A DNA stretch of 64,000 bases from a virus: IMG/VR virus record IMGVR_UViG_3300031703_000003, positions 1-64,000 of that record; one strand, given 5' to 3'. Every line of letters begins with the position of its first letter. Within the stretch, counting starts at the first letter, position 1. The position numbers and the translations under genes were made by a program. Below, in pieces: positions 1 to 64,000 of the stretch. Under the pieces are notes generated by a model. That model was not told the origin of the DNA and ran no database searches. It saw nothing but the letters and a program-made list of their open reading frames with translations.

Positions 1-207
1 TTAGCTAAAGAAGTGGCTAGTACTATAACAATAAGCTATAGGAAGTTAATAATAGAACAAGACATACAAGAGATCAAGCTATTAATACTATACGTGCTTG
101 ACAATAAAATAAGCAACGAGCAACTAGACATCAAAGCTAAAGCAGTAGCAACACTGTGTGCCAACTATCATAATGCTAACAAGCAGCTATGTATACTACG
201 CAGCTGA
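1..207 (+). CDS. Partial hypothetical protein (3' end of a gene cut by the left edge)
   Basis: The reading frame is open from base 1 to the TGA at 205-207, so this is most likely the C-terminal end of a gene starting outside the window. A GTG at 13 is the first possible start inside it but has no ribosome binding site. The visible 68 residues are mostly helix-forming, with many Ile, Leu, Lys and Ala residues, and end in Cys-Ile-Leu-Arg-Ser. No motif is recognised and no function is proposed. It converges on the SGNH-type gene ending at 232. Confidence 0.5.
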   Translation, partial: LAKEVASTITISYRKLIIEQDIQEIKLLILYVLDNKISNEQLDIKAKAVATLCANYHNANKQLCILRS

Positions 208-231
208 ACTGCTTGATATTCCTGTTGCTCA

Positions 232-912
232 TCAACGAGATATGATAGGGTATAACATATCGCTTACGTAAGCATGCCCATCTTCTGTAAAGTGTCCGCG
301 ATCTTCTTGTAAGTATTCTGGCGGTATACCGTTATCGTTATTACGACTAATGTGTACAACTGGCAACCCACTGGATAGTTCTTCTACAATGCGATGATCG
401 GAATAAGACCAACAACACAAGAATACTACATTAATGTTATTAGCTAATAGTGTATTACAAAAGTTATAGTGGTTAACGCTAAACACCTCGCTATTGTATT
501 TCGTATTAACAAACTCATTTTGGTACTGCTCGAAGAATTTCGAAGTTTGCTTGTTATCTTGCCATTCGTGCGCACTATGTTTATACTTAACTGTAAAGCC
601 AAAGTCTTCATACTTTTCTACTAGATCAACAATACCGCTGTATCCTTTATGTCGTTTAGCGATATTACTAGTCCAGAACTCTTGTCTATTGATCTCTGTA
701 TACTGTATTATTAATTTGTCGTTGCTTGTTATCTCACCAGACATTATCATACTGGTGATAATTCTCCATATGCGCTGGTTACTTCCACAACCAGCGGCTT
801 TGTGTATGTACTCTGTGTTAAGTAAGTTGCTTAGTATATCACCATAGCATTGATTGACATATGTTCTATCACTGACACTGCACCCTGCTACTATTAACTT
901 GTTTTTAATCAC
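232..912 (-). CDS. SGNH/GDSL-like hydrolase, last gene of the glycan operon
   Basis: A 226-residue protein with the block order of SGNH hydrolases: an N-terminal GCSVSDR block (Ser after Gly-Cys), a GCGSNQR block that could supply the oxyanion-hole Gly/Asn, and a C-terminal DRGHFTEDGH block that supplies the Asp-His pair. The family removes O-acetyl or other acyl groups from sugars, or acts in surface-glycan tailoring; the substrate here is unknown. The start is GTG at 912, overlapping the TGA of the upstream gene as GTGA, with AAGG about 11 bases upstream. It is probably cotranscribed with and paralogous to the next gene (909-1649). The fold call rests on motifs only. Confidence 0.6.
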   Translation of the reverse strand: MIKNKLIVAGCSVSDRTYVNQCYGDILSNLLNTEYIHKAAGCGSNQRIWRIITSMIMSGEITSNDKLIIQYTEINRQEFWTSNIAKRHKGYSGIVDLVEKYEDFGFTVKYKHSAHEWQDNKQTSKFFEQYQNEFVNTKYNSEVFSVNHYNFCNTLLANNINVVFLCCWSYSDHRIVEELSSGLPVVHISRNNDNGIPPEYLQEDRGHFTEDGHAYVSDMLYPIISR

Positions 913-1649
913 GTCATGTCATACCTTAGGTCAGAGCCCATTAAGTTCGTAAAGAAGCTAACCTTGTCTTCATACGCCATGTTAATATCAGTCTGAGTTA
1001 ATGCAGTTACTACGTGTTCTTGTAGTTTATTAAAATGGTCAACTGTGGCTGCATTTAGTGTTAGTCCGATGCTATTGTATATTGTGCTTACATGGTTAAG
1101 ATGGCAGCTAATATCTGGATGAGCATCGTATGTTGTGTTATTAAATCTAGTATTAGTAGTAGTATCAAAGATAACTGTTTCAGGTAAGTTGTCTAATAGA
1201 TAGTCATAGCCTGGCAGAGTATAACTGTCAAAATCTACCATGTGACTCTGAAAATTTATATTAAACATTTTGTTGGCAGCTATAATAGCCGATGCATTTT
1301 TTACAGTATCATTGTGTTCGTTCCAGTACTGGTTAATAAATGATTTATTAAAATTAACATTATTAAAAATGTTGCCGCCACACATCCATTCGCCATTGGC
1401 TGCTAACCTATCTTCACGAGTCCACGAACTCCAGTTTACTAATATCGTGTCATCAGCATTGAACTTGTGTTTTAAATCGCACTCTATCATTTTATGTAAG
1501 ATGGATACATTGCCTATGCCGCATACACCCCAATTATAATATCGAGTATTTAAATCAAAATTTATTATGTCAGCCCATGTTGGCCATAGGTAGCGAGTAA
1601 AACTACACCCGAATGTAAATAATCTACCTGACATTTCTAGTATTACCAT
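909..1649 (-). CDS. SGNH/GDSL-like hydrolase, second copy
   Basis: A 246-residue protein with FTFGCSFTRYLWPTW near the N-terminus (nucleophile block), NWGVCGIGN (Gly/Asn block), an ILVNWSSWTRE strand and a late DAHPDISCHLNH block with Asp and His spaced as in SGNH hydrolases. It shares this arrangement with the gene at 232-912, so the two look like an old duplication. The ATG at 1649 lies inside the end of the dehydrogenase gene (26-base overlap); a second ATG at 1634 is also possible. A sugar esterase acting on phage- or host-made glycan is an inference from the surrounding sugar genes. Confidence 0.55.
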   Translation of the reverse strand: MVILEMSGRLFTFGCSFTRYLWPTWADIINFDLNTRYYNWGVCGIGNVSILHKMIECDLKHKFNADDTILVNWSSWTREDRLAANGEWMCGGNIFNNVNFNKSFINQYWNEHNDTVKNASAIIAANKMFNINFQSHMVDFDSYTLPGYDYLLDNLPETVIFDTTTNTRFNNTTYDAHPDISCHLNHVSTIYNSIGLTLNAATVDHFNKLQEHVVTALTQTDINMAYEDKVSFFTNLMGSDLRYDMT

Positions 1650-2853
1650 AATGTATCACGTGGCAATCGTCATTAACGTATGCGCGCCATGGATCAATTA
1701 CAATACTATTAACAGGCACATTGCAATATAGTGTGTCTGCGATATCTTTTCCGGTATATTGATACGTAGTGCTTGCACTATGCGCTAATAAAAACACACA
1801 TGGTTCAGTTGGTGCGTAGTCATCGCCTGTCAGCGGGTCTACGTATACTGGTTCGTGTCCTGCTTGAGAACAGTAATGACCTATTAGTAAACTATAACTT
1901 CCATCGCAATACTCTACATTAGGTTTAAATGCTTTGCCATGTATAACAATTTGCATATTATTATGCAACTCTGCTTGTTGTATTAGAGCTAATGCAATAT
2001 TCTTTGCTTGTATTTCTCTAGCAGCCATTATACTGTCAAACAGATCATATCCTAGGTTTAATTCTTCAGCCATGTAACGTAGTGCAATATTATCACGTGG
2101 ATGGCATCCACCACCATCGCCCATTCCAGCTTTCATATACTGTGGGCCCATTATGCGCATTGTACTTTTTGCTAACGCATTAGTAACTACGTCTACATTA
2201 ATGTTTCCTTGTTTCTCTGCTACATCTTGTATCATATTAACAAGACCAATTTTAGCACTAATAAATGTATTGTAGAATACTTTAATACATTCACATTCGT
2301 CCCAAGTACCAATCTCATAACGTGGATTGTTTTCCATTATAGTCTTATAAAAGTCCACAATAATCTTTGCATCACCGGTTGCATTTCCATCCTCTGTGCC
2401 GATCATTACCATTTCTGGATTAACCATGTCCCATGCAACACTGCCCATTGCAATTAAGTAAGGGTTGTATATAAAACGAGTGTTTGGTACAAGGCTAACA
2501 AACTCTCTGCGTACTGTACCAGGTAGTACTGTACTAATGAGAACAAGTAATTGATCTGATGTCATATGCTTGTTCGCTTCAGTTAATACACTTTTTACTA
2601 TATCATAGTTAAAATCTTTTGGATCAAGGTGTGCTGTTGGTGCCTTGCCATCGTAATTACTATCGTGTGGAGTAGGAACTGCAACAAATACAATGTCACG
2701 ACCTGCTACACAATCTGCAATGCTACTATGCATTGTAACTAATTCACTTGTAGTTGTTACAACATCATATCCTGTTACGCTATGTCCTTTGCTTGCAATA
2801 GCTTCTGCACATGGCATTCCTAATTTTCCAGTTCCTATAAATCCTATTTTCAT
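1624..2853 (-). CDS. UDP-glucose/GDP-mannose dehydrogenase family protein (full length)
   Basis: A 409-residue NAD-dependent nucleotide-sugar dehydrogenase, an enzyme that oxidises the C6 hydroxyl of a UDP- or GDP-sugar to a uronic acid. It starts with the Rossmann motif GFIGTGKLGMP, has VFVAVPTPHD and STVLPGT blocks of the NAD domain, a central helical domain, and GDGGGCHPRDN near residue 250, where the Cys is the expected catalytic thiol of the family (usual form GGxCxPKD). A C-terminal UDP-binding domain follows (GKAFKPNVEYCDGS). The start is ATG at 2853 with AGGAAAC upstream and a 4-base ATGA overlap with the methyltransferase. The exact sugar cannot be told. A shorter paralogue lies at 6471-7265. 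Confidence 0.8.
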   Translation of the reverse strand: MKIGFIGTGKLGMPCAEAIASKGHSVTGYDVVTTTSELVTMHSSIADCVAGRDIVFVAVPTPHDSNYDGKAPTAHLDPKDFNYDIVKSVLTEANKHMTSDQLLVLISTVLPGTVRREFVSLVPNTRFIYNPYLIAMGSVAWDMVNPEMVMIGTEDGNATGDAKIIVDFYKTIMENNPRYEIGTWDECECIKVFYNTFISAKIGLVNMIQDVAEKQGNINVDVVTNALAKSTMRIMGPQYMKAGMGDGGGCHPRDNIALRYMAEELNLGYDLFDSIMAAREIQAKNIALALIQQAELHNNMQIVIHGKAFKPNVEYCDGSYSLLIGHYCSQAGHEPVYVDPLTGDDYAPTEPCVFLLAHSASTTYQYTGKDIADTLYCNVPVNSIVIDPWRAYVNDDCHVIHYGNTRNVR

Positions 2854-4070
2854 GTTAGTTTCCTATTTTCATTTCCAACAACTTCAAACTGTGGCGTACA
2901 GAAAATAAGTTTTCCTCCGCTTGCAATCCAATCTTTCATAATGCGATTAACAAATAAGTCTTTAAAGTGAAATGGGAACACTAAAAAGTAATCAGCATCG
3001 GCTTTAGCATCGTCTTCGTGTACGATAGGAATACTACTACCTACTAAGTACTTGCCTATTTTATCTGGGTGTATCTCTGCCGCGCCTGCTATCAGCTCAC
3101 TGTCTAGTCCATAGTATTGCATAATAGTATTGCCTTTGGTACTAGCTCCCATAATATACACACGCTTACCTTCTGCTACTACGCTACGTAAGAAAGTTAC
3201 AGTGTCGTCTCTGTTCTGTATAATGTTATCACTCCATTCGCTTATTCGCTCCAATGATACATCTTCTGCGTAACTAATGCTTCCTGTAGTGTAATGCCTA
3301 ATGTATAGTTGGTAGCTGCCACCATTGATGTCGTTCTCTAGTACTTTGTATATCTCTAGTCCATGCCGTTCCATTAAGTTAACCAGGCTGATATAGCTGT
3401 AGTATTCAATATGTTCATGTATAACGTTACCTAAGTCATTGCTTGCTAGCATTGGTGCTGCTGTCATCAACTGACATAACCATACTCCGTCTTCATCTAG
3501 TACACGCTTAATATCTGCTACAAATCTATTTGGGTCATCTAAGTCGTAAAACATAGCAACTGTTGTGATGACACTAGCACGTTCTCCATGGCCCACACTG
3601 GCTGTCCAGTTGTCGTATGTAAAGAAGTCACCTATCATATACTCAGTGTGTTGCACTAGTTCGCTATGTATGTTCTTCGCTGGATCGCAACCAACTCGCA
3701 CTACTAGTTCATTGTTATATCTACTAAGCAGTGTTCCATCGTTGGCACCTATGTCCAGCACATAATCGCCTTCTTCTAGTCCAACTTCGATACTGACATC
3801 ATCTACTATACTGTGTAAGTTATCAACAATCTTTTGATTAAGACGTGATAGGTACCAATAGTTCTCATACAGTTCTTGTTCACGCACTGTATGATCTAGT
3901 TGTATTAGATCGCATTCACTGCAATGCACTAGCGTAAGCGGTGCGGTGCCAACGTCTGTGTTTGGTTCTATTGTGAACGCATTAATCTTTAGTTCGCCGA
4001 TGTCGAACACAGTGTCCATGTTGTCTGTACCACAACTGCGACACTGTGTTACTTTCTTTACTTGTCTCAT
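2850..4070 (-). CDS. SAM-dependent C-methyltransferase of nucleotide sugars
   Basis: A 406-residue protein with the three-part layout of the deoxysugar C-methyltransferases (zinc-binding, SAM-binding, C-terminal sugar domain; NovU/TylC3/TcaB9 type). It has a zinc ribbon with CRSCG near residue 10 and CSECD near 52, then the SAM motif VLDIGANDGTLL near residue 105, EHIEYYSY near 215 (the His-Tyr block typical of the active site) and NDINGGSYQLYIRHY, then a Rossmann-like C-terminal domain with GASTKGNTIMQYYG. It would add a methyl group to a keto-deoxysugar nucleotide. The start is ATG at 4070 with AGGAAAATAA upstream, overlapping the previous stop as ATGA. Confidence 0.8.
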   Translation of the reverse strand: MRQVKKVTQCRSCGTDNMDTVFDIGELKINAFTIEPNTDVGTAPLTLVHCSECDLIQLDHTVREQELYENYWYLSRLNQKIVDNLHSIVDDVSIEVGLEEGDYVLDIGANDGTLLSRYNNELVVRVGCDPAKNIHSELVQHTEYMIGDFFTYDNWTASVGHGERASVITTVAMFYDLDDPNRFVADIKRVLDEDGVWLCQLMTAAPMLASNDLGNVIHEHIEYYSYISLVNLMERHGLEIYKVLENDINGGSYQLYIRHYTTGSISYAEDVSLERISEWSDNIIQNRDDTVTFLRSVVAEGKRVYIMGASTKGNTIMQYYGLDSELIAGAAEIHPDKIGKYLVGSSIPIVHEDDAKADADYFLVFPFHFKDLFVNRIMKDWIASGGKLIFCTPQFEVVGNENRKLT

Positions 4071-4606
4071 TTATTTTCCTTTTTGAATTCGTAATCTTCG
4101 TTTATTATCACCAGCTTACTAGAATCTACAAAATCTATACGCTTTGATCGTAGGCAGTAATTAAATAATACATCACTGTTGTTATGCATCGATTCACAGA
4201 AGTCATCAAGTATTAATATTTGTGCATGTGGGAACCGTTGTTTAATAGACTCTGCATGATCTAACACACACATCTCAGTGTGAATGCCGAATACTAGAAT
4301 AAGATTGGGTGTTGTTACTGGGCTTATTTGAAAGTCAGTGTGTATGTTAAATATATCAAGTTGCGATCTGACTGGATATTTGCTTTGAACTAATCCGTTT
4401 TGTTTTATAACTTGATTAACAAAGTCGTTTTTCTTAGTAAACTCTACAAAACGAGTTGCTATATTGTCCATTTCATTTTCAAATGCAGTATGTATACCAG
4501 GAACAGTTATATCTACTGCATAGATTTGTGTAAATTTTGTTCTAGCATGCACATACATTTTATTATCGTCATGTATCGGTGTGCCATTTATAACTCCAGC
4601 TGCCAT
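4067..4606 (-). CDS. Isochorismatase-like cysteine hydrolase (possibly degenerate)
   Basis: A 179-residue protein. The C-terminal half resembles isochorismatase-family hydrolases: a DIFNIHTDF block, a central strand LILVFGIHTEMCVLDHAESI in which the Cys occupies the family's nucleophile position, then ILILDDFCESM. The N-terminal half does not show a clear copy of the usual hydrophobic-strand Asp or catalytic Lys, so activity is uncertain. Members hydrolyse small amides or vinyl ethers; the substrate here is unknown. It overlaps the aminotransferase stop by one base (TAATG) and the methyltransferase by four, so it belongs to the same transcript. Confidence 0.4.
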   Translation of the reverse strand: MAAGVINGTPIHDDNKMYVHARTKFTQIYAVDITVPGIHTAFENEMDNIATRFVEFTKKNDFVNQVIKQNGLVQSKYPVRSQLDIFNIHTDFQISPVTTPNLILVFGIHTEMCVLDHAESIKQRFPHAQILILDDFCESMHNNSDVLFNYCLRSKRIDFVDSSKLVIINEDYEFKKENK

Positions 4607-5214
4607 TATTTAAATCCCTTTGTATAACTTATATCAGGATATGTATGGCTGCCAGCGCAATCATCATTATAGTCTGGAAGTGATTGTAGCTTTGCTAATC
4701 CTATTTGTGCAGCTTCAGGAGTCATGAAGTAATGCCAACCAGCGAATGTAATATTATCCTCTTCATACGGTATGTTCATATCTCTTCCGTCATGTACCGC
4801 ACGTTGGGCCCAGTCGTAAAACTCCTTATCGTTTGTTAATATCATTCCGCCTCTACCTGTACTTAATATTTTCTTAAACTGAAAACTAATACAAGTACTT
4901 GTATCTTTCACGTACTGCTGGCGTCGTAATCTTGCAGCAGAATCTACTACATTTGTATTACTTATATTATAACATCCAGACCATTTATTGTCAACGAAAT
5001 CCACAGATAAACCCATGTGAATGCATTGCATTGCAACACTAACGTATGTATTGTTAGGTAACACGACACTGCTAATGTTATGCTGTTGTTTGTAGTAATA
5101 CAAACTCAAGAACAGTGCGTGTGTGCAACAGTCAGTTGCTATTCCATATCTGGCTCCTGTATAAGCTGCCATTTGTTTTTCAAATTCGTCTACGTGTTTA
5201 AATGGGTTTACCAT
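4606..5214 (-). CDS. DegT/DnrJ/EryC1-type sugar aminotransferase, C-terminally short
   Basis: A 202-residue PLP-dependent aminotransferase of the DegT/StrS family, which puts an amino group on keto-sugar nucleotides. Visible blocks: FEKQMAAYTGARYGIATDCCTHAL (substrate entry, PLP phosphate region), VVLPNNTYVSVA, NVVDSAAR (family Asp that holds the PLP pyridine nitrogen) and SFQFKKILSTGRGGMILTND (PLP Lys and the GxGG turn). Family members run to about 360-400 residues, so the C-terminal small domain is essentially absent here; the ORF ends cleanly and the next gene starts in the same TAATG. It could be a reduced but working form, or inactive. It overlaps the cupin gene by 17 bases. Confidence 0.65.
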   Translation of the reverse strand: MVNPFKHVDEFEKQMAAYTGARYGIATDCCTHALFLSLYYYKQQHNISSVVLPNNTYVSVAMQCIHMGLSVDFVDNKWSGCYNISNTNVVDSAARLRRQQYVKDTSTCISFQFKKILSTGRGGMILTNDKEFYDWAQRAVHDGRDMNIPYEEDNITFAGWHYFMTPEAAQIGLAKLQSLPDYNDDCAGSHTYPDISYTKGFK

Positions 5215-5572
5215 GTTCGTCTACCTTTATAATTGGAGGATTGCTGTCGTGCCATCTCTGTGTAAGCATGCTAACAAATTTAAAATCAGTTAATGCTATA
5301 AATGTGTGAGGTGTGTCTTTTGGTATTCTGATACTGTCGCCAACATGTAATACTGTTTCGTATACTTCGTCACTGTATTCTTTAAACATGCACTCGCCTT
5401 CTACTATCATCATGTACTCTACAAAGTGTGGGTGATAATGATAGCCTCTGCTATCGCCTTGTTTTGTAATCATTAGATTGTATTCAACAATGTTCTCATC
5501 TGGATAAAAACTTCGTATAGTACCTCGATGATCTGTAAACACGTCAGGGTTCATTACTGTTACATTTTTCAT
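5198..5572 (-). CDS. Cupin sugar isomerase (FdtA/WxcM-like, dTDP-4-keto-sugar 3,4-ketoisomerase type)
   Basis: A 124-residue single cupin domain. It opens with DHRGTIRSFYPDE, a pattern seen in dTDP-sugar epimerases and isomerases, and contains RGYHYHPHFVEYMMIVEGE (His-rich cupin motif 1) and GDSIRIPKDTPHTFIAL (cupin motif 2). FdtA/QdtA proteins convert dTDP-4-keto-6-deoxyglucose to the 3-keto sugar that a DegT aminotransferase then aminates, and here the cupin gene directly precedes such an aminotransferase. This context supports the call, but substrate specificity is inferred. Confidence 0.6.
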   Translation of the reverse strand: MKNVTVMNPDVFTDHRGTIRSFYPDENIVEYNLMITKQGDSRGYHYHPHFVEYMMIVEGECMFKEYSDEVYETVLHVGDSIRIPKDTPHTFIALTDFKFVSMLTQRWHDSNPPIIKVDEHGKPI

Positions 5573-6474
5573 ATTACTTCTAACCTTTCTATTTTACAAT
5601 TCTTCATAATGTCTTCTAAGTTAACTGGTTTGTTAATAATATTTCCCAATGGTATTCTTCCTATTTGGCTTACGTCTGTACTTCTGTTGTGTTGCTTCAT
5701 CCATGTAACAAATTGTTCACTATTGTAAAAGTCGGTAAGATCATTTAACGGATCAATTTCAAATGCATAATGCAAACACTCTCCTACGTTTGTAATGTCT
5801 TCGTATGAAGGATCATCATTATCTAGCCAACATTCTCTAAAATCTTTACCCAGTATTCTTTTTGCTAACCACACATCATGATTGTTATTTGTTAACAAAT
5901 GGTGTACTGGTGCATCAGCAAAAAGAGATATCGTGTCATTGTCTTTAAATCCTTGATCCCAATACTGAGATTGATGCCTGGTGCCGGGAAATGTTGATAA
6001 GCCTGGGCTGGTGTAGTTCTTTTCAATTTCGTGTGCTAATTGATTTAAAGTCAGTAGTACTGATAACATATCATCGAACTGTGTTTCAAACAACTGATTA
6101 ATATTTACCGGAATGTAATCTTTGTCATTTACTATATAAGGTTTTCTGAACATTAAAAATACAAGCCATCGATGAATACGATTAATATGCAATTGAAGAA
6201 CATCTGTCTGTAGATGTTTAAGTTCGCTGTTAGTAGGAAAGAAGCCAGGTATATCTATTCCCAACTTTATTAATTCAGTAAACCCGTTTGTAAGGTTGTC
6301 TATACTATTATACAGTAAGTCAACATGCGTGTTACTAGTTGACCCGAGTGCTACACATTCAGTAGTGTCTAATTCCATTGATGTAACTGTAGTTGCCCAG
6401 TTATGTATCCATGGATCATTAATAAGATCTATGTATAGGTTTTCGTTGTTAGTCAATGTTAGTTTTAATTTCAT
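5569..6474 (-). CDS. Unknown protein, paralogue of the gene at 12209-13192
   Basis: A 301-residue protein of no recognised family. Its C-terminal third matches the plus-strand gene at 12209-13192: ILGKDFRECWLDNDDP against VLGKEYLTCWLDMDNP, then an ITN(V/I) block, then IGRIPLGNIINK against IGKIPLGYCTNK, and the same ending of a Glu-Val or Glu-Met pair. No signal peptide or membrane segment is seen. It overlaps both neighbours by 4 bases and so belongs to the sugar operon. A role in glycan assembly is a guess from position only. Confidence 0.65.
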   Translation of the reverse strand: MKLKLTLTNNENLYIDLINDPWIHNWATTVTSMELDTTECVALGSTSNTHVDLLYNSIDNLTNGFTELIKLGIDIPGFFPTNSELKHLQTDVLQLHINRIHRWLVFLMFRKPYIVNDKDYIPVNINQLFETQFDDMLSVLLTLNQLAHEIEKNYTSPGLSTFPGTRHQSQYWDQGFKDNDTISLFADAPVHHLLTNNNHDVWLAKRILGKDFRECWLDNDDPSYEDITNVGECLHYAFEIDPLNDLTDFYNSEQFVTWMKQHNRSTDVSQIGRIPLGNIINKPVNLEDIMKNCKIERLEVI

Positions 6475-7265
6475 TTTCGCATGCCCTTAAACACAGTAGA
6501 TTGGAATAAGTCATTAGTGTTGTCGATGCTCTGAAAAAATGTCAGAGGTAGTGTATGTTGATCGCATAAGCGCTGCGTAGCTTTTACATCTTTAGGTAAG
6601 CAGGCTCCGCCATATCCACGTAACTCGGGCTTCACATCTAAGTATTCGTCTGGCATATCGCTGCTTCTTAAAAATGCTTCCTTAACTCTATCGTACTCTG
6701 CTCCAGTTGATTGGCATATTTCATAAAATACATTAGCAAATGTTATGCGAGTGGCGTTAAATGTGTTCCAATAGTACTTCATCATTTCTGATTCTACTGG
6801 AGTTACACGCATAGCGTCTTTGGGATACTCGCCATGGCTTCGTTGTACTAAGTAATAATGATTAACATTGTTGGTTCCTACTAATAATAAGCGATGATTA
6901 AAAACAAAATCATATTCTGCACTACGTTCTTTAAGGAATTCCGGAACAAACACTATCTGATCGTTATGCTTATCAATGAGACGTTGTGTAGTTCCTGGCT
7001 CTATTGTACTTTTTATTGCAATAACGCCCTTGTATTCTAGTTCATACAACTCATCTACTACTGATTCTACTATAGATGTGTTGCAACTGCCGTCTTTATT
7101 CGCAGGTGTTGGTACACATATGTATACGATTTCAGTAGTTAATATATTAACCATACGTGTATTAATTATAATGTCGTGGCATGTTACTTCAAATCCCAAT
7201 CGGTTGAAGCCAGCATTCAATGCTGATCCTACTATGCCTTCGCTTCCTACTATACCTATCTTCAT
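6471..7265 (-). CDS. Short UDP-sugar dehydrogenase-like protein (lacks C-terminal domain)
   Basis: A 264-residue relative of nucleotide-sugar dehydrogenases. It has the NAD Rossmann start KIGIVGSEGIVGSALN, VYICVPTPANKDGS, IKSTIEPGT, VFVPEFLKE, and the catalytic block ELRGYGGACLPKDVKA, with the expected Cys and Lys. It stops about 30 residues after this block, so the whole C-terminal nucleotide-binding domain of the family (total usually above 400) is missing. It may oxidise a different substrate, work with another subunit, or be inactive. It overlaps its neighbours by four bases on both sides. The full-length paralogue is at 1624-2853. Confidence 0.65.
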   Translation of the reverse strand: MKIGIVGSEGIVGSALNAGFNRLGFEVTCHDIIINTRMVNILTTEIVYICVPTPANKDGSCNTSIVESVVDELYELEYKGVIAIKSTIEPGTTQRLIDKHNDQIVFVPEFLKERSAEYDFVFNHRLLLVGTNNVNHYYLVQRSHGEYPKDAMRVTPVESEMMKYYWNTFNATRITFANVFYEICQSTGAEYDRVKEAFLRSSDMPDEYLDVKPELRGYGGACLPKDVKATQRLCDQHTLPLTFFQSIDNTNDLFQSTVFKGMRK

Positions 7266-8488
7266 TTAATATCATCCCATAACTTGATAAATTCTGGACA
7301 ACTCTCAAATATATCAGTGTCTCTTATTTCATCATGCGTTTTGATAAACTCTTTAAACCCATGTTGCTCGCTGAGTTCAAATCGATGATCTTGATTCATT
7401 TTTATTTTAAAGTTGCCGAAACTGTTATTTAAAAATCTTAGAAATTCTGTGTCCGTTTGCTTATCAATAAATTGTTGTATATCATTTACTATTTTTTGTC
7501 TATAGTCCAACGGCAAATTATACGCATTCATCCATGTTGGCATGTATACAAAATTAGTGAATACAATATTTTTAATAGACTTTGATTTAGCATATTCTAA
7601 TAAATCAACTATGCCTCCCAAGTTTAGCGCACTGATAGTAACATCTAAGTTTATTTTATCTTTGTAATATTTAGATGCAAGTGAAATGTTGTGATCTAAT
7701 ATATCCCATTGTGTACCAGTTCTTACATATTCGCCTCTTGTGCCAACTGCATCAATACTAATACCAGCGTGCCAATTTGTGAATTTATCCCAATAATCAA
7801 AAATGTGTTTACCTTTGTACTCTAGTTTTAATAGGTTAGTGTTGTATACAATTTTTACATCATACCTGCCTATTCTATCTAGTTCTTCTAGTATATCCCA
7901 ATGTATTTTATTAAGTATAGGCTCACCGCCTGCAAAATAAAACTCGTTAATGTATGGTATATTTTCCATAATATCATTGCTAATGTAATCTGCATTTACT
8001 TCTAGTACGCCGTTGTTTTTTACACTTGTACCTGGTAAGTGTGTAGTAAACTTTGTATCGTGTTTTAGTGATTCGAGATTCCATAAACTACTAAATCGCG
8101 GAGAACAGCTTAAACATTTCATATTGCATATATTACTTTGACGTATGTCAACTATTCCCAGTCTGTCGTTTAATAATTCTGCTCTATCGTTATCTACAAT
8201 TTCTTGATAGTAATCCGAATGCATATTATTTGAATGCTGACGCAAACTCATCACACCATCTTTTTCATCATCCCAGCATATTTTGCAACTCTCTGGTTCA
8301 ACACCATTGAGCATGTCTTGTCTTACTTTATTCCATTCTACACTGTGTCGTATATCGTGTATACTATTATCTGCTGACACTATGTCATTGTGATGTGGCA
8401 ATTGTCTTTGTTGCTTGCAACACATAGTAACGTCACTGTTAGGAGTTATATGTAATCCTTTCCAAGCGTATGTGCATATCTTATTCAT
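7262..8488 (-). CDS. Radical SAM enzyme with N-terminal twitch-type Cys domain (copy 1)
   Basis: A 408-residue protein. The N-terminus has Cys pairs (MCCKQQ near residue 22, CKICWDDE near 68) of the kind that bind an auxiliary iron-sulfur cluster in twitch/SPASM domains, here placed before the catalytic domain. The radical SAM motif CNMKCLSC (CxxxCxxC) is near residue 120, followed by FYFAGGEP, the usual GGEP SAM-binding block. The chosen start is ATG 8488, overlapping the TGA of the redoxin gene as ATGA with GGAAAA upstream; an earlier ATG at 8500 lacks a site. The reaction is unknown; two further radical SAM genes of this layout lie in the cassette. Confidence 0.75.
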   Translation of the reverse strand: MNKICTYAWKGLHITPNSDVTMCCKQQRQLPHHNDIVSADNSIHDIRHSVEWNKVRQDMLNGVEPESCKICWDDEKDGVMSLRQHSNNMHSDYYQEIVDNDRAELLNDRLGIVDIRQSNICNMKCLSCSPRFSSLWNLESLKHDTKFTTHLPGTSVKNNGVLEVNADYISNDIMENIPYINEFYFAGGEPILNKIHWDILEELDRIGRYDVKIVYNTNLLKLEYKGKHIFDYWDKFTNWHAGISIDAVGTRGEYVRTGTQWDILDHNISLASKYYKDKINLDVTISALNLGGIVDLLEYAKSKSIKNIVFTNFVYMPTWMNAYNLPLDYRQKIVNDIQQFIDKQTDTEFLRFLNNSFGNFKIKMNQDHRFELSEQHGFKEFIKTHDEIRDTDIFESCPEFIKLWDDIK

Positions 8489-9009
8489 GTGCTTTTCCAT
8501 TTAACGCTACACCCGAAACTTGGATTAGGTTTCCAATTAATTGGCTTACCGACTAATGTTAAGTCTAGTGCATGTCTTAAACTGCTACCAGATGGCATTA
8601 ACTTGTTACTTGTGTGACTTGGATCTAGTTCACCATGGTATACTATAATACCTTCTTCGTTAACAATGTAAAACTCAGGAGTACAGATTGCGCCATACTC
8701 GTGTGCTATACTCTGATCTTCATCAAACACATAAGCACATTCTAAATCCCACTTTTCTACAAATGCTGGCATCAGCTCTTCTGCGTCCTCTGGGCTGCTA
8801 TCATCTGTTGTCGGGCTTGCGTCATTGCTGTTCACTGCTACAATTCTAACTTGATCTTTGTAGTCCTTGACCAACTGGCTGATTGCTGGCATTCTAAATA
8901 ATACATATGGACAATGATTGCAGATGATCATTATGAGATTAACCCTGTTAGGTTTAACTAAAAGTGTTGGAGTTTCTCCGATCATGTTACTGCTTGTTAT
9001 TAGTGCCAT
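8485..9009 (-). CDS. Thioredoxin-like / peroxiredoxin-fold protein
   Basis: A 174-residue redoxin of the AhpC-TSA/thioredoxin-like type. It has LIMIICNHCPYVLFRMP (CxxC active site after the first strand), VRIVAVNSND, a cis-Pro block CTPEFYIVNEEGIIVYHGELDPS, and an ending PSFGCSVKWK seen in the thioredoxin-family proteins with a CNHCPYV centre. It would reduce disulfides or peroxides in the cytoplasm. It is sandwiched between two radical SAM genes, with a strong ribosome binding site (AAGGAGAA) before ATG 9009, which suggests a support role in keeping their clusters or thiols reduced; that is inference. Confidence 0.75.
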   Translation of the reverse strand: MALITSSNMIGETPTLLVKPNRVNLIMIICNHCPYVLFRMPAISQLVKDYKDQVRIVAVNSNDASPTTDDSSPEDAEELMPAFVEKWDLECAYVFDEDQSIAHEYGAICTPEFYIVNEEGIIVYHGELDPSHTSNKLMPSGSSLRHALDLTLVGKPINWKPNPSFGCSVKWKST

Positions 9010-9010
9010 G

Positions 9011-10096
9011 TTACGATTCTCCTTGAAGTGAGGTATTGCTTATTAAGTGATGGAAGTTATGCGACACATTTGGATGCGAGTTTATAATTTCCAGTTGTTC
9101 TAAGAATTCATTGTGCTGTGCATGTAACGGATCAAACACACTAATAGCAGTTACATGCTCTTGTGTAAAAGCACCAGTTTCCCAATAAACATGTTGTCTA
9201 AAGTTAATAGTAAAATCTCCCATCATGTTTTTTGTAATACTGTTAATTAATTCTATTGCCTGATTCATTTCTTTGAAGTTGTACTGGCTTACTACATAAC
9301 TAAAAACAAAATGTCGTTTCATATCCGTTAAGCCAACTAAGAATTTAATATTAGCAATCAACGAATCCCATACGCCGCCCAACCGTGTAACATTTTCATA
9401 AGTCTCTTTTGTACCTGCATCTAAACTGATGTCAAGAATTTTAATATATTCTTGACAGTTAAAGCTATTCCACATTTTCTCGTTAAGTAATACACCGTTG
9501 GTAACTAATTGAATTGCATCAATGTTTGGATATTTTAATGCATCAAAGTTAATTAAAAAGTCTCTGTATATTTTACTATAGATAGGATCACCAGAACCCG
9601 TTAACATGATTTGTTTAATGCTATCACCAAAGGTATCTTCAATCTCATCTTGCACTGATTGTTTGTTCTTGTGTGCTACGCTGTTTACATTGTCATTTGG
9701 AATGATATCAAATCTACAACTAGGGCACTTCATGTTACAGCTTCTATCCTGTCCGTATAATATAGTTTCTACCATTGGAACTGCTGGCGGCACAAAGTTT
9801 TCTTTTAATTTAAAGTTGTAAGTTTCATTTGTCCTGCCAGCAATAACTTCACTTAGGTCGGGACACAGTGTGTGATCGCAATAACTGTAACTACCGTCCA
9901 ACACACTTTCTCGGATCTTTTCTGCTGTTTCTCCAAACCATCCTTTAGTAATAGACACTTCGTCTGGCGAGCCTACATTATTAATACTAGTCGGCAGCCA
10001 ACTTGGACAACACATATACGAGCCGAAGTGATTCACATCCAAGTAGTTCCATGGTTTAGTACATACCCATTTTTTTAATGTTTCTTCTTTTGACAT
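9011..10096 (-). CDS. Radical SAM enzyme with N-terminal twitch-type Cys domain (copy 2)
   Basis: A 361-residue protein. N-terminal Cys residues (WVCTKPW, YMCCPSW, CDHTLCPD) look like cluster ligands of a twitch-type domain placed ahead of the catalytic domain. The radical SAM motif CNMKCPSC is near residue 119, and MLTGSGDPIYSK takes the place of the GGEP block. It is followed by the TIM-barrel pattern (VTNGVLLNEKMW, ISLDAGTKETYENV). The start ATG at 10096 is preceded by GGAGGAATA and overlaps the upstream stop as TAATG. The substrate is unknown; modification of a sugar or a peptide would both fit. Confidence 0.75.
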   Translation of the reverse strand: MSKEETLKKWVCTKPWNYLDVNHFGSYMCCPSWLPTSINNVGSPDEVSITKGWFGETAEKIRESVLDGSYSYCDHTLCPDLSEVIAGRTNETYNFKLKENFVPPAVPMVETILYGQDRSCNMKCPSCRFDIIPNDNVNSVAHKNKQSVQDEIEDTFGDSIKQIMLTGSGDPIYSKIYRDFLINFDALKYPNIDAIQLVTNGVLLNEKMWNSFNCQEYIKILDISLDAGTKETYENVTRLGGVWDSLIANIKFLVGLTDMKRHFVFSYVVSQYNFKEMNQAIELINSITKNMMGDFTINFRQHVYWETGAFTQEHVTAISVFDPLHAQHNEFLEQLEIINSHPNVSHNFHHLISNTSLQGES

Positions 10097-11307
10097 TATT
10101 CCTCCGAAGCTGTTATCTTGAGCAAGACAGGTGATCTGTTCTTACAAGTAAACAAATGTTCTCTGTTGCTAATTAATCTATCTGTAATCTGTGCGTATAT
10201 TTCCAACCAATCAGAATGGCTAAGATTGCACAAGCGAGTAACTTCATGGAATGTTGCATTCATTCGTGCTGCTGGATCAGTAATAATGTCATAACTATGA
10301 TCTATAAAATCATCAAATACATCATATCCAAACTCGCGTAACGCTTGCACACTATATGGCTCTGCAAACATTACAAACGGTTGTAGCCAAGCTATTGCTT
10401 TAAATGTTTTTTCACTATGAAATATTGTATTTTCTGTATAGTTTGTTTCCACGATCATCTCAAAGTACGAATCCAAATGTGCATTTAATAATTCATTACT
10501 AACAGTTCGTGCTTGATTCTTTGTCAAATCAACCTGCTCGTGGAATAAATGCTTCTCTCCATGTCGTACAACCCATGCTGTAAGTTCTTCTACGTTATGT
10601 CCCCATATCCTTGCAGTTTTATTAATAGTATTATAAAAGCCATTTATTGTAAAATTTAATCCTGCGCCATGTTGCGTAACTACTCCAAAACTATAGTTAA
10701 TGTCGTTTTGCAAATTTAAATCATTTATTTTCTTAACAATCTCTATGCGAGCTGGACGTGTTAATCTGTTCTTACATATTGCTTTAAATTTAGCTGGGCC
10801 TTTTGGAAATAGCTTTGATTTTGTATACTGTTCTTCTATATACGTGTCACAGTCTGCTCGACGATTAGCAACTGTAAGTTCCCAATAATTAGCATACTGC
10901 GAAGATACAATATGTTTAGTACCTTGTTTGTAGTCACCTGAAAAGTAAATAGTACTATCTGCAAACTCGCCTAAGAATTTTTTAAATCTGTGTGCATCAA
11001 AGAACACAGCCGGAAATCCTTCAAGTGAATGATCTAATATAATTTTACAACGACCTTGTCGAATGTCAGTTGCTACGTCGTCTGGCACATATAATTGTTC
11101 AGTGTTGCCGCCTCTGGCACACACATCTAGTAACTGAAATGTAGCATTGTCTGTATATATGTAATAGTAATAAAATGTGCTAGGACGCGTATACGTTATG
11201 TTCATTTTTAAAAATGTTGCAATTGCTTGTCCACCGTTGTCTATTAATAATGTATTCTTAATTAATTGATTTGTTGTCTTTGTATGATCAGTGATATATA
11301 ATTGCAT
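10096..11307 (-). CDS. Glycosyltransferase-like protein, paralogue of 13177-14460
   Basis: A 403-residue protein when started at ATG 11307. The C-terminal part has a block FHSEKTFKAIAWLQPFVMFAEPYSVQALREFGYDVFDDFIDHSYD, quoted in pieces below 20: TFKAIAWLQPFVMF, then ALREFGYDVFDDFIDHSYD, then an Asp-Pro-x-x-Arg segment. The same order occurs in 13177-14460 (LHSTPFLIVGC, LLRSKGFKTFGNIIDESYD). This resembles the donor-binding C-terminal region of certain phage and bacterial glycosyltransferases, but that is a weak match. The start codon sits exactly at the expected start point of a late promoter (see 11313-11320). An upstream extension to 11421 would overlap the divergent gene and is not preferred. 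Confidence 0.5.
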   Translation of the reverse strand: MQLYITDHTKTTNQLIKNTLLIDNGGQAIATFLKMNITYTRPSTFYYYYIYTDNATFQLLDVCARGGNTEQLYVPDDVATDIRQGRCKIILDHSLEGFPAVFFDAHRFKKFLGEFADSTIYFSGDYKQGTKHIVSSQYANYWELTVANRRADCDTYIEEQYTKSKLFPKGPAKFKAICKNRLTRPARIEIVKKINDLNLQNDINYSFGVVTQHGAGLNFTINGFYNTINKTARIWGHNVEELTAWVVRHGEKHLFHEQVDLTKNQARTVSNELLNAHLDSYFEMIVETNYTENTIFHSEKTFKAIAWLQPFVMFAEPYSVQALREFGYDVFDDFIDHSYDIITDPAARMNATFHEVTRLCNLSHSDWLEIYAQITDRLISNREHLFTCKNRSPVLLKITASEE

Positions 11308-11312
11308 ACAAC

Positions 11313-11320
11313 TATTTATG
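11313..11320 (-). promoter_or_regulatory. T4-late-type promoter (CATAAATA) facing the minus-strand gene at 11307
   Basis: Minus-strand sequence CATAAATAGTTGTATG. The ATAAATA core matches the T4 late box, and the next bases GTTGT lead straight into the ATG at 11307. With T4 spacing (box ending at -6) transcription would start on the A of ATG, giving a leaderless message. No Shine-Dalgarno sequence is present. Confidence 0.55.
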
Positions 11321-11327
11321 ATAAATA
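11320..11327 (+). promoter_or_regulatory. T4-late-type promoter (GATAAATA) facing the plus-strand epimerase
   Basis: GATAAATATATTAG lies 27 bases before the ATG at 11354. It is back to back with the minus-strand late box, the two ATAAATA cores being separated by one base, so the pair forms a near-palindrome. A ribosome binding site (GAAAGGA) follows it. Confidence 0.5.
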
Positions 11328-11353
11328 TATTAGTAGTTAATGAAAGGATTAAT

Positions 11354-12199
11354 ATGATTTTAATAACAGGAGCCAATGGCTTTATTGGAAAACGCTTACG
11401 CGAATACGTAGATTGCATCACAGTTGATTATGATAAATGTGATTACAATGGCGACTTGTCTGACCCAGACTTTATAAAAACTCTGCCAGATGTTGATACG
11501 GTTATTCATTTAGCTGCGTTTAACAGTACAAAGAACTTTTATAGCACTCCGTTTAGTGTTATTGATAGTATTGTTACTCCCACAATGAATTTACTCAAAC
11601 GTTATCCAACTGCACACTTTGTGTATGCTAGTAGCAGCGAAGGATATGCTAGCACAGTTAATCAAGGATGGGCGCCCGTGCCTACGCCAGAGGATGTAGC
11701 ACTTACAATAGAAGATATTACTAATCCACGATGGTGTTATGCTAGTGGCAAAATTGCAATGGAGAGTGCTGTTATTAGTAACAGCATTGAACACAATAGC
11801 ACATATACTATCATACGATTCCATAACGTATACGGGCCTGGACAATTGAATCATTTTATTCCCGAGTTTGTGGATCGTTTAAAACAAGGCAACAGTGTAC
11901 TATACGGACACAGCGACACAAGAAGTTTCTGTTACATAGACGATGCATGTGAACTTATTAAGAATGTGTATGACACTAAGAACGAAATTATTAACATTGG
12001 ATCTGATGCTGAAACGACTATACTAGATGTAGCACATCTAATAATGGAATTAATGAACATAGACATTACGACACTTAAACTGGAAAATGGACAAGTAGGA
12101 AGTACGCCGCGGAGGGCGCCTGACATTACTAAACTACGTACAATTGTTCCAGACTTTAAATACATGAGCCTTCGAGCAGGATTAATAAAATGCTTATAA
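11354..12199 (+). CDS. NAD-dependent epimerase/dehydratase (extended SDR)
   Basis: A 281-residue extended short-chain dehydrogenase acting on nucleotide sugars. It has the NAD-binding motif ITGANGFIGKRL at the N-terminus, VIHLAAFNS, ASSSEGY (catalytic Ser region), and YASGK (YxxxK catalytic pair) with RFHNVYGPGQ after it. The start ATG 11354 is chosen because GAAAGGA stands 8 bases before it and the Rossmann motif begins right there; the longer frame from 11291 would overlap the divergent promoter. Epimerases of this kind supply altered sugars for surface glycans. The exact reaction is not determined. It forms a two-gene plus-strand unit with the next gene. Confidence 0.85.
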   Translation: MILITGANGFIGKRLREYVDCITVDYDKCDYNGDLSDPDFIKTLPDVDTVIHLAAFNSTKNFYSTPFSVIDSIVTPTMNLLKRYPTAHFVYASSSEGYASTVNQGWAPVPTPEDVALTIEDITNPRWCYASGKIAMESAVISNSIEHNSTYTIIRFHNVYGPGQLNHFIPEFVDRLKQGNSVLYGHSDTRSFCYIDDACELIKNVYDTKNEIINIGSDAETTILDVAHLIMELMNIDITTLKLENGQVGSTPRRAPDITKLRTIVPDFKYMSLRAGLIKCL

Positions 12200-12208
12200 G
12201 TATCTAAC

Positions 12209-13192
12209 ATGAAAATACATTGGAGCAATGGACAAGTAGCTAATATAGAATTAATTAAAAATGATTTTGTAGAATATTGGCACAGCATTGCTGCTCCGTT
12301 GGAAGCAGCTAATAAACGAATCAATACCTGGCACTGGCATGAGATACCTAGCAAGTTAGTACCAGATGAAAGTGATTATATTGTCCGTGCAACACAGATT
12401 AAAAAATTCAATGACAACGTAGATTTACTTGCAAACAAGCATGGCATACATTTCCCAGGCAAGATGTATGCTGATCAACCTCAGATATTTTTAAACAAAA
12501 TACATCATTATATCACACATGGTGCATTTACTCGTAAGTGGTGGGATTTACCCAACGCTAGTATTGCTGATATGGTAAACGCAAAGTACACACACTGGCG
12601 AGAGTACGATTGGGATAAGCATCATGGAACATATGATTTTGATTTAACAAACAAAGACGATATTGAAATTTCTAGGATATTGTTTGAAATGAATTGTGAG
12701 ATTCATGAATACGAGGAGACTATTATAACGCCACGTAAAGAAGAATTGTTTGATATGGGATTTAAACAACAAGATGGAGACCATATCATTCAACGGTGGA
12801 GTAACAATGATAATAGTCTAAGAATGTTTGACACATATATAATTGACAACCAGTATAGAAAATATTGCACATTTGACACTGATCCAGACTTATGGTTACC
12901 GTTTAGTGTGTTAGGCAAAGAATATCTTACATGCTGGCTAGACATGGACAACCCATTGCCGTTTGATGTTACTAACATAGATCATCACGCTCACATTGGA
13001 TTCGAATGGCAACCGAATAGTTTTAGTGTACAAGTATTAGGACATGCTAATTTTAAACAATACCTAAACGATCATCACGTACCGCATGATGAATTTATTA
13101 TAGGCAAGATTCCATTAGGGTACTGTACTAATAAAAGTGAATTAGACTTAGATGAAATTAGTCGTAGTAACGTTACTCACGTAGAAATGTAA
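12209..13192 (+). CDS. Unknown protein, paralogue of 5569-6474
   Basis: A 327-residue protein with no recognised domain. It is rich in Trp, His, Asp and Asn (WHWHEIPSK, KWWDLPN, YTHWREYDWDKHHGTYDFDL). Its C-terminal third is clearly related to the minus-strand gene at 5569-6474 (LGKEYLTCWLDMDNP and IGKIPLGYCTNK). It lies ten bases after the epimerase and probably shares its transcript. The clear ribosome binding site is missing, so translation may depend on the upstream gene. It overlaps the convergent gene ending at 13177 by 16 bases. Confidence 0.7.
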   Translation: MKIHWSNGQVANIELIKNDFVEYWHSIAAPLEAANKRINTWHWHEIPSKLVPDESDYIVRATQIKKFNDNVDLLANKHGIHFPGKMYADQPQIFLNKIHHYITHGAFTRKWWDLPNASIADMVNAKYTHWREYDWDKHHGTYDFDLTNKDDIEISRILFEMNCEIHEYEETIITPRKEELFDMGFKQQDGDHIIQRWSNNDNSLRMFDTYIIDNQYRKYCTFDTDPDLWLPFSVLGKEYLTCWLDMDNPLPFDVTNIDHHAHIGFEWQPNSFSVQVLGHANFKQYLNDHHVPHDEFIIGKIPLGYCTNKSELDLDEISRSNVTHVEM

Positions 13193-14460
13193 TTTATATA
13201 TTTTGCAAAAATATTTTCTTCAATTGGTGCAATATCAAACAAGTGCTTTAAATTATAATCCAATGTTTCTTTTAAATGGTCGGTAATAATATGCGAGTGG
13301 TGTATTTTTCCTAAATGTTCAACTTGTGTTAGCACAGCATCCCATCGCTCTGCATCATCTTCAATGTCGTCATAACTTTCATCTATTATATTTCCAAACG
13401 TTTTAAATCCTTTGCTACGTAATAACGATAGGCTACCTCGACATCCTACTATTAAAAATGGGGTGCTGTGTAAGATAGAAGCTAGCACTGCATCGCTTAT
13501 AAATAATTTTCTACCTTCTGCCCAAGTTTCGGTTACTAAACAAAACGCGCTGTTATGATAGTGTGAGCGTATACTGCTTATGGAATCTGCACCAGCGCAA
13601 TAGTCTGTATTAAAATCAACATCATCTAGTTTACGTGGCAATGTGTCATGTAGTTCATACATGTGCTTTTTAATATCATGCCAGTCGAATGTATTGTTTC
13701 TATCAAAATAATCAGGCCAGTTGTCCTTCCTAGATTTTAATTTACCAAACGCATCAATTATAGTAGACGCTGGAAGGCCAGATATTTCTTTTGGAAAACT
13801 AAAACAAATGTTACTGAATGCGTCTGCACTGTTTTGTTCTTGCATTTTCTTTAAACGCGAGACAGTATATCCTCTATGTGCTTTGGGAAATCTATTAGGA
13901 CATATTAAGAAGTTAGATGGCGCGGTATTGTGATTACGTGCAAAGTGTGCAGCGTTATTAATAGAAGTGCTAACAATGTTAACAAAGCTCCACATAAACA
14001 TACAAAAACTTTTTACATTTATTTCGCTGTGGTTGCAATACTCTTCAGCGTTCATGTCTCCAGTAAGCCATGTAATTTGCTTACAATCAATTCCACGTCG
14101 ACGAGCATTAGATGCTAATGACAAATGTAAATTTGCACTCTCAACATGATTGATTGTGTTGTCATATACAGGTCCCCAGCTTTCTTCCATTGTATCTATA
14201 ACAATGTGTATACGCTTTTGATTTATTAAAGGAACCCAGTCAACTGGTATGCAATCTAAAACAGTTCCGTCATATATAGTACTCACGGGCTTGCGCAAAC
14301 AGTCGCCGTGGTGCTTCAGCCATATAATTTGAGTATCGTGATTTGTAATGTCAAACTGAGTCGATGTGTTAACTGACATACGTGTACCGTATAATACACC
14401 GCCAAGCGCAACATCAAACCAGTCTGTATTGGATATCCTAAGAAGGTTGATTGGCTTCAT
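13177..14460 (-). CDS. Glycosyltransferase-like protein, paralogue of 10096-11307
   Basis: A 427-residue protein. The C-terminal region carries FCLVTETWAEGRKLFISD, then HSTPFLIVGCRGSLSLLRS, then GFKTFGNIIDESYDDIEDD and a further Arg-containing helix. This is the same block order as in the paralogue and like the donor side of some glycosyltransferases, where an Glu in VTETWAEG would contact the nucleotide sugar. The N-terminal half has a QIIWLKHHGDC strand and HIVIDTMEESWGP. It overlaps the radical SAM gene upstream by 23 bases. The family assignment is tentative. Confidence 0.5.
   Translation of the reverse strand: MKPINLLRISNTDWFDVALGGVLYGTRMSVNTSTQFDITNHDTQIIWLKHHGDCLRKPVSTIYDGTVLDCIPVDWVPLINQKRIHIVIDTMEESWGPVYDNTINHVESANLHLSLASNARRRGIDCKQITWLTGDMNAEEYCNHSEINVKSFCMFMWSFVNIVSTSINNAAHFARNHNTAPSNFLICPNRFPKAHRGYTVSRLKKMQEQNSADAFSNICFSFPKEISGLPASTIIDAFGKLKSRKDNWPDYFDRNNTFDWHDIKKHMYELHDTLPRKLDDVDFNTDYCAGADSISSIRSHYHNSAFCLVTETWAEGRKLFISDAVLASILHSTPFLIVGCRGSLSLLRSKGFKTFGNIIDESYDDIEDDAERWDAVLTQVEHLGKIHHSHIITDHLKETLDYNLKHLFDIAPIEENIFAKYINYIST
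13198..13217 (+). terminator. Possible AU-rich terminator after the plus-strand island
   Basis: A 7-base stem (ATATTTT at 13198-13204, AAAATAT at 13208-13214) with a GCA loop is followed by TTT. It begins 6 bases after the stop of 12209-13192 and lies within the 3' end of the convergent gene. The stem is entirely A-T, so termination strength is doubtful. Confidence 0.3.
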
Positions 14461-16009
14461 GCTTAGTAGTCTCTAGTATACAAATTTCAAAAAACTCTTT
14501 CATTTCAGGAAATGTTTCTAAGAAATTTAGATTCCTACGTTTGTCATACTCTTCTACAAACTTAACAAAATTAATACGCTTCATTGATATTGATTGATTA
14601 GTTGAGGTATTGTCTGGAGCTGTTTGATCTTTTATTTGCTGTAGTATATCAATTAATATTCTTCGTAGCTTCAGCGACTCGTTAGCTTCGAACCCCATTA
14701 ATTCATCCCAGCCTGGGTTAGTTGTGTTCTTATACATAAACTCTACTGCTGGAAACAAATAGTCTTGCACTAATGCTAACGTAATTATGTTTGCATCTAA
14801 AAATTCAGGGTGCCTTACATACGGAATATCAATTCCGACACGCGAAGCCTTTCCACTTGGTCTGCCTATATGTAACGGAGATTTGTATCGACCTAGTTCA
14901 GCTGAAACATCAAGTCCGCATTCTTCAAACCACTTAACAAGACCATTTATGTTATAAGATTGTTTTAAGAATAAAACATACTCTAGTAATTTCTTAAATG
15001 ATGTTATGCTAAACACGTTGAACGCAGACATAAATGTAATTCTACTATTGTCGGTATTGTCAAGAAAATATTCTACATTTTCTTTAAACAACTCCCAGTT
15101 CATTCCGTGTCTGCTGTATTCGCATTGGGCGTCAGTTGCCTCGGCACTAACAAACAATGTCATGTTCCTAACACTGTTAGTGTCTGTTAATTGTTTTGAT
15201 AGCGTTGTAAATTTTGTCCAAAGTTTTTCTGGAACACATGCATTGCTGTTTACTGCAAACTCTAAATTTGGATTTGGATTCTCTAAAAGATATTCCATTA
15301 CTTTAAACGTGTGCTTACTCATTAGAGGCTCGCCGCCTGTTACTCTAAAAGTGTGCATAGACTTTGATGCTTCAGGAAACCATTTCCAAAAAGCCTCGGT
15401 GTATGGATTATCCTCTTTGTCTTTGTATTGTGCTTTACCAAGTGCGTTAAACGTAGAGCCGTTTACTTTATACGGACCGTGTGTTGTTATTTCTTCTATC
15501 CACTTACTACTGAACATTGGTCCACAGTAACTACATTTTAAATTACATACATTACTAAAACTTACTTCTACATACTTAGGCATGACATCTTCGTCACCAG
15601 TCATTTGTACAATGTCGTCGTGTGAATCTAAACTATAAGAATCTAAACTTTTTAATGTACGGTCACTAAATTCTCCAGTGTTGTCTTCTATTCTCCAACA
15701 AAAGTCACACTCGCTTGGACGCTTGCCTTCTAACATTGTTTTGCGTTGTTGTTTCTTAAATAATGTATTATGTAATGCGCTTGGGTTGTTAGCAATTTCT
15801 TCTAACGGAATCTTGTGTGCAACTGGATGATGACAACTATGAGTCAGTCCCTGACCTAGGTGCATAGTAACCTGTGTCCATTTTGCTAAACAAAAGCCCG
15901 GGCCTTTGTCGTTTAACAAATCACGCATTGCAATCTTGTTGTCATGATCAGCATAGATGTTACCATCGTTTGCTACAGTCATGTTAGAATCTTTTAATTT
16001 TTTGCTCAT
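14438..16009 (-). CDS. Radical SAM enzyme with N-terminal twitch-type Cys domain (copy 3)
   Basis: A 523-residue protein and the largest of the three. It has N-terminal Cys residues (FCLAKW, SCHHPV, CDFCWRIED) for a probable auxiliary cluster, the radical SAM motif CNLKCSYC near residue 150, and FRVTGGEPLMSK near 225. An AVNSNACVPEKLW block follows. After the barrel there is a long helical tail of about 170 residues. Start ATG 16009 overlaps the TGA of the upstream gene (ATGA); the longer frame to 16039 has no site. The N-terminal placement of the Cys domain marks a twitch-first family, whose substrates are largely unknown. Confidence 0.8.
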   Translation of the reverse strand: MSKKLKDSNMTVANDGNIYADHDNKIAMRDLLNDKGPGFCLAKWTQVTMHLGQGLTHSCHHPVAHKIPLEEIANNPSALHNTLFKKQQRKTMLEGKRPSECDFCWRIEDNTGEFSDRTLKSLDSYSLDSHDDIVQMTGDEDVMPKYVEVSFSNVCNLKCSYCGPMFSSKWIEEITTHGPYKVNGSTFNALGKAQYKDKEDNPYTEAFWKWFPEASKSMHTFRVTGGEPLMSKHTFKVMEYLLENPNPNLEFAVNSNACVPEKLWTKFTTLSKQLTDTNSVRNMTLFVSAEATDAQCEYSRHGMNWELFKENVEYFLDNTDNSRITFMSAFNVFSITSFKKLLEYVLFLKQSYNINGLVKWFEECGLDVSAELGRYKSPLHIGRPSGKASRVGIDIPYVRHPEFLDANIITLALVQDYLFPAVEFMYKNTTNPGWDELMGFEANESLKLRRILIDILQQIKDQTAPDNTSTNQSISMKRINFVKFVEEYDKRRNLNFLETFPEMKEFFEICILETTKHEANQPS

Positions 16010-16752
16010 ACTGTTCGCTCTATGTCCTCTTCGATGCATTTGTCACCTGATTGAATTTCAATAACATGACAGGGCTTGTCTGAATCATTGTATGCCCTGT
16101 GCCAGGCTAGTTTAGGTATCACGTTGATATCACCTACTACGGCAACAGTTGTAATTTCAGTATCATCAAGTTGAATTTTGCATTCACCCTTAATCACATG
16201 CCACGTCTCGTTGCGAAACGTATGTCGTTGATTACTTAAACTTTTTCCTGGTAAGATAACAAGTTCCTTTACCTTAACAGTTTGTTTGTCATCTAATACT
16301 CGCCAGTATCCCCATTCTCGTTCAGTCTTCTGTGTTTTCCACTCGTTTAATATCCAACTGCTAGAGTTTTTCTTATTCTCTCCACCAACACCAAATACAA
16401 ACTCAACATCATCAACTACCATTTCTGGTACATTCTCATTCGTTCTATCTCCGCCATTAGCAAAGACTAATTTATCGTTGGGATAATGCGCTCGTACTTG
16501 TTTTATGAAGTTTATAGCAGTATCATCATCGTCCATGAATGTGAACACTTCGTCTACCATTGATAGATTATTAACTATACAAAGTCGTTCATTCCATGGC
16601 ATAAAGGCATTACCTTTTTTACGTTCTAACCATTCATCGGAATTTAAGCCAACAATAAGTATATCACCTAATTCTTTGGCTGCTTTAAAATAAGCAATAT
16701 GACCACTATGTAATGGATCAAATCCACCGGTAACTAGTACTATTGTTCTCAT
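16006..16752 (-). CDS. Nucleotidyltransferase-cupin fusion
   Basis: A 248-residue two-domain protein. Residues 1-130 form a cytidylyl/adenylyltransferase of the TagD/RfaE type (TGGFDPLHSGHIAYF with the HxGH-like motif, then LNSDEWLERKKG, NERLCIVNNL and FANGGDR). Residues 145-245 form a cupin similar to the C-terminal domain of type II mannose-6-phosphate isomerases/ManC (ELVILPGKSLSNQRHTFRNE, WHVIKGECKIQL, IPKLAWHRAYN). Together they could activate and isomerise a sugar or polyol phosphate. The start overlaps the upstream stop as ATGA. Confidence 0.75.
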   Translation of the reverse strand: MRTIVLVTGGFDPLHSGHIAYFKAAKELGDILIVGLNSDEWLERKKGNAFMPWNERLCIVNNLSMVDEVFTFMDDDDTAINFIKQVRAHYPNDKLVFANGGDRTNENVPEMVVDDVEFVFGVGGENKKNSSSWILNEWKTQKTEREWGYWRVLDDKQTVKVKELVILPGKSLSNQRHTFRNETWHVIKGECKIQLDDTEITTVAVVGDINVIPKLAWHRAYNDSDKPCHVIEIQSGDKCIEEDIERTV

Positions 16753-17738
16753 TCCAGCGTGTCCACTACTTGGTCTTCTCTAATTTGCGCGCCCATGCGA
16801 CTAGGATTGATATATACTTCTTTAAAGAAACGTGAGCCTTCTTTGCCTAAGTCTGCAATTTCAAGATCTAATTCTTTGCGTAAGTCAATGCCTAGTGCTA
16901 GACTTGCTGCTTCAACTGCTTTGTAATCCCATCGTGTGCCTGTGCGCTTGCACATCATGTCATTGGTTTCTGTCTGGAAGTGTGGAAGCACTTCGTTATT
17001 GAAGTAGTCTGTTAGCCATTTAAAGTCTCTGACATTTTTCCAATCCCAGTCAGTGCGAGTGATGTTTGTCATGTGACAGCCAAGCCTTGCGCCGTATATT
17101 GCCCAGATGCCGTTTTCGCAGTCGTCTCCCACACTCATCCATGTTAGCAAACGTTTGTAGTTCTTAACATGCACTTCTTTCTTTAGGTTAGCAGGATTAA
17201 TGACATCGCCGTCTACTAGTCCCATCTTAACGCCCTCGCGGAACCCAGCGCGCCAGGCTTGCAATGGGCTGCCGTTGTTCATTACATCGCAATACACATT
17301 GTTCATTTGTACGTAGCTAATGTTCCAACAGAAATCTACCTGAGCACGTTTGTCGCCCGCTGGTGCATTTTCATGTGTCTTCATGTTGTTAACAACATCT
17401 TTGGGCCAACACTTAATGCCGCCGTTGCCATACACTAGCCCATTAGTAATATTCTTGCCAGCCCAACTAACAACATCTGTTTCTTTGATTTTGTCCATGT
17501 CTATCTCAACGCTAAAGAATGCGTCATGTACAATATTATCTGCGTCAATTGTAATAAAGCGATCTGTTTCTGCTAATGCAGCAGCAGCTTTGTGTGCAGC
17601 ATCGCTTCCCTCAACTCCGTGGCTACGTTTTGCCCATGGGCATTTGTCTAGTAAGTTTGCGTAGTTTTCATCCGCGTTTGGTTCGTCGTAGCTAATATAC
17701 ACTATGTCAAATTCATTAATGCTAGTCATGTTGCTCAT
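16749..17738 (-). CDS. Glycosyltransferase-like protein (GT-A type)
   Basis: A 329-residue protein with an early strand FDIVYISYDEPNADENYANL, then DRFITIDADNIVHDAFF, where Asp-Ala-Asp resembles the metal-binding DxD of GT-A glycosyltransferases, and a later VSWAGKNITNGLVYGNGGIKCW block typical of such folds. It would transfer a sugar from a nucleotide donor in the cytoplasm. The start ATG 17738 is chosen for GGAGAGAACA just before it; an ATG at 17750 has no site. It overlaps the following gene by 17 bases. Confidence 0.6.
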   Translation of the reverse strand: MSNMTSINEFDIVYISYDEPNADENYANLLDKCPWAKRSHGVEGSDAAHKAAAALAETDRFITIDADNIVHDAFFSVEIDMDKIKETDVVSWAGKNITNGLVYGNGGIKCWPKDVVNNMKTHENAPAGDKRAQVDFCWNISYVQMNNVYCDVMNNGSPLQAWRAGFREGVKMGLVDGDVINPANLKKEVHVKNYKRLLTWMSVGDDCENGIWAIYGARLGCHMTNITRTDWDWKNVRDFKWLTDYFNNEVLPHFQTETNDMMCKRTGTRWDYKAVEAASLALGIDLRKELDLEIADLGKEGSRFFKEVYINPSRMGAQIREDQVVDTLE

Positions 17739-18720
17739 TGTTCTCTCCATAATAGTTTACTGTTAGCTTTGTATTCTTAAAAGTAAAAACTGGATTAGCT
17801 GGCCAGTTTGTAGGCAAGTCTAACTTTATTTCATTGTTAAGCAATTTATTTGTACTAACTGTTAGTGTAGTCACATAGTTGTCTACGTATGTATCCGATA
17901 TATGCAACTCAAGTCGTTTCTTGTTCTCAAAATAGTATAACATGTCTTTTGATATTTTACTATCGATAATTAACATATCATTTAATATATACATATTTAT
18001 GTGAGATATTTCTGACACGTTTGCAGATTGATATAATCTTTCATTGTCAAGTGATGATTCGTGTGGCACATCAGTAAACTCAATGCCGTAGTTTTTAAAC
18101 ACAGGCTTTGTGTATACACTAACATCATCCCAACTATTAATGTGCTTCATGATTTTGTGTGGCACATCAAATGTTAATGATGACTCAGTTAATAACTCAA
18201 CAGGGTCAACAGGAACGATCCCAATTAAATAATCAGGATCGTTCTTTTTGCAAATATAAAGATTAAGTAGATTCTGTTCTGCATTCTTAATAGTATTAAT
18301 TTGTCCAAGATTAAGTGCCTGGCGAATATTTGCAAAGTTTATTGTAACGTGTATTTGGTTAAGGTCTCTTGTGATTTTAATATACATATCACACGTAGAA
18401 GGTTCTTGTCCTTGTTTGATTGCATTTAATTGTGTGTTTCTGGATTGTAAAACTAGCGTAGTGCTTTTAACATCAATGTCCCATGATTGAATTGATTCAT
18501 CCCAATGCATTGCATATTTGCTAATATTTTTTGATCCAGTTATTAACTCTTGGCAAACATTGTTTGTAGTAACTGATACAATGTCGTCTGGCGTTGTTGC
18601 TTTAATAACTCGTGGGCTTACACTGATAATACGCCCGTTTTCTTTTTTAGACTTTACCCACCATCGTTGATTGTTGTGCTCGCTACTTTGTAACGTTTGT
18701 GTAATGTTGTTGCTGTTCAT
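17722..18720 (-). CDS. Unknown protein in the glycan operon
   Basis: A 332-residue protein I do not recognise. It is rich in Asn, Ile, Thr and Ser with many alternating hydrophobic stretches, suggesting a mostly beta structure (IHVTINFANIRQ, LTFDVPHKIMKHI, VTTLTVSTNKLLNNEIKLDL). No signal peptide or membrane segment. It sits between two glycosyltransferase-like genes, overlapping both (17 and 38 bases), so is probably cotranslated with them. A structural or carbohydrate-binding protein would fit, but nothing proves it. Confidence 0.6.
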   Translation of the reverse strand: MNSNNITQTLQSSEHNNQRWWVKSKKENGRIISVSPRVIKATTPDDIVSVTTNNVCQELITGSKNISKYAMHWDESIQSWDIDVKSTTLVLQSRNTQLNAIKQGQEPSTCDMYIKITRDLNQIHVTINFANIRQALNLGQINTIKNAEQNLLNLYICKKNDPDYLIGIVPVDPVELLTESSLTFDVPHKIMKHINSWDDVSVYTKPVFKNYGIEFTDVPHESSLDNERLYQSANVSEISHINMYILNDMLIIDSKISKDMLYYFENKKRLELHISDTYVDNYVTTLTVSTNKLLNNEIKLDLPTNWPANPVFTFKNTKLTVNYYGENNEQHD

Positions 18721-19525
18721 CAAATATCTCGTCTGTTAAGAATTCGTTGTCGTAATAGTATATAGTGCCGTTGATTGCATAGTTTTGTATTTTTATCTTG
18801 CCTGCTGCACTTGACCAAACGTTTAGTCTATCAGTCCAGTTGCTATCAGCACCTACTCTACTTAGCTTCATATCCACATACGTTAGAATGTTATCATGAT
18901 AACATGTAACATCATTTCCTGTATGTGTAGCAACTAACGAATGCATTATATCTGCGTCGAACAAATCTGGAACATGTTGCGGTGCAACATACAATGCAAA
19001 TACATCTTTCCAGTGTTGAAAATAAACATCTGCTAGCTTAAAGTGTGCTAATGCAATATCAGATCGTTTAAAGAAAAACATGTTACTATACATTATATTA
19101 ATGTTGTATTCTTTATTCAGTTGCAATTGATATTTTGGATTCACAACATTTTGTCTGAAGTCATGTATTTGTGTTGGGAATGCAATGTCATGATGATCCA
19201 CTAAGTAATCCCACAAGCTAGTATGATCCACTTTAACCAATGACTTACAATCAATTGCAATTGTGTTGTTATACGGGCTGGCCCAATACAACTGCCAATC
19301 GTTTTGTCTACAAGTTGTGTGCTTCTTAAATGGTAACTCAGTAACTGCATCGAATCCATCTAAGTACTTCTTTGCTACAGTTTTTAAAGTTGGAACAATA
19401 AGCGTTACACTGGCGCCAGGCATTTTACTTTTAATTGTATATGCGCAGCATTGTGCTTGTCTATATTCGGTTTGGTTTACAGCAATGATTACATACCCAT
19501 TGTCTGCAATGATGTCAGATGTCAT
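18683..19525 (-). CDS. Glycosyltransferase-like protein (GT-A fold suspected)
   Basis: A 280-residue protein. It begins with GYVIIAVNQTEYRQAQCCAY, a first strand and helix, then SVTLIVPTL, and NTIAIDCKSLVKVDHTSLWDYL where GT-A enzymes have their DxD; here the metal motif reads Asp-Cys-Lys, so it is not canonical. YSNMFFFKRSD is a further strand found in such folds. The layout parallels the gene just upstream (19522-20412). Start ATG 19525 overlaps the upstream TGA as ATGA. Function in the glycan pathway is an inference. Confidence 0.5.
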   Translation of the reverse strand: MTSDIIADNGYVIIAVNQTEYRQAQCCAYTIKSKMPGASVTLIVPTLKTVAKKYLDGFDAVTELPFKKHTTCRQNDWQLYWASPYNNTIAIDCKSLVKVDHTSLWDYLVDHHDIAFPTQIHDFRQNVVNPKYQLQLNKEYNINIMYSNMFFFKRSDIALAHFKLADVYFQHWKDVFALYVAPQHVPDLFDADIMHSLVATHTGNDVTCYHDNILTYVDMKLSRVGADSNWTDRLNVWSSAAGKIKIQNYAINGTIYYYDNEFLTDEIFDEQQQHYTNVTK

Positions 19526-20412
19526 TTGAAATGCTCCATTATTTTTGGTCTCATTCTAGCAAGCGCACGTTTGTTCATAACGTGCAAATCTAAATGACTG
19601 TGGTTGATTAATATATTTTTCCAATTCTCTGTGTGGTCATGTCCAAGACAAACCCAGTCTTGCAGATTATGTACATCTACAATATCATCCTTTTGAGAAA
19701 GGTAATACATCGGAGTATCACTGAAGTTACGCACTACGTTGCTATCTTCCATTCCGTTTAAAATATGAACAGCGATGCTTACACAGTAGTCTGTTCTAAA
19801 TAGTTTACCTGGGAAGTTATACAAGAACTGATAGAAGTCGTAGTTATCAGCTACGTGTGCCCATGTATCAAAGAACATTTTACTAAACTCGCCGCGGTCA
19901 AAATACACAACAGTACTCCACCACATTTTAACACCTGCGCCGTACAATACTCTTTCGTTTTGCAGCGGCAGTTCATTTCTTATGCTCCTGGCTTGATCAA
20001 ACATAGACACACCTGCAAATTCAAAACTGCTTAACAAGAACTCATTTTTTACAATATAGTCTGTGTCAAGTAGTAATGTTTGTTCAAATGGGCTGTATTC
20101 CCAAATCTTATGCTTATTGCCGTTTTGGAACTCTGCCTGAAACTCTGTCCACGGACTGTCAAAGTGTCTGCGTATATTGCTAACAACTTCGTCTTTTGTA
20201 ATTTTAATATAATCAAATACGTAGTCGATATCTTCTTCTGTTTGAGACTCTATCATCCAATTGTACGTACCTTGGTCTGTCATTATACAAACAGGCAAAT
20301 CAAGATATTTCTTTACGTATCGAGCTGCTATCATTGCCAGTTCTACATAATCAATTTGTTCATTGTTATATACAAAAAAGCATACGCCTTGTTTATCTTT
20401 GTACTCTATCAT
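19522..20412 (-). CDS. Glycosyltransferase-like protein with DTD motif
   Basis: A 296-residue protein with GVCFFVYNNEQIDYVELAM, then VCIMTDQGTYNW, and QTLLLDTDYIVKNEFLLSS, where DTD is a plausible metal-binding DxD of a GT-A glycosyltransferase. Later blocks include STVVYFDRGEFSKMFFDTW and RTDYCVSIAVHIL. It is probably the first sugar gene of the operon, one base after the stop of the small gene at 20413. Fold call is by motif order only. Confidence 0.6.
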   Translation of the reverse strand: MIEYKDKQGVCFFVYNNEQIDYVELAMIAARYVKKYLDLPVCIMTDQGTYNWMIESQTEEDIDYVFDYIKITKDEVVSNIRRHFDSPWTEFQAEFQNGNKHKIWEYSPFEQTLLLDTDYIVKNEFLLSSFEFAGVSMFDQARSIRNELPLQNERVLYGAGVKMWWSTVVYFDRGEFSKMFFDTWAHVADNYDFYQFLYNFPGKLFRTDYCVSIAVHILNGMEDSNVVRNFSDTPMYYLSQKDDIVDVHNLQDWVCLGHDHTENWKNILINHSHLDLHVMNKRALARMRPKIMEHFK

Positions 20413-20760
20413 TTACCAATCCATTATAGATTTAATATTTCTAGCTTTTCGTAGCTTTGCATATTCAACATCGTATTCTTGCATTGCGCTAGTGTGTGCG
20501 TTAACTAATTTATCAAGCAAATCTGCATAGTCTGTTACTTTAACAGGATTGTCTTTTGAATCCATTAACACACCAGCATTGTGCGTTAGGTCAATCATTG
20601 TTTTCACAAATGCAATTGTTTCTTGGTTTGCAACAAACACACCTGCGTTATGATGCACCAACTGTAGTTGCTGAACACGATTTCTGATGTTTTGTTTTTG
20701 GTTGTTAAGGGTAAGCGTGTAGTTAGAAAAATCTAACGCTTTAGTAAGACGTTCGTCCAT
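20413..20760 (-). CDS. Small unknown protein, first gene of the minus-strand glycan operon
   Basis: A 115-residue, helix-rich, highly charged protein with no recognised domain; ends in KSIMDW. Start ATG 20760 is chosen because GGAG at 20769-20772 is 8 bases before it; an ATG at 20766 would leave only 2 bases. It follows directly a near-consensus sigma70 promoter (20787-20815), so it is the first gene of the transcript that then runs through the sugar genes. It could also belong functionally to the tail-fibre genes upstream. Confidence 0.7.
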   Translation of the reverse strand: MDERLTKALDFSNYTLTLNNQKQNIRNRVQQLQLVHHNAGVFVANQETIAFVKTMIDLTHNAGVLMDSKDNPVKVTDYADLLDKLVNAHTSAMQEYDVEYAKLRKARNIKSIMDW

Positions 20761-20786
20761 ATACATTTCTCCATATTATAATAACT

Positions 20787-20815
20787 ATAATACTATAGAT
20801 AAGAGAATATGTCAA
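20787..20815 (-). promoter_or_regulatory. Sigma70-type promoter of the glycan operon
   Basis: On the minus strand TTGACA (20815-20810), a 17-base spacer and TATTAT (20792-20787). The -35 is a perfect match and the -10 matches five of six. A transcript would start near 20780, just before the ribosome binding site of 20413-20760. This predicts early expression by the unmodified host RNA polymerase. Confidence 0.8.
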
Positions 20816-20827
20816 GTGTTTTTTAAA

Positions 20828-21889
20828 TTAAACTGGGCCCCAGGCTGTGATTTCAGTTATAGTAGGTGCTATTCGTTGAGCAAATACATAGCTTATACTG
20901 TCAACTGTAAAGTATGACGAAGCTACACTGTCAGTGACTGTTGGAGTACTCAGTGGTAACCTATATCCTAAGTTACATACAATGTTAGCATTAACTGGTG
21001 ATTCATCATCTACATCTTCTATTAAGGTAATTGTTAGAAACACTTGGAATTTTCCACTTACCATTTCTGTTCTCAAAGATAGTTGTAGTCTACGAGCTGA
21101 ATATTCACCAGATGAGTAGGCACCGTAGTCGACTGTATCACCTACTAATGAGCCGCCGTCGTTTGCTGCTATATCATATATAATTGTGTCTACTGATTCG
21201 ACTGCATTATAAAATCCACGAAATACAGAACTATTAAATGGAGCATCACCGTCGCCGTCACCATCGTTTGTTGTACTAGTTGCTCCAATTCTAACAACAC
21301 CTAAGTTATCAAAGAACGCATTCCAAACTGCACTAGGCGTGTAGCTGCCGCCATTTGATGTTGACATATCAACTGTAATCTGTCCACCGCTGTTAAAAAA
21401 GTATCTTGCTTCATTGTAATTGCTAAATTCAAACATCTGGGTACACTGTAAGTCGTCTGCCCAGACTAATCCAGCACTGTCAGTAGACGATAATCCAGTG
21501 TCAAGTAATACCGAATCAGCATTAATTAAAAGCTTCATTGTGGTTATTGTAGTACTAATTACATTATATATTGATGTGTACACAGACGCTGATATAGCAG
21601 TGCTTACTGATCGTTTAGGTTGCAACAGTGTTTGATTGCCAGTTATGTGCCAGATGCCAGCGTTAATCTGAGAAAGCAAATGGTTAGTATGGTCTGCTGT
21701 TATGATTGTCTGGGGATCAACTGTGTCTACTTGTGTTTGTCCCCATCCAAATATATGAGTTGTCTTGTCAGTGTCAGATGGCAGTACAGTAGTGTAATCA
21801 TCTGACCACAGTTTATTATAGCTGTCTACTAGTTCGTTGAACTGTGCAGCCGTAATGTTGTTGCCTGTTAGATAATTACCAATTGGCAT
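20828..21889 (-). CDS. Virion structural protein, probable tail fibre or fibre-tip component
   Basis: A 353-residue protein. It starts with a helical block IGNYLTGNNITAAQFNELV and a YNKLW motif seen in fibre proteins, and continues as a Ser/Thr/Asp-rich beta protein (TSTTNDGDGDGDAPFNSSV; DVDDESPVNANIV). There is no enzymatic motif. It is the last gene of the baseplate/fibre transcript, one base after the next fibre-like gene. In related phages this position holds host-contact proteins; that role is an inference. Confidence 0.55.
   Translation of the reverse strand: MPIGNYLTGNNITAAQFNELVDSYNKLWSDDYTTVLPSDTDKTTHIFGWGQTQVDTVDPQTIITADHTNHLLSQINAGIWHITGNQTLLQPKRSVSTAISASVYTSIYNVISTTITTMKLLINADSVLLDTGLSSTDSAGLVWADDLQCTQMFEFSNYNEARYFFNSGGQITVDMSTSNGGSYTPSAVWNAFFDNLGVVRIGATSTTNDGDGDGDAPFNSSVFRGFYNAVESVDTIIYDIAANDGGSLVGDTVDYGAYSSGEYSARRLQLSLRTEMVSGKFQVFLTITLIEDVDDESPVNANIVCNLGYRLPLSTPTVTDSVASSYFTVDSISYVFAQRIAPTITEITAWGPV
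20833..20843 (-). terminator. Possible weak terminator at the end of the fibre block
   Basis: CTGG-GGC-CCAG, a 4-base stem overlapping the last codons of 20828-21889, is followed on the minus strand by TTTAATTT and then the -35 of the next promoter. The stem is short. Confidence 0.3.
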
Positions 21890-21890
21890 G

Positions 21891-22766
21891 TTACTTTACC
21901 CCAACTACGATTTCCACTAACCCAATACCTAAGGTATCTTTATTTTCCAATGCTCTGCCTACAACACGAAACCAATCAACTCCTACTTCTTTTTCATAGT
22001 CCGATAATGCTCGTGCTGTTCCTGGTGTATCACTTGCTACTAGGCGCTGTCCTTTTCGAACCTCACCAATGACTGTACATGGTACACGTCCGTCAAGTGC
22101 TACTGCTACTGTTGTGCCTTTGCACATACTGTTCATTAAGTATGCTGGATTTGTAGAAACAACTCCAAACACCTCTGGGCAATATTCAACTGTTGTTTGT
22201 GTTACTTCAGCTGCTCCACCAATTTTAACTACTGTCCCTGGTGCATACTCTGCATCACTTGTGTAAAGTTCTGCTAAGTCAGCATACTCAGCTGTAGTAG
22301 CTGTTCCGTGTAGCTTCATACCTGGAGCTAGTGTGATACCAGTGTTGATAGTATTAGATGTAAATGCACTTGCTATGTACAAATCTTCTGCTGGATTAAG
22401 TACAAATGCGTCTTTGCTAAACGATGCAATTGCAGTTCCTGCTGATGTAACAACAAAGATGTCATGCATTGCGCCTGTTGTATCTGCGACTAACTTCTGG
22501 TTAAACCCAGTGCCGTTCCATGCTGCGCCGTTCCATACTTTAAGTTGGTTGTTAGCTGAATCAAACCACATCTGGCCTTCAACTCGTTTTGCTAATACAG
22601 GTTCTGCTTTTGCAAAATTTTCTAACAAATCAACAAAGTTTTGCGCAATTGCATCACCGTACCCAAAGTAGTCTTTGCCAACTAATGAAAGACTTGTTTC
22701 TGTATTAATAGTCCCGTACTCAACTGTGATGGTAGGGATTGATTTTGAATTAACTGAATAAGACAT
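21891..22766 (-). CDS. Tail fibre-like protein
   Basis: A 291-residue protein of a type common in aquatic T4-like phages. N-terminal block: SLSLVGKDYFGYGDAIAQNF. It is followed by EGQMWFDSANNQLKVWNG, a short repeated module found in fibre proteins. The C-terminal half has ADLAELYTSDAEYAPGTVV and VFGVVSTNPAYLMNS, the pattern of the C-terminal domains that in several fibres trim or fold the tip (peptidase G2-like; not proven here). A clear ribosome binding site GGAGTATAAAAA precedes ATG 22766. Confidence 0.7.
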   Translation of the reverse strand: MSYSVNSKSIPTITVEYGTINTETSLSLVGKDYFGYGDAIAQNFVDLLENFAKAEPVLAKRVEGQMWFDSANNQLKVWNGAAWNGTGFNQKLVADTTGAMHDIFVVTSAGTAIASFSKDAFVLNPAEDLYIASAFTSNTINTGITLAPGMKLHGTATTAEYADLAELYTSDAEYAPGTVVKIGGAAEVTQTTVEYCPEVFGVVSTNPAYLMNSMCKGTTVAVALDGRVPCTVIGEVRKGQRLVASDTPGTARALSDYEKEVGVDWFRVVGRALENKDTLGIGLVEIVVGVK

Positions 22767-22769
22767 TTT

Positions 22770-23333
22770 TTATACTCCTGCTCTGATTCTAATTGAATAC
22801 AGAATTTCTATTTTTTTATTTATGTTTTTCAGAATAGGGTGAAAAACTAAATGTGTTAAGTGGTGCCCTGTCTCTGTGACTAGAGCAATTTCATTTATTA
22901 CTACATTATCAGATGCATCCTTGAATGCAGCTAATTCTGTATCTAATATAACTTGCACAGTTATATCTGTGTACGGGTTGCTTTCAGCATCCGTCACTGT
23001 AATAGATGTAGTTTGTTTTGTAATTGCGTTGTTGTTAACATCTAAAAATGCATTATACAGGCTACCGTTAACGCCGTCTATTTTTGGATTCTTGTAAGTT
23101 ACATTACCTGATGCATCAATGATTGTAGCGCCGAATCCAAATGCAATCTTATCAATAAAAAACTGATTATCATTTTCTGTTTTGTTTGCTAATGCACTAG
23201 CAACAGCAAATGCAAAGTTCTGAAAGTTAATAGCATTATGCTTATCTAACAGAATTTCGTTAGTGGTCATATCTTTAAATTGAACATGCCCATCTACAGA
23301 AATATTTAATTCTTCGTTGTAATAGTTTTTCAT
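22770..23333 (-). CDS. Virion structural protein, probable fibre connector or baseplate component
   Basis: A 187-residue protein starting KNYYNEELNISVDGHVQF and DKHNAINFQNFAFAVASALANK, blocks I associate with a conserved structural protein of cyanophage-like T4 relatives next to tail fibre genes. The rest is beta-rich. It is the first gene after the giant structural gene and has its own late-type box upstream (23360-23367). No enzymatic motif. Confidence 0.6.
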   Translation of the reverse strand: MKNYYNEELNISVDGHVQFKDMTTNEILLDKHNAINFQNFAFAVASALANKTENDNQFFIDKIAFGFGATIIDASGNVTYKNPKIDGVNGSLYNAFLDVNNNAITKQTTSITVTDAESNPYTDITVQVILDTELAAFKDASDNVVINEIALVTETGHHLTHLVFHPILKNINKKIEILYSIRIRAGV

Positions 23334-23359
23334 TCTTTAGTCGCCTGCTCCTTGTATAC

Positions 23360-23367
23360 TATTTAGC
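23360..23367 (-). promoter_or_regulatory. Variant late promoter box (GCTAAATA)
   Basis: Minus-strand GCTAAATAGTATACAAGGAG stands 27 bases before the start at 23333. CTAAATA differs by one base from the ATAAATA core seen at other late units. AAGGAG follows as ribosome binding site. Confidence 0.35.
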
Positions 23368-23403
23368 ATAAAAGATATCTTACTTTTATGAGGTGCCCAT
23401 TCA

Positions 23404-23428
23404 GTTAGTTGCTGTCTCAGCAACTAAC
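23404..23428. other. Perfect 10-base inverted repeat between the giant gene and the fibre genes
   Basis: GTTAGTTGCT (23404-23413) and AGCAACTAAC (23419-23428) are perfect inverted repeats with a 5-base loop. No T run follows on either strand, so it is not a standard terminator. It may protect or process the mRNA between the giant gene and its downstream genes. Confidence 0.6.
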
Positions 23429-23438
23429 ATCACTCATT

Positions 23439-26400
23439 CTAATTCCACGTAGTAGGTGTAATGTCAGTTGATACCAATGTTGCAATATCTATTTCATTTA
23501 TTACTAACGTTTCTGTTACACCAAGTGTAACTGTGTCTGCTGCTGTAACTGATCGGTTAACTTCGCTAATCTTAACATGAAACGGTTTAATCTCGTTTAC
23601 ATAGTTTTCAATTTGCTGCACACTGTCCTTCTTGTATTTCTTCTGTTGTGTGACTGAACTCTGAACCTCTAGTCTAATATACGATGTTTTCATTGCCCAG
23701 TCAACCTGTTTATTCCTAGTTAGGGTATAATCTATCATACCAAAGAAGAACTCGTTGAATTTGATTGCATGTCTATCTGCAAACAATAATGTACGCAATA
23801 TAACAACTATAGATTTCCACCATGCTGCAATAAACTGGTTGTCCCATGTTACACTATCCCACGGTTCCATATCCCACGTATATGATTTGCCCAAACGTTC
23901 AATGTTCCATTTAATTGCTGCGTTATTCTTTTTAGCTAATACCCAGCCTCTGTCAAGTGTATGAATATAAAACTCAGTACGATCAATTTTGCCTGAGTTA
24001 AGTATTTCTATTCTTGCAGTTTCGTATTCAGTTATATCAAGTGAGTTAAGCTCTTCTATGCTAGACACTTCTGTTATGTATGTGTCCGCTGTATTGTAAT
24101 CAGCTGTAATGTAGTCTGTCCATGACCATGAATTACGTGGAAGCTTATCCTCGAATCCAGGTGCAGTTGCTGCATTATGTAACGCAATTTCGAATCTAGA
24201 ATTATAATCATCATATACGTTAACAGATACAAGCAAACGGTTAATAATATTTAGCGCGTTTAATCTTGCACTTGGAATATCATCAAACCAAGCTTGGCGT
24301 TTTGTTCTGTCACCGCCGTAACGTGCATATGCATGCAAGTTAAAATCTGGTATACGATCTTCGTTTTCATCAATTACTGCTAGGTTGTTTGACAATCCTG
24401 TTACCCAATAGTCTGGAATAACATCTACGTCCTTGCTTAATAACACCCACTGACTATGATTGTTTTCTACTGCTCTATTTAGCTGCACAACAACTGGCTT
24501 CTTTACAAAGTCCCAGATGTCAGATATAATAATACTATCATTGTCAACTACTGAGAACCAGTATATGCCATTGGCACTTGGGTCAGTTATAATATTTTCA
24601 ACTTCGGATGTTGTGATACTCTTACTGCTACTTCCAATTGTTGATTTGTTACGTACCCAAAAGTAGTACACATTTTCGTATTTAGTGACAGTAGGATTCC
24701 ATTCACTTTGCAATGTAAAGTAGTATTCGTTTTGATTTTTTATAGCATCAAATTCATAGTATGCTGTGCCAGATGCTATTACTCCAAACATTGCTGTCTG
24801 TGCTTTTACTGCACTTGCATAGTCATCAGGTGCAACTGAACTCTTTGTCCATTCCCAGATAACAACTTCACTGTCTACAAACTGGCGGCCCCAGTTACTT
24901 GACTTGTCTTTTAGATCGCCTTGGTCATAATCATAATATCTAACCTTGCTAGTATCCCACCAACGCTTGCCAACTTCGCTGTCAGTCCATGCGCTATCAA
25001 CATCCACTTCATATTCTTCTTCAGTTGATGTGTTATATACTGCAACATCATGTACACTCTTAACATCAATTTCTATGTCAGCAACACCAGGTATTATGCC
25101 TCGCATTGGATCAAACAATTCTAAGTCAAGCACAGGAGTATTAGTATCATAATCATATACAGTTATGTTGTCTATGTCAGTGTTTAATATTCTAGTGTAC
25201 TGTTGTCTAACTAATGCTAGTACAGGAGTTAATATTTTAGAAGTTGCATTTGTTGTATAACCTGCACCTGTTATGGCATCTGCACCTGTTGTTGCATATG
25301 CGACGTTGAATACATTAACCGAATCTACATCAGTAGTATCTTTGTCTGTCCATATAAATGCACCAGGAGGAGTGTTCCATTGCACAAGTAACATCGCAGC
25401 GTCACGGTTAGCTATTGTTTCAAATCTATGTGTGCGCAATGTCATTATACTTGGGCATGATCCACATGTATCTATATATTGATCAATGTAGAATTCTTTA
25501 TTGCTACCTAGTTTAGTTACTTTATGTATTCCATCTATGTTAGGAACAGTAGTTGTGTTTAACATCATTACAAAGTCACCAACTGCTAAGTTGTGAGCAA
25601 GCTGTGTTGTAACTTGTGCATCATTGCCGTCCACTGAATGTGTGCCAGCGCATATTCCACATGTTGCATAGTTTACGCCAGATGGATTGTTAGCCAAGTC
25701 TTCTGTGTATAGCTCAGTGTTTTGTACTTGGAATACATTCCATCCGTTAAACTTTGTCTTCAATGCGTTAATTGCAGGCCCTGCGTAATCGGAATCATTT
25801 GCAACCCACACATTAAATAATGCAGGATCCAAGTGACTTATATTTAACCATTCGCTATTTACAAATGTGTTGTCTAGTGTAGAATCAATCAATGATGATA
25901 CTGTGCCTGTTACAAAACCTGCTTGTTGATTGAATATTGTACTTGTAAGTGCAAGAGTGTCGTTAACAGATGTAATTTCAATTTGGTTACTACTGTTTAA
26001 TGCCACAGTGACACCAGCGATATTCGCTGCATTAATTGCAATAATTGCGTCGCTTGCTAGCGTAGGAGCCTGTACTGGATTAGTCACAGCAGCTTTGCTA
26101 GTTGGTAACCCAAAGCTAGTTAATAAACTTCCTGATAATTCTAACAACGATCGCCCTGTGCTTGTAATTCTTAATTTACTACTTGCAGCAGCAGCTATTA
26201 TGTGCGAAGGACTAGCCGAGTTAATTTGGTTAACAATTTGAGCAAGTGATAACGCAATGCCCTGTGTTACAATGGTTGATGGTGTAATAACATTGTATCC
26301 TGTTGCCTTTAATCCAATTAGTGCATTTGTTGCGCTTGGTGTTACTATCAACAAAGATGTTGTATCAGGTGCCCAATATCGTATACGTAGTCTGTTGAAA

Positions 26401-29400
26401 ACTGGATCTAAATCTGCAAGTATTGCATTGTCTACTCCTGCTGTTATACTAATACTAGCAGCAGTTAATGTGTTATTAATAGTAGTCGCAATTTCTGCAG
26501 ATGTAATTGCAACTGGTGTGTTTGTAATTGTAATTGTAATTTCCGCGCCTGATAGCGGAGCGGTTGTAAACACAACGTCCTGTCCTGCAATGCTATAATC
26601 AGTTCCAACTAGATTCAATACATTGTCTACCTTTACATGTTTAATTACACGAGCAGTACTTGTAATATCTTCTACTACAGTGAAGGTATCTTCTAGGTCA
26701 TCTGCTGCAGCAACAGATGACAATGTAATTATAATTTCAACACTGGGCTCACTAAATGCAGCCCAACCTAGCTCCGTGAAGTCGAGATCTTGTCCTGAGA
26801 TAAAAGCACCATAGAAGCCACCTTTGGTGTATGCATTTGCTCCGTCTACTTCCACTGTTGCAATTGTATACCCTGCTGCACTTATTGTCTGAGCCACAGT
26901 GTAGACAGACTGACCAGCAACACTGTTCATCGTTTCAACTATATTAGCAGGTGTTACTGCATTGTTTATGCCATTAAATTCTTCAGTTGAATCACCAGGC
27001 GCTGCGTTGCTAAAGTCAATTGATATACCATTAATTGTTATTGCCTTGCCTGCAACATCGCTTATAACTGGGTTAGCAATTGTACCTATTATTTCAGCAG
27101 GTCCTGTAACAACTGCTACTTCTTGCATGTTAATAAATGATATTGTTGCACCATCTATTCCCAATGTTGTACCTGATGCAATAGTTGGATTTACAACTGT
27201 ACCAGTTGCGACTATGTCTGATCGTACATCAACTGATGATTGGAATAATATATCTACTCCGTCAATAGTTGCTATAGTTCCGTAAGAAAATTCAGGTCGT
27301 ACGTTACCAGTTTGTTTAATGTCAGTTGACACGGTACTAATAGTTGTGTTAGGAACAATACATTCAAATAGCTGTCCTTGGTACCTGGTTAAGTTTGTTA
27401 ACTTGTAACTTACTGCTTTGTTCCATGTACTGATAGTTGAGTAATCAGCAATTGTGTCAAACACATTACTAATTTCTGTAGTTGTATTTACTTTGTACTT
27501 GGCTTCTATTTCTAGTACCGAACCTGCTGTCAAGTTCTTAACGTTGCCGCTTGTAATTGAACTTGTAGCAAATGCAGTGTTGCCAGGGTTAACAAATCTC
27601 TTGTCTCCGCTGTTGTACACTAGCACATCATCATACACTGTTTCAGCATCTGCAAATGATGCAAACTTAATAACCTGTGGCGATGTTTCTAGTTTATTAT
27701 TTTGTAATGTAAATTCAACACTGTTCAGTCTGTCAGTGTTACCAAAATAACTTCTTGACAACATATACTGTTCATGTACATTAACATCCAGTTTGTCTTC
27801 TGCAAACTTACGTTCAATTTTATCAATGCTGTTTCTAGAACCGCGTTGCTTAATTAATCCTTGATAGAAATCACGTTTTGTAATTTCATCAAATTCGTTG
27901 CCTGCAATTGTAAGACTGTTGTTTGAGTTACCTATTGTAATATTTTCTAATTTAGTAATTGCTGGATTAAAATCAATGCCATCGGCTCTATAGTAATCGT
28001 CGATTGCCTGTACACTACTATCAAAGTTCTCAACAATCTTATTGTCAAATACTAAGTAGCCAGGTGCTGACTTACTACCTGTCCATGCATCTGTGATTAA
28101 TCCTCTGAACTTAATTTTGTCTTGTCCTGTATTTGACACACTATCTTTTACAACAACACCAAATTTTGTCTTGTTGTTTAATAATGCAATGTGTTCATAC
28201 TGTACAACAACAAATCCAACTGATCCAATTGTCTCATTTTCTTTTGTGGTAAGTGTCAGTACATTATCTAGACGAGATACGTTAAGTGATTCAGAATCTA
28301 TAATTGATCCATCAAGTCTTGCTACTGTGTTTTCTTTGAACACACCTTTATTTAATTCTTCTACTACACCGTGTGCAGGACTGAACGTAAGTGTTTTACC
28401 TATGTTAAATATCTTTGAGGGATTGCTTGTGTATGCAGGAGCAGTAATTGCCCACTTGACAAATGCAATTGCAACACTATCACCCGAGTATGGAAATTTA
28501 AAGCCGATAGATTCTAAGTGAGCATAGTATCCTCTTATAAAAGTATATGTGTCTTGTATTTTTCCTAGCACAGTATTGTACTCTACTATACTTGCCACTG
28601 GCGCAAACTTTTTATATTTCTTAACATCAATTCCGCTTATTGTAACATTTGAATATGATGTTGTGTTTGTGTTGTCTGGTTCAAGGAATAAGAATTCTTG
28701 TTTGCCGTAGCCCTGGCCGCTTACTTCCCAGCCAGTTGCAACTCGTGTAACTACAATAGAACTTGCAATAGATATTGCAATAGGTGAGCTCTTGTACATT
28801 TCAATGTCAAAGTCATTCTCACCAAGTGTATGTGCAGTATTATCATATGTATCTGTTTTCATATCTATTAAATGTTTGCTACTGAATCCATTTAATAAAG
28901 TGCCAAGCTGTGTATCAATTCTATTATGTAGGTTATCAATACTATAATCAATATTGTTACGCAATGTGTAGTTATATAATGCCTGAGTGATACCACATGC
29001 TACATGTTCAACTTGCTTCATTGTAATTGTAATAGTTGAGTTATTAATCTGTGATGCAGTCATGTTAGTGTACACTGCTGGCTCTGTGGTATGCGATCTA
29101 CCTCTTCGTGAAATGCTTGCGCCAGTTACAAAATATCTACTAACACCATCTGATCCGATAGTTGGAATAGTTTCATCCAGTGATAATGTAGCTAATGCTT
29201 CTACTGCATTATCATCACCTATTAATTTTATATAAGTTGATTTACTAAACTTATCAGTTGCAGATGTTGTTATTGTTATGCCTGCTACAACTTCATTGTA
29301 AACCGTGCCTGGTACTGCATACGATGCAGGTGTATGGAAATCTTTATTGTCTCTGTCTAAATAATCAATGTTTGTTTGTTGACTAGTAGTACCTGGGTAA

Positions 29401-32400
29401 TAAAAATCAGAGAACGCTCTTGGTGGATTTAGCTTAACTACTACATTTATTAATGCAGCTTGTCCTGCTGCAGATGTTCTCCAGCTATACTCTAATCCTG
29501 CCCAGTCACCAAACACAAACGGCTTTGATTTGTCTAGTTCTGATATACTGTCAGCACTTAGTACAGTTGCTACGTTTTCTAATTGACCATCTGTTTTAAC
29601 TGGACATTTGCTGACCCAATCCCAATGGTAGTTCGCATGTTTAATATTTTGCTGAGTAGTAGATGATTGACCTGTTTGCAATGCGTTAATAAGTGCAATG
29701 CGCTTAGTTGCATCTGTCCAGCTATACGTTGCATCCCACCATGTTGGCTTAAATCCAAACCCTAGCATGTGCCAAGGTGTTAAATGCGGTGTAGATGTTC
29801 CAAATAATATGTTATAAGCACCTATCCAATGACCTGGTAGTTGTTGTCCACTTAGGTGCCCTTTTAATATTGTACTGCTAAAATTTATTGTGTCTATGTT
29901 ACTTGCATCATATGCAACAGTTGTTTCTGTTAAGTTGCTAATTGACTTCCATGATGTGTACGACTTATATAGCATGTCGTTTACTGTTGCTAACGTGTAC
30001 CACGTAGCATACGTCTGACTAGGCATATAAGATATAGCAGATGCATATTGCACAGTTTGATTGTTTTCACGTTCTGTATTAATGCTATCAGTTACAACTA
30101 AGCCGGCATATATTCTCAACTCAAGTTCAAGTTGCGCTGCGTTAATTGGATCAAATTGTGCAGAGTTCATGTTAGTTAAATCGCTGCCTGGGTTAATATC
30201 CCATTGGTACCCGTCGTGTCCTATTAAAACATTAGTAGGAGCTGCATGCGGAACCCAACCTGGTGCCATTTTCAGTTTAGTAATACTTGGTGGAATATAA
30301 GATGCATCGTCCATTGCGTAATGATATACCGCTATTACTGGAAGCGGTCCTGCTGGCATTGCAACTGGTATATAATCAAATTTTAATGTACTACCTGCCT
30401 GTGTGTAATCAACATCTTTTTGTAACATATGCGTTAACAGAACACCACCTACGTTATCTGTTACGTATACATAAACGTGATCTTGTATGTTATCATCACT
30501 GTGTATGTTATCATCTAGTGTAAGTGTGGGAGCTACTCCTGCTGCAATTTCAAACTCTTGTACAACTGCTTTTGTGTAGTATGCCATGTTTGATGTTGAG
30601 AATAACTTTCCGCCCTTGCGATTGATAGTTATTGATTTTAGTACATCGTCAACTAAACTTTTCACGGATGCATAGTTCTTCTTTCCATACATTCTAACAA
30701 CTTGGTTTCTAAATCTATTTCTAAAGTTATCCCATTCTACACCTGCAGAGTTTAATGCATCTGTTACACTCACAACACTGCTTGCATACAATGCATCACT
30801 TATGATACTAATATCTTTGTGGACAAAAATCTCGCCGCCTAAGTAATTGCCTTTAAACAACTGCGAATAATTGTTAGTGCCGTATACATTTCCAGTAAAT
30901 CCTGGTGTGTTTTCTAGCATATTCTTCCAATGAGAAAATGTCTCGCTCATTGTGAATGTGGTTAGTAATTTATTTGTTGGGTTACTTTTAATCGTATCAG
31001 GTGATGTAATGTTCAATGTATTGTTGCTAACATTATTATCATAATATCTCACATCAACTACATCGCCTAGTGCAATGTGTTCTTTAGCGACTACAATATT
31101 AGCTGCGTTAATTGTATATTTGTCTGTTCCTAGAAACACTCCATTTACGTTAACAGTGTGATATAGGCTATCTTGTTTGTTAGTTGGTATAAGTGTGTAG
31201 GTACCATTGATTGTTGCATCAACTGGTGCGATAACAATCTTTTCATTGTAAGAAGATAAATCTATCACAATAGTATTGTCTGCTTGGTCAGCAGTTGGTG
31301 TAGTACGTGGAACGTCTACTCCGCTTACAGTTTTAATTGTAACTGCTGAATTGAGTAAATTATTATGTATTGTAGTTGATCCTTTATTCACATAAACAAA
31401 GTTATGGTCAACATTAGTTTTATCAAGATATGTTCCATTTTTTAGTTCTGTTATTACACAAGTCTGATTTTCATTTTTTAATGCTTGGTGTAATATAAGT
31501 TCGTGATCAGTTGGTAACCATGTGCTAGACCCAACATTTATTGTTAGATCAGTTGTTAGATCAGTTACATCAACTGTTATAAGTGTTTCTGCAGCATTGG
31601 CTTTTTCGCTTTGCTTGTACACACTACTTAATAAATTATTGTTCTTAAACAAGTATGTGCCATCGATTTTGCGGTACTGATTTACTTTTTTGCTAAACTG
31701 AGAAGTAACACTTTGGTATTGAGTTTCTGTTAGAATATAATTTTCAAATTGATATTCTGCAATGCCGTTGACGTCTTTGTATGCAAGAGCAAATCCTAAT
31801 TCCTTGTCAGTTAGTCCACTGCCAACTTTGTAATTAAATACGCGACTGCCTGCAAATGCAGACCCAGGCAGGTCCTCAAGTGGTGTGCCACTTGTATCGT
31901 ACAACCTAAATAATGGCATTTGATTAATGTTAATGCGTTGCTGACCAGTACTCCACTTCGCGCCTGTCCACCATGCATCTGAATTTGACCAAGCTTTATC
32001 CATTGTGTCTGGTAGTGCTGATCTAATATATGCTGTGTGGTTTGTTTCTAGCACGGCTGTAACTGATTTAGTTATAGTCCAAGTACTAGTAGAGGCATCA
32101 AATGATTTGCTTGCTATTGTGTAAACGTTTGTATCAGTTGATGTGCCGTCTTCGTTTATGAATATAACAGTTTGACCAACTTGTACTTCTGATAGTACAG
32201 CAAGACTTGATCCAACTTCAACTGCAAAGTCAACTATGCCCAGCCATTGTTTAGCAAGAGTAGGACTATAAGAAGCCCAATCCCATAAGTTCATGTTGCC
32301 TTCGAACTCGACAATTGGACGTGATGCAATATTCTTCTGTGCTGTTAACTCTTCTATATTAATGCCGCCATACACTAAATCGTTTATTAATTTAAGTGTG

Positions 32401-33662
32401 TCTACGTTTGTCCATTTATTATTTCTGCTCCAGGCAGTATTGAACACACTGCTAGTAGAAGATACAACGTAATCCTTTTCTGTAAATATCACAACTGACT
32501 TATCATAGTGTGAAGTATCCCAGCCTTTTAGTTTATCTTTGTATGTTGCTATTGCAGCCTCTGTTGTGCCTGCTGCCATTGATTGTGTAAATCCGGTAGC
32601 TGTTTCTGTTGCATCAATTAATAATACAAATGCAATATCGCCTGCTTCTGTGCGTGTAGTGTAATATAGCTTATGGTGTTCTACTTCGTTAAGATTCCAT
32701 TCTTGACTAAATGCAATAAGGTCGCCAACTACAAACTGTGTTTTGTTTGATTCTGCAGACGTAAATGTAAACCCATCAAACAATGGCAATCTTGTTGCGT
32801 CTGCATTGTAATGTGCAAGCATGTCTGTTGGTGTTGTTAGATTATGTGTTGTCCAAAATGAACTACTTACATTAGGATCAATTAATGTTGCGATTTTCTC
32901 ATCCCATAAGCCGCCAACTGTTACTGTTGTTTTTGTTGTTCTTGGTAATATAGTTGTATGTGTTGTCCAATTATAAATTGGAGTAAGCTTAATGCTTGTC
33001 CCTGTCCCTGACACTGCGTATGTGTAGTTTTGTGCATCTGCATGCCAGCCACTGCCAGTAAACTTTATATGCATCTGGTCTCTAAGATTAAATGTATTAT
33101 TGTTATCAGTTAGTATATATGTTAATTGATCAGCTGAAAGGTCGATTGGGTTTATTACATCGCTGAATCCTGCATAGTTACCATTGCGTGAATGTAATAT
33201 GTTTGTTGGATCACTTAATGTTCGTATACTTTCATATGTTGGCATTTGATCAACCCATGCGTAACTTGCGTAGTTAATAAACTTATGAGTGTCAATTGGA
33301 GGATAATAACCATATTGCTTTGTTGCGTATGCTGCGTTGTAATTATATGCGCTAACGTTTACATTAATAGCGTTTGCAATGTCGTCTACTGTAATTGCGT
33401 CTATTAAGTTTTTATTTTTATCTCTTACTGTAATCGTTGACAGCATGTCAGTGCTTGGCAAATACACATCATTCACTGATCGGTTCTTGCCTGACACGTC
33501 TCCAATGAAGCCTTCCACATTTTTTAACGTACCTTTTGAAATCATTCTATCAAGTGTACTATCTAGCCAATTCTTGTTTACATCAGTATTGAAAACCTGA
33601 GGTATTAGACTAGACGCTTTCATCTGTGGAGTATTATAACTTCCTGCTTTTTTCTTAGACAT
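23439..33662 (-). CDS. Giant virion structural protein, probable gp7-position baseplate protein
   Basis: A 3407-residue protein, 16% of the window. N-terminus: LIPQVFNTDVNKNWLDSTLD followed by VEGFIGDVSG, a start I associate with the very long structural protein after gp6 in aquatic T4-like phages. T4 has gp7 (about 1030 residues) at this place, so this may be an enlarged gp7 counterpart, perhaps with added fibre-like domains. Residues about 2130-2215 hold three copies of a 40-residue beta module (TIDGVDILF, GIDGATISF, TINGISIDF). Around 2300-2450 there are stretches like flagellin-hook modules (INSASPSHIIAAAASSKLRITS). CGIC near 2670 and CGSC near 2733 form two CxxC pairs, a possible metal site. 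Start ATG 33662, AGGATAATATTTA before it. Confidence 0.75.
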   Translation of the reverse strand: MSKKKAGSYNTPQMKASSLIPQVFNTDVNKNWLDSTLDRMISKGTLKNVEGFIGDVSGKNRSVNDVYLPSTDMLSTITVRDKNKNLIDAITVDDIANAINVNVSAYNYNAAYATKQYGYYPPIDTHKFINYASYAWVDQMPTYESIRTLSDPTNILHSRNGNYAGFSDVINPIDLSADQLTYILTDNNNTFNLRDQMHIKFTGSGWHADAQNYTYAVSGTGTSIKLTPIYNWTTHTTILPRTTKTTVTVGGLWDEKIATLIDPNVSSSFWTTHNLTTPTDMLAHYNADATRLPLFDGFTFTSAESNKTQFVVGDLIAFSQEWNLNEVEHHKLYYTTRTEAGDIAFVLLIDATETATGFTQSMAAGTTEAAIATYKDKLKGWDTSHYDKSVVIFTEKDYVVSSTSSVFNTAWSRNNKWTNVDTLKLINDLVYGGINIEELTAQKNIASRPIVEFEGNMNLWDWASYSPTLAKQWLGIVDFAVEVGSSLAVLSEVQVGQTVIFINEDGTSTDTNVYTIASKSFDASTSTWTITKSVTAVLETNHTAYIRSALPDTMDKAWSNSDAWWTGAKWSTGQQRININQMPLFRLYDTSGTPLEDLPGSAFAGSRVFNYKVGSGLTDKELGFALAYKDVNGIAEYQFENYILTETQYQSVTSQFSKKVNQYRKIDGTYLFKNNNLLSSVYKQSEKANAAETLITVDVTDLTTDLTINVGSSTWLPTDHELILHQALKNENQTCVITELKNGTYLDKTNVDHNFVYVNKGSTTIHNNLLNSAVTIKTVSGVDVPRTTPTADQADNTIVIDLSSYNEKIVIAPVDATINGTYTLIPTNKQDSLYHTVNVNGVFLGTDKYTINAANIVVAKEHIALGDVVDVRYYDNNVSNNTLNITSPDTIKSNPTNKLLTTFTMSETFSHWKNMLENTPGFTGNVYGTNNYSQLFKGNYLGGEIFVHKDISIISDALYASSVVSVTDALNSAGVEWDNFRNRFRNQVVRMYGKKNYASVKSLVDDVLKSITINRKGGKLFSTSNMAYYTKAVVQEFEIAAGVAPTLTLDDNIHSDDNIQDHVYVYVTDNVGGVLLTHMLQKDVDYTQAGSTLKFDYIPVAMPAGPLPVIAVYHYAMDDASYIPPSITKLKMAPGWVPHAAPTNVLIGHDGYQWDINPGSDLTNMNSAQFDPINAAQLELELRIYAGLVVTDSINTERENNQTVQYASAISYMPSQTYATWYTLATVNDMLYKSYTSWKSISNLTETTVAYDASNIDTINFSSTILKGHLSGQQLPGHWIGAYNILFGTSTPHLTPWHMLGFGFKPTWWDATYSWTDATKRIALINALQTGQSSTTQQNIKHANYHWDWVSKCPVKTDGQLENVATVLSADSISELDKSKPFVFGDWAGLEYSWRTSAAGQAALINVVVKLNPPRAFSDFYYPGTTSQQTNIDYLDRDNKDFHTPASYAVPGTVYNEVVAGITITTSATDKFSKSTYIKLIGDDNAVEALATLSLDETIPTIGSDGVSRYFVTGASISRRGRSHTTEPAVYTNMTASQINNSTITITMKQVEHVACGITQALYNYTLRNNIDYSIDNLHNRIDTQLGTLLNGFSSKHLIDMKTDTYDNTAHTLGENDFDIEMYKSSPIAISIASSIVVTRVATGWEVSGQGYGKQEFLFLEPDNTNTTSYSNVTISGIDVKKYKKFAPVASIVEYNTVLGKIQDTYTFIRGYYAHLESIGFKFPYSGDSVAIAFVKWAITAPAYTSNPSKIFNIGKTLTFSPAHGVVEELNKGVFKENTVARLDGSIIDSESLNVSRLDNVLTLTTKENETIGSVGFVVVQYEHIALLNNKTKFGVVVKDSVSNTGQDKIKFRGLITDAWTGSKSAPGYLVFDNKIVENFDSSVQAIDDYYRADGIDFNPAITKLENITIGNSNNSLTIAGNEFDEITKRDFYQGLIKQRGSRNSIDKIERKFAEDKLDVNVHEQYMLSRSYFGNTDRLNSVEFTLQNNKLETSPQVIKFASFADAETVYDDVLVYNSGDKRFVNPGNTAFATSSITSGNVKNLTAGSVLEIEAKYKVNTTTEISNVFDTIADYSTISTWNKAVSYKLTNLTRYQGQLFECIVPNTTISTVSTDIKQTGNVRPEFSYGTIATIDGVDILFQSSVDVRSDIVATGTVVNPTIASGTTLGIDGATISFINMQEVAVVTGPAEIIGTIANPVISDVAGKAITINGISIDFSNAAPGDSTEEFNGINNAVTPANIVETMNSVAGQSVYTVAQTISAAGYTIATVEVDGANAYTKGGFYGAFISGQDLDFTELGWAAFSEPSVEIIITLSSVAAADDLEDTFTVVEDITSTARVIKHVKVDNVLNLVGTDYSIAGQDVVFTTAPLSGAEITITITNTPVAITSAEIATTINNTLTAASISITAGVDNAILADLDPVFNRLRIRYWAPDTTSLLIVTPSATNALIGLKATGYNVITPSTIVTQGIALSLAQIVNQINSASPSHIIAAAASSKLRITSTGRSLLELSGSLLTSFGLPTSKAAVTNPVQAPTLASDAIIAINAANIAGVTVALNSSNQIEITSVNDTLALTSTIFNQQAGFVTGTVSSLIDSTLDNTFVNSEWLNISHLDPALFNVWVANDSDYAGPAINALKTKFNGWNVFQVQNTELYTEDLANNPSGVNYATCGICAGTHSVDGNDAQVTTQLAHNLAVGDFVMMLNTTTVPNIDGIHKVTKLGSNKEFYIDQYIDTCGSCPSIMTLRTHRFETIANRDAAMLLVQWNTPPGAFIWTDKDTTDVDSVNVFNVAYATTGADAITGAGYTTNATSKILTPVLALVRQQYTRILNTDIDNITVYDYDTNTPVLDLELFDPMRGIIPGVADIEIDVKSVHDVAVYNTSTEEEYEVDVDSAWTDSEVGKRWWDTSKVRYYDYDQGDLKDKSSNWGRQFVDSEVVIWEWTKSSVAPDDYASAVKAQTAMFGVIASGTAYYEFDAIKNQNEYYFTLQSEWNPTVTKYENVYYFWVRNKSTIGSSSKSITTSEVENIITDPSANGIYWFSVVDNDSIIISDIWDFVKKPVVVQLNRAVENNHSQWVLLSKDVDVIPDYWVTGLSNNLAVIDENEDRIPDFNLHAYARYGGDRTKRQAWFDDIPSARLNALNIINRLLVSVNVYDDYNSRFEIALHNAATAPGFEDKLPRNSWSWTDYITADYNTADTYITEVSSIEELNSLDITEYETARIEILNSGKIDRTEFYIHTLDRGWVLAKKNNAAIKWNIERLGKSYTWDMEPWDSVTWDNQFIAAWWKSIVVILRTLLFADRHAIKFNEFFFGMIDYTLTRNKQVDWAMKTSYIRLEVQSSVTQQKKYKKDSVQQIENYVNEIKPFHVKISEVNRSVTAADTVTLGVTETLVINEIDIATLVSTDITPTTWN

Positions 33663-33685
33663 TAAATATTATCCTAGTTTTTATT

Positions 33686-36600
33686 TCAAATGACGTTACT
33701 AACGATATCAATATCGTCGACGCTAACATCAGGTATAAACATTTCATCAATGCTTGGAGTTATTTCAAATAGCTGACCAAACACGCTAGATGAACCTTGT
33801 GGTACAATAACAAAACTGCTTATTGACATTGCTAACTCTTTGTGTACAAATGCTGCAAGTTCAGTAAAGTAAAAAGTCTCACCAAAGTCCCAGTTTGTTA
33901 CATCAAAGAATGTAGCTATTGCTGCTACAACTGCTGATCTTATTTCACTGTCAACTACATTACTGCCTTTGACTTTTACTACATTAAACGTAGCACGTAG
34001 TGATGAAATTGCAGAAGGTCCAAACAATGTCTTGTATTTAACTGGTTTGTAAATCACTGTATCACTGATTGTTTTTTGTTGTTCAACTCCTACAAAGTTA
34101 GTTGTTAATGCATCACTTGTAGGTGGAGTTGGTTCGTATCCTAAATCTGTTAATAGCCAATTTCTATATTCAGTGTCGTACGTTTTATCAAGTACGTACA
34201 CATCAATTATGTTTGTGTAACTTGGATCAACTATCTCCCTGTCTGCCGCATAATGGCGCCATTCAAATCTTAAATCAGTTTGTGATACTCTAGTTGGGTA
34301 AATGTTAGTTGGGTCAACTATCTCCCTGAACACTAGTGGGTTGTCAGGTCTACTATCAGCGTTGTCATCTACAATTGACAAGAATACATGAGATGGATCA
34401 ATTACACCATTTGCGTCTTGTTCTATTCCGCTTACATACATTTTGCCAAGTGAAGCAATTGCTCCATTTAATACGCCAGTAAAGCTAATAGTATCTTGTG
34501 CTTTTTTCTTTGTAAGCGAATCAAGTCCTGCTGTTAAACTAACATTTGTAAATGCAACACTTGCACTTTCTAAGACATATCTAAGTGTGCGTGTGTATAT
34601 ATTATATTTCTGGTCAGCGAATTCAAAATACATTAACCAAGAATCATCTGTATTATTAAGTATAGCTGGATACGTTGATGTATATGCGGCAGGGTTGTTG
34701 TCTAGTTCCCAACTTTGATTTTTATAATCATATCTAATTGCAAATGTTTTCTTTGAATCAATGTATGCTTTAATAATATTTGCTTCTCTGGTCTTAAACA
34801 AGCGATTAAAGCTAGGTATAATTATATCAATGATACTACCAGTTGGTACATTCTTATCAAGTGTTATTGCGCCTAATCCGTTTGATCGTAATCCACTTGG
34901 TTGTCCAAGTTGCGATCCATCAAGATCTACACCCAATCCATATGCAAATACGTTTAGTACTTTAGCCCATGTTACAGTGCCGTCTAGTGCAACAAATTTA
35001 ATTAGAGCGCCAACGTTAAACTGGCGTAAGTAATTAGTCTGTGACTTGCCTACACGTAGTTTTGCACCAGATGTGTTGTCTGACAAGTAACCTGTGTTTG
35101 CATTATAAGAGCTACTACCAGGGGCATTCCATTGGTATCCGCTAACTGTTTCATCATATGCGTATTCTGTTTTTAGATTATCAAATGCTGTTGAGAATTT
35201 AGTATAATATAAGTTAATAAGATCAAAATCAGCTAACTGAGTTTTTACATATTTCTTATAGATGTAATCTTTGTTTTGTCCTGTGACTGTTGTTTGTGTT
35301 TTAACTACAGTTGACTGATACAACTTTCCATCTGTGCCGTTTAGCAATAAGTTACTATACTCGCCTGTTGGGTCTGTAAAGTCAACATATCTACTATGTC
35401 CACTGAATGTTCTGTTAACACTTTTTACTTTAACTACATTTGATGATTGCTGAGTAAGCAATGTATTATAATCATTTGCCGTTACTAATCTATTTTGACT
35501 TGCGTATGCAAGCGGTGCATTTTGTTTAATGCTGTCTAATGTTTCTGATGAACTAGCGTTGGTAATACTTGTTTTCAATTGCAAAGTAAACAATGCTACA
35601 TATGTATTGCCGTCTAGTCCAGTATAATTTACTGTAACTTTTTTGTTTGTTAAATCATCTGGGCGTACTGTATATGACTCGTTTTTACTTACACGGAACC
35701 ATACACGGATAATGCCAATTGGTAAATTACCAAATGCACTGTCTGCAAAATTAATTGATACTTGATTATTCTTTCTAGTTTTTACACTAAAAATGTTTCT
35801 GTTAGTTGCAATAATTGGATTGTACGCTACACTTTTAACACCTGTCCATTCTTTTACAATGGCGCCTTGCGCGTTAATAGTCTGTACCCATACATCGCTA
35901 TTATTAATATCGTTTACATTAATATCAATTGTTTGATTGTCAATTGGCTTATCAATCTTAATGTCTTTAAATTGTAATCCACCTTCTTTGACTCCAAAGA
36001 AGAAACCAGTGTCCTTGTCAGACAATCCGCGGCCACTATTTTTATAGTAGACACCAAAGCTTCCATTTGGATTAGGAGATTTTTCATAAACAATATTGTC
36101 AGCATAATCAACACTTACAATATTGTATTGTGTACTATCGCCATTTGCAAGTCCTGTAATGTCAAACTTGATTTGTTTCGGCTTGTTGTTTAGTTCGTAA
36201 AATTGTTGTGTAATGTTACCAACTGTTGTTTGTTTCTTTGGGCTACCAAATTGATTGCCGTATTGTAGTACGCTGTTCATTACAGCAATAAAATCATCTA
36301 AGTTGTTTACATTACTAGTTGATTCAAATCTTACTTCTTTGCCGCCTAAACTTGTTCCTGCACTACCAATTACAGGTTCATTTGTTTTTACGCTTATAAC
36401 TTTCATCTCGCCAAACGCTGACACGTTGCGTCGTGGAGTGTATCCAATAAATTCAGCTAACTTAAAAACACTCTCTTGTCGTTCTGCTGTGCTTAAAAAG
36501 TTGTTACGGGAGTTAAGATCAACTCTAAATGCTAAGTTGTGTCCCATTTGTGCAACTACGTCAAGTAGTGCTACAAATTCTGCTGATTCAATCCAGTCGT

Positions 36601-36757
36601 TGTAATTCTCTGGATAAGTGCTTTGCACATAGTCGACCATTGCAGTACGAATAGTGTCATAGTCAAATGCTTGTAAGTTTGCATTAATGTATGATTCGTA
36701 AACTGCTACGTAGTCCTCTGCTGCAAAAAGTTTTGATTGTCTAGTATTTTGTGCCAT
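33686..36757 (-). CDS. 6: Baseplate wedge protein gp6-like
   Basis: A 1023-residue homologue of T4 gp6 (660 residues), the wedge protein that forms the inner ring of the baseplate. It carries a baseplate-J-like block NRLVTANDYNTLLTQQSSNVV around residue 445 and an N-terminal helical region DYVQSTYPENYNDWIESAEF typical of marine gp6 proteins, plus a C-terminal ATFFDVTNWDFGETFYFTEL block. Start ATG 36757 (MAQNTR) fits the family; the frame upstream to 36793 overlaps gp25. It overlaps no coding of gp25 but begins 2 bases after its stop. Confidence 0.85.
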   Translation of the reverse strand: MAQNTRQSKLFAAEDYVAVYESYINANLQAFDYDTIRTAMVDYVQSTYPENYNDWIESAEFVALLDVVAQMGHNLAFRVDLNSRNNFLSTAERQESVFKLAEFIGYTPRRNVSAFGEMKVISVKTNEPVIGSAGTSLGGKEVRFESTSNVNNLDDFIAVMNSVLQYGNQFGSPKKQTTVGNITQQFYELNNKPKQIKFDITGLANGDSTQYNIVSVDYADNIVYEKSPNPNGSFGVYYKNSGRGLSDKDTGFFFGVKEGGLQFKDIKIDKPIDNQTIDINVNDINNSDVWVQTINAQGAIVKEWTGVKSVAYNPIIATNRNIFSVKTRKNNQVSINFADSAFGNLPIGIIRVWFRVSKNESYTVRPDDLTNKKVTVNYTGLDGNTYVALFTLQLKTSITNASSSETLDSIKQNAPLAYASQNRLVTANDYNTLLTQQSSNVVKVKSVNRTFSGHSRYVDFTDPTGEYSNLLLNGTDGKLYQSTVVKTQTTVTGQNKDYIYKKYVKTQLADFDLINLYYTKFSTAFDNLKTEYAYDETVSGYQWNAPGSSSYNANTGYLSDNTSGAKLRVGKSQTNYLRQFNVGALIKFVALDGTVTWAKVLNVFAYGLGVDLDGSQLGQPSGLRSNGLGAITLDKNVPTGSIIDIIIPSFNRLFKTREANIIKAYIDSKKTFAIRYDYKNQSWELDNNPAAYTSTYPAILNNTDDSWLMYFEFADQKYNIYTRTLRYVLESASVAFTNVSLTAGLDSLTKKKAQDTISFTGVLNGAIASLGKMYVSGIEQDANGVIDPSHVFLSIVDDNADSRPDNPLVFREIVDPTNIYPTRVSQTDLRFEWRHYAADREIVDPSYTNIIDVYVLDKTYDTEYRNWLLTDLGYEPTPPTSDALTTNFVGVEQQKTISDTVIYKPVKYKTLFGPSAISSLRATFNVVKVKGSNVVDSEIRSAVVAAIATFFDVTNWDFGETFYFTELAAFVHKELAMSISSFVIVPQGSSSVFGQLFEITPSIDEMFIPDVSVDDIDIVSNVI

Positions 36758-36758
36758 G

Positions 36759-37142
36759 TTAAAACTCTGCCTGTTCAGTAAAATCAGTATCAAATTTTAT
36801 CTGCAAATCTGTTGCAGTGGTAGTTGGTAGATATATTAATTTGACTGATACTGTTATTGTATGTGAATCGTGGACCACTGTAACTTCAGTATCTGATATT
36901 TCAAATCTAGGGTCGTACGAGATAACTTGATAAACATCATCATTGATAAGTTCAATTGTGTTTTCGTCAAGTGGTTGAAAGATATAGTATGGCAAGTTGC
37001 TGCCAAATGTAGGGTCAGTCCATTTTTCACCCTTGCGGATGTTGAAATGATTTATTAAATCTTGTTTAGCAAGCTCCATGTTTTTTAGTCTTAAACTTGT
37101 GCTTGTCTGATTTATAGTTGTGTAGCCTATTATATTATCCAT
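36759..37142 (-). CDS. 25: Baseplate wedge protein gp25-like
   Basis: A 127-residue homologue of T4 gp25, the small wedge/sheath-initiator protein also found in type VI secretion. It has NHFNIRKGEKWTDPTFGSNLPYYIFQPLDE (shown in two parts: RKGEKWTDPTFG and PYYIFQPLDE), the gp25 core where a disordered loop precedes a conserved Gly, followed by YDPRFEISDTEV. The start ATG at 37142 coincides with the predicted transcription start of a late promoter; no ribosome binding site precedes it. A TTG at 37157 would lie inside the promoter. Confidence 0.85.
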   Translation of the reverse strand: MDNIIGYTTINQTSTSLRLKNMELAKQDLINHFNIRKGEKWTDPTFGSNLPYYIFQPLDENTIELINDDVYQVISYDPRFEISDTEVTVVHDSHTITVSVKLIYLPTTTATDLQIKFDTDFTEQAEF

Positions 37143-37147
37143 ACAAG

Positions 37148-37155
37148 TATTTATC
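37148..37155 (-). promoter_or_regulatory. T4-late-type promoter (GATAAATA) for gp25-gp6
   Basis: Minus-strand GATAAATACTTGTATG. The last A of the box is at 37148 and the A of the gp25 ATG at 37142, exactly the -6 to +1 distance of T4 late promoters. The same 15-base string, with a C in first position, occurs at 43126-43111. Confidence 0.65.
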
Positions 37156-37182
37156 AATAAAATTCTGTAGGTATTTAACGGG

Positions 37183-37740
37183 CTATCCTAGAGTGACAAT
37201 CTCTGCTAAGTGTAGTTTTTCTTCAGGCCAGTGGAGAAAATCCTGCCATGCCATGTCTGGGATGTACAAATCATAGTGTAATGCAGCGCCGTTAATTTGA
37301 TACCATGTTGGCTTAACTGGCTTAGTTATTGGCCTTACGGGTCTGTCACCTTTTTTAACATTACAAGGTCCGCATGCCGCGACAGTGTTTTCCCATATTA
37401 GCTTTCCGCCTTTGGATTTTGGTATTACATGGTCAATAGTTAAGTCAGCGGCTGCGAACATGTTGCTACAGTACTGACAACAGAATTTATCCCGTATGTA
37501 CAGGTTCCTGCGGCAGAACTTTGCTCTTGTTGGGTGCTTGTGAAATCTATTCATCATAACAACACTTGGTAGTGGTATAGTAAGACTACTGCTTCTTAAA
37601 AATCTATTTTCGTAATTTTTAATAACACGAACTTTGTCTCCAAACATTGCTTTTATTGCAGTCTGCCAACTTATAGTACTAAGTGGCAACATACTTAGTG
37701 GTTGTGCATCTGCATTTAAAAGTAGTACACTGGCATGCAT
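37183..37740 (-). CDS. HNH endonuclease
   Basis: A 185-residue HNH nuclease. Zinc-binding and catalytic blocks are clear: FCCQYCSNMFAAADLTIDHV, with Cys-x-x-Cys and Asp-His, then PKSKGGKLIWENTVAACGPCNVKKGDR with a second Cys pair and the Asn. The N-terminal 80 residues are a VLLLNADAQPLSML-type extension common in such free-standing HNH proteins. It cuts DNA; in phages such genes are often mobile. Position between the lysozyme-like gene and gp25, within the baseplate transcript, fits an inserted free-standing nuclease. Start ATG 37740, AAAGGAAC upstream. Confidence 0.85.
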   Translation of the reverse strand: MHASVLLLNADAQPLSMLPLSTISWQTAIKAMFGDKVRVIKNYENRFLRSSSLTIPLPSVVMMNRFHKHPTRAKFCRRNLYIRDKFCCQYCSNMFAAADLTIDHVIPKSKGGKLIWENTVAACGPCNVKKGDRPVRPITKPVKPTWYQINGAALHYDLYIPDMAWQDFLHWPEEKLHLAEIVTLG

Positions 37741-37753
37741 GTTTCTGTTCCTT

Positions 37754-38479
37754 TTACAGGTTTAGCATAGATGATAATATCCGTTTTCTAGATTCTGCTG
37801 TCTTTGGCAAGAACCGTTTTGTTTCTGCATAATAAACATATTCAGCTTGTGCTTTGCTATGGTCATCTAACAATCTATCTGGATATTTATTTGCTATCTC
37901 TTGTATTCCTTGTTCTTTAATTAATGAACGGTCTTTGGCAATTCCATAATCAGCGAGCATAATAACTTTCGCTTCTAGTTGCCTAGCTACTCTGTTATTG
38001 CCGCTGTTTGTCATTGCAGTAGCTACGTAATCCCATTGTCTGTTTTTTACGTAGTCATATAGTTCAAATGTTCGCTCTGGCGTGCCGACACGTGTCCAAT
38101 CACCTGTGAGGTAATACATACTCAGCATGCCGTCATATTGGCTTTGACTTAGTGACTTTAACACAAACACTTCTTTGAATTTACGTTCTTTGTCTTTGAA
38201 CACTTCAATCCATTTATTGTAAGATGCTGCTTCTGTCAGTCCTGCACTATCAATACCGTCTACTAAATTATACCCAATTTTTGTTATTTTGTCAACATCT
38301 TTATACGCAAATCCTTTCCATTTTATAGTACGCAACATGAGATTTATCATCTCATTGCTTGCTTCAAGTTTGTTTATTGCAATCAACGTAGTAGCCGTTA
38401 TTTTGTTTGCTACTGGAAACAAATCAAACGGCAATAAATCCTTTGATTCAATTACATTTGGTAATACATAGTTTGCCAT
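37754..38479 (-). CDS. Degenerate T4-lysozyme-like protein (split-off gp5 lysozyme domain?)
   Basis: A 241-residue protein. Residues about 45-200 can be laid on T4 lysozyme: MLRTIKWKGFAYKDVDKITKIGYNL against [28 protein letters not shown] (compared in parts: MLRxI, YKD, IGxxL), SLSQSQYDGMLSMYY against the LDAVRRCALINMVF helix, and RQWDYVATAMTNSGNNRVARQLE against the KRWDEAAVNL...NRAKRV region. The catalytic Glu11 position reads Lys/Trp and Thr26 reads Lys; only the Asp20-like residue (YKD) remains. It is probably not a working muramidase. The gene overlaps the gp5-like gene by one base (TAATG). Confidence 0.5.
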   Translation of the reverse strand: MANYVLPNVIESKDLLPFDLFPVANKITATTLIAINKLEASNEMINLMLRTIKWKGFAYKDVDKITKIGYNLVDGIDSAGLTEAASYNKWIEVFKDKERKFKEVFVLKSLSQSQYDGMLSMYYLTGDWTRVGTPERTFELYDYVKNRQWDYVATAMTNSGNNRVARQLEAKVIMLADYGIAKDRSLIKEQGIQEIANKYPDRLLDDHSKAQAEYVYYAETKRFLPKTAESRKRILSSMLNL

Positions 38480-39729
38480 TAGCCTGTGTTTCCTTTGCCT
38501 GTTTCAAATGATTCCTGTACTCCTGTTACACCTTTCCATGGGTGATGCTCTGGTACACGGCTGTTAATGCTTTGTGTAACATTTGAATTTTGTGTTTGTG
38601 CTTGAACTGCTGCTTTGTCGGCTGTTTTTGGAGTAGGACCGTTCATGTCAATTCTACTTCCTTGCATATAAACATTTTGAGAAGCAGTTGCATTGATATT
38701 GCCGTCAGCATTGCTGTTAAGGTTAAGAGCACTGTACACATCAATTGATCCAACACTGCTTTCTATCTTGACGCCTTCGCTTCCTGAACTTTTAATGTTT
38801 ACGCCTTGCTCTGCTTGCATGTTAATACTTCCCTTAGCATGCACGTTATAATCGCCATCAGTTGCTATGCTTACACCGGCTTGGCTGTATATATCTACTT
38901 GTCCTTCGCTGTCCATTTCTATCCATCCGCTGCCGCCCTTGTTTGTTATGAAAATAAATCCATTTGAATCATCAAGTAATATCTGGGCGCCGCCACGTGT
39001 TTTAATTCTAATGTTATCGCTGCCACCTTGTGCGTTGCCGTCGTCTAAGCTTAGTGTGTGTCCTGCTTTTGTTGTAATACCAAATACATTACTTGGGCTT
39101 TCACGTCTAGCACTACTTTCACTATGTCCACGTACATAGTCATTTGCTAACCCAGATTTAACCAGATTGTTATATGCTTCTGGGTTTGATGGGCGGGTAT
39201 CTGGATTCTCAGTGTCGTTTGGATTCTTTTCAGCAGTTGGTGAAAGATAAGTAACATCTTTGTCATCATCAACTCCGTCATACGCGTCGCCACTTGCGTT
39301 GCCGCCCATTGTTGCATTTCTATCACGTGGTGGAAGAAATCCAATTAAGAAGCCCTGTTCCATTGATCCAGTAAATGCTACAAGAACATTTGATCCAGGT
39401 GATGGTGGCTGTGGCCACATGCCATAAGTTTTAGGGGCTCCGTTAACACTGCTACTTGTGTCGCCATAATCTTCGACGTTATCAGATGAATCTGATATTC
39501 TAGTGCTGCCACCAAATGGTGTGCTTAATAATATAATGCGTTCTGCTGTGGGTCCAAGTTCAGGAATAGTTACAGTTATGCGACCATTGCGCTGGGCATC
39601 TGAATCATTTATAACTTCAGCTACGTATATACCGTTGAGTACGTTGACGTTATATCCCTGGCTAACGTTTGCACGTTTAGCAATATTAACGCCTGTTGTT
39701 TTTATGCCTGAGCCGGCTGCTGATGCCAT
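38479..39729 (-). CDS. 5: gp5-like tail spike/hub protein without lysozyme domain
   Basis: A 416-residue protein. The N-terminal OB-fold region has GIYVAEVINDSDAQRNGRITV and PELGPTAERI, then WPQPPSPGSNVLVAFTGS and FLIGFLPPRD, as in gp5/VgrG proteins. The C-terminal 150 residues are short beta repeats (GQVDIYSQAGVSIAT, DYNVHAKGSINMQ, GSIDVYSALNLNSN, GNINATASQNVYM) that fit the triple-stranded beta-helix needle of gp5C. T4 gp5 has a lysozyme domain between these parts; here it is replaced by a linker rich in Asp, Asn and Pro, and the next gene encodes a lysozyme-like domain separately. Ribosome binding site GAGGTAGAATA. Confidence 0.75.
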   Translation of the reverse strand: MASAAGSGIKTTGVNIAKRANVSQGYNVNVLNGIYVAEVINDSDAQRNGRITVTIPELGPTAERIILLSTPFGGSTRISDSSDNVEDYGDTSSSVNGAPKTYGMWPQPPSPGSNVLVAFTGSMEQGFLIGFLPPRDRNATMGGNASGDAYDGVDDDKDVTYLSPTAEKNPNDTENPDTRPSNPEAYNNLVKSGLANDYVRGHSESSARRESPSNVFGITTKAGHTLSLDDGNAQGGSDNIRIKTRGGAQILLDDSNGFIFITNKGGSGWIEMDSEGQVDIYSQAGVSIATDGDYNVHAKGSINMQAEQGVNIKSSGSEGVKIESSVGSIDVYSALNLNSNADGNINATASQNVYMQGSRIDMNGPTPKTADKAAVQAQTQNSNVTQSINSRVPEHHPWKGVTGVQESFETGKGNTG

Positions 39730-41558
39730 TATTCTACCTCTAAGTTTATTAGTGTGTCAAGTAACAAAAACGAGCTGCTGTTTGCATCACGTAGCGAACT
39801 TACACGTTGTGTAAAAGATCCTTGCTGGAACTTACTTTCAACTTCTGTAATTTTATATATGCCTGTTGTTATCATGTCAACTGGGCCTCTCATTTGCCTA
39901 AGTAATAAATCATCTGCATTTGGTTGAAAATTAATAAAGGCCATGTATATTGCATGAGATGCAGAGTTAAATAAATTTGTATTGTTGTTGCCCATGAATA
40001 CAGGGTCGCCGCGTACTTCAAGTGATAGCATCTGCGCGTCTGCGATTCTACTAGCATGTGCGTCCATTGAAGCAGCTGCTATTTTATCAGTTGATGTTGT
40101 TTCGTTTACTTGCTGGCCAGCTGCTCCAACTGTTTGTTCTCTAAATACTGGGCTTTGATTAATGTTATACTTTTGTAATGTTAGATCGCTTAGATACTTC
40201 ACAGGAGCTGCTGACCTAGCTGACTGTGGGTTTGCTGTATCATCTGTATCATCTGTATTTTCTTTTTCTGGTTCGATATTTGCTTCAAACATATTATTAT
40301 TATCTGCATAATATATTCCACCCATTGGCGAGAGTGCGTTAAAGAATAGATTTTTTAATGTTAAATCTATATCCATTACTTCTAGGTTTTCACCTGAGTA
40401 CTGGTAAGAATATTTTTTAATTAATCCTGGCAACACTAGTTCATCAAATCGACGTTCTTGTACAGTTGCCGTATTTCTAAGTTGAGTAATGCTATCCTTT
40501 TTTATTGGTGTGCTGTCGCCATGCAGTTTAGTTCTCACATTAAGTGTTATCATTCTGCGTTCAAGATTATATATTGGACACATTATGCCCAGCATTTCAA
40601 CACTAGGTTCTACTTCTATTGCATATGTAACTCCGGCCTCTCTGGCTACTTTTGAGAATTCTGCAAAGGTAGTAGTGTTGGCAGCTATTAGATTTTTAAT
40701 AGCTGCGGTTAATTGTGTTTCAGTGTTAATTGTAACTGTTCTTACACCTAGCTTGTCTAGTGTTTCGCCTTGGCCACCAGCTTCGCCACTGTTTGCTGTG
40801 CCGCCCCACGGAGCAGATTTTAAATCAAATGCTGGCAGTAGTAGTGCGTCCTGTGCTGCAATAGACATTGAACTATCAAAATTAACTTTATACAACACTA
40901 GTGGACTATCTTGGCGTTCGTCCATTGCTGCCCACGATGCATCATTTAGTGATACTTCCAGACCATTTAAAAATGTTTCTACTGTTGTTACATCTTCTAC
41001 TGTTATTGTACTGGTTGTTACTGTTTCTAGTTGCGCCATGATAATGTGCGGAGCAAAATCCACAAAGTACTTTGCGCCTGCATTGCCAAGTGAACCGGTA
41101 ATGCCTCTGATTTTGCCTGTGTACAAAAATGGTTCTGGATAATTTTTTGTGGCTCCTGTTATTGGATCTCTGCCTACAAAGTCTAACTTTAGAACATACA
41201 GCATTGACTCAAAATTAACGCCGCCGTCTGTTGATTTGTTTAAGTAAGACCCAATTGTTAAAATTCTGTCTAGTAAACTAAAGCCTAATGGTTCTATTAG
41301 ATCGAATGTAATTTGTGTTACATTTGCATAACCATTTTGCACTGAGCCGGTATTTGACTTAATCATTACGTTTTGCACTGCATAACCAGCTTCTACTCCG
41401 TCTTCTGCAATAATAACTGCTTTGCCTGCGTTTAGTGCTGCGTCATCAGATTGGCTAAGCCATGCAAACGGATCATTGAACACTTCACTGTCAACAATAT
41501 AGAATGTAAATTTGTAGGTGCCTGACGAAACGGTATTGAGCCAGTTGTCTTTTAACAT
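39729..41558 (-). CDS. Baseplate hub protein, gp27-like (position and layout)
   Basis: A 609-residue protein between gp53 and the gp5-like spike. It starts LKDNWLNTVSSGTYKFTFYI, is mixed alpha/beta, and contains QNVMIKSNTGSVQNGYANVT and a long acidic loop (ENTDDTDDTANPQSARS). The last part (LRQMRGPVDMITTGIYKITEVESKF) resembles the closing strand of hub proteins that form the gp27/VgrG-like trimer under the spike. In T4-like phages the hub gene lies beside gp5, which supports the role. I do not see a motif that proves homology to T4 gp27 (391 residues). Confidence 0.55.
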   Translation of the reverse strand: MLKDNWLNTVSSGTYKFTFYIVDSEVFNDPFAWLSQSDDAALNAGKAVIIAEDGVEAGYAVQNVMIKSNTGSVQNGYANVTQITFDLIEPLGFSLLDRILTIGSYLNKSTDGGVNFESMLYVLKLDFVGRDPITGATKNYPEPFLYTGKIRGITGSLGNAGAKYFVDFAPHIIMAQLETVTTSTITVEDVTTVETFLNGLEVSLNDASWAAMDERQDSPLVLYKVNFDSSMSIAAQDALLLPAFDLKSAPWGGTANSGEAGGQGETLDKLGVRTVTINTETQLTAAIKNLIAANTTTFAEFSKVAREAGVTYAIEVEPSVEMLGIMCPIYNLERRMITLNVRTKLHGDSTPIKKDSITQLRNTATVQERRFDELVLPGLIKKYSYQYSGENLEVMDIDLTLKNLFFNALSPMGGIYYADNNNMFEANIEPEKENTDDTDDTANPQSARSAAPVKYLSDLTLQKYNINQSPVFREQTVGAAGQQVNETTSTDKIAAASMDAHASRIADAQMLSLEVRGDPVFMGNNNTNLFNSASHAIYMAFINFQPNADDLLLRQMRGPVDMITTGIYKITEVESKFQQGSFTQRVSSLRDANSSSFLLLDTLINLEVE

Positions 41559-41559
41559 G

Positions 41560-41844
41560 TTATGTAAACCTTGTTGGTACTTTTATCTTTAGTCCTGCTT
41601 CAAAATCAACAATGGGATCATTGAGTTCATCTTGGTTAATTACTGCAAATATCCACCATAATTTAGCATTGCCATATAAATCGTTTGCTAGTACGTCTGG
41701 GCGTTGGTGATATTTATTTTCAATAGTGTATGTATTTGTTGATATATTTTTAATGTCTGCAACAGTTGGTTCCCATATCCCAAGGTATTTCTTATCTTCG
41801 ATTACAGTTGATCTATAAAGGCTATCTCTTCTATATTCTGTCAT
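41560..41844 (-). CDS. 53: Baseplate wedge protein gp53-like
   Basis: A 94-residue protein with YHQRPDVLANDLYGNAKLWW, then IFAVINQDELNDPIVDFEAG and LKIKVPTRF, the signature of the gp53 wedge family, which resembles a LysM-like carbohydrate fold. T4 gp53 is about twice as long; the short form is usual in aquatic T4-like phages. It stands between the hub and the tube-cap protein with GGAGGCTTTGCATA as ribosome binding site. Confidence 0.8.
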   Translation of the reverse strand: MTEYRRDSLYRSTVIEDKKYLGIWEPTVADIKNISTNTYTIENKYHQRPDVLANDLYGNAKLWWIFAVINQDELNDPIVDFEAGLKIKVPTRFT

Positions 41845-42467
41845 TATGCAAAGCCTCCAAGTAAATTTCCTTTTGCGAACGTATTAATATTAAATTGCTT
41901 TCTAACTTCACTTGGCGCAAGTTGAACAGACAGTTCCAATGATATAACTAACATCGTTGGGATAATTCCATATTCAGTTTCTACGTAGTTAACATCTTCT
42001 GGTAACGTGTAGTTGAAACTTCTTATAACTACAGGTGTTGCTTTTGCATGTAGTGCGTTTCTGCCATACACTCTAAGATTTAGTATCGGTGGTGGTGTGC
42101 CTGCTGTCGTTCTACGCTGTTCGCCGAAGTCTGGCTTTGTGCATGTTTTAAAGAAGTGAAGCATTGCTGCTGTATGACTTGCTTCTTTGATATCATTTGC
42201 TGTGAAATTCGCTGTGATACTTATTGATGGATTCTGTGTTGATATAAAGTATTGCGGTTGATACGCTGTATGTGTGACATCATACGAGCCATAGTTTGCT
42301 TGATGTCCAAATTGAATTGTAGGAGTGTATGGAAAAATTAAACCGCCGTCATCCTTTAACGGAGCAAGTATACCTTCTAGATCAAACGGATTACCTGCTT
42401 TCACTTTTAGTGATACGCTGCCGTGATATGAATCTATAAACTCGTTGTTAGATGAATCAACTATCAT
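41844..42467 (-). CDS. Baseplate tail-tube cap/initiator protein (gp48/gp54-like)
   Basis: A 207-residue protein with LIFPYTPTIQFGHQANYGSY, SISITANFTANDIKEASHTA, MLHFFKTCTKPDFGEQRR, TPPPILNLRVYGRN and FNYTLPEDVNYVE. This is the tube-like fold order of the T4 gp48/gp54 pair, which sit on the hub and start tail-tube polymerisation. T4 has two such proteins of 320-364 residues; only one, shorter, is visible here. It overlaps the nucleotidyltransferase by 4 bases and has GGAGATAACTTCCA upstream. Confidence 0.7.
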   Translation of the reverse strand: MIVDSSNNEFIDSYHGSVSLKVKAGNPFDLEGILAPLKDDGGLIFPYTPTIQFGHQANYGSYDVTHTAYQPQYFISTQNPSISITANFTANDIKEASHTAAMLHFFKTCTKPDFGEQRRTTAGTPPPILNLRVYGRNALHAKATPVVIRSFNYTLPEDVNYVETEYGIIPTMLVISLELSVQLAPSEVRKQFNINTFAKGNLLGGFA

Positions 42468-43093
42468 TGGAAGTTATCTCCGTCCATTGGATTCTGGCTT
42501 AGTATATTTCGTAGTGCATCATACATTGGCTTTGCAATGCCTGAGCTTGCTGCGCCACTTGCAAACGAATTAAAGTCGCCTGCTCTAACAGCTTGTCGCA
42601 TTTTACTGGCACTCATTCCTTCTGCGCCATCTGCGTCTGGGTCGCGTTGTCCTGCACTTACTACATTAATACTGTTAAAGTTATATTCTTTGCCGTTATA
42701 ATCATTTAGAATTTTATTGAACTCGTTAATTCTGTCGCTTCCTGCTACATATATAATATCTGTGTATCCAAGAAGTTCTAACTTTGCCATTGCTTGCATT
42801 ACAGTTTTAACCTGTGAATCTCCTACTTTGACGTTTGGAAAACTTGCTTGCGCAAATTTAACCTTCATTTCAAATGGCAATGGATCTTTGTTTTCGTATC
42901 CCTTTGATCCTGTTGCTTTTGACTTGCTACCAGATGATTGGCTTAAAAATATATAAGCATCACCTTGTTGAGCTGCAACTGCATTAGCTAGTTTCTTGTG
43001 ACCTATAGTAGGCGGGTTCATTCTACCAAAAGCAAATGCTGCAACTTTAGCAGGATTGTCTTCTGACATATTTATAATTTCATTTATGATCAT
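42464..43093 (-). CDS. Nucleotidyltransferase (NMNAT/cytidylyltransferase-like), first gene of the late baseplate operon
   Basis: A 209-residue protein. AFAFGRMNPPTIGHKKLANA holds the nucleotide-binding GRxNPPTxGH pattern, with TIGH replacing the HxGH motif, and GMSASKMRQAVRAGD corresponds to the ISSTxxR block that binds phosphate. Enzymes of this superfamily adenylylate or cytidylylate small substrates such as NMN. Start ATG 43093 is chosen because TTGGAAAAA lies before it, inside a late-promoter leader; an ATG at 43069 and TTG at 43117 are alternatives. Role inside a baseplate operon is unclear. Confidence 0.75.
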   Translation of the reverse strand: MIINEIINMSEDNPAKVAAFAFGRMNPPTIGHKKLANAVAAQQGDAYIFLSQSSGSKSKATGSKGYENKDPLPFEMKVKFAQASFPNVKVGDSQVKTVMQAMAKLELLGYTDIIYVAGSDRINEFNKILNDYNGKEYNFNSINVVSAGQRDPDADGAEGMSASKMRQAVRAGDFNSFASGAASSGIAKPMYDALRNILSQNPMDGDNFQ

Positions 43094-43113
43094 AACGTAT
43101 TTTTCCAATTCAT
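43090..43113 (-). CDS. Candidate seven-codon leader ORF coupled to the nucleotidyltransferase start
   Basis: Starting at ATG 43113, the predicted +1 of the late promoter, the codons read Met-Asn-Trp-Lys-Asn-Thr-Leu-stop. Its TGA overlaps the ATG at 43093 as ATGA, the same overlap used by gene pairs throughout the window. It could be a leaderless peptide ORF that feeds ribosomes to the next start, or chance. Confidence 0.3.
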   Translation of the reverse strand: MNWKNTL

Positions 43114-43118
43114 ACAAG

Positions 43119-43126
43119 TATTTATG
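43119..43126 (-). promoter_or_regulatory. T4-late-type promoter (CATAAATA) of the baseplate operon
   Basis: Minus-strand CATAAATACTTGTATG. The core and the following CTTGTATG are identical to the gp25 promoter at 37155-37140. It faces left into the tail genes and lies 17 bases from the -35 of the divergent gp55 promoter. Confidence 0.65.
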
Positions 43127-43142
43127 CCTTTGAAATCAACGG

Positions 43143-43171
43143 TTGACTTGTGCGGAAAGATAAGCTATAAT
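43143..43171 (+). promoter_or_regulatory. Sigma70-type promoter of gp55 and the recombination genes
   Basis: TTGACT (43143-43148), a 17-base spacer and TATAAT (43166-43171). One mismatch in twelve. It lies 21 bases before the ATG of gp55, with GGAGGAATAATT between, so it gives a short leader with an excellent ribosome binding site. It predicts early expression. Confidence 0.85.
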
Positions 43172-43192
43172 AGTATCAACGGAGGAATAATT

Positions 43193-44071
43193 ATGGCAGC
43201 AGCACCTAAACAGTTTTATTTAACAAACAAAGAGTTACTCAAAGAGATCCATAAATCAAAGATGACGTATTGCTATGTCAAAGATGACCAGTACGCAGAC
43301 TATGACTTGATTGTGGAATCATTTGATGACATTACAACAGAAGCGGTTTCTGAGTCTAAGCAGGCTCGCGCAACACGTATTCAAAAGAAAGCACATGATG
43401 TAGAAGTAAAACGTTGGGAAAAGGGGTTAACTGGCAAGAAGACAAAGCCACGCGTAGCTGATTTTTATGTAGATCCAGATTCTATTCTTGATACAGACAT
43501 TGTTATTCGTGTAATGACATTTGAACATGTACCACTTGAAGCTCGTAAAAACAAACCAAAATCAGAAGCAGACTTACACAGTAAGTGTAACTTTCCACCA
43601 TTTAAGCATTATGCATACGTTAACAATGAATTAGAAGAAGTAACTCGTAGTCATTGGGAAGGCGGCATGGACAATGGATACTTTAGTGTTACACACGGCA
43701 AGACTAACAACACACTAGGCGCTATGTACATTAAGTTGTGCGAACGTTATAGTATGCGCGGCAACTGGCGTGGTTACACCTATGTAGACGAAATGCGTGG
43801 TCAAGCACTTGTACAACTAAGCCAAATTGGACTACAGTTTAATGAGTTTAAAAGCCAGAATCCATTTGCTTACTACACAGCAGCAATTAATAATAGTTTT
43901 ACACGTGTTCTTAACCTTGAGAAGCGTAGCCAGAACATTCGCGATGACTTACTTGAAGAAGAAGGATTAAATCCAAGCTTCACTAGAACTTTCAATGCAG
44001 AATGGGAAGCGAAAGAGAAGAAAGAAATTGAATTAATGAGACAAAAGAACTTAGACGCAAAGCTAAAATAA
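43193..44071 (+). CDS. 55: Late transcription sigma factor gp55-like, with N-terminal extension
   Basis: A 292-residue homologue of T4 gp55 (185 residues), the sigma-like factor that directs host RNA polymerase to late promoters together with the sliding clamp. The C-terminal part has the sigma region: YTYVDEMRGQALVQLSQIGL, FKSQNPFAYYTAAINNSFTR and VLNLEKRSQNIRDDLLEEEG. The first 130 residues, including SKQARATRIQKKAHDVEVKRW and FPPFKHYAYVNNE, are longer than in T4. Start ATG 43193 follows GGAGGAATAATT; the open frame upstream to 43124 runs through the promoter and is rejected. The gene is divergent from, and next to, a late promoter. Confidence 0.85.
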   Translation: MAAAPKQFYLTNKELLKEIHKSKMTYCYVKDDQYADYDLIVESFDDITTEAVSESKQARATRIQKKAHDVEVKRWEKGLTGKKTKPRVADFYVDPDSILDTDIVIRVMTFEHVPLEARKNKPKSEADLHSKCNFPPFKHYAYVNNELEEVTRSHWEGGMDNGYFSVTHGKTNNTLGAMYIKLCERYSMRGNWRGYTYVDEMRGQALVQLSQIGLQFNEFKSQNPFAYYTAAINNSFTRVLNLEKRSQNIRDDLLEEEGLNPSFTRTFNAEWEAKEKKEIELMRQKNLDAKLK

Positions 44072-44085
44072 AGGTTAATTAATAT

Positions 44086-45108
44086 ATGTTATTTGAAAAA
44101 GCAGTAGTTTTTACAGATCTGCACATGGGTAATAAGAACAATTCACGTTTACACAACCAGGACTGTGAAGATTTTATTATATGGATGATTGAGCAAGCAC
44201 ACGAACGTGGTGTTAAGAAATGTATATTCATGGGCGATTGGCATCACCATCGTGCAACAATTAACGTTAGTACACTTAACTATACTGTAAGTAATTTACG
44301 TAGATTAAATGATTCGTTTGATGAAGTCATTATGATTATGGGAAATCACGATTTATATTATCGTGAGAAACGTGAGATACATAGTATGCCCATGGCTACT
44401 GAATTTCCTAACATACGTATTGTAAACGAAGAGATTTATCAAGAAGGCGACTGTGCGTTTGTGCCGTGGTTAGTTGATGATGAATGGAAGAAAGTTCGTG
44501 AAGTAGAATGCAAATTTATGTTTGGACACTTTGAACTCCCAAGCTTTTACATGAACGCACTTGTTCAAATGCCAGACCATGGTGGACTAAAAGCAGAAGA
44601 CTTAAACAAACCACAGAAAGTGTTTAGTGGACATTTTCATAAGCGTCAAGAACGTGGTAATGTAATTTACCCAGGTAACTGTTTCCCTCATAACTTTAGT
44701 GATGCATGGGATGACGAACGTGGTTGTATGTTCCTTGACTGGAGCGGTGATATTGAATACGCAGCTTGGCCCGAGGCACCTAAATACAGAACTGTTCCTC
44801 TTAGTAAGTTAATAGATGATCCAGGTGCATATTTGTCTGATAAGACGTATTGCAGAATTGCATTAGACGTTGGTATTACATATGAAGAAGCAAACTTCAT
44901 TAAAGAGACATTTGCAAAGCAATATGACTTGCGTGAAATTAGTTTAATACCAAGCAAGAAAGAAGAACACACAAGTGATTGGAACAAAGGTGTTGATATT
45001 GAAGTAGAAAGTGTTGATACAATTGTATTAACACAATTAGATTCAGTACAAAGCGACACTATAAAGAAACAAATGTTAATTGACATTTACAATGGATTGA
45101 GCTACTAA
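44086..45108 (+). CDS. 47: Recombination endonuclease subunit gp47 (Mre11-like)
   Basis: A 340-residue calcineurin-like phosphoesterase and partner of gp46 (T4 gp47: 339). Metal-binding blocks in order: FTDLHMGNKN, GDWHHHRATI, MGNHDLYY, GHFELPSF and FSGHFHKRQE. The complex resects DNA ends in recombination-dependent replication and helps degrade host DNA. AAAGG stands before the start, 14 bases after gp55. It is directly followed by gp46 with no gap. Confidence 0.92.
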   Translation: MLFEKAVVFTDLHMGNKNNSRLHNQDCEDFIIWMIEQAHERGVKKCIFMGDWHHHRATINVSTLNYTVSNLRRLNDSFDEVIMIMGNHDLYYREKREIHSMPMATEFPNIRIVNEEIYQEGDCAFVPWLVDDEWKKVREVECKFMFGHFELPSFYMNALVQMPDHGGLKAEDLNKPQKVFSGHFHKRQERGNVIYPGNCFPHNFSDAWDDERGCMFLDWSGDIEYAAWPEAPKYRTVPLSKLIDDPGAYLSDKTYCRIALDVGITYEEANFIKETFAKQYDLREISLIPSKKEEHTSDWNKGVDIEVESVDTIVLTQLDSVQSDTIKKQMLIDIYNGLSY

Positions 45109-46884
45109 ATGCTAAAGATTAAAAATATAACCGTACGTAACTTCATGAGTGTTGGCAATGTGACACAGGCTGTGCATTTTGACAACGCTGGGTTAACACT
45201 AGTGTTAGGCAATAACATGGACCTTGGCGGTGATGGTTCTCGTAACGGAACAGGCAAAACAACTATCGTTAACGCATTAAGTTATGCAATGTACGGCGCA
45301 GCATTGTACAATATTAAAAAGGATAACTTAGTAAACAAAACAAACAACAAGGGCATGCTTGTAACATGTGACTTCGAAATGAATGGAATTGACTATCGTA
45401 TTGAGCGTGGTCGTAAAGCCAACGTATTTAAATTCCTTGTTAATAACGTAGATGATAATGCTGAGATTACAGATGAAATGCAAGGCGAAGGACGTGAGAG
45501 TCAGCGTGTAATTGAGCGTGTGCTTGGCATGAGTCACACAATGTTTAAACACATTGTTGCATTGAATACATACACAGAACCGTTTCTCAGTATGCGAGCA
45601 AATGATCAGCGCGAGTTAATTGAACAGCTCCTTGGTATTACAAAGCTAAGTGAAAAGGCTGACGTACTTAAAGAACTTGTTAGGACTAGCAAAGATAAAA
45701 TACAACACGAAACATATCGTATTCGCGCGTCCGAGGAAGCAAACGAACACATAGGTAGTACTATCAAAGACCTAGAACGCAGACGTAGCATTTGGGAACA
45801 GAAGCGTACTAAAGATATGCAAAACTTTAAAACCGACTTGTTAAATCTACAACACATTAACGTTGATGATGAACTAGAAGCACACGCAAAGTTTGAAATA
45901 TTTCAAAGTAAAAAAACACAAATAGATACTTTAACTGCGGAAATAGCAAGGCTAACTACTAGTAACGAGCGCGAACAGAAACGGTTAGACAAGGCACAAA
46001 ACGACCTTAATGCTACGTTGGAACACACATGCTATGCGTGTGGACAAGACTTACATGACGAACAGCATGAGAAGATTGTTGCAGAGAAAAATGAAATACT
46101 AACTGAAAGTAAAGAACATGTTACTGAATATGTTACTAAAATAGAAGAGTATACCATTGCATTAAATGAAATTGGTCCACTTGACATTGCACCTAATATG
46201 CACTATAATAGTATAAAGGAAGCATACGAACACCAGAACAAATTAAGTGCTACTAGTGCAAACATTGATCGTGCCGTAGATGACATAAATCCATACGATG
46301 ATCAAATAATTACATTAAAAAGCACTGGTCTGCAGGTTGTTGACTGGAGTGAGGTAAATAGACTAAACGAACTAAGAGAACATCAGGAGTTTTTATTGAA
46401 ACTACTTACAAACAAAGACAGCTTTGTACGTAAGAAAATCATTGAACAAAACTTACAGTTCCTTAACACACGGCTAGAATATTACATTACACGATTAGGC
46501 CTTCCACATGAAGTACAGTTCCAAAGTGACTTAACTATTACTATTACACAGTTAGGACAGGACTTGGACTTCGACAACTTGTCAAGAGGCGAGCGTAACA
46601 GATTAATACTTGGACTAAGCTGGAGTTTTCGTGATGTGTTTGAAAGTATGAACCATCCTATAAACTTGGTTTGTATCGACGAACTAGTAGACAGCGGCAT
46701 GGACACTATTGGTGTCGAGAGTGCATTAGGCGTTCTGAAGAAAATGGAACGTGAACGTCATAAGAACATTTTACTTATTAGTCACAGAGATGAGCTAGTA
46801 GGCAGAGTAGACAATGTATTACAAGTTACAAAAGAGAATGGCTTCACTACATTTAATGTAGAATTGGAAGTCATTGACGCATAG
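45109..46884 (+). CDS. 46: Recombination endonuclease subunit gp46 (Rad50-like ATPase)
   Basis: A 591-residue SMC/Rad50-type ATPase (T4 gp46: 560). It has Walker A in GDGSRNGTGKTTIV near residue 41, a Q-loop region, a coiled-coil arm broken by a zinc hook CYACGQ near residue 307, the ABC signature LSRGERNRL near 490 and Walker B LVCIDELVDSG near 525. It uses ATP to control the gp47 nuclease. Start is adjacent to the gp47 stop, typical of their coupled translation. Confidence 0.93.
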   Translation: MLKIKNITVRNFMSVGNVTQAVHFDNAGLTLVLGNNMDLGGDGSRNGTGKTTIVNALSYAMYGAALYNIKKDNLVNKTNNKGMLVTCDFEMNGIDYRIERGRKANVFKFLVNNVDDNAEITDEMQGEGRESQRVIERVLGMSHTMFKHIVALNTYTEPFLSMRANDQRELIEQLLGITKLSEKADVLKELVRTSKDKIQHETYRIRASEEANEHIGSTIKDLERRRSIWEQKRTKDMQNFKTDLLNLQHINVDDELEAHAKFEIFQSKKTQIDTLTAEIARLTTSNEREQKRLDKAQNDLNATLEHTCYACGQDLHDEQHEKIVAEKNEILTESKEHVTEYVTKIEEYTIALNEIGPLDIAPNMHYNSIKEAYEHQNKLSATSANIDRAVDDINPYDDQIITLKSTGLQVVDWSEVNRLNELREHQEFLLKLLTNKDSFVRKKIIEQNLQFLNTRLEYYITRLGLPHEVQFQSDLTITITQLGQDLDFDNLSRGERNRLILGLSWSFRDVFESMNHPINLVCIDELVDSGMDTIGVESALGVLKKMERERHKNILLISHRDELVGRVDNVLQVTKENGFTTFNVELEVIDA

Positions 46885-46895
46885 AAGAATATAAT

Positions 46896-47348
46896 TTGAG
46901 CAGTGAAAGCAAAACTAGCAACTGGACTTATAACAATGTAGCAGTTGATGAACTGCCGGTAGATGTTGAAGGGTTTGTATATTTAATTACAAACCTTACT
47001 AACAACCGTAAGTATATAGGTAAGAAGTTAGCAAGGTTTAAAACAACTAAGCCTCCTCTTAAAGGAAGAAAGAATAAGAGACGAGGCACAAAGGAAAGTG
47101 ATTGGAGGACCTATTGGGGTTCTTCAGATCATTTGAATGCAGATTTATTAATGTTAGGTGAAGAAAGCTTCACTAGAGAAATTATACATTACTGTCCTAG
47201 CAGAGGAGTATTAAGTTACTTAGAAGCAAAAGAACAGTTTGATCGTAAAGTTTTAGAATCAGATGATTACTACAACGGTATTATTAATGTGAGAGTTGGA
47301 AGTTCTAAGATTCTCACAGAGCATTTAAGAAAGGTCGACAAGCTATAG
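46896..47348 (+). CDS. GIY-YIG nuclease-like protein
   Basis: A 150-residue protein with GFVYLITNLTNNRKYIGKKL, the GIY-YIG pattern, and a YWGSSDHL block; EAKEQFDRKVLE may supply the metal-binding Glu. Members are UvrC-like or Seg-type endonucleases. It starts with TTG at 46896, preceded by AGAAG, and is 11 bases after gp46, so is probably expressed with it. It might be a repair nuclease or a free-standing mobile nuclease. Confidence 0.75.
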   Translation: MSSESKTSNWTYNNVAVDELPVDVEGFVYLITNLTNNRKYIGKKLARFKTTKPPLKGRKNKRRGTKESDWRTYWGSSDHLNADLLMLGEESFTREIIHYCPSRGVLSYLEAKEQFDRKVLESDDYYNGIINVRVGSSKILTEHLRKVDKL

Positions 47349-47377
47349 CATTTATGTTATGCTGCTAACAAGAAATA

Positions 47378-47439
47378 CACAGACACCAAGTCAATTCAAG
47401 CACAGACACCAAGTCAATTCAAGCACAGACACCAAGTCA
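47378..47439 (+). repeat. Tandem 23-base repeats, 2.7 copies
   Basis: Units at 47378-47400, 47401-47423 and 47424-47439 (partial) start CACAGACACCAAGTCA; the first two are identical over 23 bases. A second small repeat (ACATTTCTAAT, twice, 47460-47481) follows. No spacer variation is seen, so it is not a CRISPR. It stands between gp46's transcript end and the probable RNA gene. Confidence 0.85.
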
Positions 47440-47484
47440 CGCTAATACAAACACAAAATACATTTCTAATACATTTCTAATAAA

Positions 47485-47737
47485 GGCACCACATGGCTCT
47501 GTTTGGTCGGGTTTCTCGACTACACCTTGAGGTTACGTGCTAATTCACGTGATCGGATACTGGTGTGCCCTTGGTCAATGCGCTGGTCTGACCAACCAAA
47601 ATGAGTAAGCTCTCCTGACAATTTGGAACTTACGAGTAGCCTTTAGTCGTCGTTATGGCAATAGGTGTTCTTGCGCTGATAAGCAGTAAGTAAAGAGGTA
47701 CCGCACAACCGCCTCTTCCGTGTGCTAATACGGTTTT
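47485..47737 (+). ncRNA. Probable structured non-coding RNA of unknown class
   Basis: This non-coding stretch has a high density of hairpins: TGGTCG/CGACTA (47504-47522), ACGTG/CACGT (47535-47550), TTGGTC/GACCAA (47571-47595), GTAAG/CTTAC (47605-47633), AAGAGG/CCTCTT (47693-47717) and CCGTG/TACGG (47718-47733), the last followed by TTTT as a terminator would be. GGCA at 47485 can close the 5' branches with TGCC at 47566. CGACTA can also pair with TAGTCG at 47644-47649, an alternative fold. Base composition is richer in G and C than the surrounding gaps. It does not show the conserved signatures of tRNA, tmRNA, RNase P or 6S that I know. Confidence 0.55.
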
Positions 47738-47860
47738 ACTATAACGAGTGGGTAACTTTGATGGGAAATGTTCTGACATTTTTATTGAAATTATTTTGCA
47801 TTTGGCTTTATAAAGCTAAGTGTGAATAACAAATCAAGGAAATAGTAACTAATATATAAT

Positions 47861-47868
47861 CATAAATA
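47861..47868 (+). promoter_or_regulatory. Possible late promoter (CATAAATA) before the gene at 48006
   Basis: CATAAATATAATTACTATG lies 138 bases before the ATG at 48006. It matches the core of the other late boxes. The leader it would make contains two stable hairpins. Between 47738 and 47860 no gene is seen, only AT-rich sequence with a GCTTTATAAAGC palindrome at 47804-47815. Confidence 0.4.
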
Positions 47869-47934
47869 TAATTACTATGTTGTATATCACTATTAGTTAA
47901 TCTTAAGTATAAGAGTTCTAAAAATAACATTGAA

Positions 47935-47978
47935 GTAATGCTTTAGCATTACGAAGATGATGATGTCGTAAGACATCG
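47935..47978 (+). other. Two adjacent leader hairpins with 4-base loops
   Basis: GTAATGC-TTTA-GCATTAC (47935-47952, 7 bp) and TGATGTC-GTAA-GACATCG (47961-47978, 6 bp plus a T-G pair) in the leader of 48006-48461. The second loop, GTAA, is of the GNRA type. They could protect the 5' end or bind a regulator. Confidence 0.55.
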
Positions 47979-48005
47979 ATATACTAAACAATATATAATC
48001 TTAAT

Positions 48006-48461
48006 ATGAAATGGACAGCTATGACTTTTGAAGAGTTCTGTATAAAATTTGTCGAGTGGACTATAAGAGATGTAGAAGCAAAAAAACTTGATGGCTTTGC
48101 TGTATGTCCATTTGCCCGTAAGGCTAGAATAACTAATGCAATTCAGTTTATGGATTGCAGAGATAATAACTTAGATAGTTATAGAGCATTTGATAGAACT
48201 AAATTTGAAATTGGCATTGCGTGGGTAGATGGTAATAATATAGTAGATGTACAGACTGTACTTGACGTCTTGTCAAGCGAACATCCAGAACTACTATACT
48301 TTACTAGTACACCAGAATCTGGGCATTTTGTTCAAAACTTTACTAATTGTGTGTTTATACAATCACGAGAGGACATAATGGAAAAGAGAGCAGTAATGCA
48401 AAAGACCAGCTATTACGACAGCTGGCCTAAAGCTTACTTAGATAGTATTACTTCCGTGTAA
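48006..48461 (+). CDS. Unknown protein with CPFA motif
   Basis: A 151-residue protein with FAVCPFARKARITNAIQFMD and a second conserved-looking half LLYFTSTPESGHFVQNFTNC. The CPFA block recalls the DUF1415 type of bacterial proteins, but I would not assign the family firmly. No membrane segment. Two starts are possible, ATG 48006 and ATG 48021; the latter has GGACAGCT before it. It stands alone after the RNA region and converges on the gp26 frameshift product. Confidence 0.65.
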   Translation: MKWTAMTFEEFCIKFVEWTIRDVEAKKLDGFAVCPFARKARITNAIQFMDCRDNNLDSYRAFDRTKFEIGIAWVDGNNIVDVQTVLDVLSSEHPELLYFTSTPESGHFVQNFTNCVFIQSREDIMEKRAVMQKTSYYDSWPKAYLDSITSV

Positions 48462-48478
48462 CACATTATCGTGTTTTA
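48460..48478 (+). terminator. Weak terminator-like hairpin
   Basis: AACAC (48460-48464) and GTGTT (48471-48475) with a 6-base loop are followed by TTTAG. It begins on the stop codon of the plus-strand gene, between convergent genes. The stem is short. Confidence 0.3.
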
Positions 48479-48696
48479 GCTGCTTTTGCAGCCGCGTTAG
48501 ATTCTTCTTTGTTTTTGTTTAATCGTTCTACAAATAATGCCAACGCATCAACAGGCATTGTCATTATTTCATTGTATGAAACTAAACCTCCCGATTTGAT
48601 AACTAAATCAAAATAGCTAGACTCTGTTGCTTTTAAGTCATTGTTGTAACGTTCAACAATTTCATATATTTCACTGGGTTGTCGAGACGCTATCAA
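48466..48696 (-). CDS. Downstream half of a probable -1 frameshift product of gp26 (tail-assembly chaperone-like)
   Basis: This 76-residue frame has no ATG start near its beginning; the first possible start is a TTG (48696) inside the gp26 stop region and without a ribosome binding site. It lies in the -1 frame of gp26 and is open across the slippery site, so it is best read as an extension of gp26. It is helical and charged: PSEIYEIVERYNNDLKATES, MPVDALALFVERLNKNKEE, and Ala/Lys-rich end. Position relative to gp26 and the tape-measure genes fits the T4 gp51 or the T part of lambda GT. Independent translation is possible but less likely. Confidence 0.6.
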   Translation of the reverse strand: MIASRQPSEIYEIVERYNNDLKATESSYFDLVIKSGGLVSYNEIMTMPVDALALFVERLNKNKEESNAAAKAAKTR

Positions 48697-48711
48697 CCCG
48701 CGAAAAAATTT
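48676..48711 (-). promoter_or_regulatory. Programmed -1 ribosomal frameshift signal
   Basis: Minus strand, gp26 frame: GCA AAT TTT TTC GCG GGT TGA. A_AAT_TTT (48711-48705) is a canonical X_XXY_YYZ heptamer; the overlapping T_TTT_TTC is a second one. Five bases on, GGGTTG (48699-48694) pairs with CAACCC (48681-48676), a perfect 6-base stem around a 12-base loop. The stop codon TGA of gp26 falls in this stem. The -1 frame is open on both sides. Confidence 0.75.
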
Positions 48712-49523
48712 GCAAGATCCAAGTCAATGGTAGTTTCCCACTCGTGTCCACAATCTTGGCATTTTGCGTTAAACGATGTATCAATTTGATTGTCGCTTAG
48801 ATCTTCTACGCATGTCTTAATTAAATCATAATCAGACTTTGTAATTGACTGTAACCATTCTAGTATAGTAGCATAGTCAACAGTTGCTTCTGACTCAGGC
48901 GCAGTAACACTAGTAATTGAGTTAGCAATCAACTTCACTGTAATGTCTGCAATTTCAATAAACGTTTCACCAAATCTACGTTGGCGTTCTTCGTCATCTA
49001 ATTCAGCGTCACTCAAGTTCTCAATTAACTTTTGTTGCTTAATACGCTGTAGTTGAAGCCTAGTGCGATCGTATAAGTTATACGGCTTGCACGAAAGGTT
49101 AAACCCGTTGTCAAAATTAACCTCGTTTGAGCTCTCATTTAATGTTACAGTACCTAGTAACGCATTGGTACTGATGCTTAATTGGTTCATGTGATCGCAT
49201 TTTGGACATTTTATATCAACATCAATTGCTTCACCGTAACTTGCTTGTCTAATAGCAATTAGTACAACCATTAGATCATTCACTGGCATTTCGTGTGGAT
49301 CTCCGATACCTGGCGCACAACTTTTAATTAAACTAAAAGTAGCTTCACCGTTGAACAATGCATCTGGTGTCTTAGATACAAGTTCATCTCTTGCTGTCAT
49401 ACTGTATACAGCAAGTTCACCGTCTACACTTAATGTTGGCTTTGTATTATAATACCTGCCGCCACTTGGCAGTGCAACATATAACGCAGGCTTTCTATAT
49501 GCCTGAATAAGAGGATTTGTCAT
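48693..49523 (-). CDS. 26: gp26-like baseplate hub/tail assembly protein
   Basis: A 276-residue homologue of the T4 gp26 family (T4 base plate protein family). It has VALPSGGRYYN near the N-terminus, FSLIKSCAPGIGDPHEMPVND, and two zinc-type pairs, CPKCDHM near residue 108 and CQDCGHEWE near 257, and ends in ANFFAG. The start ATG 49523 has GGAG 10 bases upstream; an ATG at 49535 would leave no site. A late promoter (49558-49565) gives a leader of about 30 bases. At its end is a strong -1 frameshift signal that would make a 352-residue fusion. Confidence 0.75.
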   Translation of the reverse strand: MTNPLIQAYRKPALYVALPSGGRYYNTKPTLSVDGELAVYSMTARDELVSKTPDALFNGEATFSLIKSCAPGIGDPHEMPVNDLMVVLIAIRQASYGEAIDVDIKCPKCDHMNQLSISTNALLGTVTLNESSNEVNFDNGFNLSCKPYNLYDRTRLQLQRIKQQKLIENLSDAELDDEERQRRFGETFIEIADITVKLIANSITSVTAPESEATVDYATILEWLQSITKSDYDLIKTCVEDLSDNQIDTSFNAKCQDCGHEWETTIDLDLANFFAG

Positions 49524-49532
49524 TTTTTTCTC

Positions 49533-49540
49533 CATAAATA
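49533..49540 (+). promoter_or_regulatory. T4-late-type promoter (CATAAATA) of the tape-measure genes
   Basis: CATAAATACTGTAG lies 58 bases before the ATG at 49598, which has AAGGAAACC before it. It faces away from gp26 and lies inside the leader made from the opposite late box. Confidence 0.5.
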
Positions 49541-49557
49541 CTGTAGTAGTATAAGTG

Positions 49558-49565
49558 TATTTATC
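49558..49565 (-). promoter_or_regulatory. T4-late-type promoter (GATAAATA) of gp26
   Basis: Minus-strand GATAAATACACTTA, a 14-base match to the gp20 promoter at 55801-55814. It directs transcription into gp26 with GGAG and ATG 49523 downstream. Confidence 0.6.
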
Positions 49566-49597
49566 AAATTAAAATACCAGTTAATTGCAAGGAAACC

Positions 49598-52500
49598 ATG
49601 GATCAAGAACTAATACAGCAGGCAATACAGCAAATTCACGCACAATATCCGTGGGCCAGCGAAGATACAGTACAACGAATCGCACAATTGAGCAGAAGCA
49701 GCAGCATCAAGACTACTGCATTAGCTGTTGCAATACAGCAAGTAGCAGGCGCCGCTGATGCAAAGCAACTAGAAACCTACATAAAAAATGCAACACAAGA
49801 TTTAAATCGAAGTTTAGCAGATTCTAACAGAACAACTAATGCAATTGACAAGCACACACGTAACTTGGGCAGCAGTTTAATGTCCAAATCAAGCGGACTT
49901 GAAAATATGACCGAGCTTGCTTCGGCTGGATCAGAGGCAATGAACGCAGCTGCGCATGGATTAACAGACATGTTACCAGGAAGAGCAAAAGCATTTAAGT
50001 GGGCCGCTACGTCTACTACAGGAGCAGCAGTTGCTTTAACAGGCATTGCAGCAGTGTTTGCTAAACTAATTAGTAGCCAAGAAAAACAATTACGAGCAAT
50101 GATTGACTTAGGCGTTGTAATGGGAGACGTTGATAATTATACAGAAATGCGTGGACAAGCAGCCGCATTTGGTATGTCTCTTGGTGATTATCAAGCAATA
50201 TTACAACAGACAGGTGCAGTTATAACATCAACATCTGGAAGCATGATTGAAGGATCAGGTCGCATGTTTAGATTCTTAACTGATGATAACATGGTAAAAA
50301 GTGTTAAGAACTTTGGATACACACCAAAGGAAACCGCGGCATTGTTAGCAGATGAGACCGCGCAATTGTTTGCTTTAAACGAAATTAACACACTTGGAGC
50401 AGTAGAACAGAAAAAAGTAATTAATAGTTTCGAGGGCGCTAACCAAATGGGTTTATACTTAGCAGACACGCTTGGTGTTCAGCGTTCAGCTATGTTAGCA
50501 TCGAGGCAGCTACTGAGAGAAAATCAAGACTATCAGTTAGCATTTGTACAAAATACAAAATATTTAAACGAAACATTCGGTGATGGCGCTGCAGCAAGAA
50601 GCAGAGAAGGCGCAGATTTCCTAATGATGCTAGCGTCTGGCACAATGGGAGACACGTTTGCAGGACAACTAGCTGATGTAATAGCAGGCACTACTGCTGA
50701 TATACAGTTTGATCGTAGTGCAGTTAACAACATGCTTGATCCACAATTTACAGAAATGCTACAAGGACTTGGACCTAGTGTATTCCAAGGAGTAGTAAAA
50801 TTAATAGAAGACAATGCAATTGGTTCAATAAAAACTCCAGAAGATATGGCAACAAGATACACTGAAATACTTAAACTTATAAAAGGTTCATCTGCATTGT
50901 TAGGTACAAGCTCATTTGCAGATGATGTAAACATGGCTATTGCTACAGCAACAACAGTGCCTCTTGCGTTTCTAGAAGGAACTGCGGTTGAAATAAAAGC
51001 ACGACTCGAAGCCGCACAATCAAAAGTTGATGGCGCAGACGACAGTATAGAAATAGTAGGATCTGTGTCTAAGGCATTCATGCAAGGACTGCACACTGTA
51101 ACGCCAGGATTTAGTTCAATGGGAACTGTAATGACTGTTATGGAAAATTCAGTTGGCACTTTCACAGATTTCTGGTTAGATGTATTTGGATCAGGCAGCA
51201 GCAGTTCAATGACAGACGTCATGACAGACTTTCAACGAGATTCAGCAAACGCTTACCTAGCAGCCCCTGGTTTTAACGTCAATGATAATTTGCCTATTCG
51301 TACAAACACATCTGTTAGTGGAACACTGACAGTGGAACAAGCAACAACTAGTGTCAGTTCCATTACTGATATAGTAAATAAAGCACAACAAGAACATGAT
51401 TCTCTTGTGGATCAATTGAATAACTTCGAAGACGGCAGAGAAGTAGATCAAGTACAGGTAGAATTACTTAAACAAAATATAATAGATGCCAGAGCAAAGC
51501 TACAAACTATTAGGTTAGACGAATTTGCAAAATCTAAAAGCAGAGAAACATTAATAAAAGACTTAATGGAAACAGGCTATAACATACACAGCGATATTAG
51601 ATCAATTGCGTTAGAAAACAAACGTAACGACTTAGTTGACATTGAGGCTGCAATAGAAAAAGCAAAGATTGAAGGCGAAACAGCTACAGTTACCGCGCTA
51701 GAACAAGAAAGAACACAAGCACAAACTATAGTAAGCGATGCTATACTTAAAGTTACTGAACTAGAAAAGAAAGCAGAAGAAAATCAATTAGAACAAGATT
51801 CAGCAGCTGAAGCTGCAATATTAGCACAACAACGATTCAGAGATCAACACATTGCAATTGATATATTAAAAGAACAACTAACAGCCGCAAATGATCCAGA
51901 TAAGTCGGCGTATGTAGCATTGGAAAATGTGCTAATTGCAAATAATGTGCTCTTAACTCAAAAGCAAGCGGCATTAAATGATGCATTAGTAGTGCTCAAT
52001 CAGACTAAAAATCAAACACCTGCTACTGTAACAACTAGTAGTAATTTCGAAGCAGGCGCATCATTGCAAGGTGTAATGTTAGCTGAACTTACTAAACAAG
52101 GAATAACTGATCCAACAGCACAAGCTAATATACTAGCTATGATACAAGGTGAATCAGGTTGGCAAATGCAATCAGAACGCAGTTATAAAAACACAGACAA
52201 CGATAGAATTCGATCAGCAATGGGTAACAGAGTACAACATCTTAATGAGTTTCAGCTTACACAGTTAAAGCAAAACGACCGCGAGTTTTTTGATGTAGTA
52301 TACAGCAATATAGGCGGATATGATTACAGAGGACGAGGTTTTATTCAACTTACTGGTGAACAGAATTATAAATTAGTAGGTGAGATGATTGGTCAGGATT
52401 TACTTGGCAATCCAGATTTAATGAATACTCCGGAAATTGCCGCCCAGGCAAGTGCTGCATACTTTAATCTCCCATGGTGGCAAAAATATCAAGATAATCT

Positions 52501-52873
52501 CGATAACATGTATACAGCATACAAAGTTGTATATGGAATAGACCCTAGAGACATGGCGCCAGGCGCAGCACAGGATATGAGATTAACTGATATTGCAGAA
52601 CGCCAGGTATTTGCAGGTGAATATTCACAAGCATTGAATTCAGGAAAGCTATCAGCAGCTAATACAATTGCACCAGCAGCAATCGATGCACAGACAAAGA
52701 TTAGATCTCTTCAACATGATATTTCAATGATCATAGACGAAGACGGCGATGGAATAAATACAGCTACAAAGGAATTATCAAATGACCAACTAGGAACATT
52801 GATAGCACTAGAACGTCAACTGACTGCTGAAATTGAAACCTTAGCTAAGTTAATGGATACAAGCGGAGCATAG
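49598..52873 (+). CDS. Tape-measure-like protein with C-terminal GH19 (chitinase/lysozyme-type) domain
   Basis: A 1091-residue protein, far longer than T4 gp29 (590). N-terminal block YPWASEDTVQRIAQLS is shared with the next gene. Residues about 130-160 are a hydrophobic segment (GAAVALTGIAAVFAKLI), as in tape-measure proteins, and 590-790 are coiled-coil-like with many Gln, Glu, Ala. Residues about 825-1010 form a glycoside hydrolase 19-like domain: AMIQGESGWQMQSERSYKNTD (catalytic Glu), GYDYRGRGFIQLTGEQNYK (family signature) and NTPEIAAQASAAYF. This domain would cut the peptidoglycan sugar backbone at infection. Late promoter upstream. Confidence 0.75.
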   Translation: MDQELIQQAIQQIHAQYPWASEDTVQRIAQLSRSSSIKTTALAVAIQQVAGAADAKQLETYIKNATQDLNRSLADSNRTTNAIDKHTRNLGSSLMSKSSGLENMTELASAGSEAMNAAAHGLTDMLPGRAKAFKWAATSTTGAAVALTGIAAVFAKLISSQEKQLRAMIDLGVVMGDVDNYTEMRGQAAAFGMSLGDYQAILQQTGAVITSTSGSMIEGSGRMFRFLTDDNMVKSVKNFGYTPKETAALLADETAQLFALNEINTLGAVEQKKVINSFEGANQMGLYLADTLGVQRSAMLASRQLLRENQDYQLAFVQNTKYLNETFGDGAAARSREGADFLMMLASGTMGDTFAGQLADVIAGTTADIQFDRSAVNNMLDPQFTEMLQGLGPSVFQGVVKLIEDNAIGSIKTPEDMATRYTEILKLIKGSSALLGTSSFADDVNMAIATATTVPLAFLEGTAVEIKARLEAAQSKVDGADDSIEIVGSVSKAFMQGLHTVTPGFSSMGTVMTVMENSVGTFTDFWLDVFGSGSSSSMTDVMTDFQRDSANAYLAAPGFNVNDNLPIRTNTSVSGTLTVEQATTSVSSITDIVNKAQQEHDSLVDQLNNFEDGREVDQVQVELLKQNIIDARAKLQTIRLDEFAKSKSRETLIKDLMETGYNIHSDIRSIALENKRNDLVDIEAAIEKAKIEGETATVTALEQERTQAQTIVSDAILKVTELEKKAEENQLEQDSAAEAAILAQQRFRDQHIAIDILKEQLTAANDPDKSAYVALENVLIANNVLLTQKQAALNDALVVLNQTKNQTPATVTTSSNFEAGASLQGVMLAELTKQGITDPTAQANILAMIQGESGWQMQSERSYKNTDNDRIRSAMGNRVQHLNEFQLTQLKQNDREFFDVVYSNIGGYDYRGRGFIQLTGEQNYKLVGEMIGQDLLGNPDLMNTPEIAAQASAAYFNLPWWQKYQDNLDNMYTAYKVVYGIDPRDMAPGAAQDMRLTDIAERQVFAGEYSQALNSGKLSAANTIAPAAIDAQTKIRSLQHDISMIIDEDGDGINTATKELSNDQLGTLIALERQLTAEIETLAKLMDTSGA

Positions 52874-52874
52874 C

Positions 52875-55805
52875 ATGGCAGAAAAAACAAACAACATTAC
52901 ATTACCAACTGGCGACACAGTATCTATACCTGCCTGGGCTAGCGAAGAAACAATGAATCGAGTTGCTTCATATATGTCAGCTACTAACAAAACAGACCAG
53001 CAATTTGTAAAGCTAATGAAGGGAATGGGCAGCGACATGAACTCGTTGCAAAAAACTATTGCAAGCATGGTAGATGCAACTCAGCGCGACAACGCTCAAG
53101 ACCAAGTACAACAAGAAAGCAATGAAGAATTTAGTAGCAAAGTAGTAAAAGCATCAAAGGGAATAAACAAAGTAATGGGCTTCTTTGACCAAGCAGATAA
53201 GCCACTGACTGCATTAACTACAGGCGCTAGCAGCCTTGTGTCAGCTTCACAAAAATCTAAAACTGGAATATTAAATTTTTCTAGCATGATGGATACTGGT
53301 AGCGCAGGAATGGCAGCACTTGGCACTGCGGGAAATGTTGCAATTGACGCAGTACTTGCATACGCAGGCTGGAATGCTGCAAAACTAGAACAGTTCGCAG
53401 TTGCTCAGTCAAAAATAATAGACGCGGGTGTATTGTACGGTGAAGGCGCATCTGCATTTGACGATATAAGAAAGCGCACAATTGATTCTGGTAATACATA
53501 CACTTCGTTGATAGACAACGTGCATCAGTTTGGAGAAGGGATGCTAGGACTCGGCGACACAATGGGCGCTGGCGTAAGTACATTTACAAAGTTTTATGCA
53601 GCATTGGACCAGACAGCAGAAGGCTTAGGCGATTTAGGATTAAAATCAGTTGATATGCAAAAAGCATATGCAGAGTATATATCTTATTCGCGTAGAACAG
53701 GAAGAATTAACAAAGACTTAAACAACAGTGCAAGCCAAGTAAACAAGAGATTCATTGATTTACAAATAGAAGCAGGCGCAGTTGCAAGTCTAACATCATT
53801 AGAACGATCTGAAGCAATGAATCGTTCACTGCAATCAGTTGATCAGTTCGGTGAAGCCGCACAAATGACTCTAAGGCAACACGGGTTACCAGGTCATGCA
53901 GATGTATTAGAAGCAATCACAATGCAACTTGGAAGAGTGGCACCTGATATGAAGATGATGCAAACAATACTAGATGCGTACCAGCGCGAAGCATTTGAAA
54001 AAGCAGGTAATGGCAACATGGCAGATTTTGATATATCTGCAAGAATAGAAACAATGATGCCAGGGCTAACAGCCGCAGTAAGCAATGTAATGCCTGGATT
54101 TATTAATGGATTAGAAGAATTAACACGTAGCGGAACAGCAAGTGCAGACGACATATCTGGTTATGTTGCAAAGGCAATAAAAGCTGCAGATGTGGAAATT
54201 CGTTTAGCATCACAAGGCTCATCAGCTGACAGTGTAGCTGGTATGGTATCTGAACTTCAGACAGCAGCAATTACCGTGAATCGACAACAAGGAAATTTAG
54301 CAGAAGATGGTGCATTAGACCAAGCTATACTAGAACAACGTAATAATTTAAAATCTGCAGGATTAGTTACAACACAAATGAATAACATGACTACACGGTT
54401 CTTGCAATTACAAGAAACATTAACAATGGATATGGAAACAACCGCAGGCATGTTTGATAAACTAAATACCGTGTTAGCAGGAAGTAAAGAAAAACTCCAA
54501 AAGCTTTTGAAATTCGCTGGCGTTGATAATAATAACGATTTTGGTGGAATCGATGGATCTGATCCAACTGCAAAAACAACATCATTAAACGGCAATGTAG
54601 TAGACAATGGTACGTATGTTTCGCCTGTATTAAATAACAGTTCAACTGATACAGCAGGGTTTACCGGAGACGCAACTGAATTAACAAGTGGTACTGGATT
54701 GGATATAAACACAGACACTGCTACTAATACAGCATTGGATTCTACTATGGCAACTTTAATTAGTAAAGATATGCTTACAGTTTCTGATTTTACAGATTTT
54801 ACACAAATATATAATGTTGAAAACACTGTTGCACAATTAAATTCACTTACGCCAGAAATGCGAAGACGCGCAACAGGCGCACTTGTTGATTTTGAAAAAC
54901 AGTACCAGGGCACTGATATTAAATTAATGATCACAGACGGATTTAGAAGTAACACACGAAGCAACCAGTTAAACAGTAGCGGTATAACAGCAGCACCGGG
55001 TGGAAGCAGTTGGCACAATTATGGCTTAGCATTTGATGCACTCGGTGTACAAAACAGCGAAATAATTGAAAACAACAACGGCGGATTTTACAAAGGCCCA
55101 AATTCTATCCTTGAAGGAATAATGAATAAGCACGGACTTGATAATGTGCAAGGTGTAAACGACCCAGGCCATTTCCAAGCAATAGAAACATCGGCTGTTG
55201 TACCAAGCAATATCAAAACAGGCGTAGTTACACCAATTGCCGCAGTACCATTGTGGCACAACTTTAGTAATCCAACAAGTGAAACAGCTGACGCAGGAAC
55301 AAGAAGCAACTCAACTACAGCTAGTGCTTCAAAATCTGAAATAACAATTGCCAAAGAAGTATGGGTGCCAGGCACCCAATTCACAGAAAATCAATATGCT
55401 GCTGTTACAACAAGCAAAGACCTAGGAAATGAAATAAGTCCTGAAATACAAGTTGCGTATGATTTAGGTCCTAAACCAAGACGTGCAGGCGGCCAAGTTG
55501 CAAGTGGAGCCCCTTACATAGTTGGAGATCAAAATGGATTAGATAGTGCTGAACTATTTGTTCCAGATGGCGCTGGAAGTGTAATGAATAACACTAGCTT
55601 GATGCAACTAATTAAATCTATTAGCGAAAATAGGTTGACAGATACGTCATCAGGTAATATAATTAAGAATAGTACAGACCTCTCTGAGTTGTTGCATAGC
55701 AAAGAAGCCGTTGTTCAAACGCTTAAAACATTACAAACTATCGTAAAACGGTTGAATAATACGCAAAATCAAGCGATTGTAACCGACATGACTAACTCGA
55801 GATAA
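52875..55805 (+). CDS. Tape-measure-like protein with M15 (VanY-type) peptidase domain
   Basis: A 976-residue protein, tandem paralogue of the previous gene. It shares the start IPAWASEETMNRVASYMSAT and a hydrophobic segment (AAIDAVLAYAGW region near residue 155). Residues about 655-775 form an M15/VanY-like peptidase: ITDGFRSNTRSNQL, SSWHNYGLAFDAL (HxxGxAxD zinc ligands) and DPGHFQAIE (third His). The C-terminal PRRAGGQVASGAPYIVGDQNG and AELFVPDGAGSVMNN are a common ending of tape-measure proteins. It starts one base after the previous stop (GGAGCATAGC). The peptidase would cut peptide crosslinks. Confidence 0.8.
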   Translation: MAEKTNNITLPTGDTVSIPAWASEETMNRVASYMSATNKTDQQFVKLMKGMGSDMNSLQKTIASMVDATQRDNAQDQVQQESNEEFSSKVVKASKGINKVMGFFDQADKPLTALTTGASSLVSASQKSKTGILNFSSMMDTGSAGMAALGTAGNVAIDAVLAYAGWNAAKLEQFAVAQSKIIDAGVLYGEGASAFDDIRKRTIDSGNTYTSLIDNVHQFGEGMLGLGDTMGAGVSTFTKFYAALDQTAEGLGDLGLKSVDMQKAYAEYISYSRRTGRINKDLNNSASQVNKRFIDLQIEAGAVASLTSLERSEAMNRSLQSVDQFGEAAQMTLRQHGLPGHADVLEAITMQLGRVAPDMKMMQTILDAYQREAFEKAGNGNMADFDISARIETMMPGLTAAVSNVMPGFINGLEELTRSGTASADDISGYVAKAIKAADVEIRLASQGSSADSVAGMVSELQTAAITVNRQQGNLAEDGALDQAILEQRNNLKSAGLVTTQMNNMTTRFLQLQETLTMDMETTAGMFDKLNTVLAGSKEKLQKLLKFAGVDNNNDFGGIDGSDPTAKTTSLNGNVVDNGTYVSPVLNNSSTDTAGFTGDATELTSGTGLDINTDTATNTALDSTMATLISKDMLTVSDFTDFTQIYNVENTVAQLNSLTPEMRRRATGALVDFEKQYQGTDIKLMITDGFRSNTRSNQLNSSGITAAPGGSSWHNYGLAFDALGVQNSEIIENNNGGFYKGPNSILEGIMNKHGLDNVQGVNDPGHFQAIETSAVVPSNIKTGVVTPIAAVPLWHNFSNPTSETADAGTRSNSTTASASKSEITIAKEVWVPGTQFTENQYAAVTTSKDLGNEISPEIQVAYDLGPKPRRAGGQVASGAPYIVGDQNGLDSAELFVPDGAGSVMNNTSLMQLIKSISENRLTDTSSGNIIKNSTDLSELLHSKEAVVQTLKTLQTIVKRLNNTQNQAIVTDMTNSR

Positions 55806-55808
55806 ATA
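55801..55808 (+). promoter_or_regulatory. T4-late-type promoter (GATAAATA) of gp20 and the capsid genes
   Basis: GATAAATACACTTACAATAA overlaps the stop codon of the tape-measure gene. AAAGG follows, and ATG of gp20 is at 55836. The first 14 bases match the gp26 promoter. Confidence 0.6.
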
Positions 55809-55835
55809 CACTTACAATAAAGGTACCTTAAGACA

Positions 55836-57500
55836 ATGAGCTGGAAAAAACATTTTACAAAATACGAACCAAACAATGGTAATGCTTTTGGACAAAAAAC
55901 AAATCGATGGGCAAGTTGGCTTCCAGAAGTCTACAGCGGTCAACCAAACCGAGTAGAACGATATGGTCAATACGACATCATGGACCAAGACAGCGAGATA
56001 AACTCGGCGCTTGACACCATTGCTGAATTCAGTACACAATTTGCAGCAGATACCAAACTACCATTTAAAGTTAACTACAAAGACGACGCAACTGAATCAG
56101 AAGTCAATGCATTAGAAACAGCATTACGTCAGTGGGTAAACATCAATGAATTTGATCGTAGAATACATGGATTGTTTCGCAGTTGTATTAAGTATGGCGA
56201 CCAGTTCTTTATACGCGATCCGGAAACATATAAGTTATACTGGGTAAACGTACAAGATGTGTCTAAGGTAATTATAAATGAAAGTGCTGGCAAAGAAGTA
56301 GAACAGTACCTTGTAAAAAATATTAGTTTAAATTTACAAAGCCAAGTAGTAGTTGACACTAAGCAAACACAAGATGCTCAGTCTGGTACTGCAATGCTTT
56401 CACCTAACAAAACAAATGCAGGCATTGTTAATACTGGCGGCACAAGCTCTCAAATGACAGAGTTTGCAGTAGACGCATCAAACATGTTACACATTGCACT
56501 TAGTGACGGATTAACAAACGCTTGGCCGTTTGGTAACAGTATACTTGATAGTGTATTTAAAGTGTACAAGCAAAAAGAATTATTAGAAGATAGTATTATT
56601 ATCTATCGTGTACAACGTGCTCCAGAGCGTAGAGTATTTTATGTTGATGTTGGTAACTTACCACCGCATAAAGCTATGGCATTTGTTGAGCGTACTAAAA
56701 ACGAAGTACACCAAACACGTATTCCAAATATGAGCGGTGGCGGAACAAAAGTAATGGACGCTGCTTACAATCCATTATCAATAATGGAAGATTATTTCTT
56801 TGCTCAGACAGCAGAGGGTCGTGGATCAAAAGTAGAAGTATTACCAGGCGGTGACAACCTAGGTGAGATTGACGATTTAAAATACTTTAACAACAAGTTA
56901 ATGCGCGGCTTGCGCATACCAAGTAGTTACTTACCAACTGGAGCAGACGATGGTTCTGCGTCATACACTGATGGACGTGTAGGCACAGCAATGATACAAG
57001 AATTCCGTTTTAGTAAGTACTGCGAAAGATTACAAAACACTATACTTCCACCACTGGACAGAGAATTTAAAATGTTCATAAAAAACAGAGGAATTGAAGT
57101 ATCAAGTAGTTTGTTCGAATTAAACTTTATTGACCCACAAAGCTTTAGCCAGTATAGAGAACTTGAACTTGACACAGCACGTGCATCTTTGTTCTCTAAC
57201 TTAGAAGGCGTTCCTTATCTTTCAAGACGCTTTATATTATCAAAATATCTTGGACTATCAGAAGACGAAGTTATTAATAATGAGCGCATGTGGAAAGAAG
57301 AAAACAACACAGATGAGAATTCGTTTACAAATGATTCAGCCGCAGACTTAGGCGGCCTTGGTGTTAGAAACACTGACATTGATACGTTTGAACCAACTGA
57401 CGTAGATGCAGAAAACGATCTAGGAGATGACATGGAAGTTGATGTAGACAATCCATCTCCAATGGGTAACACAGCACCAGGAGACACTGATGAGATTTAA
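55836..57500 (+). CDS. 20: Portal protein gp20
   Basis: A 554-residue homologue of T4 gp20 (524), the twelve-subunit ring at the capsid vertex for DNA packaging and tail joining. Recognisable blocks: NRVERYGQYDIMDQDSEINS, ALDTIAEFSTQFA, HIALSDGLTNAWPFGNSILD, IIIYRVQRAPERRVFYVDVG, YNPLSIMEDYFFAQTAEGRG and KYFNNKLMRGLRIPSSYLP. The C-terminus is acidic. In T4 it is preceded by gp19; here by the tape-measure genes. Confidence 0.93.
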   Translation: MSWKKHFTKYEPNNGNAFGQKTNRWASWLPEVYSGQPNRVERYGQYDIMDQDSEINSALDTIAEFSTQFAADTKLPFKVNYKDDATESEVNALETALRQWVNINEFDRRIHGLFRSCIKYGDQFFIRDPETYKLYWVNVQDVSKVIINESAGKEVEQYLVKNISLNLQSQVVVDTKQTQDAQSGTAMLSPNKTNAGIVNTGGTSSQMTEFAVDASNMLHIALSDGLTNAWPFGNSILDSVFKVYKQKELLEDSIIIYRVQRAPERRVFYVDVGNLPPHKAMAFVERTKNEVHQTRIPNMSGGGTKVMDAAYNPLSIMEDYFFAQTAEGRGSKVEVLPGGDNLGEIDDLKYFNNKLMRGLRIPSSYLPTGADDGSASYTDGRVGTAMIQEFRFSKYCERLQNTILPPLDREFKMFIKNRGIEVSSSLFELNFIDPQSFSQYRELELDTARASLFSNLEGVPYLSRRFILSKYLGLSEDEVINNERMWKEENNTDENSFTNDSAADLGGLGVRNTDIDTFEPTDVDAENDLGDDMEVDVDNPSPMGNTAPGDTDEI

Positions 57501-57690
57501 TGACTTAGCACAGAACGCAGAAGAAGATAACTATAATAAGTGGGAACTCGACGACACTAGACGTCCTAGATTAACCTTGCGTCACTTACACAAAATGAGA
57601 AACATGAAAGAACTAGCCAAAGCAGAACATGCAGAACAGGTAGCTGATTATAAAGATATCTATGGTGCAAATGACGCTGATGGCGTGTAA
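57490..57690 (+). CDS. Small basic/acidic protein between gp20 and gp21 (gp67 position)
   Basis: A 66-residue charged protein (DDTRRPRLTLRHLHKMRNM, then ELAKAEHAEQVADYKDIYGA). It overlaps the end of gp20 by 11 bases and has AGGAGA 5 bases before its ATG. T4 has the prohead-core genes 67 and 68 here; the length and Lys/Arg/Glu-rich helix fit a core protein but homology to gp67 is not clear. It is probably cut or packed inside the prohead. Confidence 0.65.
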   Translation: MRFNDLAQNAEEDNYNKWELDDTRRPRLTLRHLHKMRNMKELAKAEHAEQVADYKDIYGANDADGV

Positions 57691-57698
57691 GATAAATA
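57691..57698 (+). promoter_or_regulatory. Late promoter (GATAAATA) before the prohead core genes
   Basis: GATAAATAAAAGAG begins right after the stop codon of 57490-57690. The next gene starts at 57809, with AAAGGAG before it. A TATAAT at 57735-57740 with a weak TAGTCA 18 bases upstream may be an additional sigma70-type start. The leader also has a TTGGT/ACCAA hairpin (57744-57757). Confidence 0.45.
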
Positions 57699-57808
57699 AA
57701 AGAGTAATCGTAGTCAAAACTGCGGTTTTATACGTATAATACATTGGTCTGTACCAAGACTTCTTAAATATATATGTTATAACCTGTTTAATAAAGGAGA
57801 CACAAACT

Positions 57809-58642
57809 ATGAGTAATCGAGATCGTTATAAGAAGATCATTGAGAGCCTAGTGAACGGAGACGAAGCATCAGCTTCAGATCTATTACATGAGGCTTTCGT
57901 TGAAAAAGCACGTGAAATCTGGAATGATATCGTTGAAGCAGATGAAATCATTGAAGATGGCGTAGCAGAAGAAGAAATTGAAGAAGCTATCGGCAATGAA
58001 GAAGCTGATGATTTCCTTGATGACATCGAAACAGACGAAGAAGAAATTGAAGCAGAAGAAGCATTTGGAGAAGCAGAGGAAGACGAATTAGACGACCTTG
58101 AAGCTACAGATGAACTTGGCGACGAAGCACCAGACTTTGACATGGATGGCGAAACTGATGAACATGAATCAGAACACGGCGACATGGAAGAAAAATTAGT
58201 TAGTGTGGAAGACGCACTAGCAGACCTTAAAGCAGAATTTGCTAAAATTATGGGCGATGACGAAGGCGAAGAAGAGGAAGGCGAATTTGAACCAGAAATG
58301 GACATTGAACCAGAATTTGAAGAAGCATTTGTTGAGTCTACAGATACTGAAGAAGAATCAGAAGAGCTTGAAGAAGCAGCTGACCTTACTAAAGTAGGCA
58401 AAGACGGCATGCATCCAGCAGATATGCCAGCAGGCGATGACGGAAAATCATCACCAGTTGCAGGCAAAAATGATATGGGTGGAAAGACAGTTCAAACAGG
58501 CGCTAAAGCATCTGAGGGTTCTAAAAAGGGCTTATCAGACGAAAAAGCAAAAGAAATGGGCGTAGCACATCCAGGCAGTGGCGCAAGTCTCAAACCTGAA
58601 ACACGCGGCCACGGCGCAGAAAAGAAAGGTAACACTGAGTAA
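57809..58642 (+). CDS. Acidic prohead core/scaffold protein (gp68 position)
   Basis: A 277-residue protein that is extremely acidic between residues 40 and 190, with long Glu/Asp-Ala runs (EEAIGNEEADDFLDDIETDE). The N-terminus is a helix SNRDRYKKIIESLVNGDEAS with EAFVEKAREIW. The last 80 residues are Gly/Lys/Ala/Ser-rich. T4-like phages have acidic internal core proteins at this position, cleaved by gp21 during maturation; many Glu-Ala and Glu-Glu sites would suit that protease. No enzymatic motif. Confidence 0.65.
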   Translation: MSNRDRYKKIIESLVNGDEASASDLLHEAFVEKAREIWNDIVEADEIIEDGVAEEEIEEAIGNEEADDFLDDIETDEEEIEAEEAFGEAEEDELDDLEATDELGDEAPDFDMDGETDEHESEHGDMEEKLVSVEDALADLKAEFAKIMGDDEGEEEEGEFEPEMDIEPEFEEAFVESTDTEEESEELEEAADLTKVGKDGMHPADMPAGDDGKSSPVAGKNDMGGKTVQTGAKASEGSKKGLSDEKAKEMGVAHPGSGASLKPETRGHGAEKKGNTE

Positions 58643-59286
58643 TGTTAACACTAAAAGAACATCTAACATTTGATCAAGCAAATATCATAACTGAGGCCAA
58701 AGATAACGGCCACGGCGGTAAAAGCTTGTATATGGAAGGTATCTTTGTACAAGGTGACAAACGTAATCAGAACCAAAGAGTTTACCCGGTATCAGAAATA
58801 TCTCGAGCTGTTAACTCAGTTCAAGAGAAAATCCAATCCGGTTATACAGTATTAGGCGAAGCTGACCATCCAGAAGACTTGCAAGTCAACTTGGATCGTG
58901 TAAGCCACATGATTGAAAAAATGTGGATGAACGGTGCAGATGGTTATGGAAGGCTAAAACTATTGCCTACTCCAATGGGGCAAATTTGCATAACCCTGTT
59001 AGAAAACGGCGTAAAGCTAGGTGTATCATCACGCGGTAGTGGTAATGTTACTGAAGGCGGATCAGTGAGTGACTTTGAAATACAAACTGTAGACATTGTT
59101 GCTAACCCAAGCGCACCAGATGCGTACCCAGATCCACTTTATGAACAAATAATGAACGGTAACAGAGGCAATATTTTGCTAGACGTTGCTGCCGCAAATT
59201 GTCATGATAATACAGCACAAAAATACCTCCAGGAAGAGGTATTAAAGTTCATTAACAACTTAGATATAAATAATAGGAGAAAGTAA
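58642..59286 (+). CDS. 21: Prohead core protease gp21
   Basis: A 214-residue homologue of T4 gp21 (212), the serine protease that cuts the scaffold and capsid proteins. Motifs: LGEADHPEDLQVNLDRVSH with the catalytic His, GVKLGVSSRGSGNV with the catalytic Ser, and VDIVANPSAPDAY, a typical block following the active site. TAATG overlap with the core protein and with gp22 downstream shows tight coupling. Confidence 0.93.
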   Translation: MLTLKEHLTFDQANIITEAKDNGHGGKSLYMEGIFVQGDKRNQNQRVYPVSEISRAVNSVQEKIQSGYTVLGEADHPEDLQVNLDRVSHMIEKMWMNGADGYGRLKLLPTPMGQICITLLENGVKLGVSSRGSGNVTEGGSVSDFEIQTVDIVANPSAPDAYPDPLYEQIMNGNRGNILLDVAAANCHDNTAQKYLQEEVLKFINNLDINNRRK

Positions 59287-60386
59287 TGGCACATGCAATA
59301 GAACAACTCCTAAGTTCAGAAGTCCTATCAGAAGAAGTGCGTTCAACACTATCAGAAGCTTGGAATACAAAATTAAGTGAGGCTCGTGAAGAGATCACTG
59401 TTGAATTACGCGAAGAATTCGCAGATCGTTATGAAACAGATAAATCACAAATGGTGGAAGCACTAGATGCGATGTTATCAGAAACAATAAAAGGCGAACT
59501 GGTTGAATTTCAAGCAGATAAAAAAGCAGCAGTTGAATCTCAAGTAGAGTACAAGCGTAAAATTGTAGAACATGCAGAATTACTTGATGGTTTTGTGATG
59601 GAAACTTTAAAGAAAGAAATCGCAGAACTACGCAAAGACAGAAAGCTACAAGAAGGCAACTTCGCAAAGCTTGAAGACTTTGTAATGGAACAACTTACTT
59701 CAGAACTTAACGAATTCCACCAAGACAAGAAAGACCTTATTGAACAGAAGGTAAAACTTGTTTCAGAAGGTAAAAATATGATTGCTAAAGCTAAGGCAGC
59801 ATTCATTGATAAATCTTCAACTAAGCTAGCTAGTATTGTAGAAAGTACGCTTTCAACAGAACTAGGTACACTTAAAGAAGACATCAAGAAGGCTAAAGAG
59901 AACATGTTCGGTCGCAAAATATTCGAAACATTTGCAGCTGAGTTTATGGGATCACACCTTGCAGAAGGAACACATATTAATACACTTTCTACAGAACTTT
60001 TAAACGTGAAGAATCAACTTGATGAATCACAGAAAGAGAACACAAATAAAGAGGCACAAGTCATAAAAGCACACAAGATCGTTGCTAAAATGAATGAAAG
60101 CCGCGCACGTGAATCAGCAATGTCTGAATTGCTTGCACCTTTATCGAAAGACAAGCGTCAGCTAATGACCAATTTACTCGAAACAGTTCAAACAACAAAA
60201 CTGAAAGCATCATTTAATAAATACTTGCCAACAGTGTTAAACGAAACAGTAAAGAAACCACTAGCAGATAATAACAAGCTATTTGAGACTCAGAAGACTG
60301 AAGTCACAGGTAATAAGCCAGCTACAGCAGATGTTACATCTGAAGCTGAAATTATTAACCTTAAAAAATTAGCAGGTATCAAATAA
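59286..60386 (+). CDS. 22: Prohead scaffold protein gp22
   Basis: A 366-residue protein, mainly helical with long coiled-coil stretches (AEIRK, KKEIAELRKDRKLQEGNF; DKKDLIEQKVKLVSEGK), and an end VTSEAEIINLKKLAGIK typical of gp22. T4 gp22 has 269 residues. It fills the prohead and is degraded by gp21. AGGAGAAAGTA precedes its ATG, which follows gp21 immediately. Confidence 0.9.
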   Translation: MAHAIEQLLSSEVLSEEVRSTLSEAWNTKLSEAREEITVELREEFADRYETDKSQMVEALDAMLSETIKGELVEFQADKKAAVESQVEYKRKIVEHAELLDGFVMETLKKEIAELRKDRKLQEGNFAKLEDFVMEQLTSELNEFHQDKKDLIEQKVKLVSEGKNMIAKAKAAFIDKSSTKLASIVESTLSTELGTLKEDIKKAKENMFGRKIFETFAAEFMGSHLAEGTHINTLSTELLNVKNQLDESQKENTNKEAQVIKAHKIVAKMNESRARESAMSELLAPLSKDKRQLMTNLLETVQTTKLKASFNKYLPTVLNETVKKPLADNNKLFETQKTEVTGNKPATADVTSEAEIINLKKLAGIK

Positions 60387-60397
60387 AGGAGTATACC

Positions 60398-61561
60398 ATG
60401 TCACAGAATTTATTCGAAAATTGGGGCGCAACTAAAGAAGCCCTTACTGACGGTTTAAACGGCAACAAGAAAGTTGTTATGGAATCAGTTCTAGAAAACA
60501 CTAGACGTTACATTTCAGAAGCTGCAGATGCCGGAACTACAATGTCAGGCAACGTTGCAACATTAAACAAAGTTATTTTACCAGTAATCCGCCGCGTAAT
60601 GCCTACGGTTATTGCTAACGAACTAGTTGGCGTACAGCCAATGACTGGCCCAGTTGGCCAAATCCACACACTACGTATCCGCTACTCACAGTCAGCTGGT
60701 GGCGTTGCAGCTGGTGACGAAGCATTATCACCATTCGCAATTGCTAAAGGCTATTCAGGTGATGCAGCAACTGGTGGACCATCATCAACAGCATCATTAG
60801 AAGCAGAAGCTGGACGCAAGATGTCTATCCAAGTTCTAAAGCAAACTGTTGAAGCTAAGACACGTAAGTTGTCAGCTCGTTGGACTTTTGAAGCAGCACA
60901 AGATGCTAACTCAATGCACGGTCTAGACGTTGAAGCAGAAATCATGCAAGCACTTGCACAAGAAATTACTGCAGAAATCGACCAAGAAGTTCTTACTTCT
61001 CTACGTACATTAGCAGGTTCTGCTACTGATACATACGACCAGGCAGCAGTGTCGGGCGTAGCAACTTTCGTTGGTGACCAGCATGCGGCACTAGCAGTTC
61101 TTATTAACAGAGCAGCTAACCTAATTGCAGCACGTACACGTCGTGGCGCAGGTAACTACGTTGTTGTTTCACCAACAATGTTAACAGTACTACAGTCAGC
61201 AACTACATCAGCATTTGCTCGTACTACAGAAGGTCCTTTTGAAGCACCTACTAATACTAAGTTTGTTGGTACACTAAACAACACTATGCGTGTGTTTGTA
61301 GACCAGTATGCATCTGATGCTACACCAATCTTAGTTGGTTATAAAGGCGAAGGCGAAATTGACGCAGCTGCGTTCTATTGCCCATATATCCCTCTAATGT
61401 CATCTGGTACAGTACTAGATCCATCAACATTCGAACCAACAGTGTCATTCATGACACGTTACGGTTACGTAGAGCTTAACAACCAGGCTTCATCACTTGG
61501 TAACGCAGCAGACTACTTAGCTAAGATCGATGTTACATCAGCTAACTTGTCTTTCCAGTAA
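60398..61561 (+). CDS. 23: Major capsid protein gp23
   Basis: A 387-residue homologue of T4 gp23 (521), shorter as in many aquatic relatives. Signature blocks: LNKVILPVIRRVMPTVIANE, LVGVQPMTGPVGQIHTLRIRY, VEAKTRKLSARWTFEAAQDA, and RRGAGNYVVVSPTM. The N-terminal about 60 residues would be removed by gp21. AAAGGAGTATACC precedes its ATG. The gene is followed by a strong terminator. Confidence 0.96.
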   Translation: MSQNLFENWGATKEALTDGLNGNKKVVMESVLENTRRYISEAADAGTTMSGNVATLNKVILPVIRRVMPTVIANELVGVQPMTGPVGQIHTLRIRYSQSAGGVAAGDEALSPFAIAKGYSGDAATGGPSSTASLEAEAGRKMSIQVLKQTVEAKTRKLSARWTFEAAQDANSMHGLDVEAEIMQALAQEITAEIDQEVLTSLRTLAGSATDTYDQAAVSGVATFVGDQHAALAVLINRAANLIAARTRRGAGNYVVVSPTMLTVLQSATTSAFARTTEGPFEAPTNTKFVGTLNNTMRVFVDQYASDATPILVGYKGEGEIDAAAFYCPYIPLMSSGTVLDPSTFEPTVSFMTRYGYVELNNQASSLGNAADYLAKIDVTSANLSFQ

Positions 61562-61588
61562 ATCTTACTAGAAATATAATTTACACAA

Positions 61589-61615
61589 AACAGGCTCTAA
61601 GGAGCCTGTTTTTTT
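61589..61615 (+). terminator. Strong rho-independent terminator after gp23
   Basis: AACAGGCTC (61589-61597) and GAGCCTGTT (61602-61610) form a perfect 9-base stem with a TAAG loop, followed by five more T. It ends the capsid transcript 28 bases after the gp23 stop. Confidence 0.93.
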
Positions 61616-61636
61616 ATGACTAAACTACCAATGTCG

Positions 61637-61665
61637 TTGACATTATAAATAATATAATGTATAAT
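61637..61665 (+). promoter_or_regulatory. Full-consensus sigma70 promoter behind the gp23 terminator
   Basis: TTGACA (61637-61642), exactly 17 bases, TATAAT (61660-61665): twelve of twelve consensus bases. It starts 22 bases after the terminator. No protein-coding gene begins until 61907. Confidence 0.85.
61644..61651 (+). promoter_or_regulatory. Late box TATAAATA nested in the sigma70 spacer
   Basis: TATAAATA at 61644-61651 is the exact T4 late consensus and lies between the -35 and -10 of the sigma70 promoter at 61637-61665. It may be chance in AT-rich sequence or a dual early/late start. Confidence 0.5.
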
Positions 61666-61705
61666 ATACGTAGATATGATTATATGTATACTGAATTATA
61701 TTTTA

Positions 61706-61713
61706 GATAAATA
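61706..61713 (+). promoter_or_regulatory. Late promoter (GATAAATA) before the structural gene at 61907
   Basis: GATAAATACATAGTG matches the other late boxes. AAAGG at 61722 follows but no long ORF begins there. Leader to 61907 would be about 190 bases, with two hairpins. Confidence 0.5.
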
Positions 61714-61742
61714 CATAGTGTAAAGGAATGTGTATGTAAGTT

Positions 61743-61776
61743 ATATATTTTGCTATGTGATGTTAGCAAAATATAT
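61743..61776 (+). other. Perfect 13-base hairpin in the leader/intergenic region
   Basis: ATATATTTTGCTA (61743-61755) and TAGCAAAATATAT (61764-61776) with an 8-base loop. A second stem GTGTCAAT/ATTGACAC lies at 61833-61860. No protein is encoded in 61562-61906. The two could end or protect a short RNA made from 61672 or regulate the next gene. Confidence 0.65.
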
Positions 61777-61906
61777 TGTGATAATAGTAATGAATTAAAA
61801 CACATGAAATTTAATGCTTATTGCACATCTTAGTGTCAATTGTGTTGTACATATTGACACATACTAACAAAGCCCAGCATTGGGTAAAGTTAACAAAGGG
61901 AAGTTT

Positions 61907-63715
61907 ATGTCGATTAATGTAAACCACAGTAGTGGAAAGATATCAACAGGTGGCAAAGATCTAGCCCTTGATGCAGAAGGCATTGGATACAATGTTAGTG
62001 TATCAAGCAATAGAGTAGTAGATGTACTCGATCCAATTAATCCACAAGACGCTGTAACTAAAATATTTTTAGAAAATGCAGTTAGTAACATAACAGGCGG
62101 AGTGGGTGTAACATTAAGCGATGTTCAAAACTTAATCAACAGCGCATTAGACACAATAAGTTTATTAACACCGCAATCACCACCTCAGTTTGCAACTAAA
62201 GTACTATCAGTTACTAGCTTATCAAGTTATAGAATTACAGATTTTACACAAACAAACAATACATTAACATCTATATCAGCATCACCTGGTTCCGTTGTTA
62301 ATAACGTCACACGTTCTCAAAATTTTTATACTAACACACTAAGTGAAGCTGGGCCTGGTAATTCTGGAACAATCAATGTATACAAAAATGGTACAATTAC
62401 ATCAACTAAACTTCTAGATGCAACTATTAACAACGGCACATACACTGACACTGATAATTTAGTAATTAGTAATAATGTAGATTATGGGTCAATAACAGGC
62501 AATCCATTGGGATTTGATTATGTTATAAATGCTCAAGTAAGCGGCAATGTTCCTGCAGGATGGAATGATATATATGTTCAGCACGACCTTGTAGGCGGAA
62601 CAAATTCTCAAACAAATAAAGTAGAATGGTACAGCGACCAAAGTTCACCAGGCAATCCGTTAGTTACAAACAAAAGCATTACACCTAGTAATGTAAACGT
62701 TGGTCAGGTATACTCTAGTACAATACCGCACTATACATCACAACAACAATTTGACATTAGCTTTAATGTGTCAAAATTAAGCGGAGATTTTTATCCTGCT
62801 ACTGACAATTTTATTACAAGCGCAGGCACCAGCTCTAATAGTGCATTAAATACAATAAGCCCTATATCATATCAAGTAGCAGGCCTGCCTACTCCACTAC
62901 CGAGAAACTATTTAAATGCAACATCGACGCTAATTGCAACATACGTGAATGTTAAAAATTCTACAAATATTGCAAGCGAAACTGAGACGCTAAGTATTAG
63001 AGTGGACAACAGTTACGCAACAGCAGTAGAAACATTTACAATAGGTTCCAAGATACTATATATGCGAGATGACAACAACATAACAAACATCATAGATGAA
63101 ACGCAAGTTTCAGTTGAGTCAGTTGGTTACGGAAACGGCAACGCTAGACGCATATCAACTGTAAACAATGACACACCACCTGAAACAACGTTTAATGATT
63201 TTATAGGACAAACAAGTACATTGAATTCATGGGACGCAACAGTAGCAGGCGGCATACTGACACATGATCAAACAGATTACAGTGTTGGTTACTTGCCACC
63301 AGGACCTGATTTAAGCACAGGTAGATCTGCATCTCAGTATGTACAGTTTGCATTAAACAGAACAGCAGTATCTAAATTTGCAATAGAATACACTGGTAAA
63401 ATAAGTGGCTGCTGGGTCAGATTACCAGGTGCTACAACAGATACAACTAGTTCGCAAAATGGTTGGTTAGATGCAACAGTACCGTACGAAGGAGTTGGTG
63501 TACCAGGCGACACTACAGCAGCAGGCGGCAATGGGTCAAATGGTTGTGGACTAGCAGGTGTAGTAATAACCGGATCACATCAAGCTAATAAAACTGTAAA
63601 CATAACGTTTGGAACAGAATCGAGTTCCAATGCAACAGATGAAATGATTATATTAAGAATAAAGCTAGAGTCATTAGATTCCTTAACAAAGCTGAAATTT
63701 AAGACAGCAGACTAA
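61907..63715 (+). CDS. Virion structural protein of unknown role
   Basis: A 602-residue protein, Ser/Thr/Asn/Gly-rich and mostly beta. It starts SINVNHSSGKISTGGKDLAL and has a short helical segment LSDVQNLINSALDTI, then repeated beta domains (YVINAQVSGNVPAGWNDIYV; FVSQ-type loops; YATAVETFTIGSKIL). No enzymatic motif or signal peptide. Start ATG 61907 follows AAAGGGAAGTTT; the frame from 61880 has no site. Fibre, head decoration or neck protein are all possible. It follows gp23 after the terminator and promoter region. Confidence 0.65.
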   Translation: MSINVNHSSGKISTGGKDLALDAEGIGYNVSVSSNRVVDVLDPINPQDAVTKIFLENAVSNITGGVGVTLSDVQNLINSALDTISLLTPQSPPQFATKVLSVTSLSSYRITDFTQTNNTLTSISASPGSVVNNVTRSQNFYTNTLSEAGPGNSGTINVYKNGTITSTKLLDATINNGTYTDTDNLVISNNVDYGSITGNPLGFDYVINAQVSGNVPAGWNDIYVQHDLVGGTNSQTNKVEWYSDQSSPGNPLVTNKSITPSNVNVGQVYSSTIPHYTSQQQFDISFNVSKLSGDFYPATDNFITSAGTSSNSALNTISPISYQVAGLPTPLPRNYLNATSTLIATYVNVKNSTNIASETETLSIRVDNSYATAVETFTIGSKILYMRDDNNITNIIDETQVSVESVGYGNGNARRISTVNNDTPPETTFNDFIGQTSTLNSWDATVAGGILTHDQTDYSVGYLPPGPDLSTGRSASQYVQFALNRTAVSKFAIEYTGKISGCWVRLPGATTDTTSSQNGWLDATVPYEGVGVPGDTTAAGGNGSNGCGLAGVVITGSHQANKTVNITFGTESSSNATDEMIILRIKLESLDSLTKLKFKTAD

Positions 63716-63726
63716 GGGGACATTGA

Positions 63727-64000
63727 TTGGCTATTAACGATACTAAAAAATTAGACTATCTTTGGAAGAAGTTAGGATATGGCTCAACTGCCACTGATGG
63801 ACCTAGTAAAAAGAGTGCATCAAACGAAAGCATTCCAAGTCCTTTATTACTAAGAGGCGACAAGATTTGGGTTAACGCACATGAAGTTTCTGCCGTTATA
63901 CCCACCACAAGTTCCGAGCATGTTCAGGTTCACAACGATACGCTGAGTACTACAGTAGAGTGTAGTATGGATAATACAGCAGAACCTTTACGTACATGGA
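63727..64000 (+). CDS. Partial virion-associated protein running off the right edge
   Basis: Open frame from TTG 63727, preceded by AAGGGGA at a 6-base distance, to the window end; 91 residues are visible (AINDTKKLDYLWKKLGYGS at the start, then SKKSASNESIPSPLLLRGDK and IWVNAHEVSAVIPTT). The KKLDYLWKKLGYG start recalls structural proteins found next to similar genes in aquatic T4-like phages. It is probably cotranscribed with the gene ending 11 bases before. Role unknown. Confidence 0.65.
   Translation, partial: MAINDTKKLDYLWKKLGYGSTATDGPSKKSASNESIPSPLLLRGDKIWVNAHEVSAVIPTTSSEHVQVHNDTLSTTVECSMDNTAEPLRTW

Follow-up and report, generated by a model that had tools for sequence, protein, structure and literature searches.

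What occupies the non-coding gap downstream of a gp46-type gene in a large viral genome, and what might it do? The DNA analysed here, referred to as the window, is a stretch of 64,000 nucleotides within a 71,496-base virus record (IMG/VR IMGVR_UViG_3300031703_000003). A first, sequence-only reading had proposed that 253 nucleotides of this gap, at 47485-47737, are non-coding and form a structured RNA. The comparison of homologous loci described below leads to a larger RNA, to relatives in bacterial islands, and to several competing proposals for its function.

Extent and coding status of the RNA

That 47485-47737 is non-coding and structured is borne out by covariation among homologues; its limits are not. 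Comparative sequence analysis indicates that the window carries a structured RNA of about 500 nucleotides on the + strand, at about 47475-47980 with approximate ends, of which the 253 nucleotides are a part. Conservation spans ~47475 to ~47860 and appears again at 47929-47980 (47-locus alignment; 59 homologues). The GC content of 47485-47737 is 46% vs ~35% in the surroundings. The fold of the lone sequence is no better than that of shuffles (z = -0.77; 46 of 200 shuffles equally good), and the reverse strand gives z = +1.07. The proof of structure is comparative; single-sequence folding would not have decided the matter. From the strand-specific structure and the conservation, we infer that the RNA is transcribed in one piece.

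ARAGORN found no tRNA in the window, and neither ARAGORN nor Rfam returned a tRNA or tmRNA, RNase P, 6S or group I intron match for the window sequence. No Rfam 15 family reached its gathering score in the window, and a search of 47350-48050 at E<=5 gave nothing except a weak miRNA match. Two candidates were rejected: a 12-codon frame at 47655 (MAIGVLALISSK) is not kept, the start being missing in many rows, and a tmRNA-like reading of the UUAAUAA loop is opposed by the negative ARAGORN result and the variability of the loop. A late-promoter search (TATAAATA) found four sites in the window, none close to the RNA.

Homologous loci and position in phage genomes

Relatives of gp46 in IMG/VR yielded loci L001 to L080, with the window as L081; L001 and L002 are identical to the window. 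The segment 47340-48010 matched 72 of the 81 loci by blastn, and the nine negative loci end 68-679 nt past gp46. A pattern for one conserved hairpin (Pd, below) recovered at least 117 further loci, with a profile match in at least 111. Synteny was scored in 261 viral loci with the RNA, about 70 of them found via gp46 and the rest via RNA patterns; overlapping loci of one contig were left unmerged. The conserved neighbours in the window are:

45109-46884, + strand: gp46-type recombination nuclease subunit, conserved upstream neighbour
46896-47348, + strand: SegE-type GIY-YIG protein (PF19835), frequent upstream neighbour
48693-49535, - strand: gp26-type baseplate hub gene, conserved convergent downstream neighbour

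In 220 of the 261 loci the gp46 gene precedes the RNA on the same strand; it is beyond the flank in 38, undetected in three and misplaced in none. The hub gene follows the RNA in convergent orientation in 203, is beyond the flank in 56, undetected in two, and again never misplaced. A SegE GIY-YIG gene was found upstream in 200. Across the loci the identity drops to 45% for gp46 and 47% for the portal protein. On these comparative grounds the RNA is a large, vertically inherited structured element of big aquatic T4-like phages, fixed between gp46 and the hub gene.

Between the SegE gene and the RNA, 47375-47445 contains three near-identical direct repeats (ACAGACACCAAGTCAATTCAAGC...), and related CAGACA..AAGTC stretches occur upstream of the RNA in several relatives. 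At the far end of the window, 1-20412 is a run of - strand genes, sugar-related and radical-SAM-like by the look of their ORF translations.

With a covariance model, R1, one copy was found in 29 of 30 long contigs and two in the other (G353). A 318-kb phage contig (G026; L342-L345) has four copies, one of them at the canonical place. In two of the G026 copies, the A+T-rich, hairpin-bearing 3' stretches are almost identical. Among cultured relatives, searches with profiles in the gp46 region and with R1 on whole records gave no match in Phosso, PA5oct or Vibrio 2.275, and no convincing copy in Atu_ph07 (one marginal match, E 0.009, 61 nt). A genome scan with the 3' pattern gave no matches, and blastn found no copy in plasmids.

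Covariation and the fold

Covariation was measured in 59 close homologues (546 columns) by a G-test with average-product correction, in a custom R-scape-like script that is not R-scape, against 20 alignments simulated on the maximum-likelihood tree (AliSim, gaps overlaid). Eleven column pairs exceed this null at E<0.05, all canonical in at least 98% of rows, and the covariation term makes up 94 of 166 units in RNAalifold. The sequence-only reading had named compensatory changes in homologues as support, and these are present, with stems that covary beyond the phylogenetic null; neither the absence of covariation nor the random stem gain and loss that would have spoken against an RNA was encountered. 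Applied to 52 diverse rows, a 20-pair model is 97.3% paired and has a covariation score of 0.699 vs 0.228 when shuffled and 0.063-0.200 for slid controls, over which it is favoured by having been fitted on the same 52-row alignment. The elements of the fold are:

47475-47980, + strand, ends approximate: whole proposed RNA (47-locus alignment; covariation in 59 homologues)
47475-47600, + strand: 5' domain, which varies between phage groups (RNAalifold, pair counts)
47505-47511/47516-47522 (hairpin), 47523-47526/47562-47565 and 47531-47537/47548-47554, + strand: 5'-domain helices (RNAalifold, pair counts)
47605-47609/47629-47633 plus 47613-47615/47625-47627, + strand: helix Pa, within 47605-47633 (covariation)
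47636, 47639-47642/47663-47666, 47670, + strand: hairpin Pb, within 47636-47670 (covariation)
47651-47656 with 47741-47746, + strand: pseudoknot (G scores, strand-swap test, RNAalifold, 20-pair model)
47685-47688 with 47737-47740, + strand: helix Pf (pair table, covariation test, joint search)
47694-47716, + strand: hairpin Pd, near-invariant loop GUAYMGCNYAACCGC (covariation)
47717-47734, + strand: hairpin Pe, the final stem of the sequence-only reading (covariation)
47795-47807/47814-47826, + strand: long hairpin (pair table; conserved AGUGUG motif at 47819-47824)
47929-47978, + strand: 3' domain (covariation of 47932/47956, pair table)
47929-47932/47956-47959 around hairpin 47935-47941/47946-47952, then hairpin 47961-47967/47972-47978, + strand: 3'-domain helices

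Helix Pa, which surrounds a conserved AGCUCU/AAC internal loop, is 99.6-100% paired in the 52 diverse rows. The loop of Pb contains the 5' strand of the pseudoknot, and the 3' strand of Pf (47737-47740) abuts the pseudoknot 3' strand (47741-47746). The AGUGUG motif class occurs at its place in 132 of 143 loci vs two in a control stretch. The 5' domains of different loci fall into several unlike types. Across the sequences compared, the near-universal portion is the middle and 3' part (Pa, Pb, pseudoknot, Pf, Pd, Pe and the AGUGUG hairpin), and the 5' domain is exchangeable.

G scores in the pseudoknot are 36-60 for the pairs 47652-47655/47742-47745 (51-60 for three of them). When the strands were taken at fixed distances from the Pd loop, at least 8 bp formed in 106 of 147 unique phage and bacterial sequences vs 126 of 4000 pairings in which strands were exchanged between sequences at most 55% alike, and 46 of 52 clusters had at least seven pairs; this position-restricted test is not blind, its windows having been chosen after a free joint search had located the helix. 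The free search gives a weak excess, with 25 of 147 sequences exceeding the 95th percentile reached by swapped pairings. RNAalifold picked the helix unasked in the 52 diverse rows.

A pseudoknot had been suspected from the sequence, and one exists, in a place that had been missed. The long-distance pairing or switch first proposed, CGACTA at 47517-22 with TAGTCG at 47644-49, is contradicted by the alignment, where three of the six register pairs are 7-15% canonical and covariation is absent. The alternative local hairpin of CGACTA is real, with its register shifted to 47505-47511/47516-47522 (compensatory pair 47511/47516). A supposed GGCA/TGCC closure of the RNA (47485-88/47566-69) fails at 33% and 76% canonical in the two testable column pairs. 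Nor does the TTTT taken for a terminator mark the 3' end: UUUU at 47734-47737 runs into the Pf strand, and the RNA goes on.

Relation to RF01718 (Polynucleobacter-1)

The window sequence had seemed to belong to no known family, which holds at Rfam thresholds; distant syntenic homologues, however, match RF01718 over the full model. In a cmscan of 14 distant loci, RF01718 was above its gathering score in four, and it was above that score in 13 of 50 records. Where the two were compared, RF01718 lies directly 5' of the shared middle domain (in L184 at 1212-1357, followed by the middle domain). In the window itself, where at least 37 bits are needed, there is no RF01718 match at the gathering score or at E<=5, and none in the whole 71-kb record. 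A stretch of the window 5' domain, CUACACCUUGAGGUUACG, resembles CACUAUCC-UUAA-GGACG of RF01718 by eye only. Model R1 gives 137 bits for the window and 97-107 bits for RF01718-positive bacterial islands; it was built from phage and bacterial rows, and an earlier phage-only profile had already matched the bacterial copies. The 5' domain of the freshwater relatives is RF01718, and RF01718 is therefore only part of a larger RNA.

The 2010 motif survey by Weinberg rates Polynucleobacter-1 both a probable RNA and a probable cis-regulator, and gives its distribution as Burkholderiales and fresh water (PMC2864571). Apart from that paper, no literature was found under RF01718 or Polynucleobacter-1.

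Bacterial copies, islands and DUF6641

Scanning GTDB contigs with a pattern yielded 12 loci. Nine of these are real as judged by eye and by profile (five from Polynucleobacter, four from MAGs), and in every one of the nine RF01718 is followed by the middle domain; the other three are chance matches. Ten RF01718 copies occur in eight genomes, and RF01718 is above its cut-off in 5 of 299 genomes of the bacterial family. Two MAG loci labelled as other phyla (L204, Nitrospira lenta; L211, Cryomorphaceae) have RNA and DUF6641 close to the Polynucleobacter ones, likely through binning error and possibly through transfer.

A DUF6641 (PF20346) gene adjoins each of the 18 distinct bacterial RNA copies, that of L211 being cut by the contig end. 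Conversely, 22 DUF6641 matches comprise nine with RF01718 copies and 13 others. Twelve of the 13 were retrieved: three (L300, L305, L306) lie beside an RNA of another 5' type, eight have a protein gene in the place of the RNA, and one has neither. One of seven scanned proteins in this slot matches the replication protein family REP_ORF2-G2P (PF23343); the others, including one of 175 aa, have no Pfam match. Some slot proteins show HxH motifs by eye. In L298, L301, L302 and L303 the slot beside DUF6641 holds a divergent family of 150-175 aa, its gene preceded by a 310-425-nt non-coding gap with GTTGC-like repeats. The predicted fold of DUF6641 (pLDDT 81) has no PDB match (best E 0.32), and no literature on DUF6641 was found.

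Several bacterial copies lie in integrase islands with two tyrosine recombinases and a clamp-loader-like AAA ATPase. Among PHROGs this ATPase matches "clamp loader of DNA polymerase" best (E 4.7e-20); its RFC/DnaX likeness in NCBIfam is below cut-offs. It is 29-31% similar to phage proteins, a likeness of the generic RFC/DnaX AAA-fold kind. All six islands with enough flank hold a relative, which in one of them is only 25% identical.

Proposed functions: a possible replication origin or other roles

The reading favoured here, tentatively and at less than even confidence, is that the RNA is an RNA-primed replication-origin element common to the phages and to satellite-like islands. The transcript, folded with its pseudoknot, would be presented to DNA at its A+T-rich 3' end and form an R-loop, and cleavage would then yield a primer for a phage T4-type replisome. 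The islands would be satellite-like elements using the phage origin and replisome, which is proposed as the reason that they carry the RNA beside DUF6641 with a clamp-loader-like ATPase. A more specific version, in which the RNA is the origin of a whole branch of large T4-like phages and the islands adopted it instead of an initiator protein so that the phage replisome would copy them, is unlikely; if true, it would mean an RNA-encoded origin common to phage and satellite.

The DNA feature on which the proposal draws is:

47750-48000, no strand: A+T-rich stretch of ~24% GC, partly within the 3' part and partly beyond it; candidate unwinding element

The origin proposal draws on the T4 precedent, on divergent transcription, on the A+T-rich flank, on the contig with multiple copies and on the replication-like company of the RNA in the islands, each a weak argument on its own. 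The RNA sits in a region of divergent transcription in the window, as it does in three contigs of 121-148 kb. Across 48 phage clusters, mean GC content falls by 0.10 immediately 3' of the middle domain; intergenic A+T-rich dips are a common feature. T4 origins are described as consisting of a promoter plus an A+T-rich unwinding element, the primer being an R-loop, and oriE, oriF and oriG as lying in regions of divergent transcription (PMC3016281). Counted in favour are further the conserved fold and family, the fixed place among recombination and baseplate genes, the four-copy contig, and in the islands the constant presence of DUF6641, the REP_ORF2-G2P protein in one slot and the clamp-loader PHROG. 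Against an origin, the extra copies in the 318-kb contig are not all at transcription switches, nearly all long contigs have a single copy, and the four cultured relatives yielded no convincing one; the replication-protein match is confined to one slot protein, and the clamp-loader likeness is generic. GC3 skew tracks the gene strand and cannot show a replication origin.

The RNA could instead be ornate and trans-acting in the manner of GOLLD or ROOL: a scaffold, cage or regulator, abundant during infection and unrelated to replication. This contender is serious but likewise doubtful; under it, the islands would keep the RNA to interfere with the phage or exploit it. The conserved fold, pseudoknot and near-invariant loops exceed the needs of a primer, and this proposal accounts for the rich fold better than the origin does. 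A variable 5' and a conserved 3' part are also reported for GOLLD (PMC12286853), and the most abundant transcripts of phage ICP1 and its satellites are described as predicted non-coding (PMC7567579). On the other side, the window is devoid of tRNA, Rfam gives no GOLLD or ROOL match, and a 40-kb ICP1 stretch with its RNA gives no convincing match to the model (E 3.5).

That the RNA and DUF6641 form a defence, immunity or toxin-antitoxin-like RNA-protein system, the phage copy being a decoy or counter-measure, is improbable. The constant adjacency in bacteria would fit, as would an AbiEi-like gene next to the L317 copy (6275-6826, + strand; PADLOC E 2.6e-31); yet PADLOC has no match for DUF6641, the gene was not found in phage loci, and 9 of the 12 retrieved DUF6641 genes without RF01718 have no RNA at all. 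A cis-regulatory leader or 3' UTR of a neighbouring gene is very unlikely: Polynucleobacter-1 was entered as "cis-reg: y" (PMC2864571 Table 1) and the RNA precedes ORF 48006 in the window, but a homologue of this ORF, which is 3' of the RNA, is detectable in only 104 of the 261 viral loci (contig ends included), the bacterial DUF6641 gene is divergently oriented, and gene content on the other side of the RNA varies. A self-splicing intron or homing-endonuclease-linked ribozyme, suggested by the frequent SegE neighbour, is hardly credible for an intergenic RNA with no exons seen, no intron match in Rfam, and loci such as L092 and L121 that keep it with no GIY-YIG gene detected.

Comparison with known systems

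T4 oriF is located near genes 25 and 26. As in the origin proposal made here, oriF and oriG have a transcript near a transcription switch and A+T-rich downstream DNA; where PMC3016281 describes the T4 origin RNAs, a conserved fold is not mentioned, unlike the RNA here.

GOLLD and ROOL are, like this RNA, large, structured and phage-borne, and the arrangement of a variable 5' and conserved 3' part is shared with GOLLD as described in PMC12286853. The present RNA differs in giving no Rfam match to either, in its gene context and in a window without tRNA, and it is smaller than GOLLD. ICP1, with a ~800-nt non-coding transcript, and its satellite PLE, with the IIR transcript, offer a case in which phage and satellite both have abundant non-coding RNA; the account in PMC7567579 does not call the two homologues of each other, and the ICP1 stretch has no convincing match to the model of the present RNA.

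As for RF01718, syntenic freshwater phage homologues and the bacterial copies have it just 5' of the middle and 3' domain that they share with the window RNA; its model is 141 nt, vs ~500 nt or more here. Polynucleobacter-1, previously a probable cis-regulator of Burkholderiales and fresh water, is here a phage RNA fixed beside gp46. RF01718 is extended and reassigned: once taken for a probable cis-regulator in bacteria, it becomes an RNA of phages and mobile elements, of the "ornate phage RNA" kind. An orphan 141-nt Rfam motif is now recognised as one domain, the 5' one, of a ~500-nt RNA that is core to a branch of aquatic T4-like phages and also occurs in bacterial islands, and this RNA supplies a defined locus, a candidate partner (DUF6641) and a structure with which a role in phage replication or in phage-satellite conflict can be tested.

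Follow-up and report, generated by a model that had tools for sequence, protein, structure and literature searches.

A study by Vladimirov and colleagues reportedly found frameshifting to be conserved in several groups of T4-like phages, with T4 itself using genes 26 and 51. This study dealt with the tail assembly chaperones of T4-like phages (Vladimirov, Gautam, Davidson, Virology 2022;566:9-15, doi 10.1016/j.virol.2021.11.003), and it is cited for poly-T slippery signals in the TAC-N genes of these phages (PMC12846349), as well as for some T4-like phages having one short and one long fused gene (PMC10885494). In the Vandenendeviridae and Andersonviridae, the chaperone gene carries a conserved GTTTTT near the 3′ end of TAC-N, with an open -1 frame (PMC12846349). 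The lambda G/GT products act on the tape measure protein and are absent from the virion (PMC5009743). T4 gp26 and gp51 are listed as hub assembly chaperones (PMC3004832), and the gp51 of cyanophages lacks the first ~200 residues (Sullivan et al. 2010, PMC3037559).

Here, we analysed a 64,000-nt stretch of DNA from a marine T4-like phage (positions 1 to 64,000 of the IMG/VR record IMGVR_UViG_3300031703_000003), referred to below in its entirety as the window. Its gp26 homologue lies on the minus strand at 48693..49523, with 276 codons from the ATG at 49523 to the TGA at 48693..48695, and has a Shine-Dalgarno-like GGAG at 49533-49530 ahead of the ATG. The protein matched PF12322 T4_baseplate (E=1.9e-23, 83.7 bits against a Pfam cut-off of 24.5) and phrog_150 (E=1.4e-22). 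About 35 bases 5′ of the gene, at 49565-49558, we observed GATAAATA, which we take to resemble the T4 late promoter TATAAATA.

The 3′ end of gp26 reads GCA AAT TTT TTC GCG GGT TGA. It holds two overlapping slippery heptamers on the minus strand, A_AAT_TTT (48705..48711) and T_TTT_TTC (48702..48708, Phe-Phe codons), with the same protein resulting from either. After a one-base back-slip past TTC, the reading becomes CGC GGG TTG ATA and continues for 78 codons to the TAA at 48468-48466. This -1 frame extension (TAC-C) occupies 48466..48702 on the minus strand, and the fusion (M + 273 + 78) comes to 352 residues, which confirms the proposal of a first-pass annotation that the -1 frame is open past the gp26 stop.

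The same annotation had read gp26 and the extension as a lambda G/GT-like frameshift pair, and this is the reading that the comparative evidence supports best, with the amendments given below. We consider it very probable, on this evidence, that the two constitute the short and long forms of a tail assembly chaperone made through a programmed -1 frameshift. Most ribosomes would end at the TGA, giving a short form of 276 residues (TAC-N). Others, fewer in number, would slip back one base on T_TTT_TTC, with A_AAT_TTT possibly helping or sharing the task and a hairpin just downstream, holding the 0-frame stop, aiding the slip; these ribosomes would read the -1 frame, and the resulting long form (TAC-NC, 352 residues) would end in a helical C-terminal domain. 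Following the model of lambda gpG and gpGT, coating of the tape measure protein would fall to the short form, and the scarce long form would bring in the tail-tube subunits. We infer the occurrence of the shift, its efficiency and the chaperone function from the comparisons that follow.

A tblastn search with gp26 retrieved 67 phage records, chiefly of jumbo phages, with 23-32% identity among the 60 matches listed. T_TTT_TTC was present in 61/61 distinct related junctions from IMG/VR uncultured viral contigs, these being the junctions whose Phe-Phe pair was located automatically; a 62nd (L115), outside the range covered by the script, reads AGT TTT TTC too. In all 17 cultured jumbo phages, the invariant Phe-Phe pair is encoded by T_TTT_TTC or T_TTT_TTT (the latter in two). 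The heptamer was also found in 59/59 cyanophage-type contigs, one reading TTTTTTT, and phiAS5, PhiW-14, Bellamy, Bhz51, LPCS28 and Melnitz agree with this pattern. T_TTT_TTC/T_TTT_TTT is hence kept in the window's clade and in the jumbo phages examined, down to ~24% identity. The -1 ORF is open for 58-83 aa in relatives having the site, the exception (L150, among the 59 cyanophage-type contigs) being a 30-aa ORF near a contig end. Overall, both the window's own clade and the jumbo phages keep the heptamer and the -1 ORF and lack a conserved start.

A_AAT is kept in 48/50 marine relatives, and most jumbo relatives have other bases before T_TTT_TTC than those of A_AAT_TTT. A_AAT_TTT was therefore rejected as the sole or general shift site, being absent in 2/50 marine relatives and not conserved in the jumbo relatives. 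The first-pass annotation had named this heptamer as the slippery sequence: it is indeed present at 48711-48705, but is conserved only in the window's clade, the universal site being T_TTT_TTC. Slippage on T_TTT_TTC, or on the two overlapping heptamers together, is more likely than on A_AAT_TTT by itself.

Among the junctions that we looked at, those of Cygsa01, Vibrio phage D508 and the Ackermannviridae are without the heptamer. Pseudomonas phage Cygsa01 (L031 4309) has ATT TTC ACC TAATG and D508 (L212 1323) has CTT TTC AAG TAATG, with an ATG overlapping the gp26 stop in each; these two phages may have switched to translating the extension by coupling, judging from the overlap. In the Ackermannviridae (CBA120 and relatives; L211 1370-1450, L215-L229), gp26 ends in GAR ATT TTC ATT TAA TTT TTG AAA TTG, an almost invariant stretch of DNA. 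A conserved -1 ORF (HLIFEIDLLSYF...MPWHLD) is found there, with no near ATG and no canonical X_XXY_YYZ heptamer.

Downstream of the heptamers, an RNA hairpin encloses the 0-frame stop (48676..48699, minus strand), with arms GGGTTG at 48699-48694 and CAACCC at 48681-48676. The coordinates of this stem and its overlap with the stop were as first annotated; the 5-base spacer holds when counted from A_AAT_TTT, while from T_TTT_TTC the spacer is 2 nt, versus the usual 5-9 nt. The five core pairs form in 43/43 distinct marine junctions. One of them varies (U-A in 16, C-G in 20, U-G in 7, broken in 0), and the covariation rests mainly on this pair because the other four are invariant. The covariation score was 0.155, compared with a shuffled mean of 0.088 (0/500 shuffles reached the observed value) and at most 0.074 for slid versions. 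The varying pair underwent ~16 state changes spread over the gp26 tree, 10 of which were UA<->CG double changes. Its two codons change synonymously (Leu CTG/TTG and Gln CAG/CAA) and are linked (Fisher P=6e-7, a value that ignores relatedness). An outer pair adds 4 A-U cases and is unpaired in 16. Folding of the 35-nt stretch gave -11.6 kcal/mol (z = -2.0); the predicted window hairpin is by itself of moderate stability, and the case for it is its conservation and covariation.

Cyanophages have another, longer hairpin in most cases, and strong downstream hairpins were predicted for PA5oct and Atu_ph07 (z -4.0 and -3.3, respectively). Fold scoring of the jumbo junctions revealed no downstream hairpin in many of these relatives. 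Since hairpins vary by group and are often missing in jumbo phages, the heptamer counts as the general signal and the hairpin as a feature of particular lineages. The window's clade combines overlapping heptamers (A_AAT_TTT_TTC) with a conserved hairpin 2 nt on that contains the stop. It is a speculative and rather unlikely idea that this is an unusual signal layout in which pausing at the hairpin and at termination jointly sets the short:long ratio, in a manner undescribed for other tail chaperone genes.

Slippage of the RNA polymerase on the T6 run, instead of the ribosome, could also change the frame, and the conservation of the six-T run agrees with this. We regard it as very unlikely, as six T are short for efficient bacterial polymerase slippage, the run is never longer (T6 then C in 61/61), the Phe-Phe codon phase is invariant and the conserved, covarying hairpin suits ribosomal frameshifting.

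Alternatively, the extension could be a separate small protein, translated from the TTG at 48696-48694 or by re-initiation or coupling at the gp26 stop. An ORF starting at this TTG does exist, and an ATG overlaps the gp26 stop in 121Q, Atu_ph07, Phosso and Cygsa01, so that separate translation of the extension is possible in those phages; in 47/59 cyanophage-type contigs, an ATG lies three codons into the extension. However, no Shine-Dalgarno sequence was seen ahead of the TTG, and among the 50 marine relatives 26 have TTG at this position and 24 have CTG. Because CTG replaces it in about half of the relatives, the TTG is not a conserved start and was rejected as the start of the extension. 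Moreover, the -1 ORF of PA5oct has no ATG, GTG or TTG anywhere in frame, the heptamer is retained in jumbo phages and cyanophages also when an ATG is present, and T4 gp51 has the same kind of extension fused to its domain. A separate protein is thus very improbable, and the small ORF lacks a conserved start of its own, in line with the first-pass annotation, which gave it no start beyond the TTG.

The arrangement at the end of gp26 was also compared with the other ORFs of the window. Across 32 ORFs with 250 codons or more (17,292 codons in total, some of the ORFs being possibly spurious), the only in-frame T_TTT_TTC is the one at the gp26 end. Within the final ~12 codons of these ORFs, the gp26 heptamer pair is the only one to open a long -1 ORF (78-79 codons); the sole other ORF-end slippery heptamer opening a -1 frame, GGGCCCA, opens 3 codons. 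The heptamer with its open -1 ORF is not a chance arrangement. When the extensions of relatives were compared with the window sequence, changes at -1-frame codon positions 1/2/3 numbered 888/444/1309, a pattern in which the -1 frame changes like coding sequence. Chance, or a relic of a broken fused gene, has a negligible probability, given the same layout in >130 distinct junctions and a -1 frame under coding constraint.

The programmed frameshift also agrees with the relationship of gp26 to its T4 counterparts. T4 gp26 and gp51 both matched PF12322 (E=9e-64 and 4e-52, respectively), and gp51 consists of a PF12322 domain (residues 1-201) followed by a C-terminal extension. On phrog_150, gp51 spans the whole profile and T4 gp26 stops at position 235 of 282; no slippery site was seen at the end of T4 gp26. 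Homology to the -1 extension of cyanophages covers the C-terminal 48 residues of gp51 (phrog_634 and phrog_150; alignment z 7-12 for 19/20 sequences), and the cyanophage extension matches phrog_634, whose annotation is 'baseplate hub assembly catalyst'. For the window extension, single-sequence comparison with the T4 gp51 C-terminus was not significant, and window-type extensions matched that C-terminus weakly by profile (E=0.003-0.02). PF12322 was single-copy in 16 jumbo genomes, the cyanophage, phiAS5, Cygsa01 and the window's record, a 71-kb fragment, versus two copies in T4; SCTP-2 was too diverged to score. These counts support a single gene with a frameshift for most groups, against a pair of genes for T4. 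The frameshift would account for the single PF12322 copy of those genomes, as well as for the cyanophage 'gp51' that looks ~200 residues short (PMC3037559).

Searched alone against Pfam and PHROG, the window extension gave only matches with E > 0.01, which were taken as chance. Window-type and jumbo extensions nevertheless share phrog_18291, a family of unknown function to which 27 of 44 alignment members match. It covers residues 13-70 of jumbo extensions (L009 5822-6034, L016 4831-5040, L029 4687-4863) and seems to derive from ORFs that had been truncated at internal ATGs. We suggest that phrog_18291 represents the chaperone C-terminal domain.

The predicted structure of gp26 (pLDDT 85) had T4-like hub assembly proteins as its best matches among predicted structures. 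Against the PDB, the model gave nothing significant with Foldseek and the sequence gave no match. Tail assembly chaperones are sequence-diverse and need not share a fold to be classed as such. The extension was predicted to be helical (pLDDT 87; helices 9-36, 43-48 and 51-77), and nothing significant was found with this model in BFVD. In PA5oct, gp26 carries no virion ESI-MS/MS note and four structural neighbours carry one, which is only suggestive of its absence from the virion.

Two large genes are transcribed divergently from gp26 on the plus strand, and the first-pass annotation referred to divergent tape measure genes. The two neighbours are probably of this type, with direct support for the second only. 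Its 976-aa product (52875..55805) is similar to the PA5oct virion protein gp335 (E=3e-6), which is encoded divergently from the adjoining gp26 in PA5oct; this similarity and synteny make it a probable tape measure protein. It also has a C-terminal motif, GGxVxxGxPYxVGD...ELFVP, that we presume to recall tape measure proteins. The 1091-aa product of the first gene (49598..52873) has a GH19 domain (PF00182, E=1.3e-8) and showed no similarity to gp335 by BLASTP; from its sequence, it is possibly a tape measure protein or a tail lysozyme. In both products of 49598-55805, a WASE(D/E)T motif lies close to the N-terminus and a domain resembling peptidoglycan hydrolases lies inside the protein (GH19 and VanY/M15, the latter below the Pfam cut-off). 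The pair possibly encodes two tape-measure-type proteins. Elsewhere in the window, a 150-aa ORF at 46896-47348 has a VYLITN...YIGKK pattern like that of GIY-YIG endonucleases; its place is occupied by endonuclease VII in jumbo relatives.

With the frameshift, a large uncultured marine T4-like clade would be counted with the phages in which a single gene yields both tail chaperone forms. So would many cultured jumbo phages, in which the extension is either called a hypothetical protein or left unannotated. A rule for annotation follows: where gp26 ends with T_TTT_TTC, a joined long form would be expected.

Compared with known systems, the locus as read here resembles lambda G/GT in having a short chaperone and a rare -1 extension (PMC5009743). 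Unlike in lambda, gp26 of the window is divergent from the probable tape measure genes and not directly upstream of them. The slippery sequence, tail type and protein family of lambda also differ from those of gp26. The Vandenendeviridae and Andersonviridae, likened to the window by gene layout, share the poly-T motif at the TAC-N end and the -1 frame, but are phage families other than that of the window. T4 gp26 and gp51 belong to PF12322, as does the window gp26; in contrast to the window, T4 makes its short and long forms from two divergent genes, with two PF12322 copies. The T4-like chaperones of Vladimirov et al., as far as the citing papers describe them, are like those of the window in having a gp26-family short form and a long form with a C-terminal extension. 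The window frameshift is therefore not new in kind, because frameshifting was published for T4-like phages in 2022, as that work is cited. What the marine clade adds is detail, namely a covarying hairpin and overlapping slippery sites.

Follow-up and report, generated by a model that had tools for sequence, protein, structure and literature searches.

A tandem pair of tape-measure-like paralogues with glycan- and peptide-hydrolase-like domains in an uncultured T4-like jumbo phage

A phage tail is generally regarded as containing a single kind of tape-measure protein, in the form of a homotrimer or a homohexamer. In the T4-type contractile tail this role belongs to gp29, a protein of 590 aa encoded downstream of gp26 and devoid of any enzyme domain. 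A wall-cutting domain inside the tape measure is itself a familiar arrangement, found in TM4 gp17, T5 pb2, phiCbK gp95 (CHAP) and phiIPLA35 (muramidase), and is shared by the locus reported here; however, in those phages the enzyme resides on one protein, whereas here two paralogues carry two different chemistries, and the likeness drawn here is one of domain content. Closer to the present phage, the Rak2-like and other T4-like jumbo phages have one gene in the slot between the gp26-like hub and the gp20 portal genes, while the lineage described below has two. The single proteins GAP32_244, CBB_251, 121Q gp597, PA5oct gp335 and Atu_ph07 FDI40_gp197 occupy this same slot and possess a homologous core, and the two-gene pair was not found in any of the records inspected. 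Hydrolase-bearing tape measures are already known. No case of a phage with a second, duplicated or paralogous tape measure was met in the literature searched, and a paper on Microbacterium phages that contains the words "two distinct tape" (PMC7302621) may hold a precedent.

The pair lies in a stretch of 64,000 nucleotides, here called the window, which is included in a 71,496-base virus record of an uncultured T4-like jumbo phage. At the protein level, the portal of the window is about 49-52% identical to its best isolate match and 59-74% identical to those of the closest metagenomic contigs. The first gene, A (49598..52873, plus strand), encodes 1091 aa, and the second, B (52875..55805, plus strand), 976 aa; both coordinates and strand agree with an earlier note on this DNA, in which the two were described as adjacent tape-measure-like paralogues, each with a different wall-hydrolase domain. 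The slot is bordered on the left by a T4 gp26-like baseplate hub protein on the minus strand (48693..49535; PF12322, 2e-23; phrog_150) and on the right by a gp20-like portal protein on the plus strand (55836..57500; PF07230, 1.1e-104). The pair is thus placed among tail and baseplate genes, as a tape measure should be, and the slot is the same in relatives. These were collected via the portal and via an alignment of B homologues. The collection comprises 62 complete A+B pairs from public viral contigs, all metagenomic, which reduce to 37 distinct pairs once near-duplicates are removed, together with about 50 loci with a single-gene slot. In the window, B begins one base past the stop of A; among the 37 distinct pairs, the two reading frames overlap by up to 26 bases or are separated by up to 15, an overlap of 1, 8 or 11 bases being the usual case. 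The sole interruption noticed among the loci examined is in L101, where an additional open frame of about 230 codons separates A from B.

The domain claimed for the first gene is readily confirmed. The GH19 domain of A (residues about 831-971, 52088..52510, plus strand) scores 35.4 bits against Pfam PF00182, above the cut-off of 25.5 bits (E 1.3e-8), and matches the solved GH19 endolysins/chitinases 8p8e and 4ok7 (9e-11 and 1.4e-10), the latter being the SPN1S endolysin. It contains the GESGW and GYDYRGRGFIQLTG motifs at residues 851 and 907, and the domain recurs in the A protein of relatives. Two candidate catalytic glutamates, E852 and E860, are conserved in all five GH19-bearing loci (window, L090, L092, L098, L101), the second lying one residue off the SPN1S spacing as judged by eye.

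For the second gene, where an M15/VanY peptidase had been proposed, the metal-ligand motif is present and the profile match falls short. In B, at residues about 640-770 (54792..55184, plus strand), VanY reaches 19.7 bits against a cut-off of 25 (E 8e-4) and Peptidase_M15_4 15.1 against 25; because both scores are under the Pfam cut-off, the domain is named M15-like. The same region also matches PHROG endolysins, and its match to the phage L-Ala-D-Glu peptidases 2vo9 and 6akv is weak (E 0.04). Nevertheless, the metal-ligand motif is complete, with H714, D721 and H766 and with D763 at the position of the catalytic acid, within the SSWHNYGLAFD (residue 711) and DPGHFQ (residue 763) segments; the metal ligands and GHFQ are common to the B proteins of the window, L097 and L012. 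The AF2 confidence at residues 640-690 is about 90 (pLDDT). A glycan-cutting and a peptide-cutting domain are accordingly both present in the pair as judged by sequence, with a weak score for the peptidase.

As to how these domains arose, inspection of the relatives shows the earlier note, in which each copy gained its enzyme after the duplication, to be only partly right. A recognised enzyme (GH19, lysozyme-like, SLT or M15-like) is present in A in 12 of the 37 pairs, and none is recognised in the other 25; M15 in B is limited to three pairs (window, L097, L012), and B is without it in L090, L091, L093 and L101, whose A and B proteins are the nearest in sequence to those of the window. One enzyme per copy can hardly be the defining step of the pair. 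Besides the five GH19-bearing loci, A carries a lysozyme-like domain (PHROG 30077/37890) in L094, L097/L012, L102, L110, L140 and L146, an SLT transglycosylase in L118, and an M15-like domain in L123 and, by motif only, in L142 and L160. The enzymes are located past the conserved core and ahead of the C-terminal helix, and since this segment is variable, they look like late, exchangeable cargo, with at least four enzyme types gained by A in different lineages. The C-terminal half of the tape measure would consequently represent an exchangeable wall-enzyme site across one virus lineage.

A further feature distinguishes the C-terminal regions of the two proteins. Near the end of B (55479..55589, plus strand) the sequence GGQVASGAPYIVGD...AELFVP corresponds to a VGExGPELF-type motif, which is found in 15 of the 37 B proteins, counting those of L110 and L118 as read separately, and in no A or single-copy protein. 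In the B protein of L166, the match to the PHROG tape-measure family phrog_5062 falls on this motif. Its occurrence in B goes along with that of an enzyme in A, in 11 of 12 enzyme pairs versus 4 of 25 enzyme-free ones, these being raw counts that ignore kinship.

The computations described above and below show that the two proteins are paralogues, homologous to the slot protein and related to tape measures, that both are retained and covary in length, and which domains they carry; from this we infer a likely arrangement of the two in the virion. The single tape-measure gene of related T4-like jumbo phages would have been duplicated once in tandem, long ago, and A and B would now run alongside each other in the lumen of the tail as one helical bundle of mixed composition (three A with three B, for instance), anchored at the hub by their C-terminal helices and with the N-terminal halves facing the neck. 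Together, the two would fix tail length, while the variable region ahead of the C-terminal helix would serve as the cargo site, holding in this phage a GH19 glycan hydrolase on A and an M15-type peptidase on B. When the tail contracts, this bundle would leave before the DNA does, and its two enzyme domains would open the wall locally. The tape measure of diffocin is a trimer with its C-terminus on the spike and its N-terminus at the collar (PMC11329794), sixfold features have been suggested for that of Pam3, and that of RcGTA is a trimer (PMC7296036); an A3B3-type bundle would meet the same geometry. A paralogous pair forming a mixed bundle that jointly sets tail length and carries wall-enzyme cargo is, on balance, the probable reading. 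Its most specific form, a heteromeric ruler whose strands must match, so that a hydrolase insert in one is offset by lengthening of the other and two wall activities are delivered, is put forward more tentatively, at slightly under even chances. A split ruler with its copies in step would offer a natural test of how such rulers work: which of the strands is measured, whether globular cargo contributes, and by what means strands of unlike composition are matched.

The new result bearing on this arrangement is the coupling between the lengths of A and B. Across the 37 pairs the two lengths are correlated with r 0.93, and correction for phylogeny by independent contrasts, using a tree built from both cores, leaves r at 0.84. 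The 12 largest contrasts are all concordant in sign; overall the signs agree in 21 of 33, which is not significant, the small contrasts being noisy, and r falls to 0.55 once the strongest five are removed. As a control, the lengths of A and B were compared with those of the neighbouring gp26-like and portal proteins, giving contrast r of -0.01 to 0.09. Two strands spanning the same tube would show such a pattern, and the covariation speaks for a mixed ruler in which A and B each extend along the tube. On the question left by the earlier note, namely which of the two sets the tail length, the phylogeny-corrected covariation favours both.

The covariation may also have a different origin, in that the C-terminal regions of A and B may have been lengthened together for other reasons. 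Lineages facing thick or unusual walls could extend both regions with enzymes and linkers, with no physical matching of strands. Most of the added length does lie beyond the conserved core, in the surroundings of the enzymes, and, being largely low-confidence or probably disordered, it may be linker and not ruler; the co-occurrence of an enzyme in A with the VGExGPELF-type motif in B points in the same direction. However, the coupling persists in hydrolase-free pairs (r 0.82; 0.60 without two long outliers, p 0.004) and after subtraction of the enzyme domains (r 0.63). In addition, TM4 tails become about 20 nm shorter when a 114-aa hydrolase motif is deleted from the tape measure (PMC1796659), which indicates that the hydrolase domain counts in that ruler. 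This precedent explains why the gain of an enzyme in A could require a longer B, and is no proof of it. Wall-driven lengthening of this kind appears possible and somewhat unlikely.

A division of labour between the copies, with B alone as the ruler and A as a former tape measure that travels in the lumen to deliver wall enzymes or pilot the DNA and has no part in setting length, is also judged unlikely, and a little more so. It fits the observations that B is closer than A to the single-copy protein, both in profile comparison and in BLASTP matches, and that the VGExGPELF-type motif is confined to B; moreover, enzymes are borne mostly by A (in 12 of the 37 pairs, against three for B). A mere passenger would hardly be expected to covary in length with B and not with the neighbouring genes, as A does, nor to be retained without a recognised enzyme in 25 pairs and with almost the length of B (A/B ratio 0.965, SD 0.025, in 23 of them).

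The assignment of the pair as tape measures rests on several features of the slot protein and is well supported. In the relatives, the single slot gene, lying between the gp26-like gene and the portal, encodes about 600-950 aa and is annotated in cultured phages as "structural" or "hypothetical". A and B each match the single-copy slot profile. Members of the single-copy set (43 homologues) match the PHROG tape-measure families 167, 794, 23574, 1535 and 10613, and B members match families 10574, 1538 and 5062. In Foldseek comparison of the A model with viral models, the top match is the 845-aa slot protein of Atu_ph07, followed by many annotated tape measures, with low TM-scores throughout; against the PDB (Foldseek/VIA), the whole A and B models give generic helical matches alone. 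The AF2 models, weak overall (pLDDT 65 and 58), consist almost entirely of helix apart from the enzyme domains and the C-terminal linker of B, consistent, at this modest confidence, with long, mainly alpha-helical, extended proteins. Taken together, the family, profile and fold matches bear out the description of the pair as tape-measure-like.

The slot protein is, furthermore, a component of the virion in the relatives. CBB_251 was detected in CBB virions by 29 peptides at 50% coverage (PMC5259590), and PA5oct gp335 is a virion protein by MS. At about 0.15 nm of tail per residue, the protein is also of suitable length: 845 aa for a tail of 136 nm in Atu_ph07 (PMC6102473), and 798 aa/136 nm in PA5oct, 720 aa/118 nm in GAP32 and 734 aa/115 nm in 121Q (PMC3936114), where the tail lengths are as reported and, for at least some of the four phages, were taken with the neck and baseplate. 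The agreement concerns a handful of single-copy isolates, none of them pair-bearing. The presence in CBB and PA5oct virions, the tape-measure family matches and the fit to tail length thus lead to the slot being that of the tape measure, and this provides a candidate tape measure for many jumbo T4-like phages in which the slot gene is just "structural" or "hypothetical".

That the slot protein is some other virion component and the true ruler lies elsewhere is very unlikely. The authors of the Atu_ph07 study annotated another gene, gp701, as the tape measure (PMC6102473); its product has 205 aa and is by the usual rule too short to span a 136-nm tail, while the 845-aa slot protein fits. Similarity between the slot family and T4 gp29 is likewise undetectable: when three profiles of the family were aligned by hhalign with one gp29 sequence, the probability was about 0.1%; nonetheless, the PHROG and fold matches point to tape measures. 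A slot of a different organisation was observed in Vibrio phage 2.275.O (L171, 2289-6313), which holds two genes on the opposite strand, one matching the single-copy tape-measure profile (1.3e-41) and the other, of 707 aa, matching none of the profiles.

The shared N-terminal block from which the duplication had been proposed is only partly apparent in the window pair itself. WASEDT occurs at residue 19 of A and WASEETMNRVA at residue 21 of B, and the similar hydrophobic region that had been claimed is recovered as a weak stretch at corresponding places (A 138-158, B 144-164), yet BLASTP of window A versus window B gives no significant similarity, nor does either protein versus GAP32_244. At the profile level the relationship extends well beyond the WASE motif: the A profile (36 homologues) aligns with the B profile (37) over 502 columns at 99.9% probability (hhalign, E 1.3e-35) and with the single-copy slot profile at 99.6%, and the B profile aligns with the latter as well. 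These alignments delimit a conserved core at residues 16-533 of A (49643..51196, plus strand) and 18-549 of B (52926..54521, plus strand), that of A being homologous to the B core and to the single-copy slot protein. Orthologues also give significant BLASTP matches, 1e-15 for L017 A versus L017 B and 3e-10 for window A versus L017 B, which, with the profile match, makes the resemblance more than chance. That A and B are unrelated and share a short N-terminal motif by coincidence, as the insignificant BLASTP of the window pair might suggest, is refuted by the profile comparison, the orthologue matches and the joint tree, and is practically untenable.

In the joint tree of 119 sequences, the A clade has a support of 1.0 and the B clade of 0.91; A and B together stand apart from 45 single-copy homologues (0.78), whose own clade has 0.993. 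Both copies are kept in all 37 distinct complete pairs. Judged from these alignments and the tree, the duplication, common to the 37 distinct pairs, is old, and the simplest history is a single event at the base of the pair lineage with both copies kept since; the tandem paralogues are in this respect as originally described. Among 50,697 phage records, tblastn of B (window, L127, L013) gave no match, and that of A matched almost solely through its C-terminal GH19 region; a scan of genome contigs gave no relative and hence no hint of the host.

The adjoining baseplate cluster was compared with that of T4, in which gp5 carries a lysozyme at the tail tip in the virion. The gp5-like hub homologue of the window (38479-39729, minus strand; 416 aa) is without a lysozyme match, and a separate lysozyme-like gene (37754-38479, minus strand; PF00959 in relatives) has lost most of its catalytic positions. 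Within the pair lineage this gene keeps the first catalytic Glu (LEAS), whereas the positions of Asp and Thr, together with the His that comes next, are mostly lost, unlike in GAP32. A simple rule by which tape-measure enzymes replace the T4-type tail lysozyme was considered and rejected, since enzyme-free pairs also carry the degenerate lysozyme-like gene.

Three other genes of the window are recorded here. Between the gp25-like and the lysozyme-like genes lies an HNH endonuclease gene (37183-37740, minus strand; PHROG 16726), likely a homing-endonuclease insertion into the baseplate cluster. A 150-aa open reading frame (46896-47348, plus strand; YLITN...KYIGKK), GIY-YIG nuclease-like by eye, is found near the site at which an EndoVII-type packaging/recombination nuclease is encoded in GAP32. 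Adjoining a baseplate wedge gene, a reading frame of about 10 kb (23439-33662, minus strand) encodes a virion structural protein of 3407 aa (PHROG 10938).
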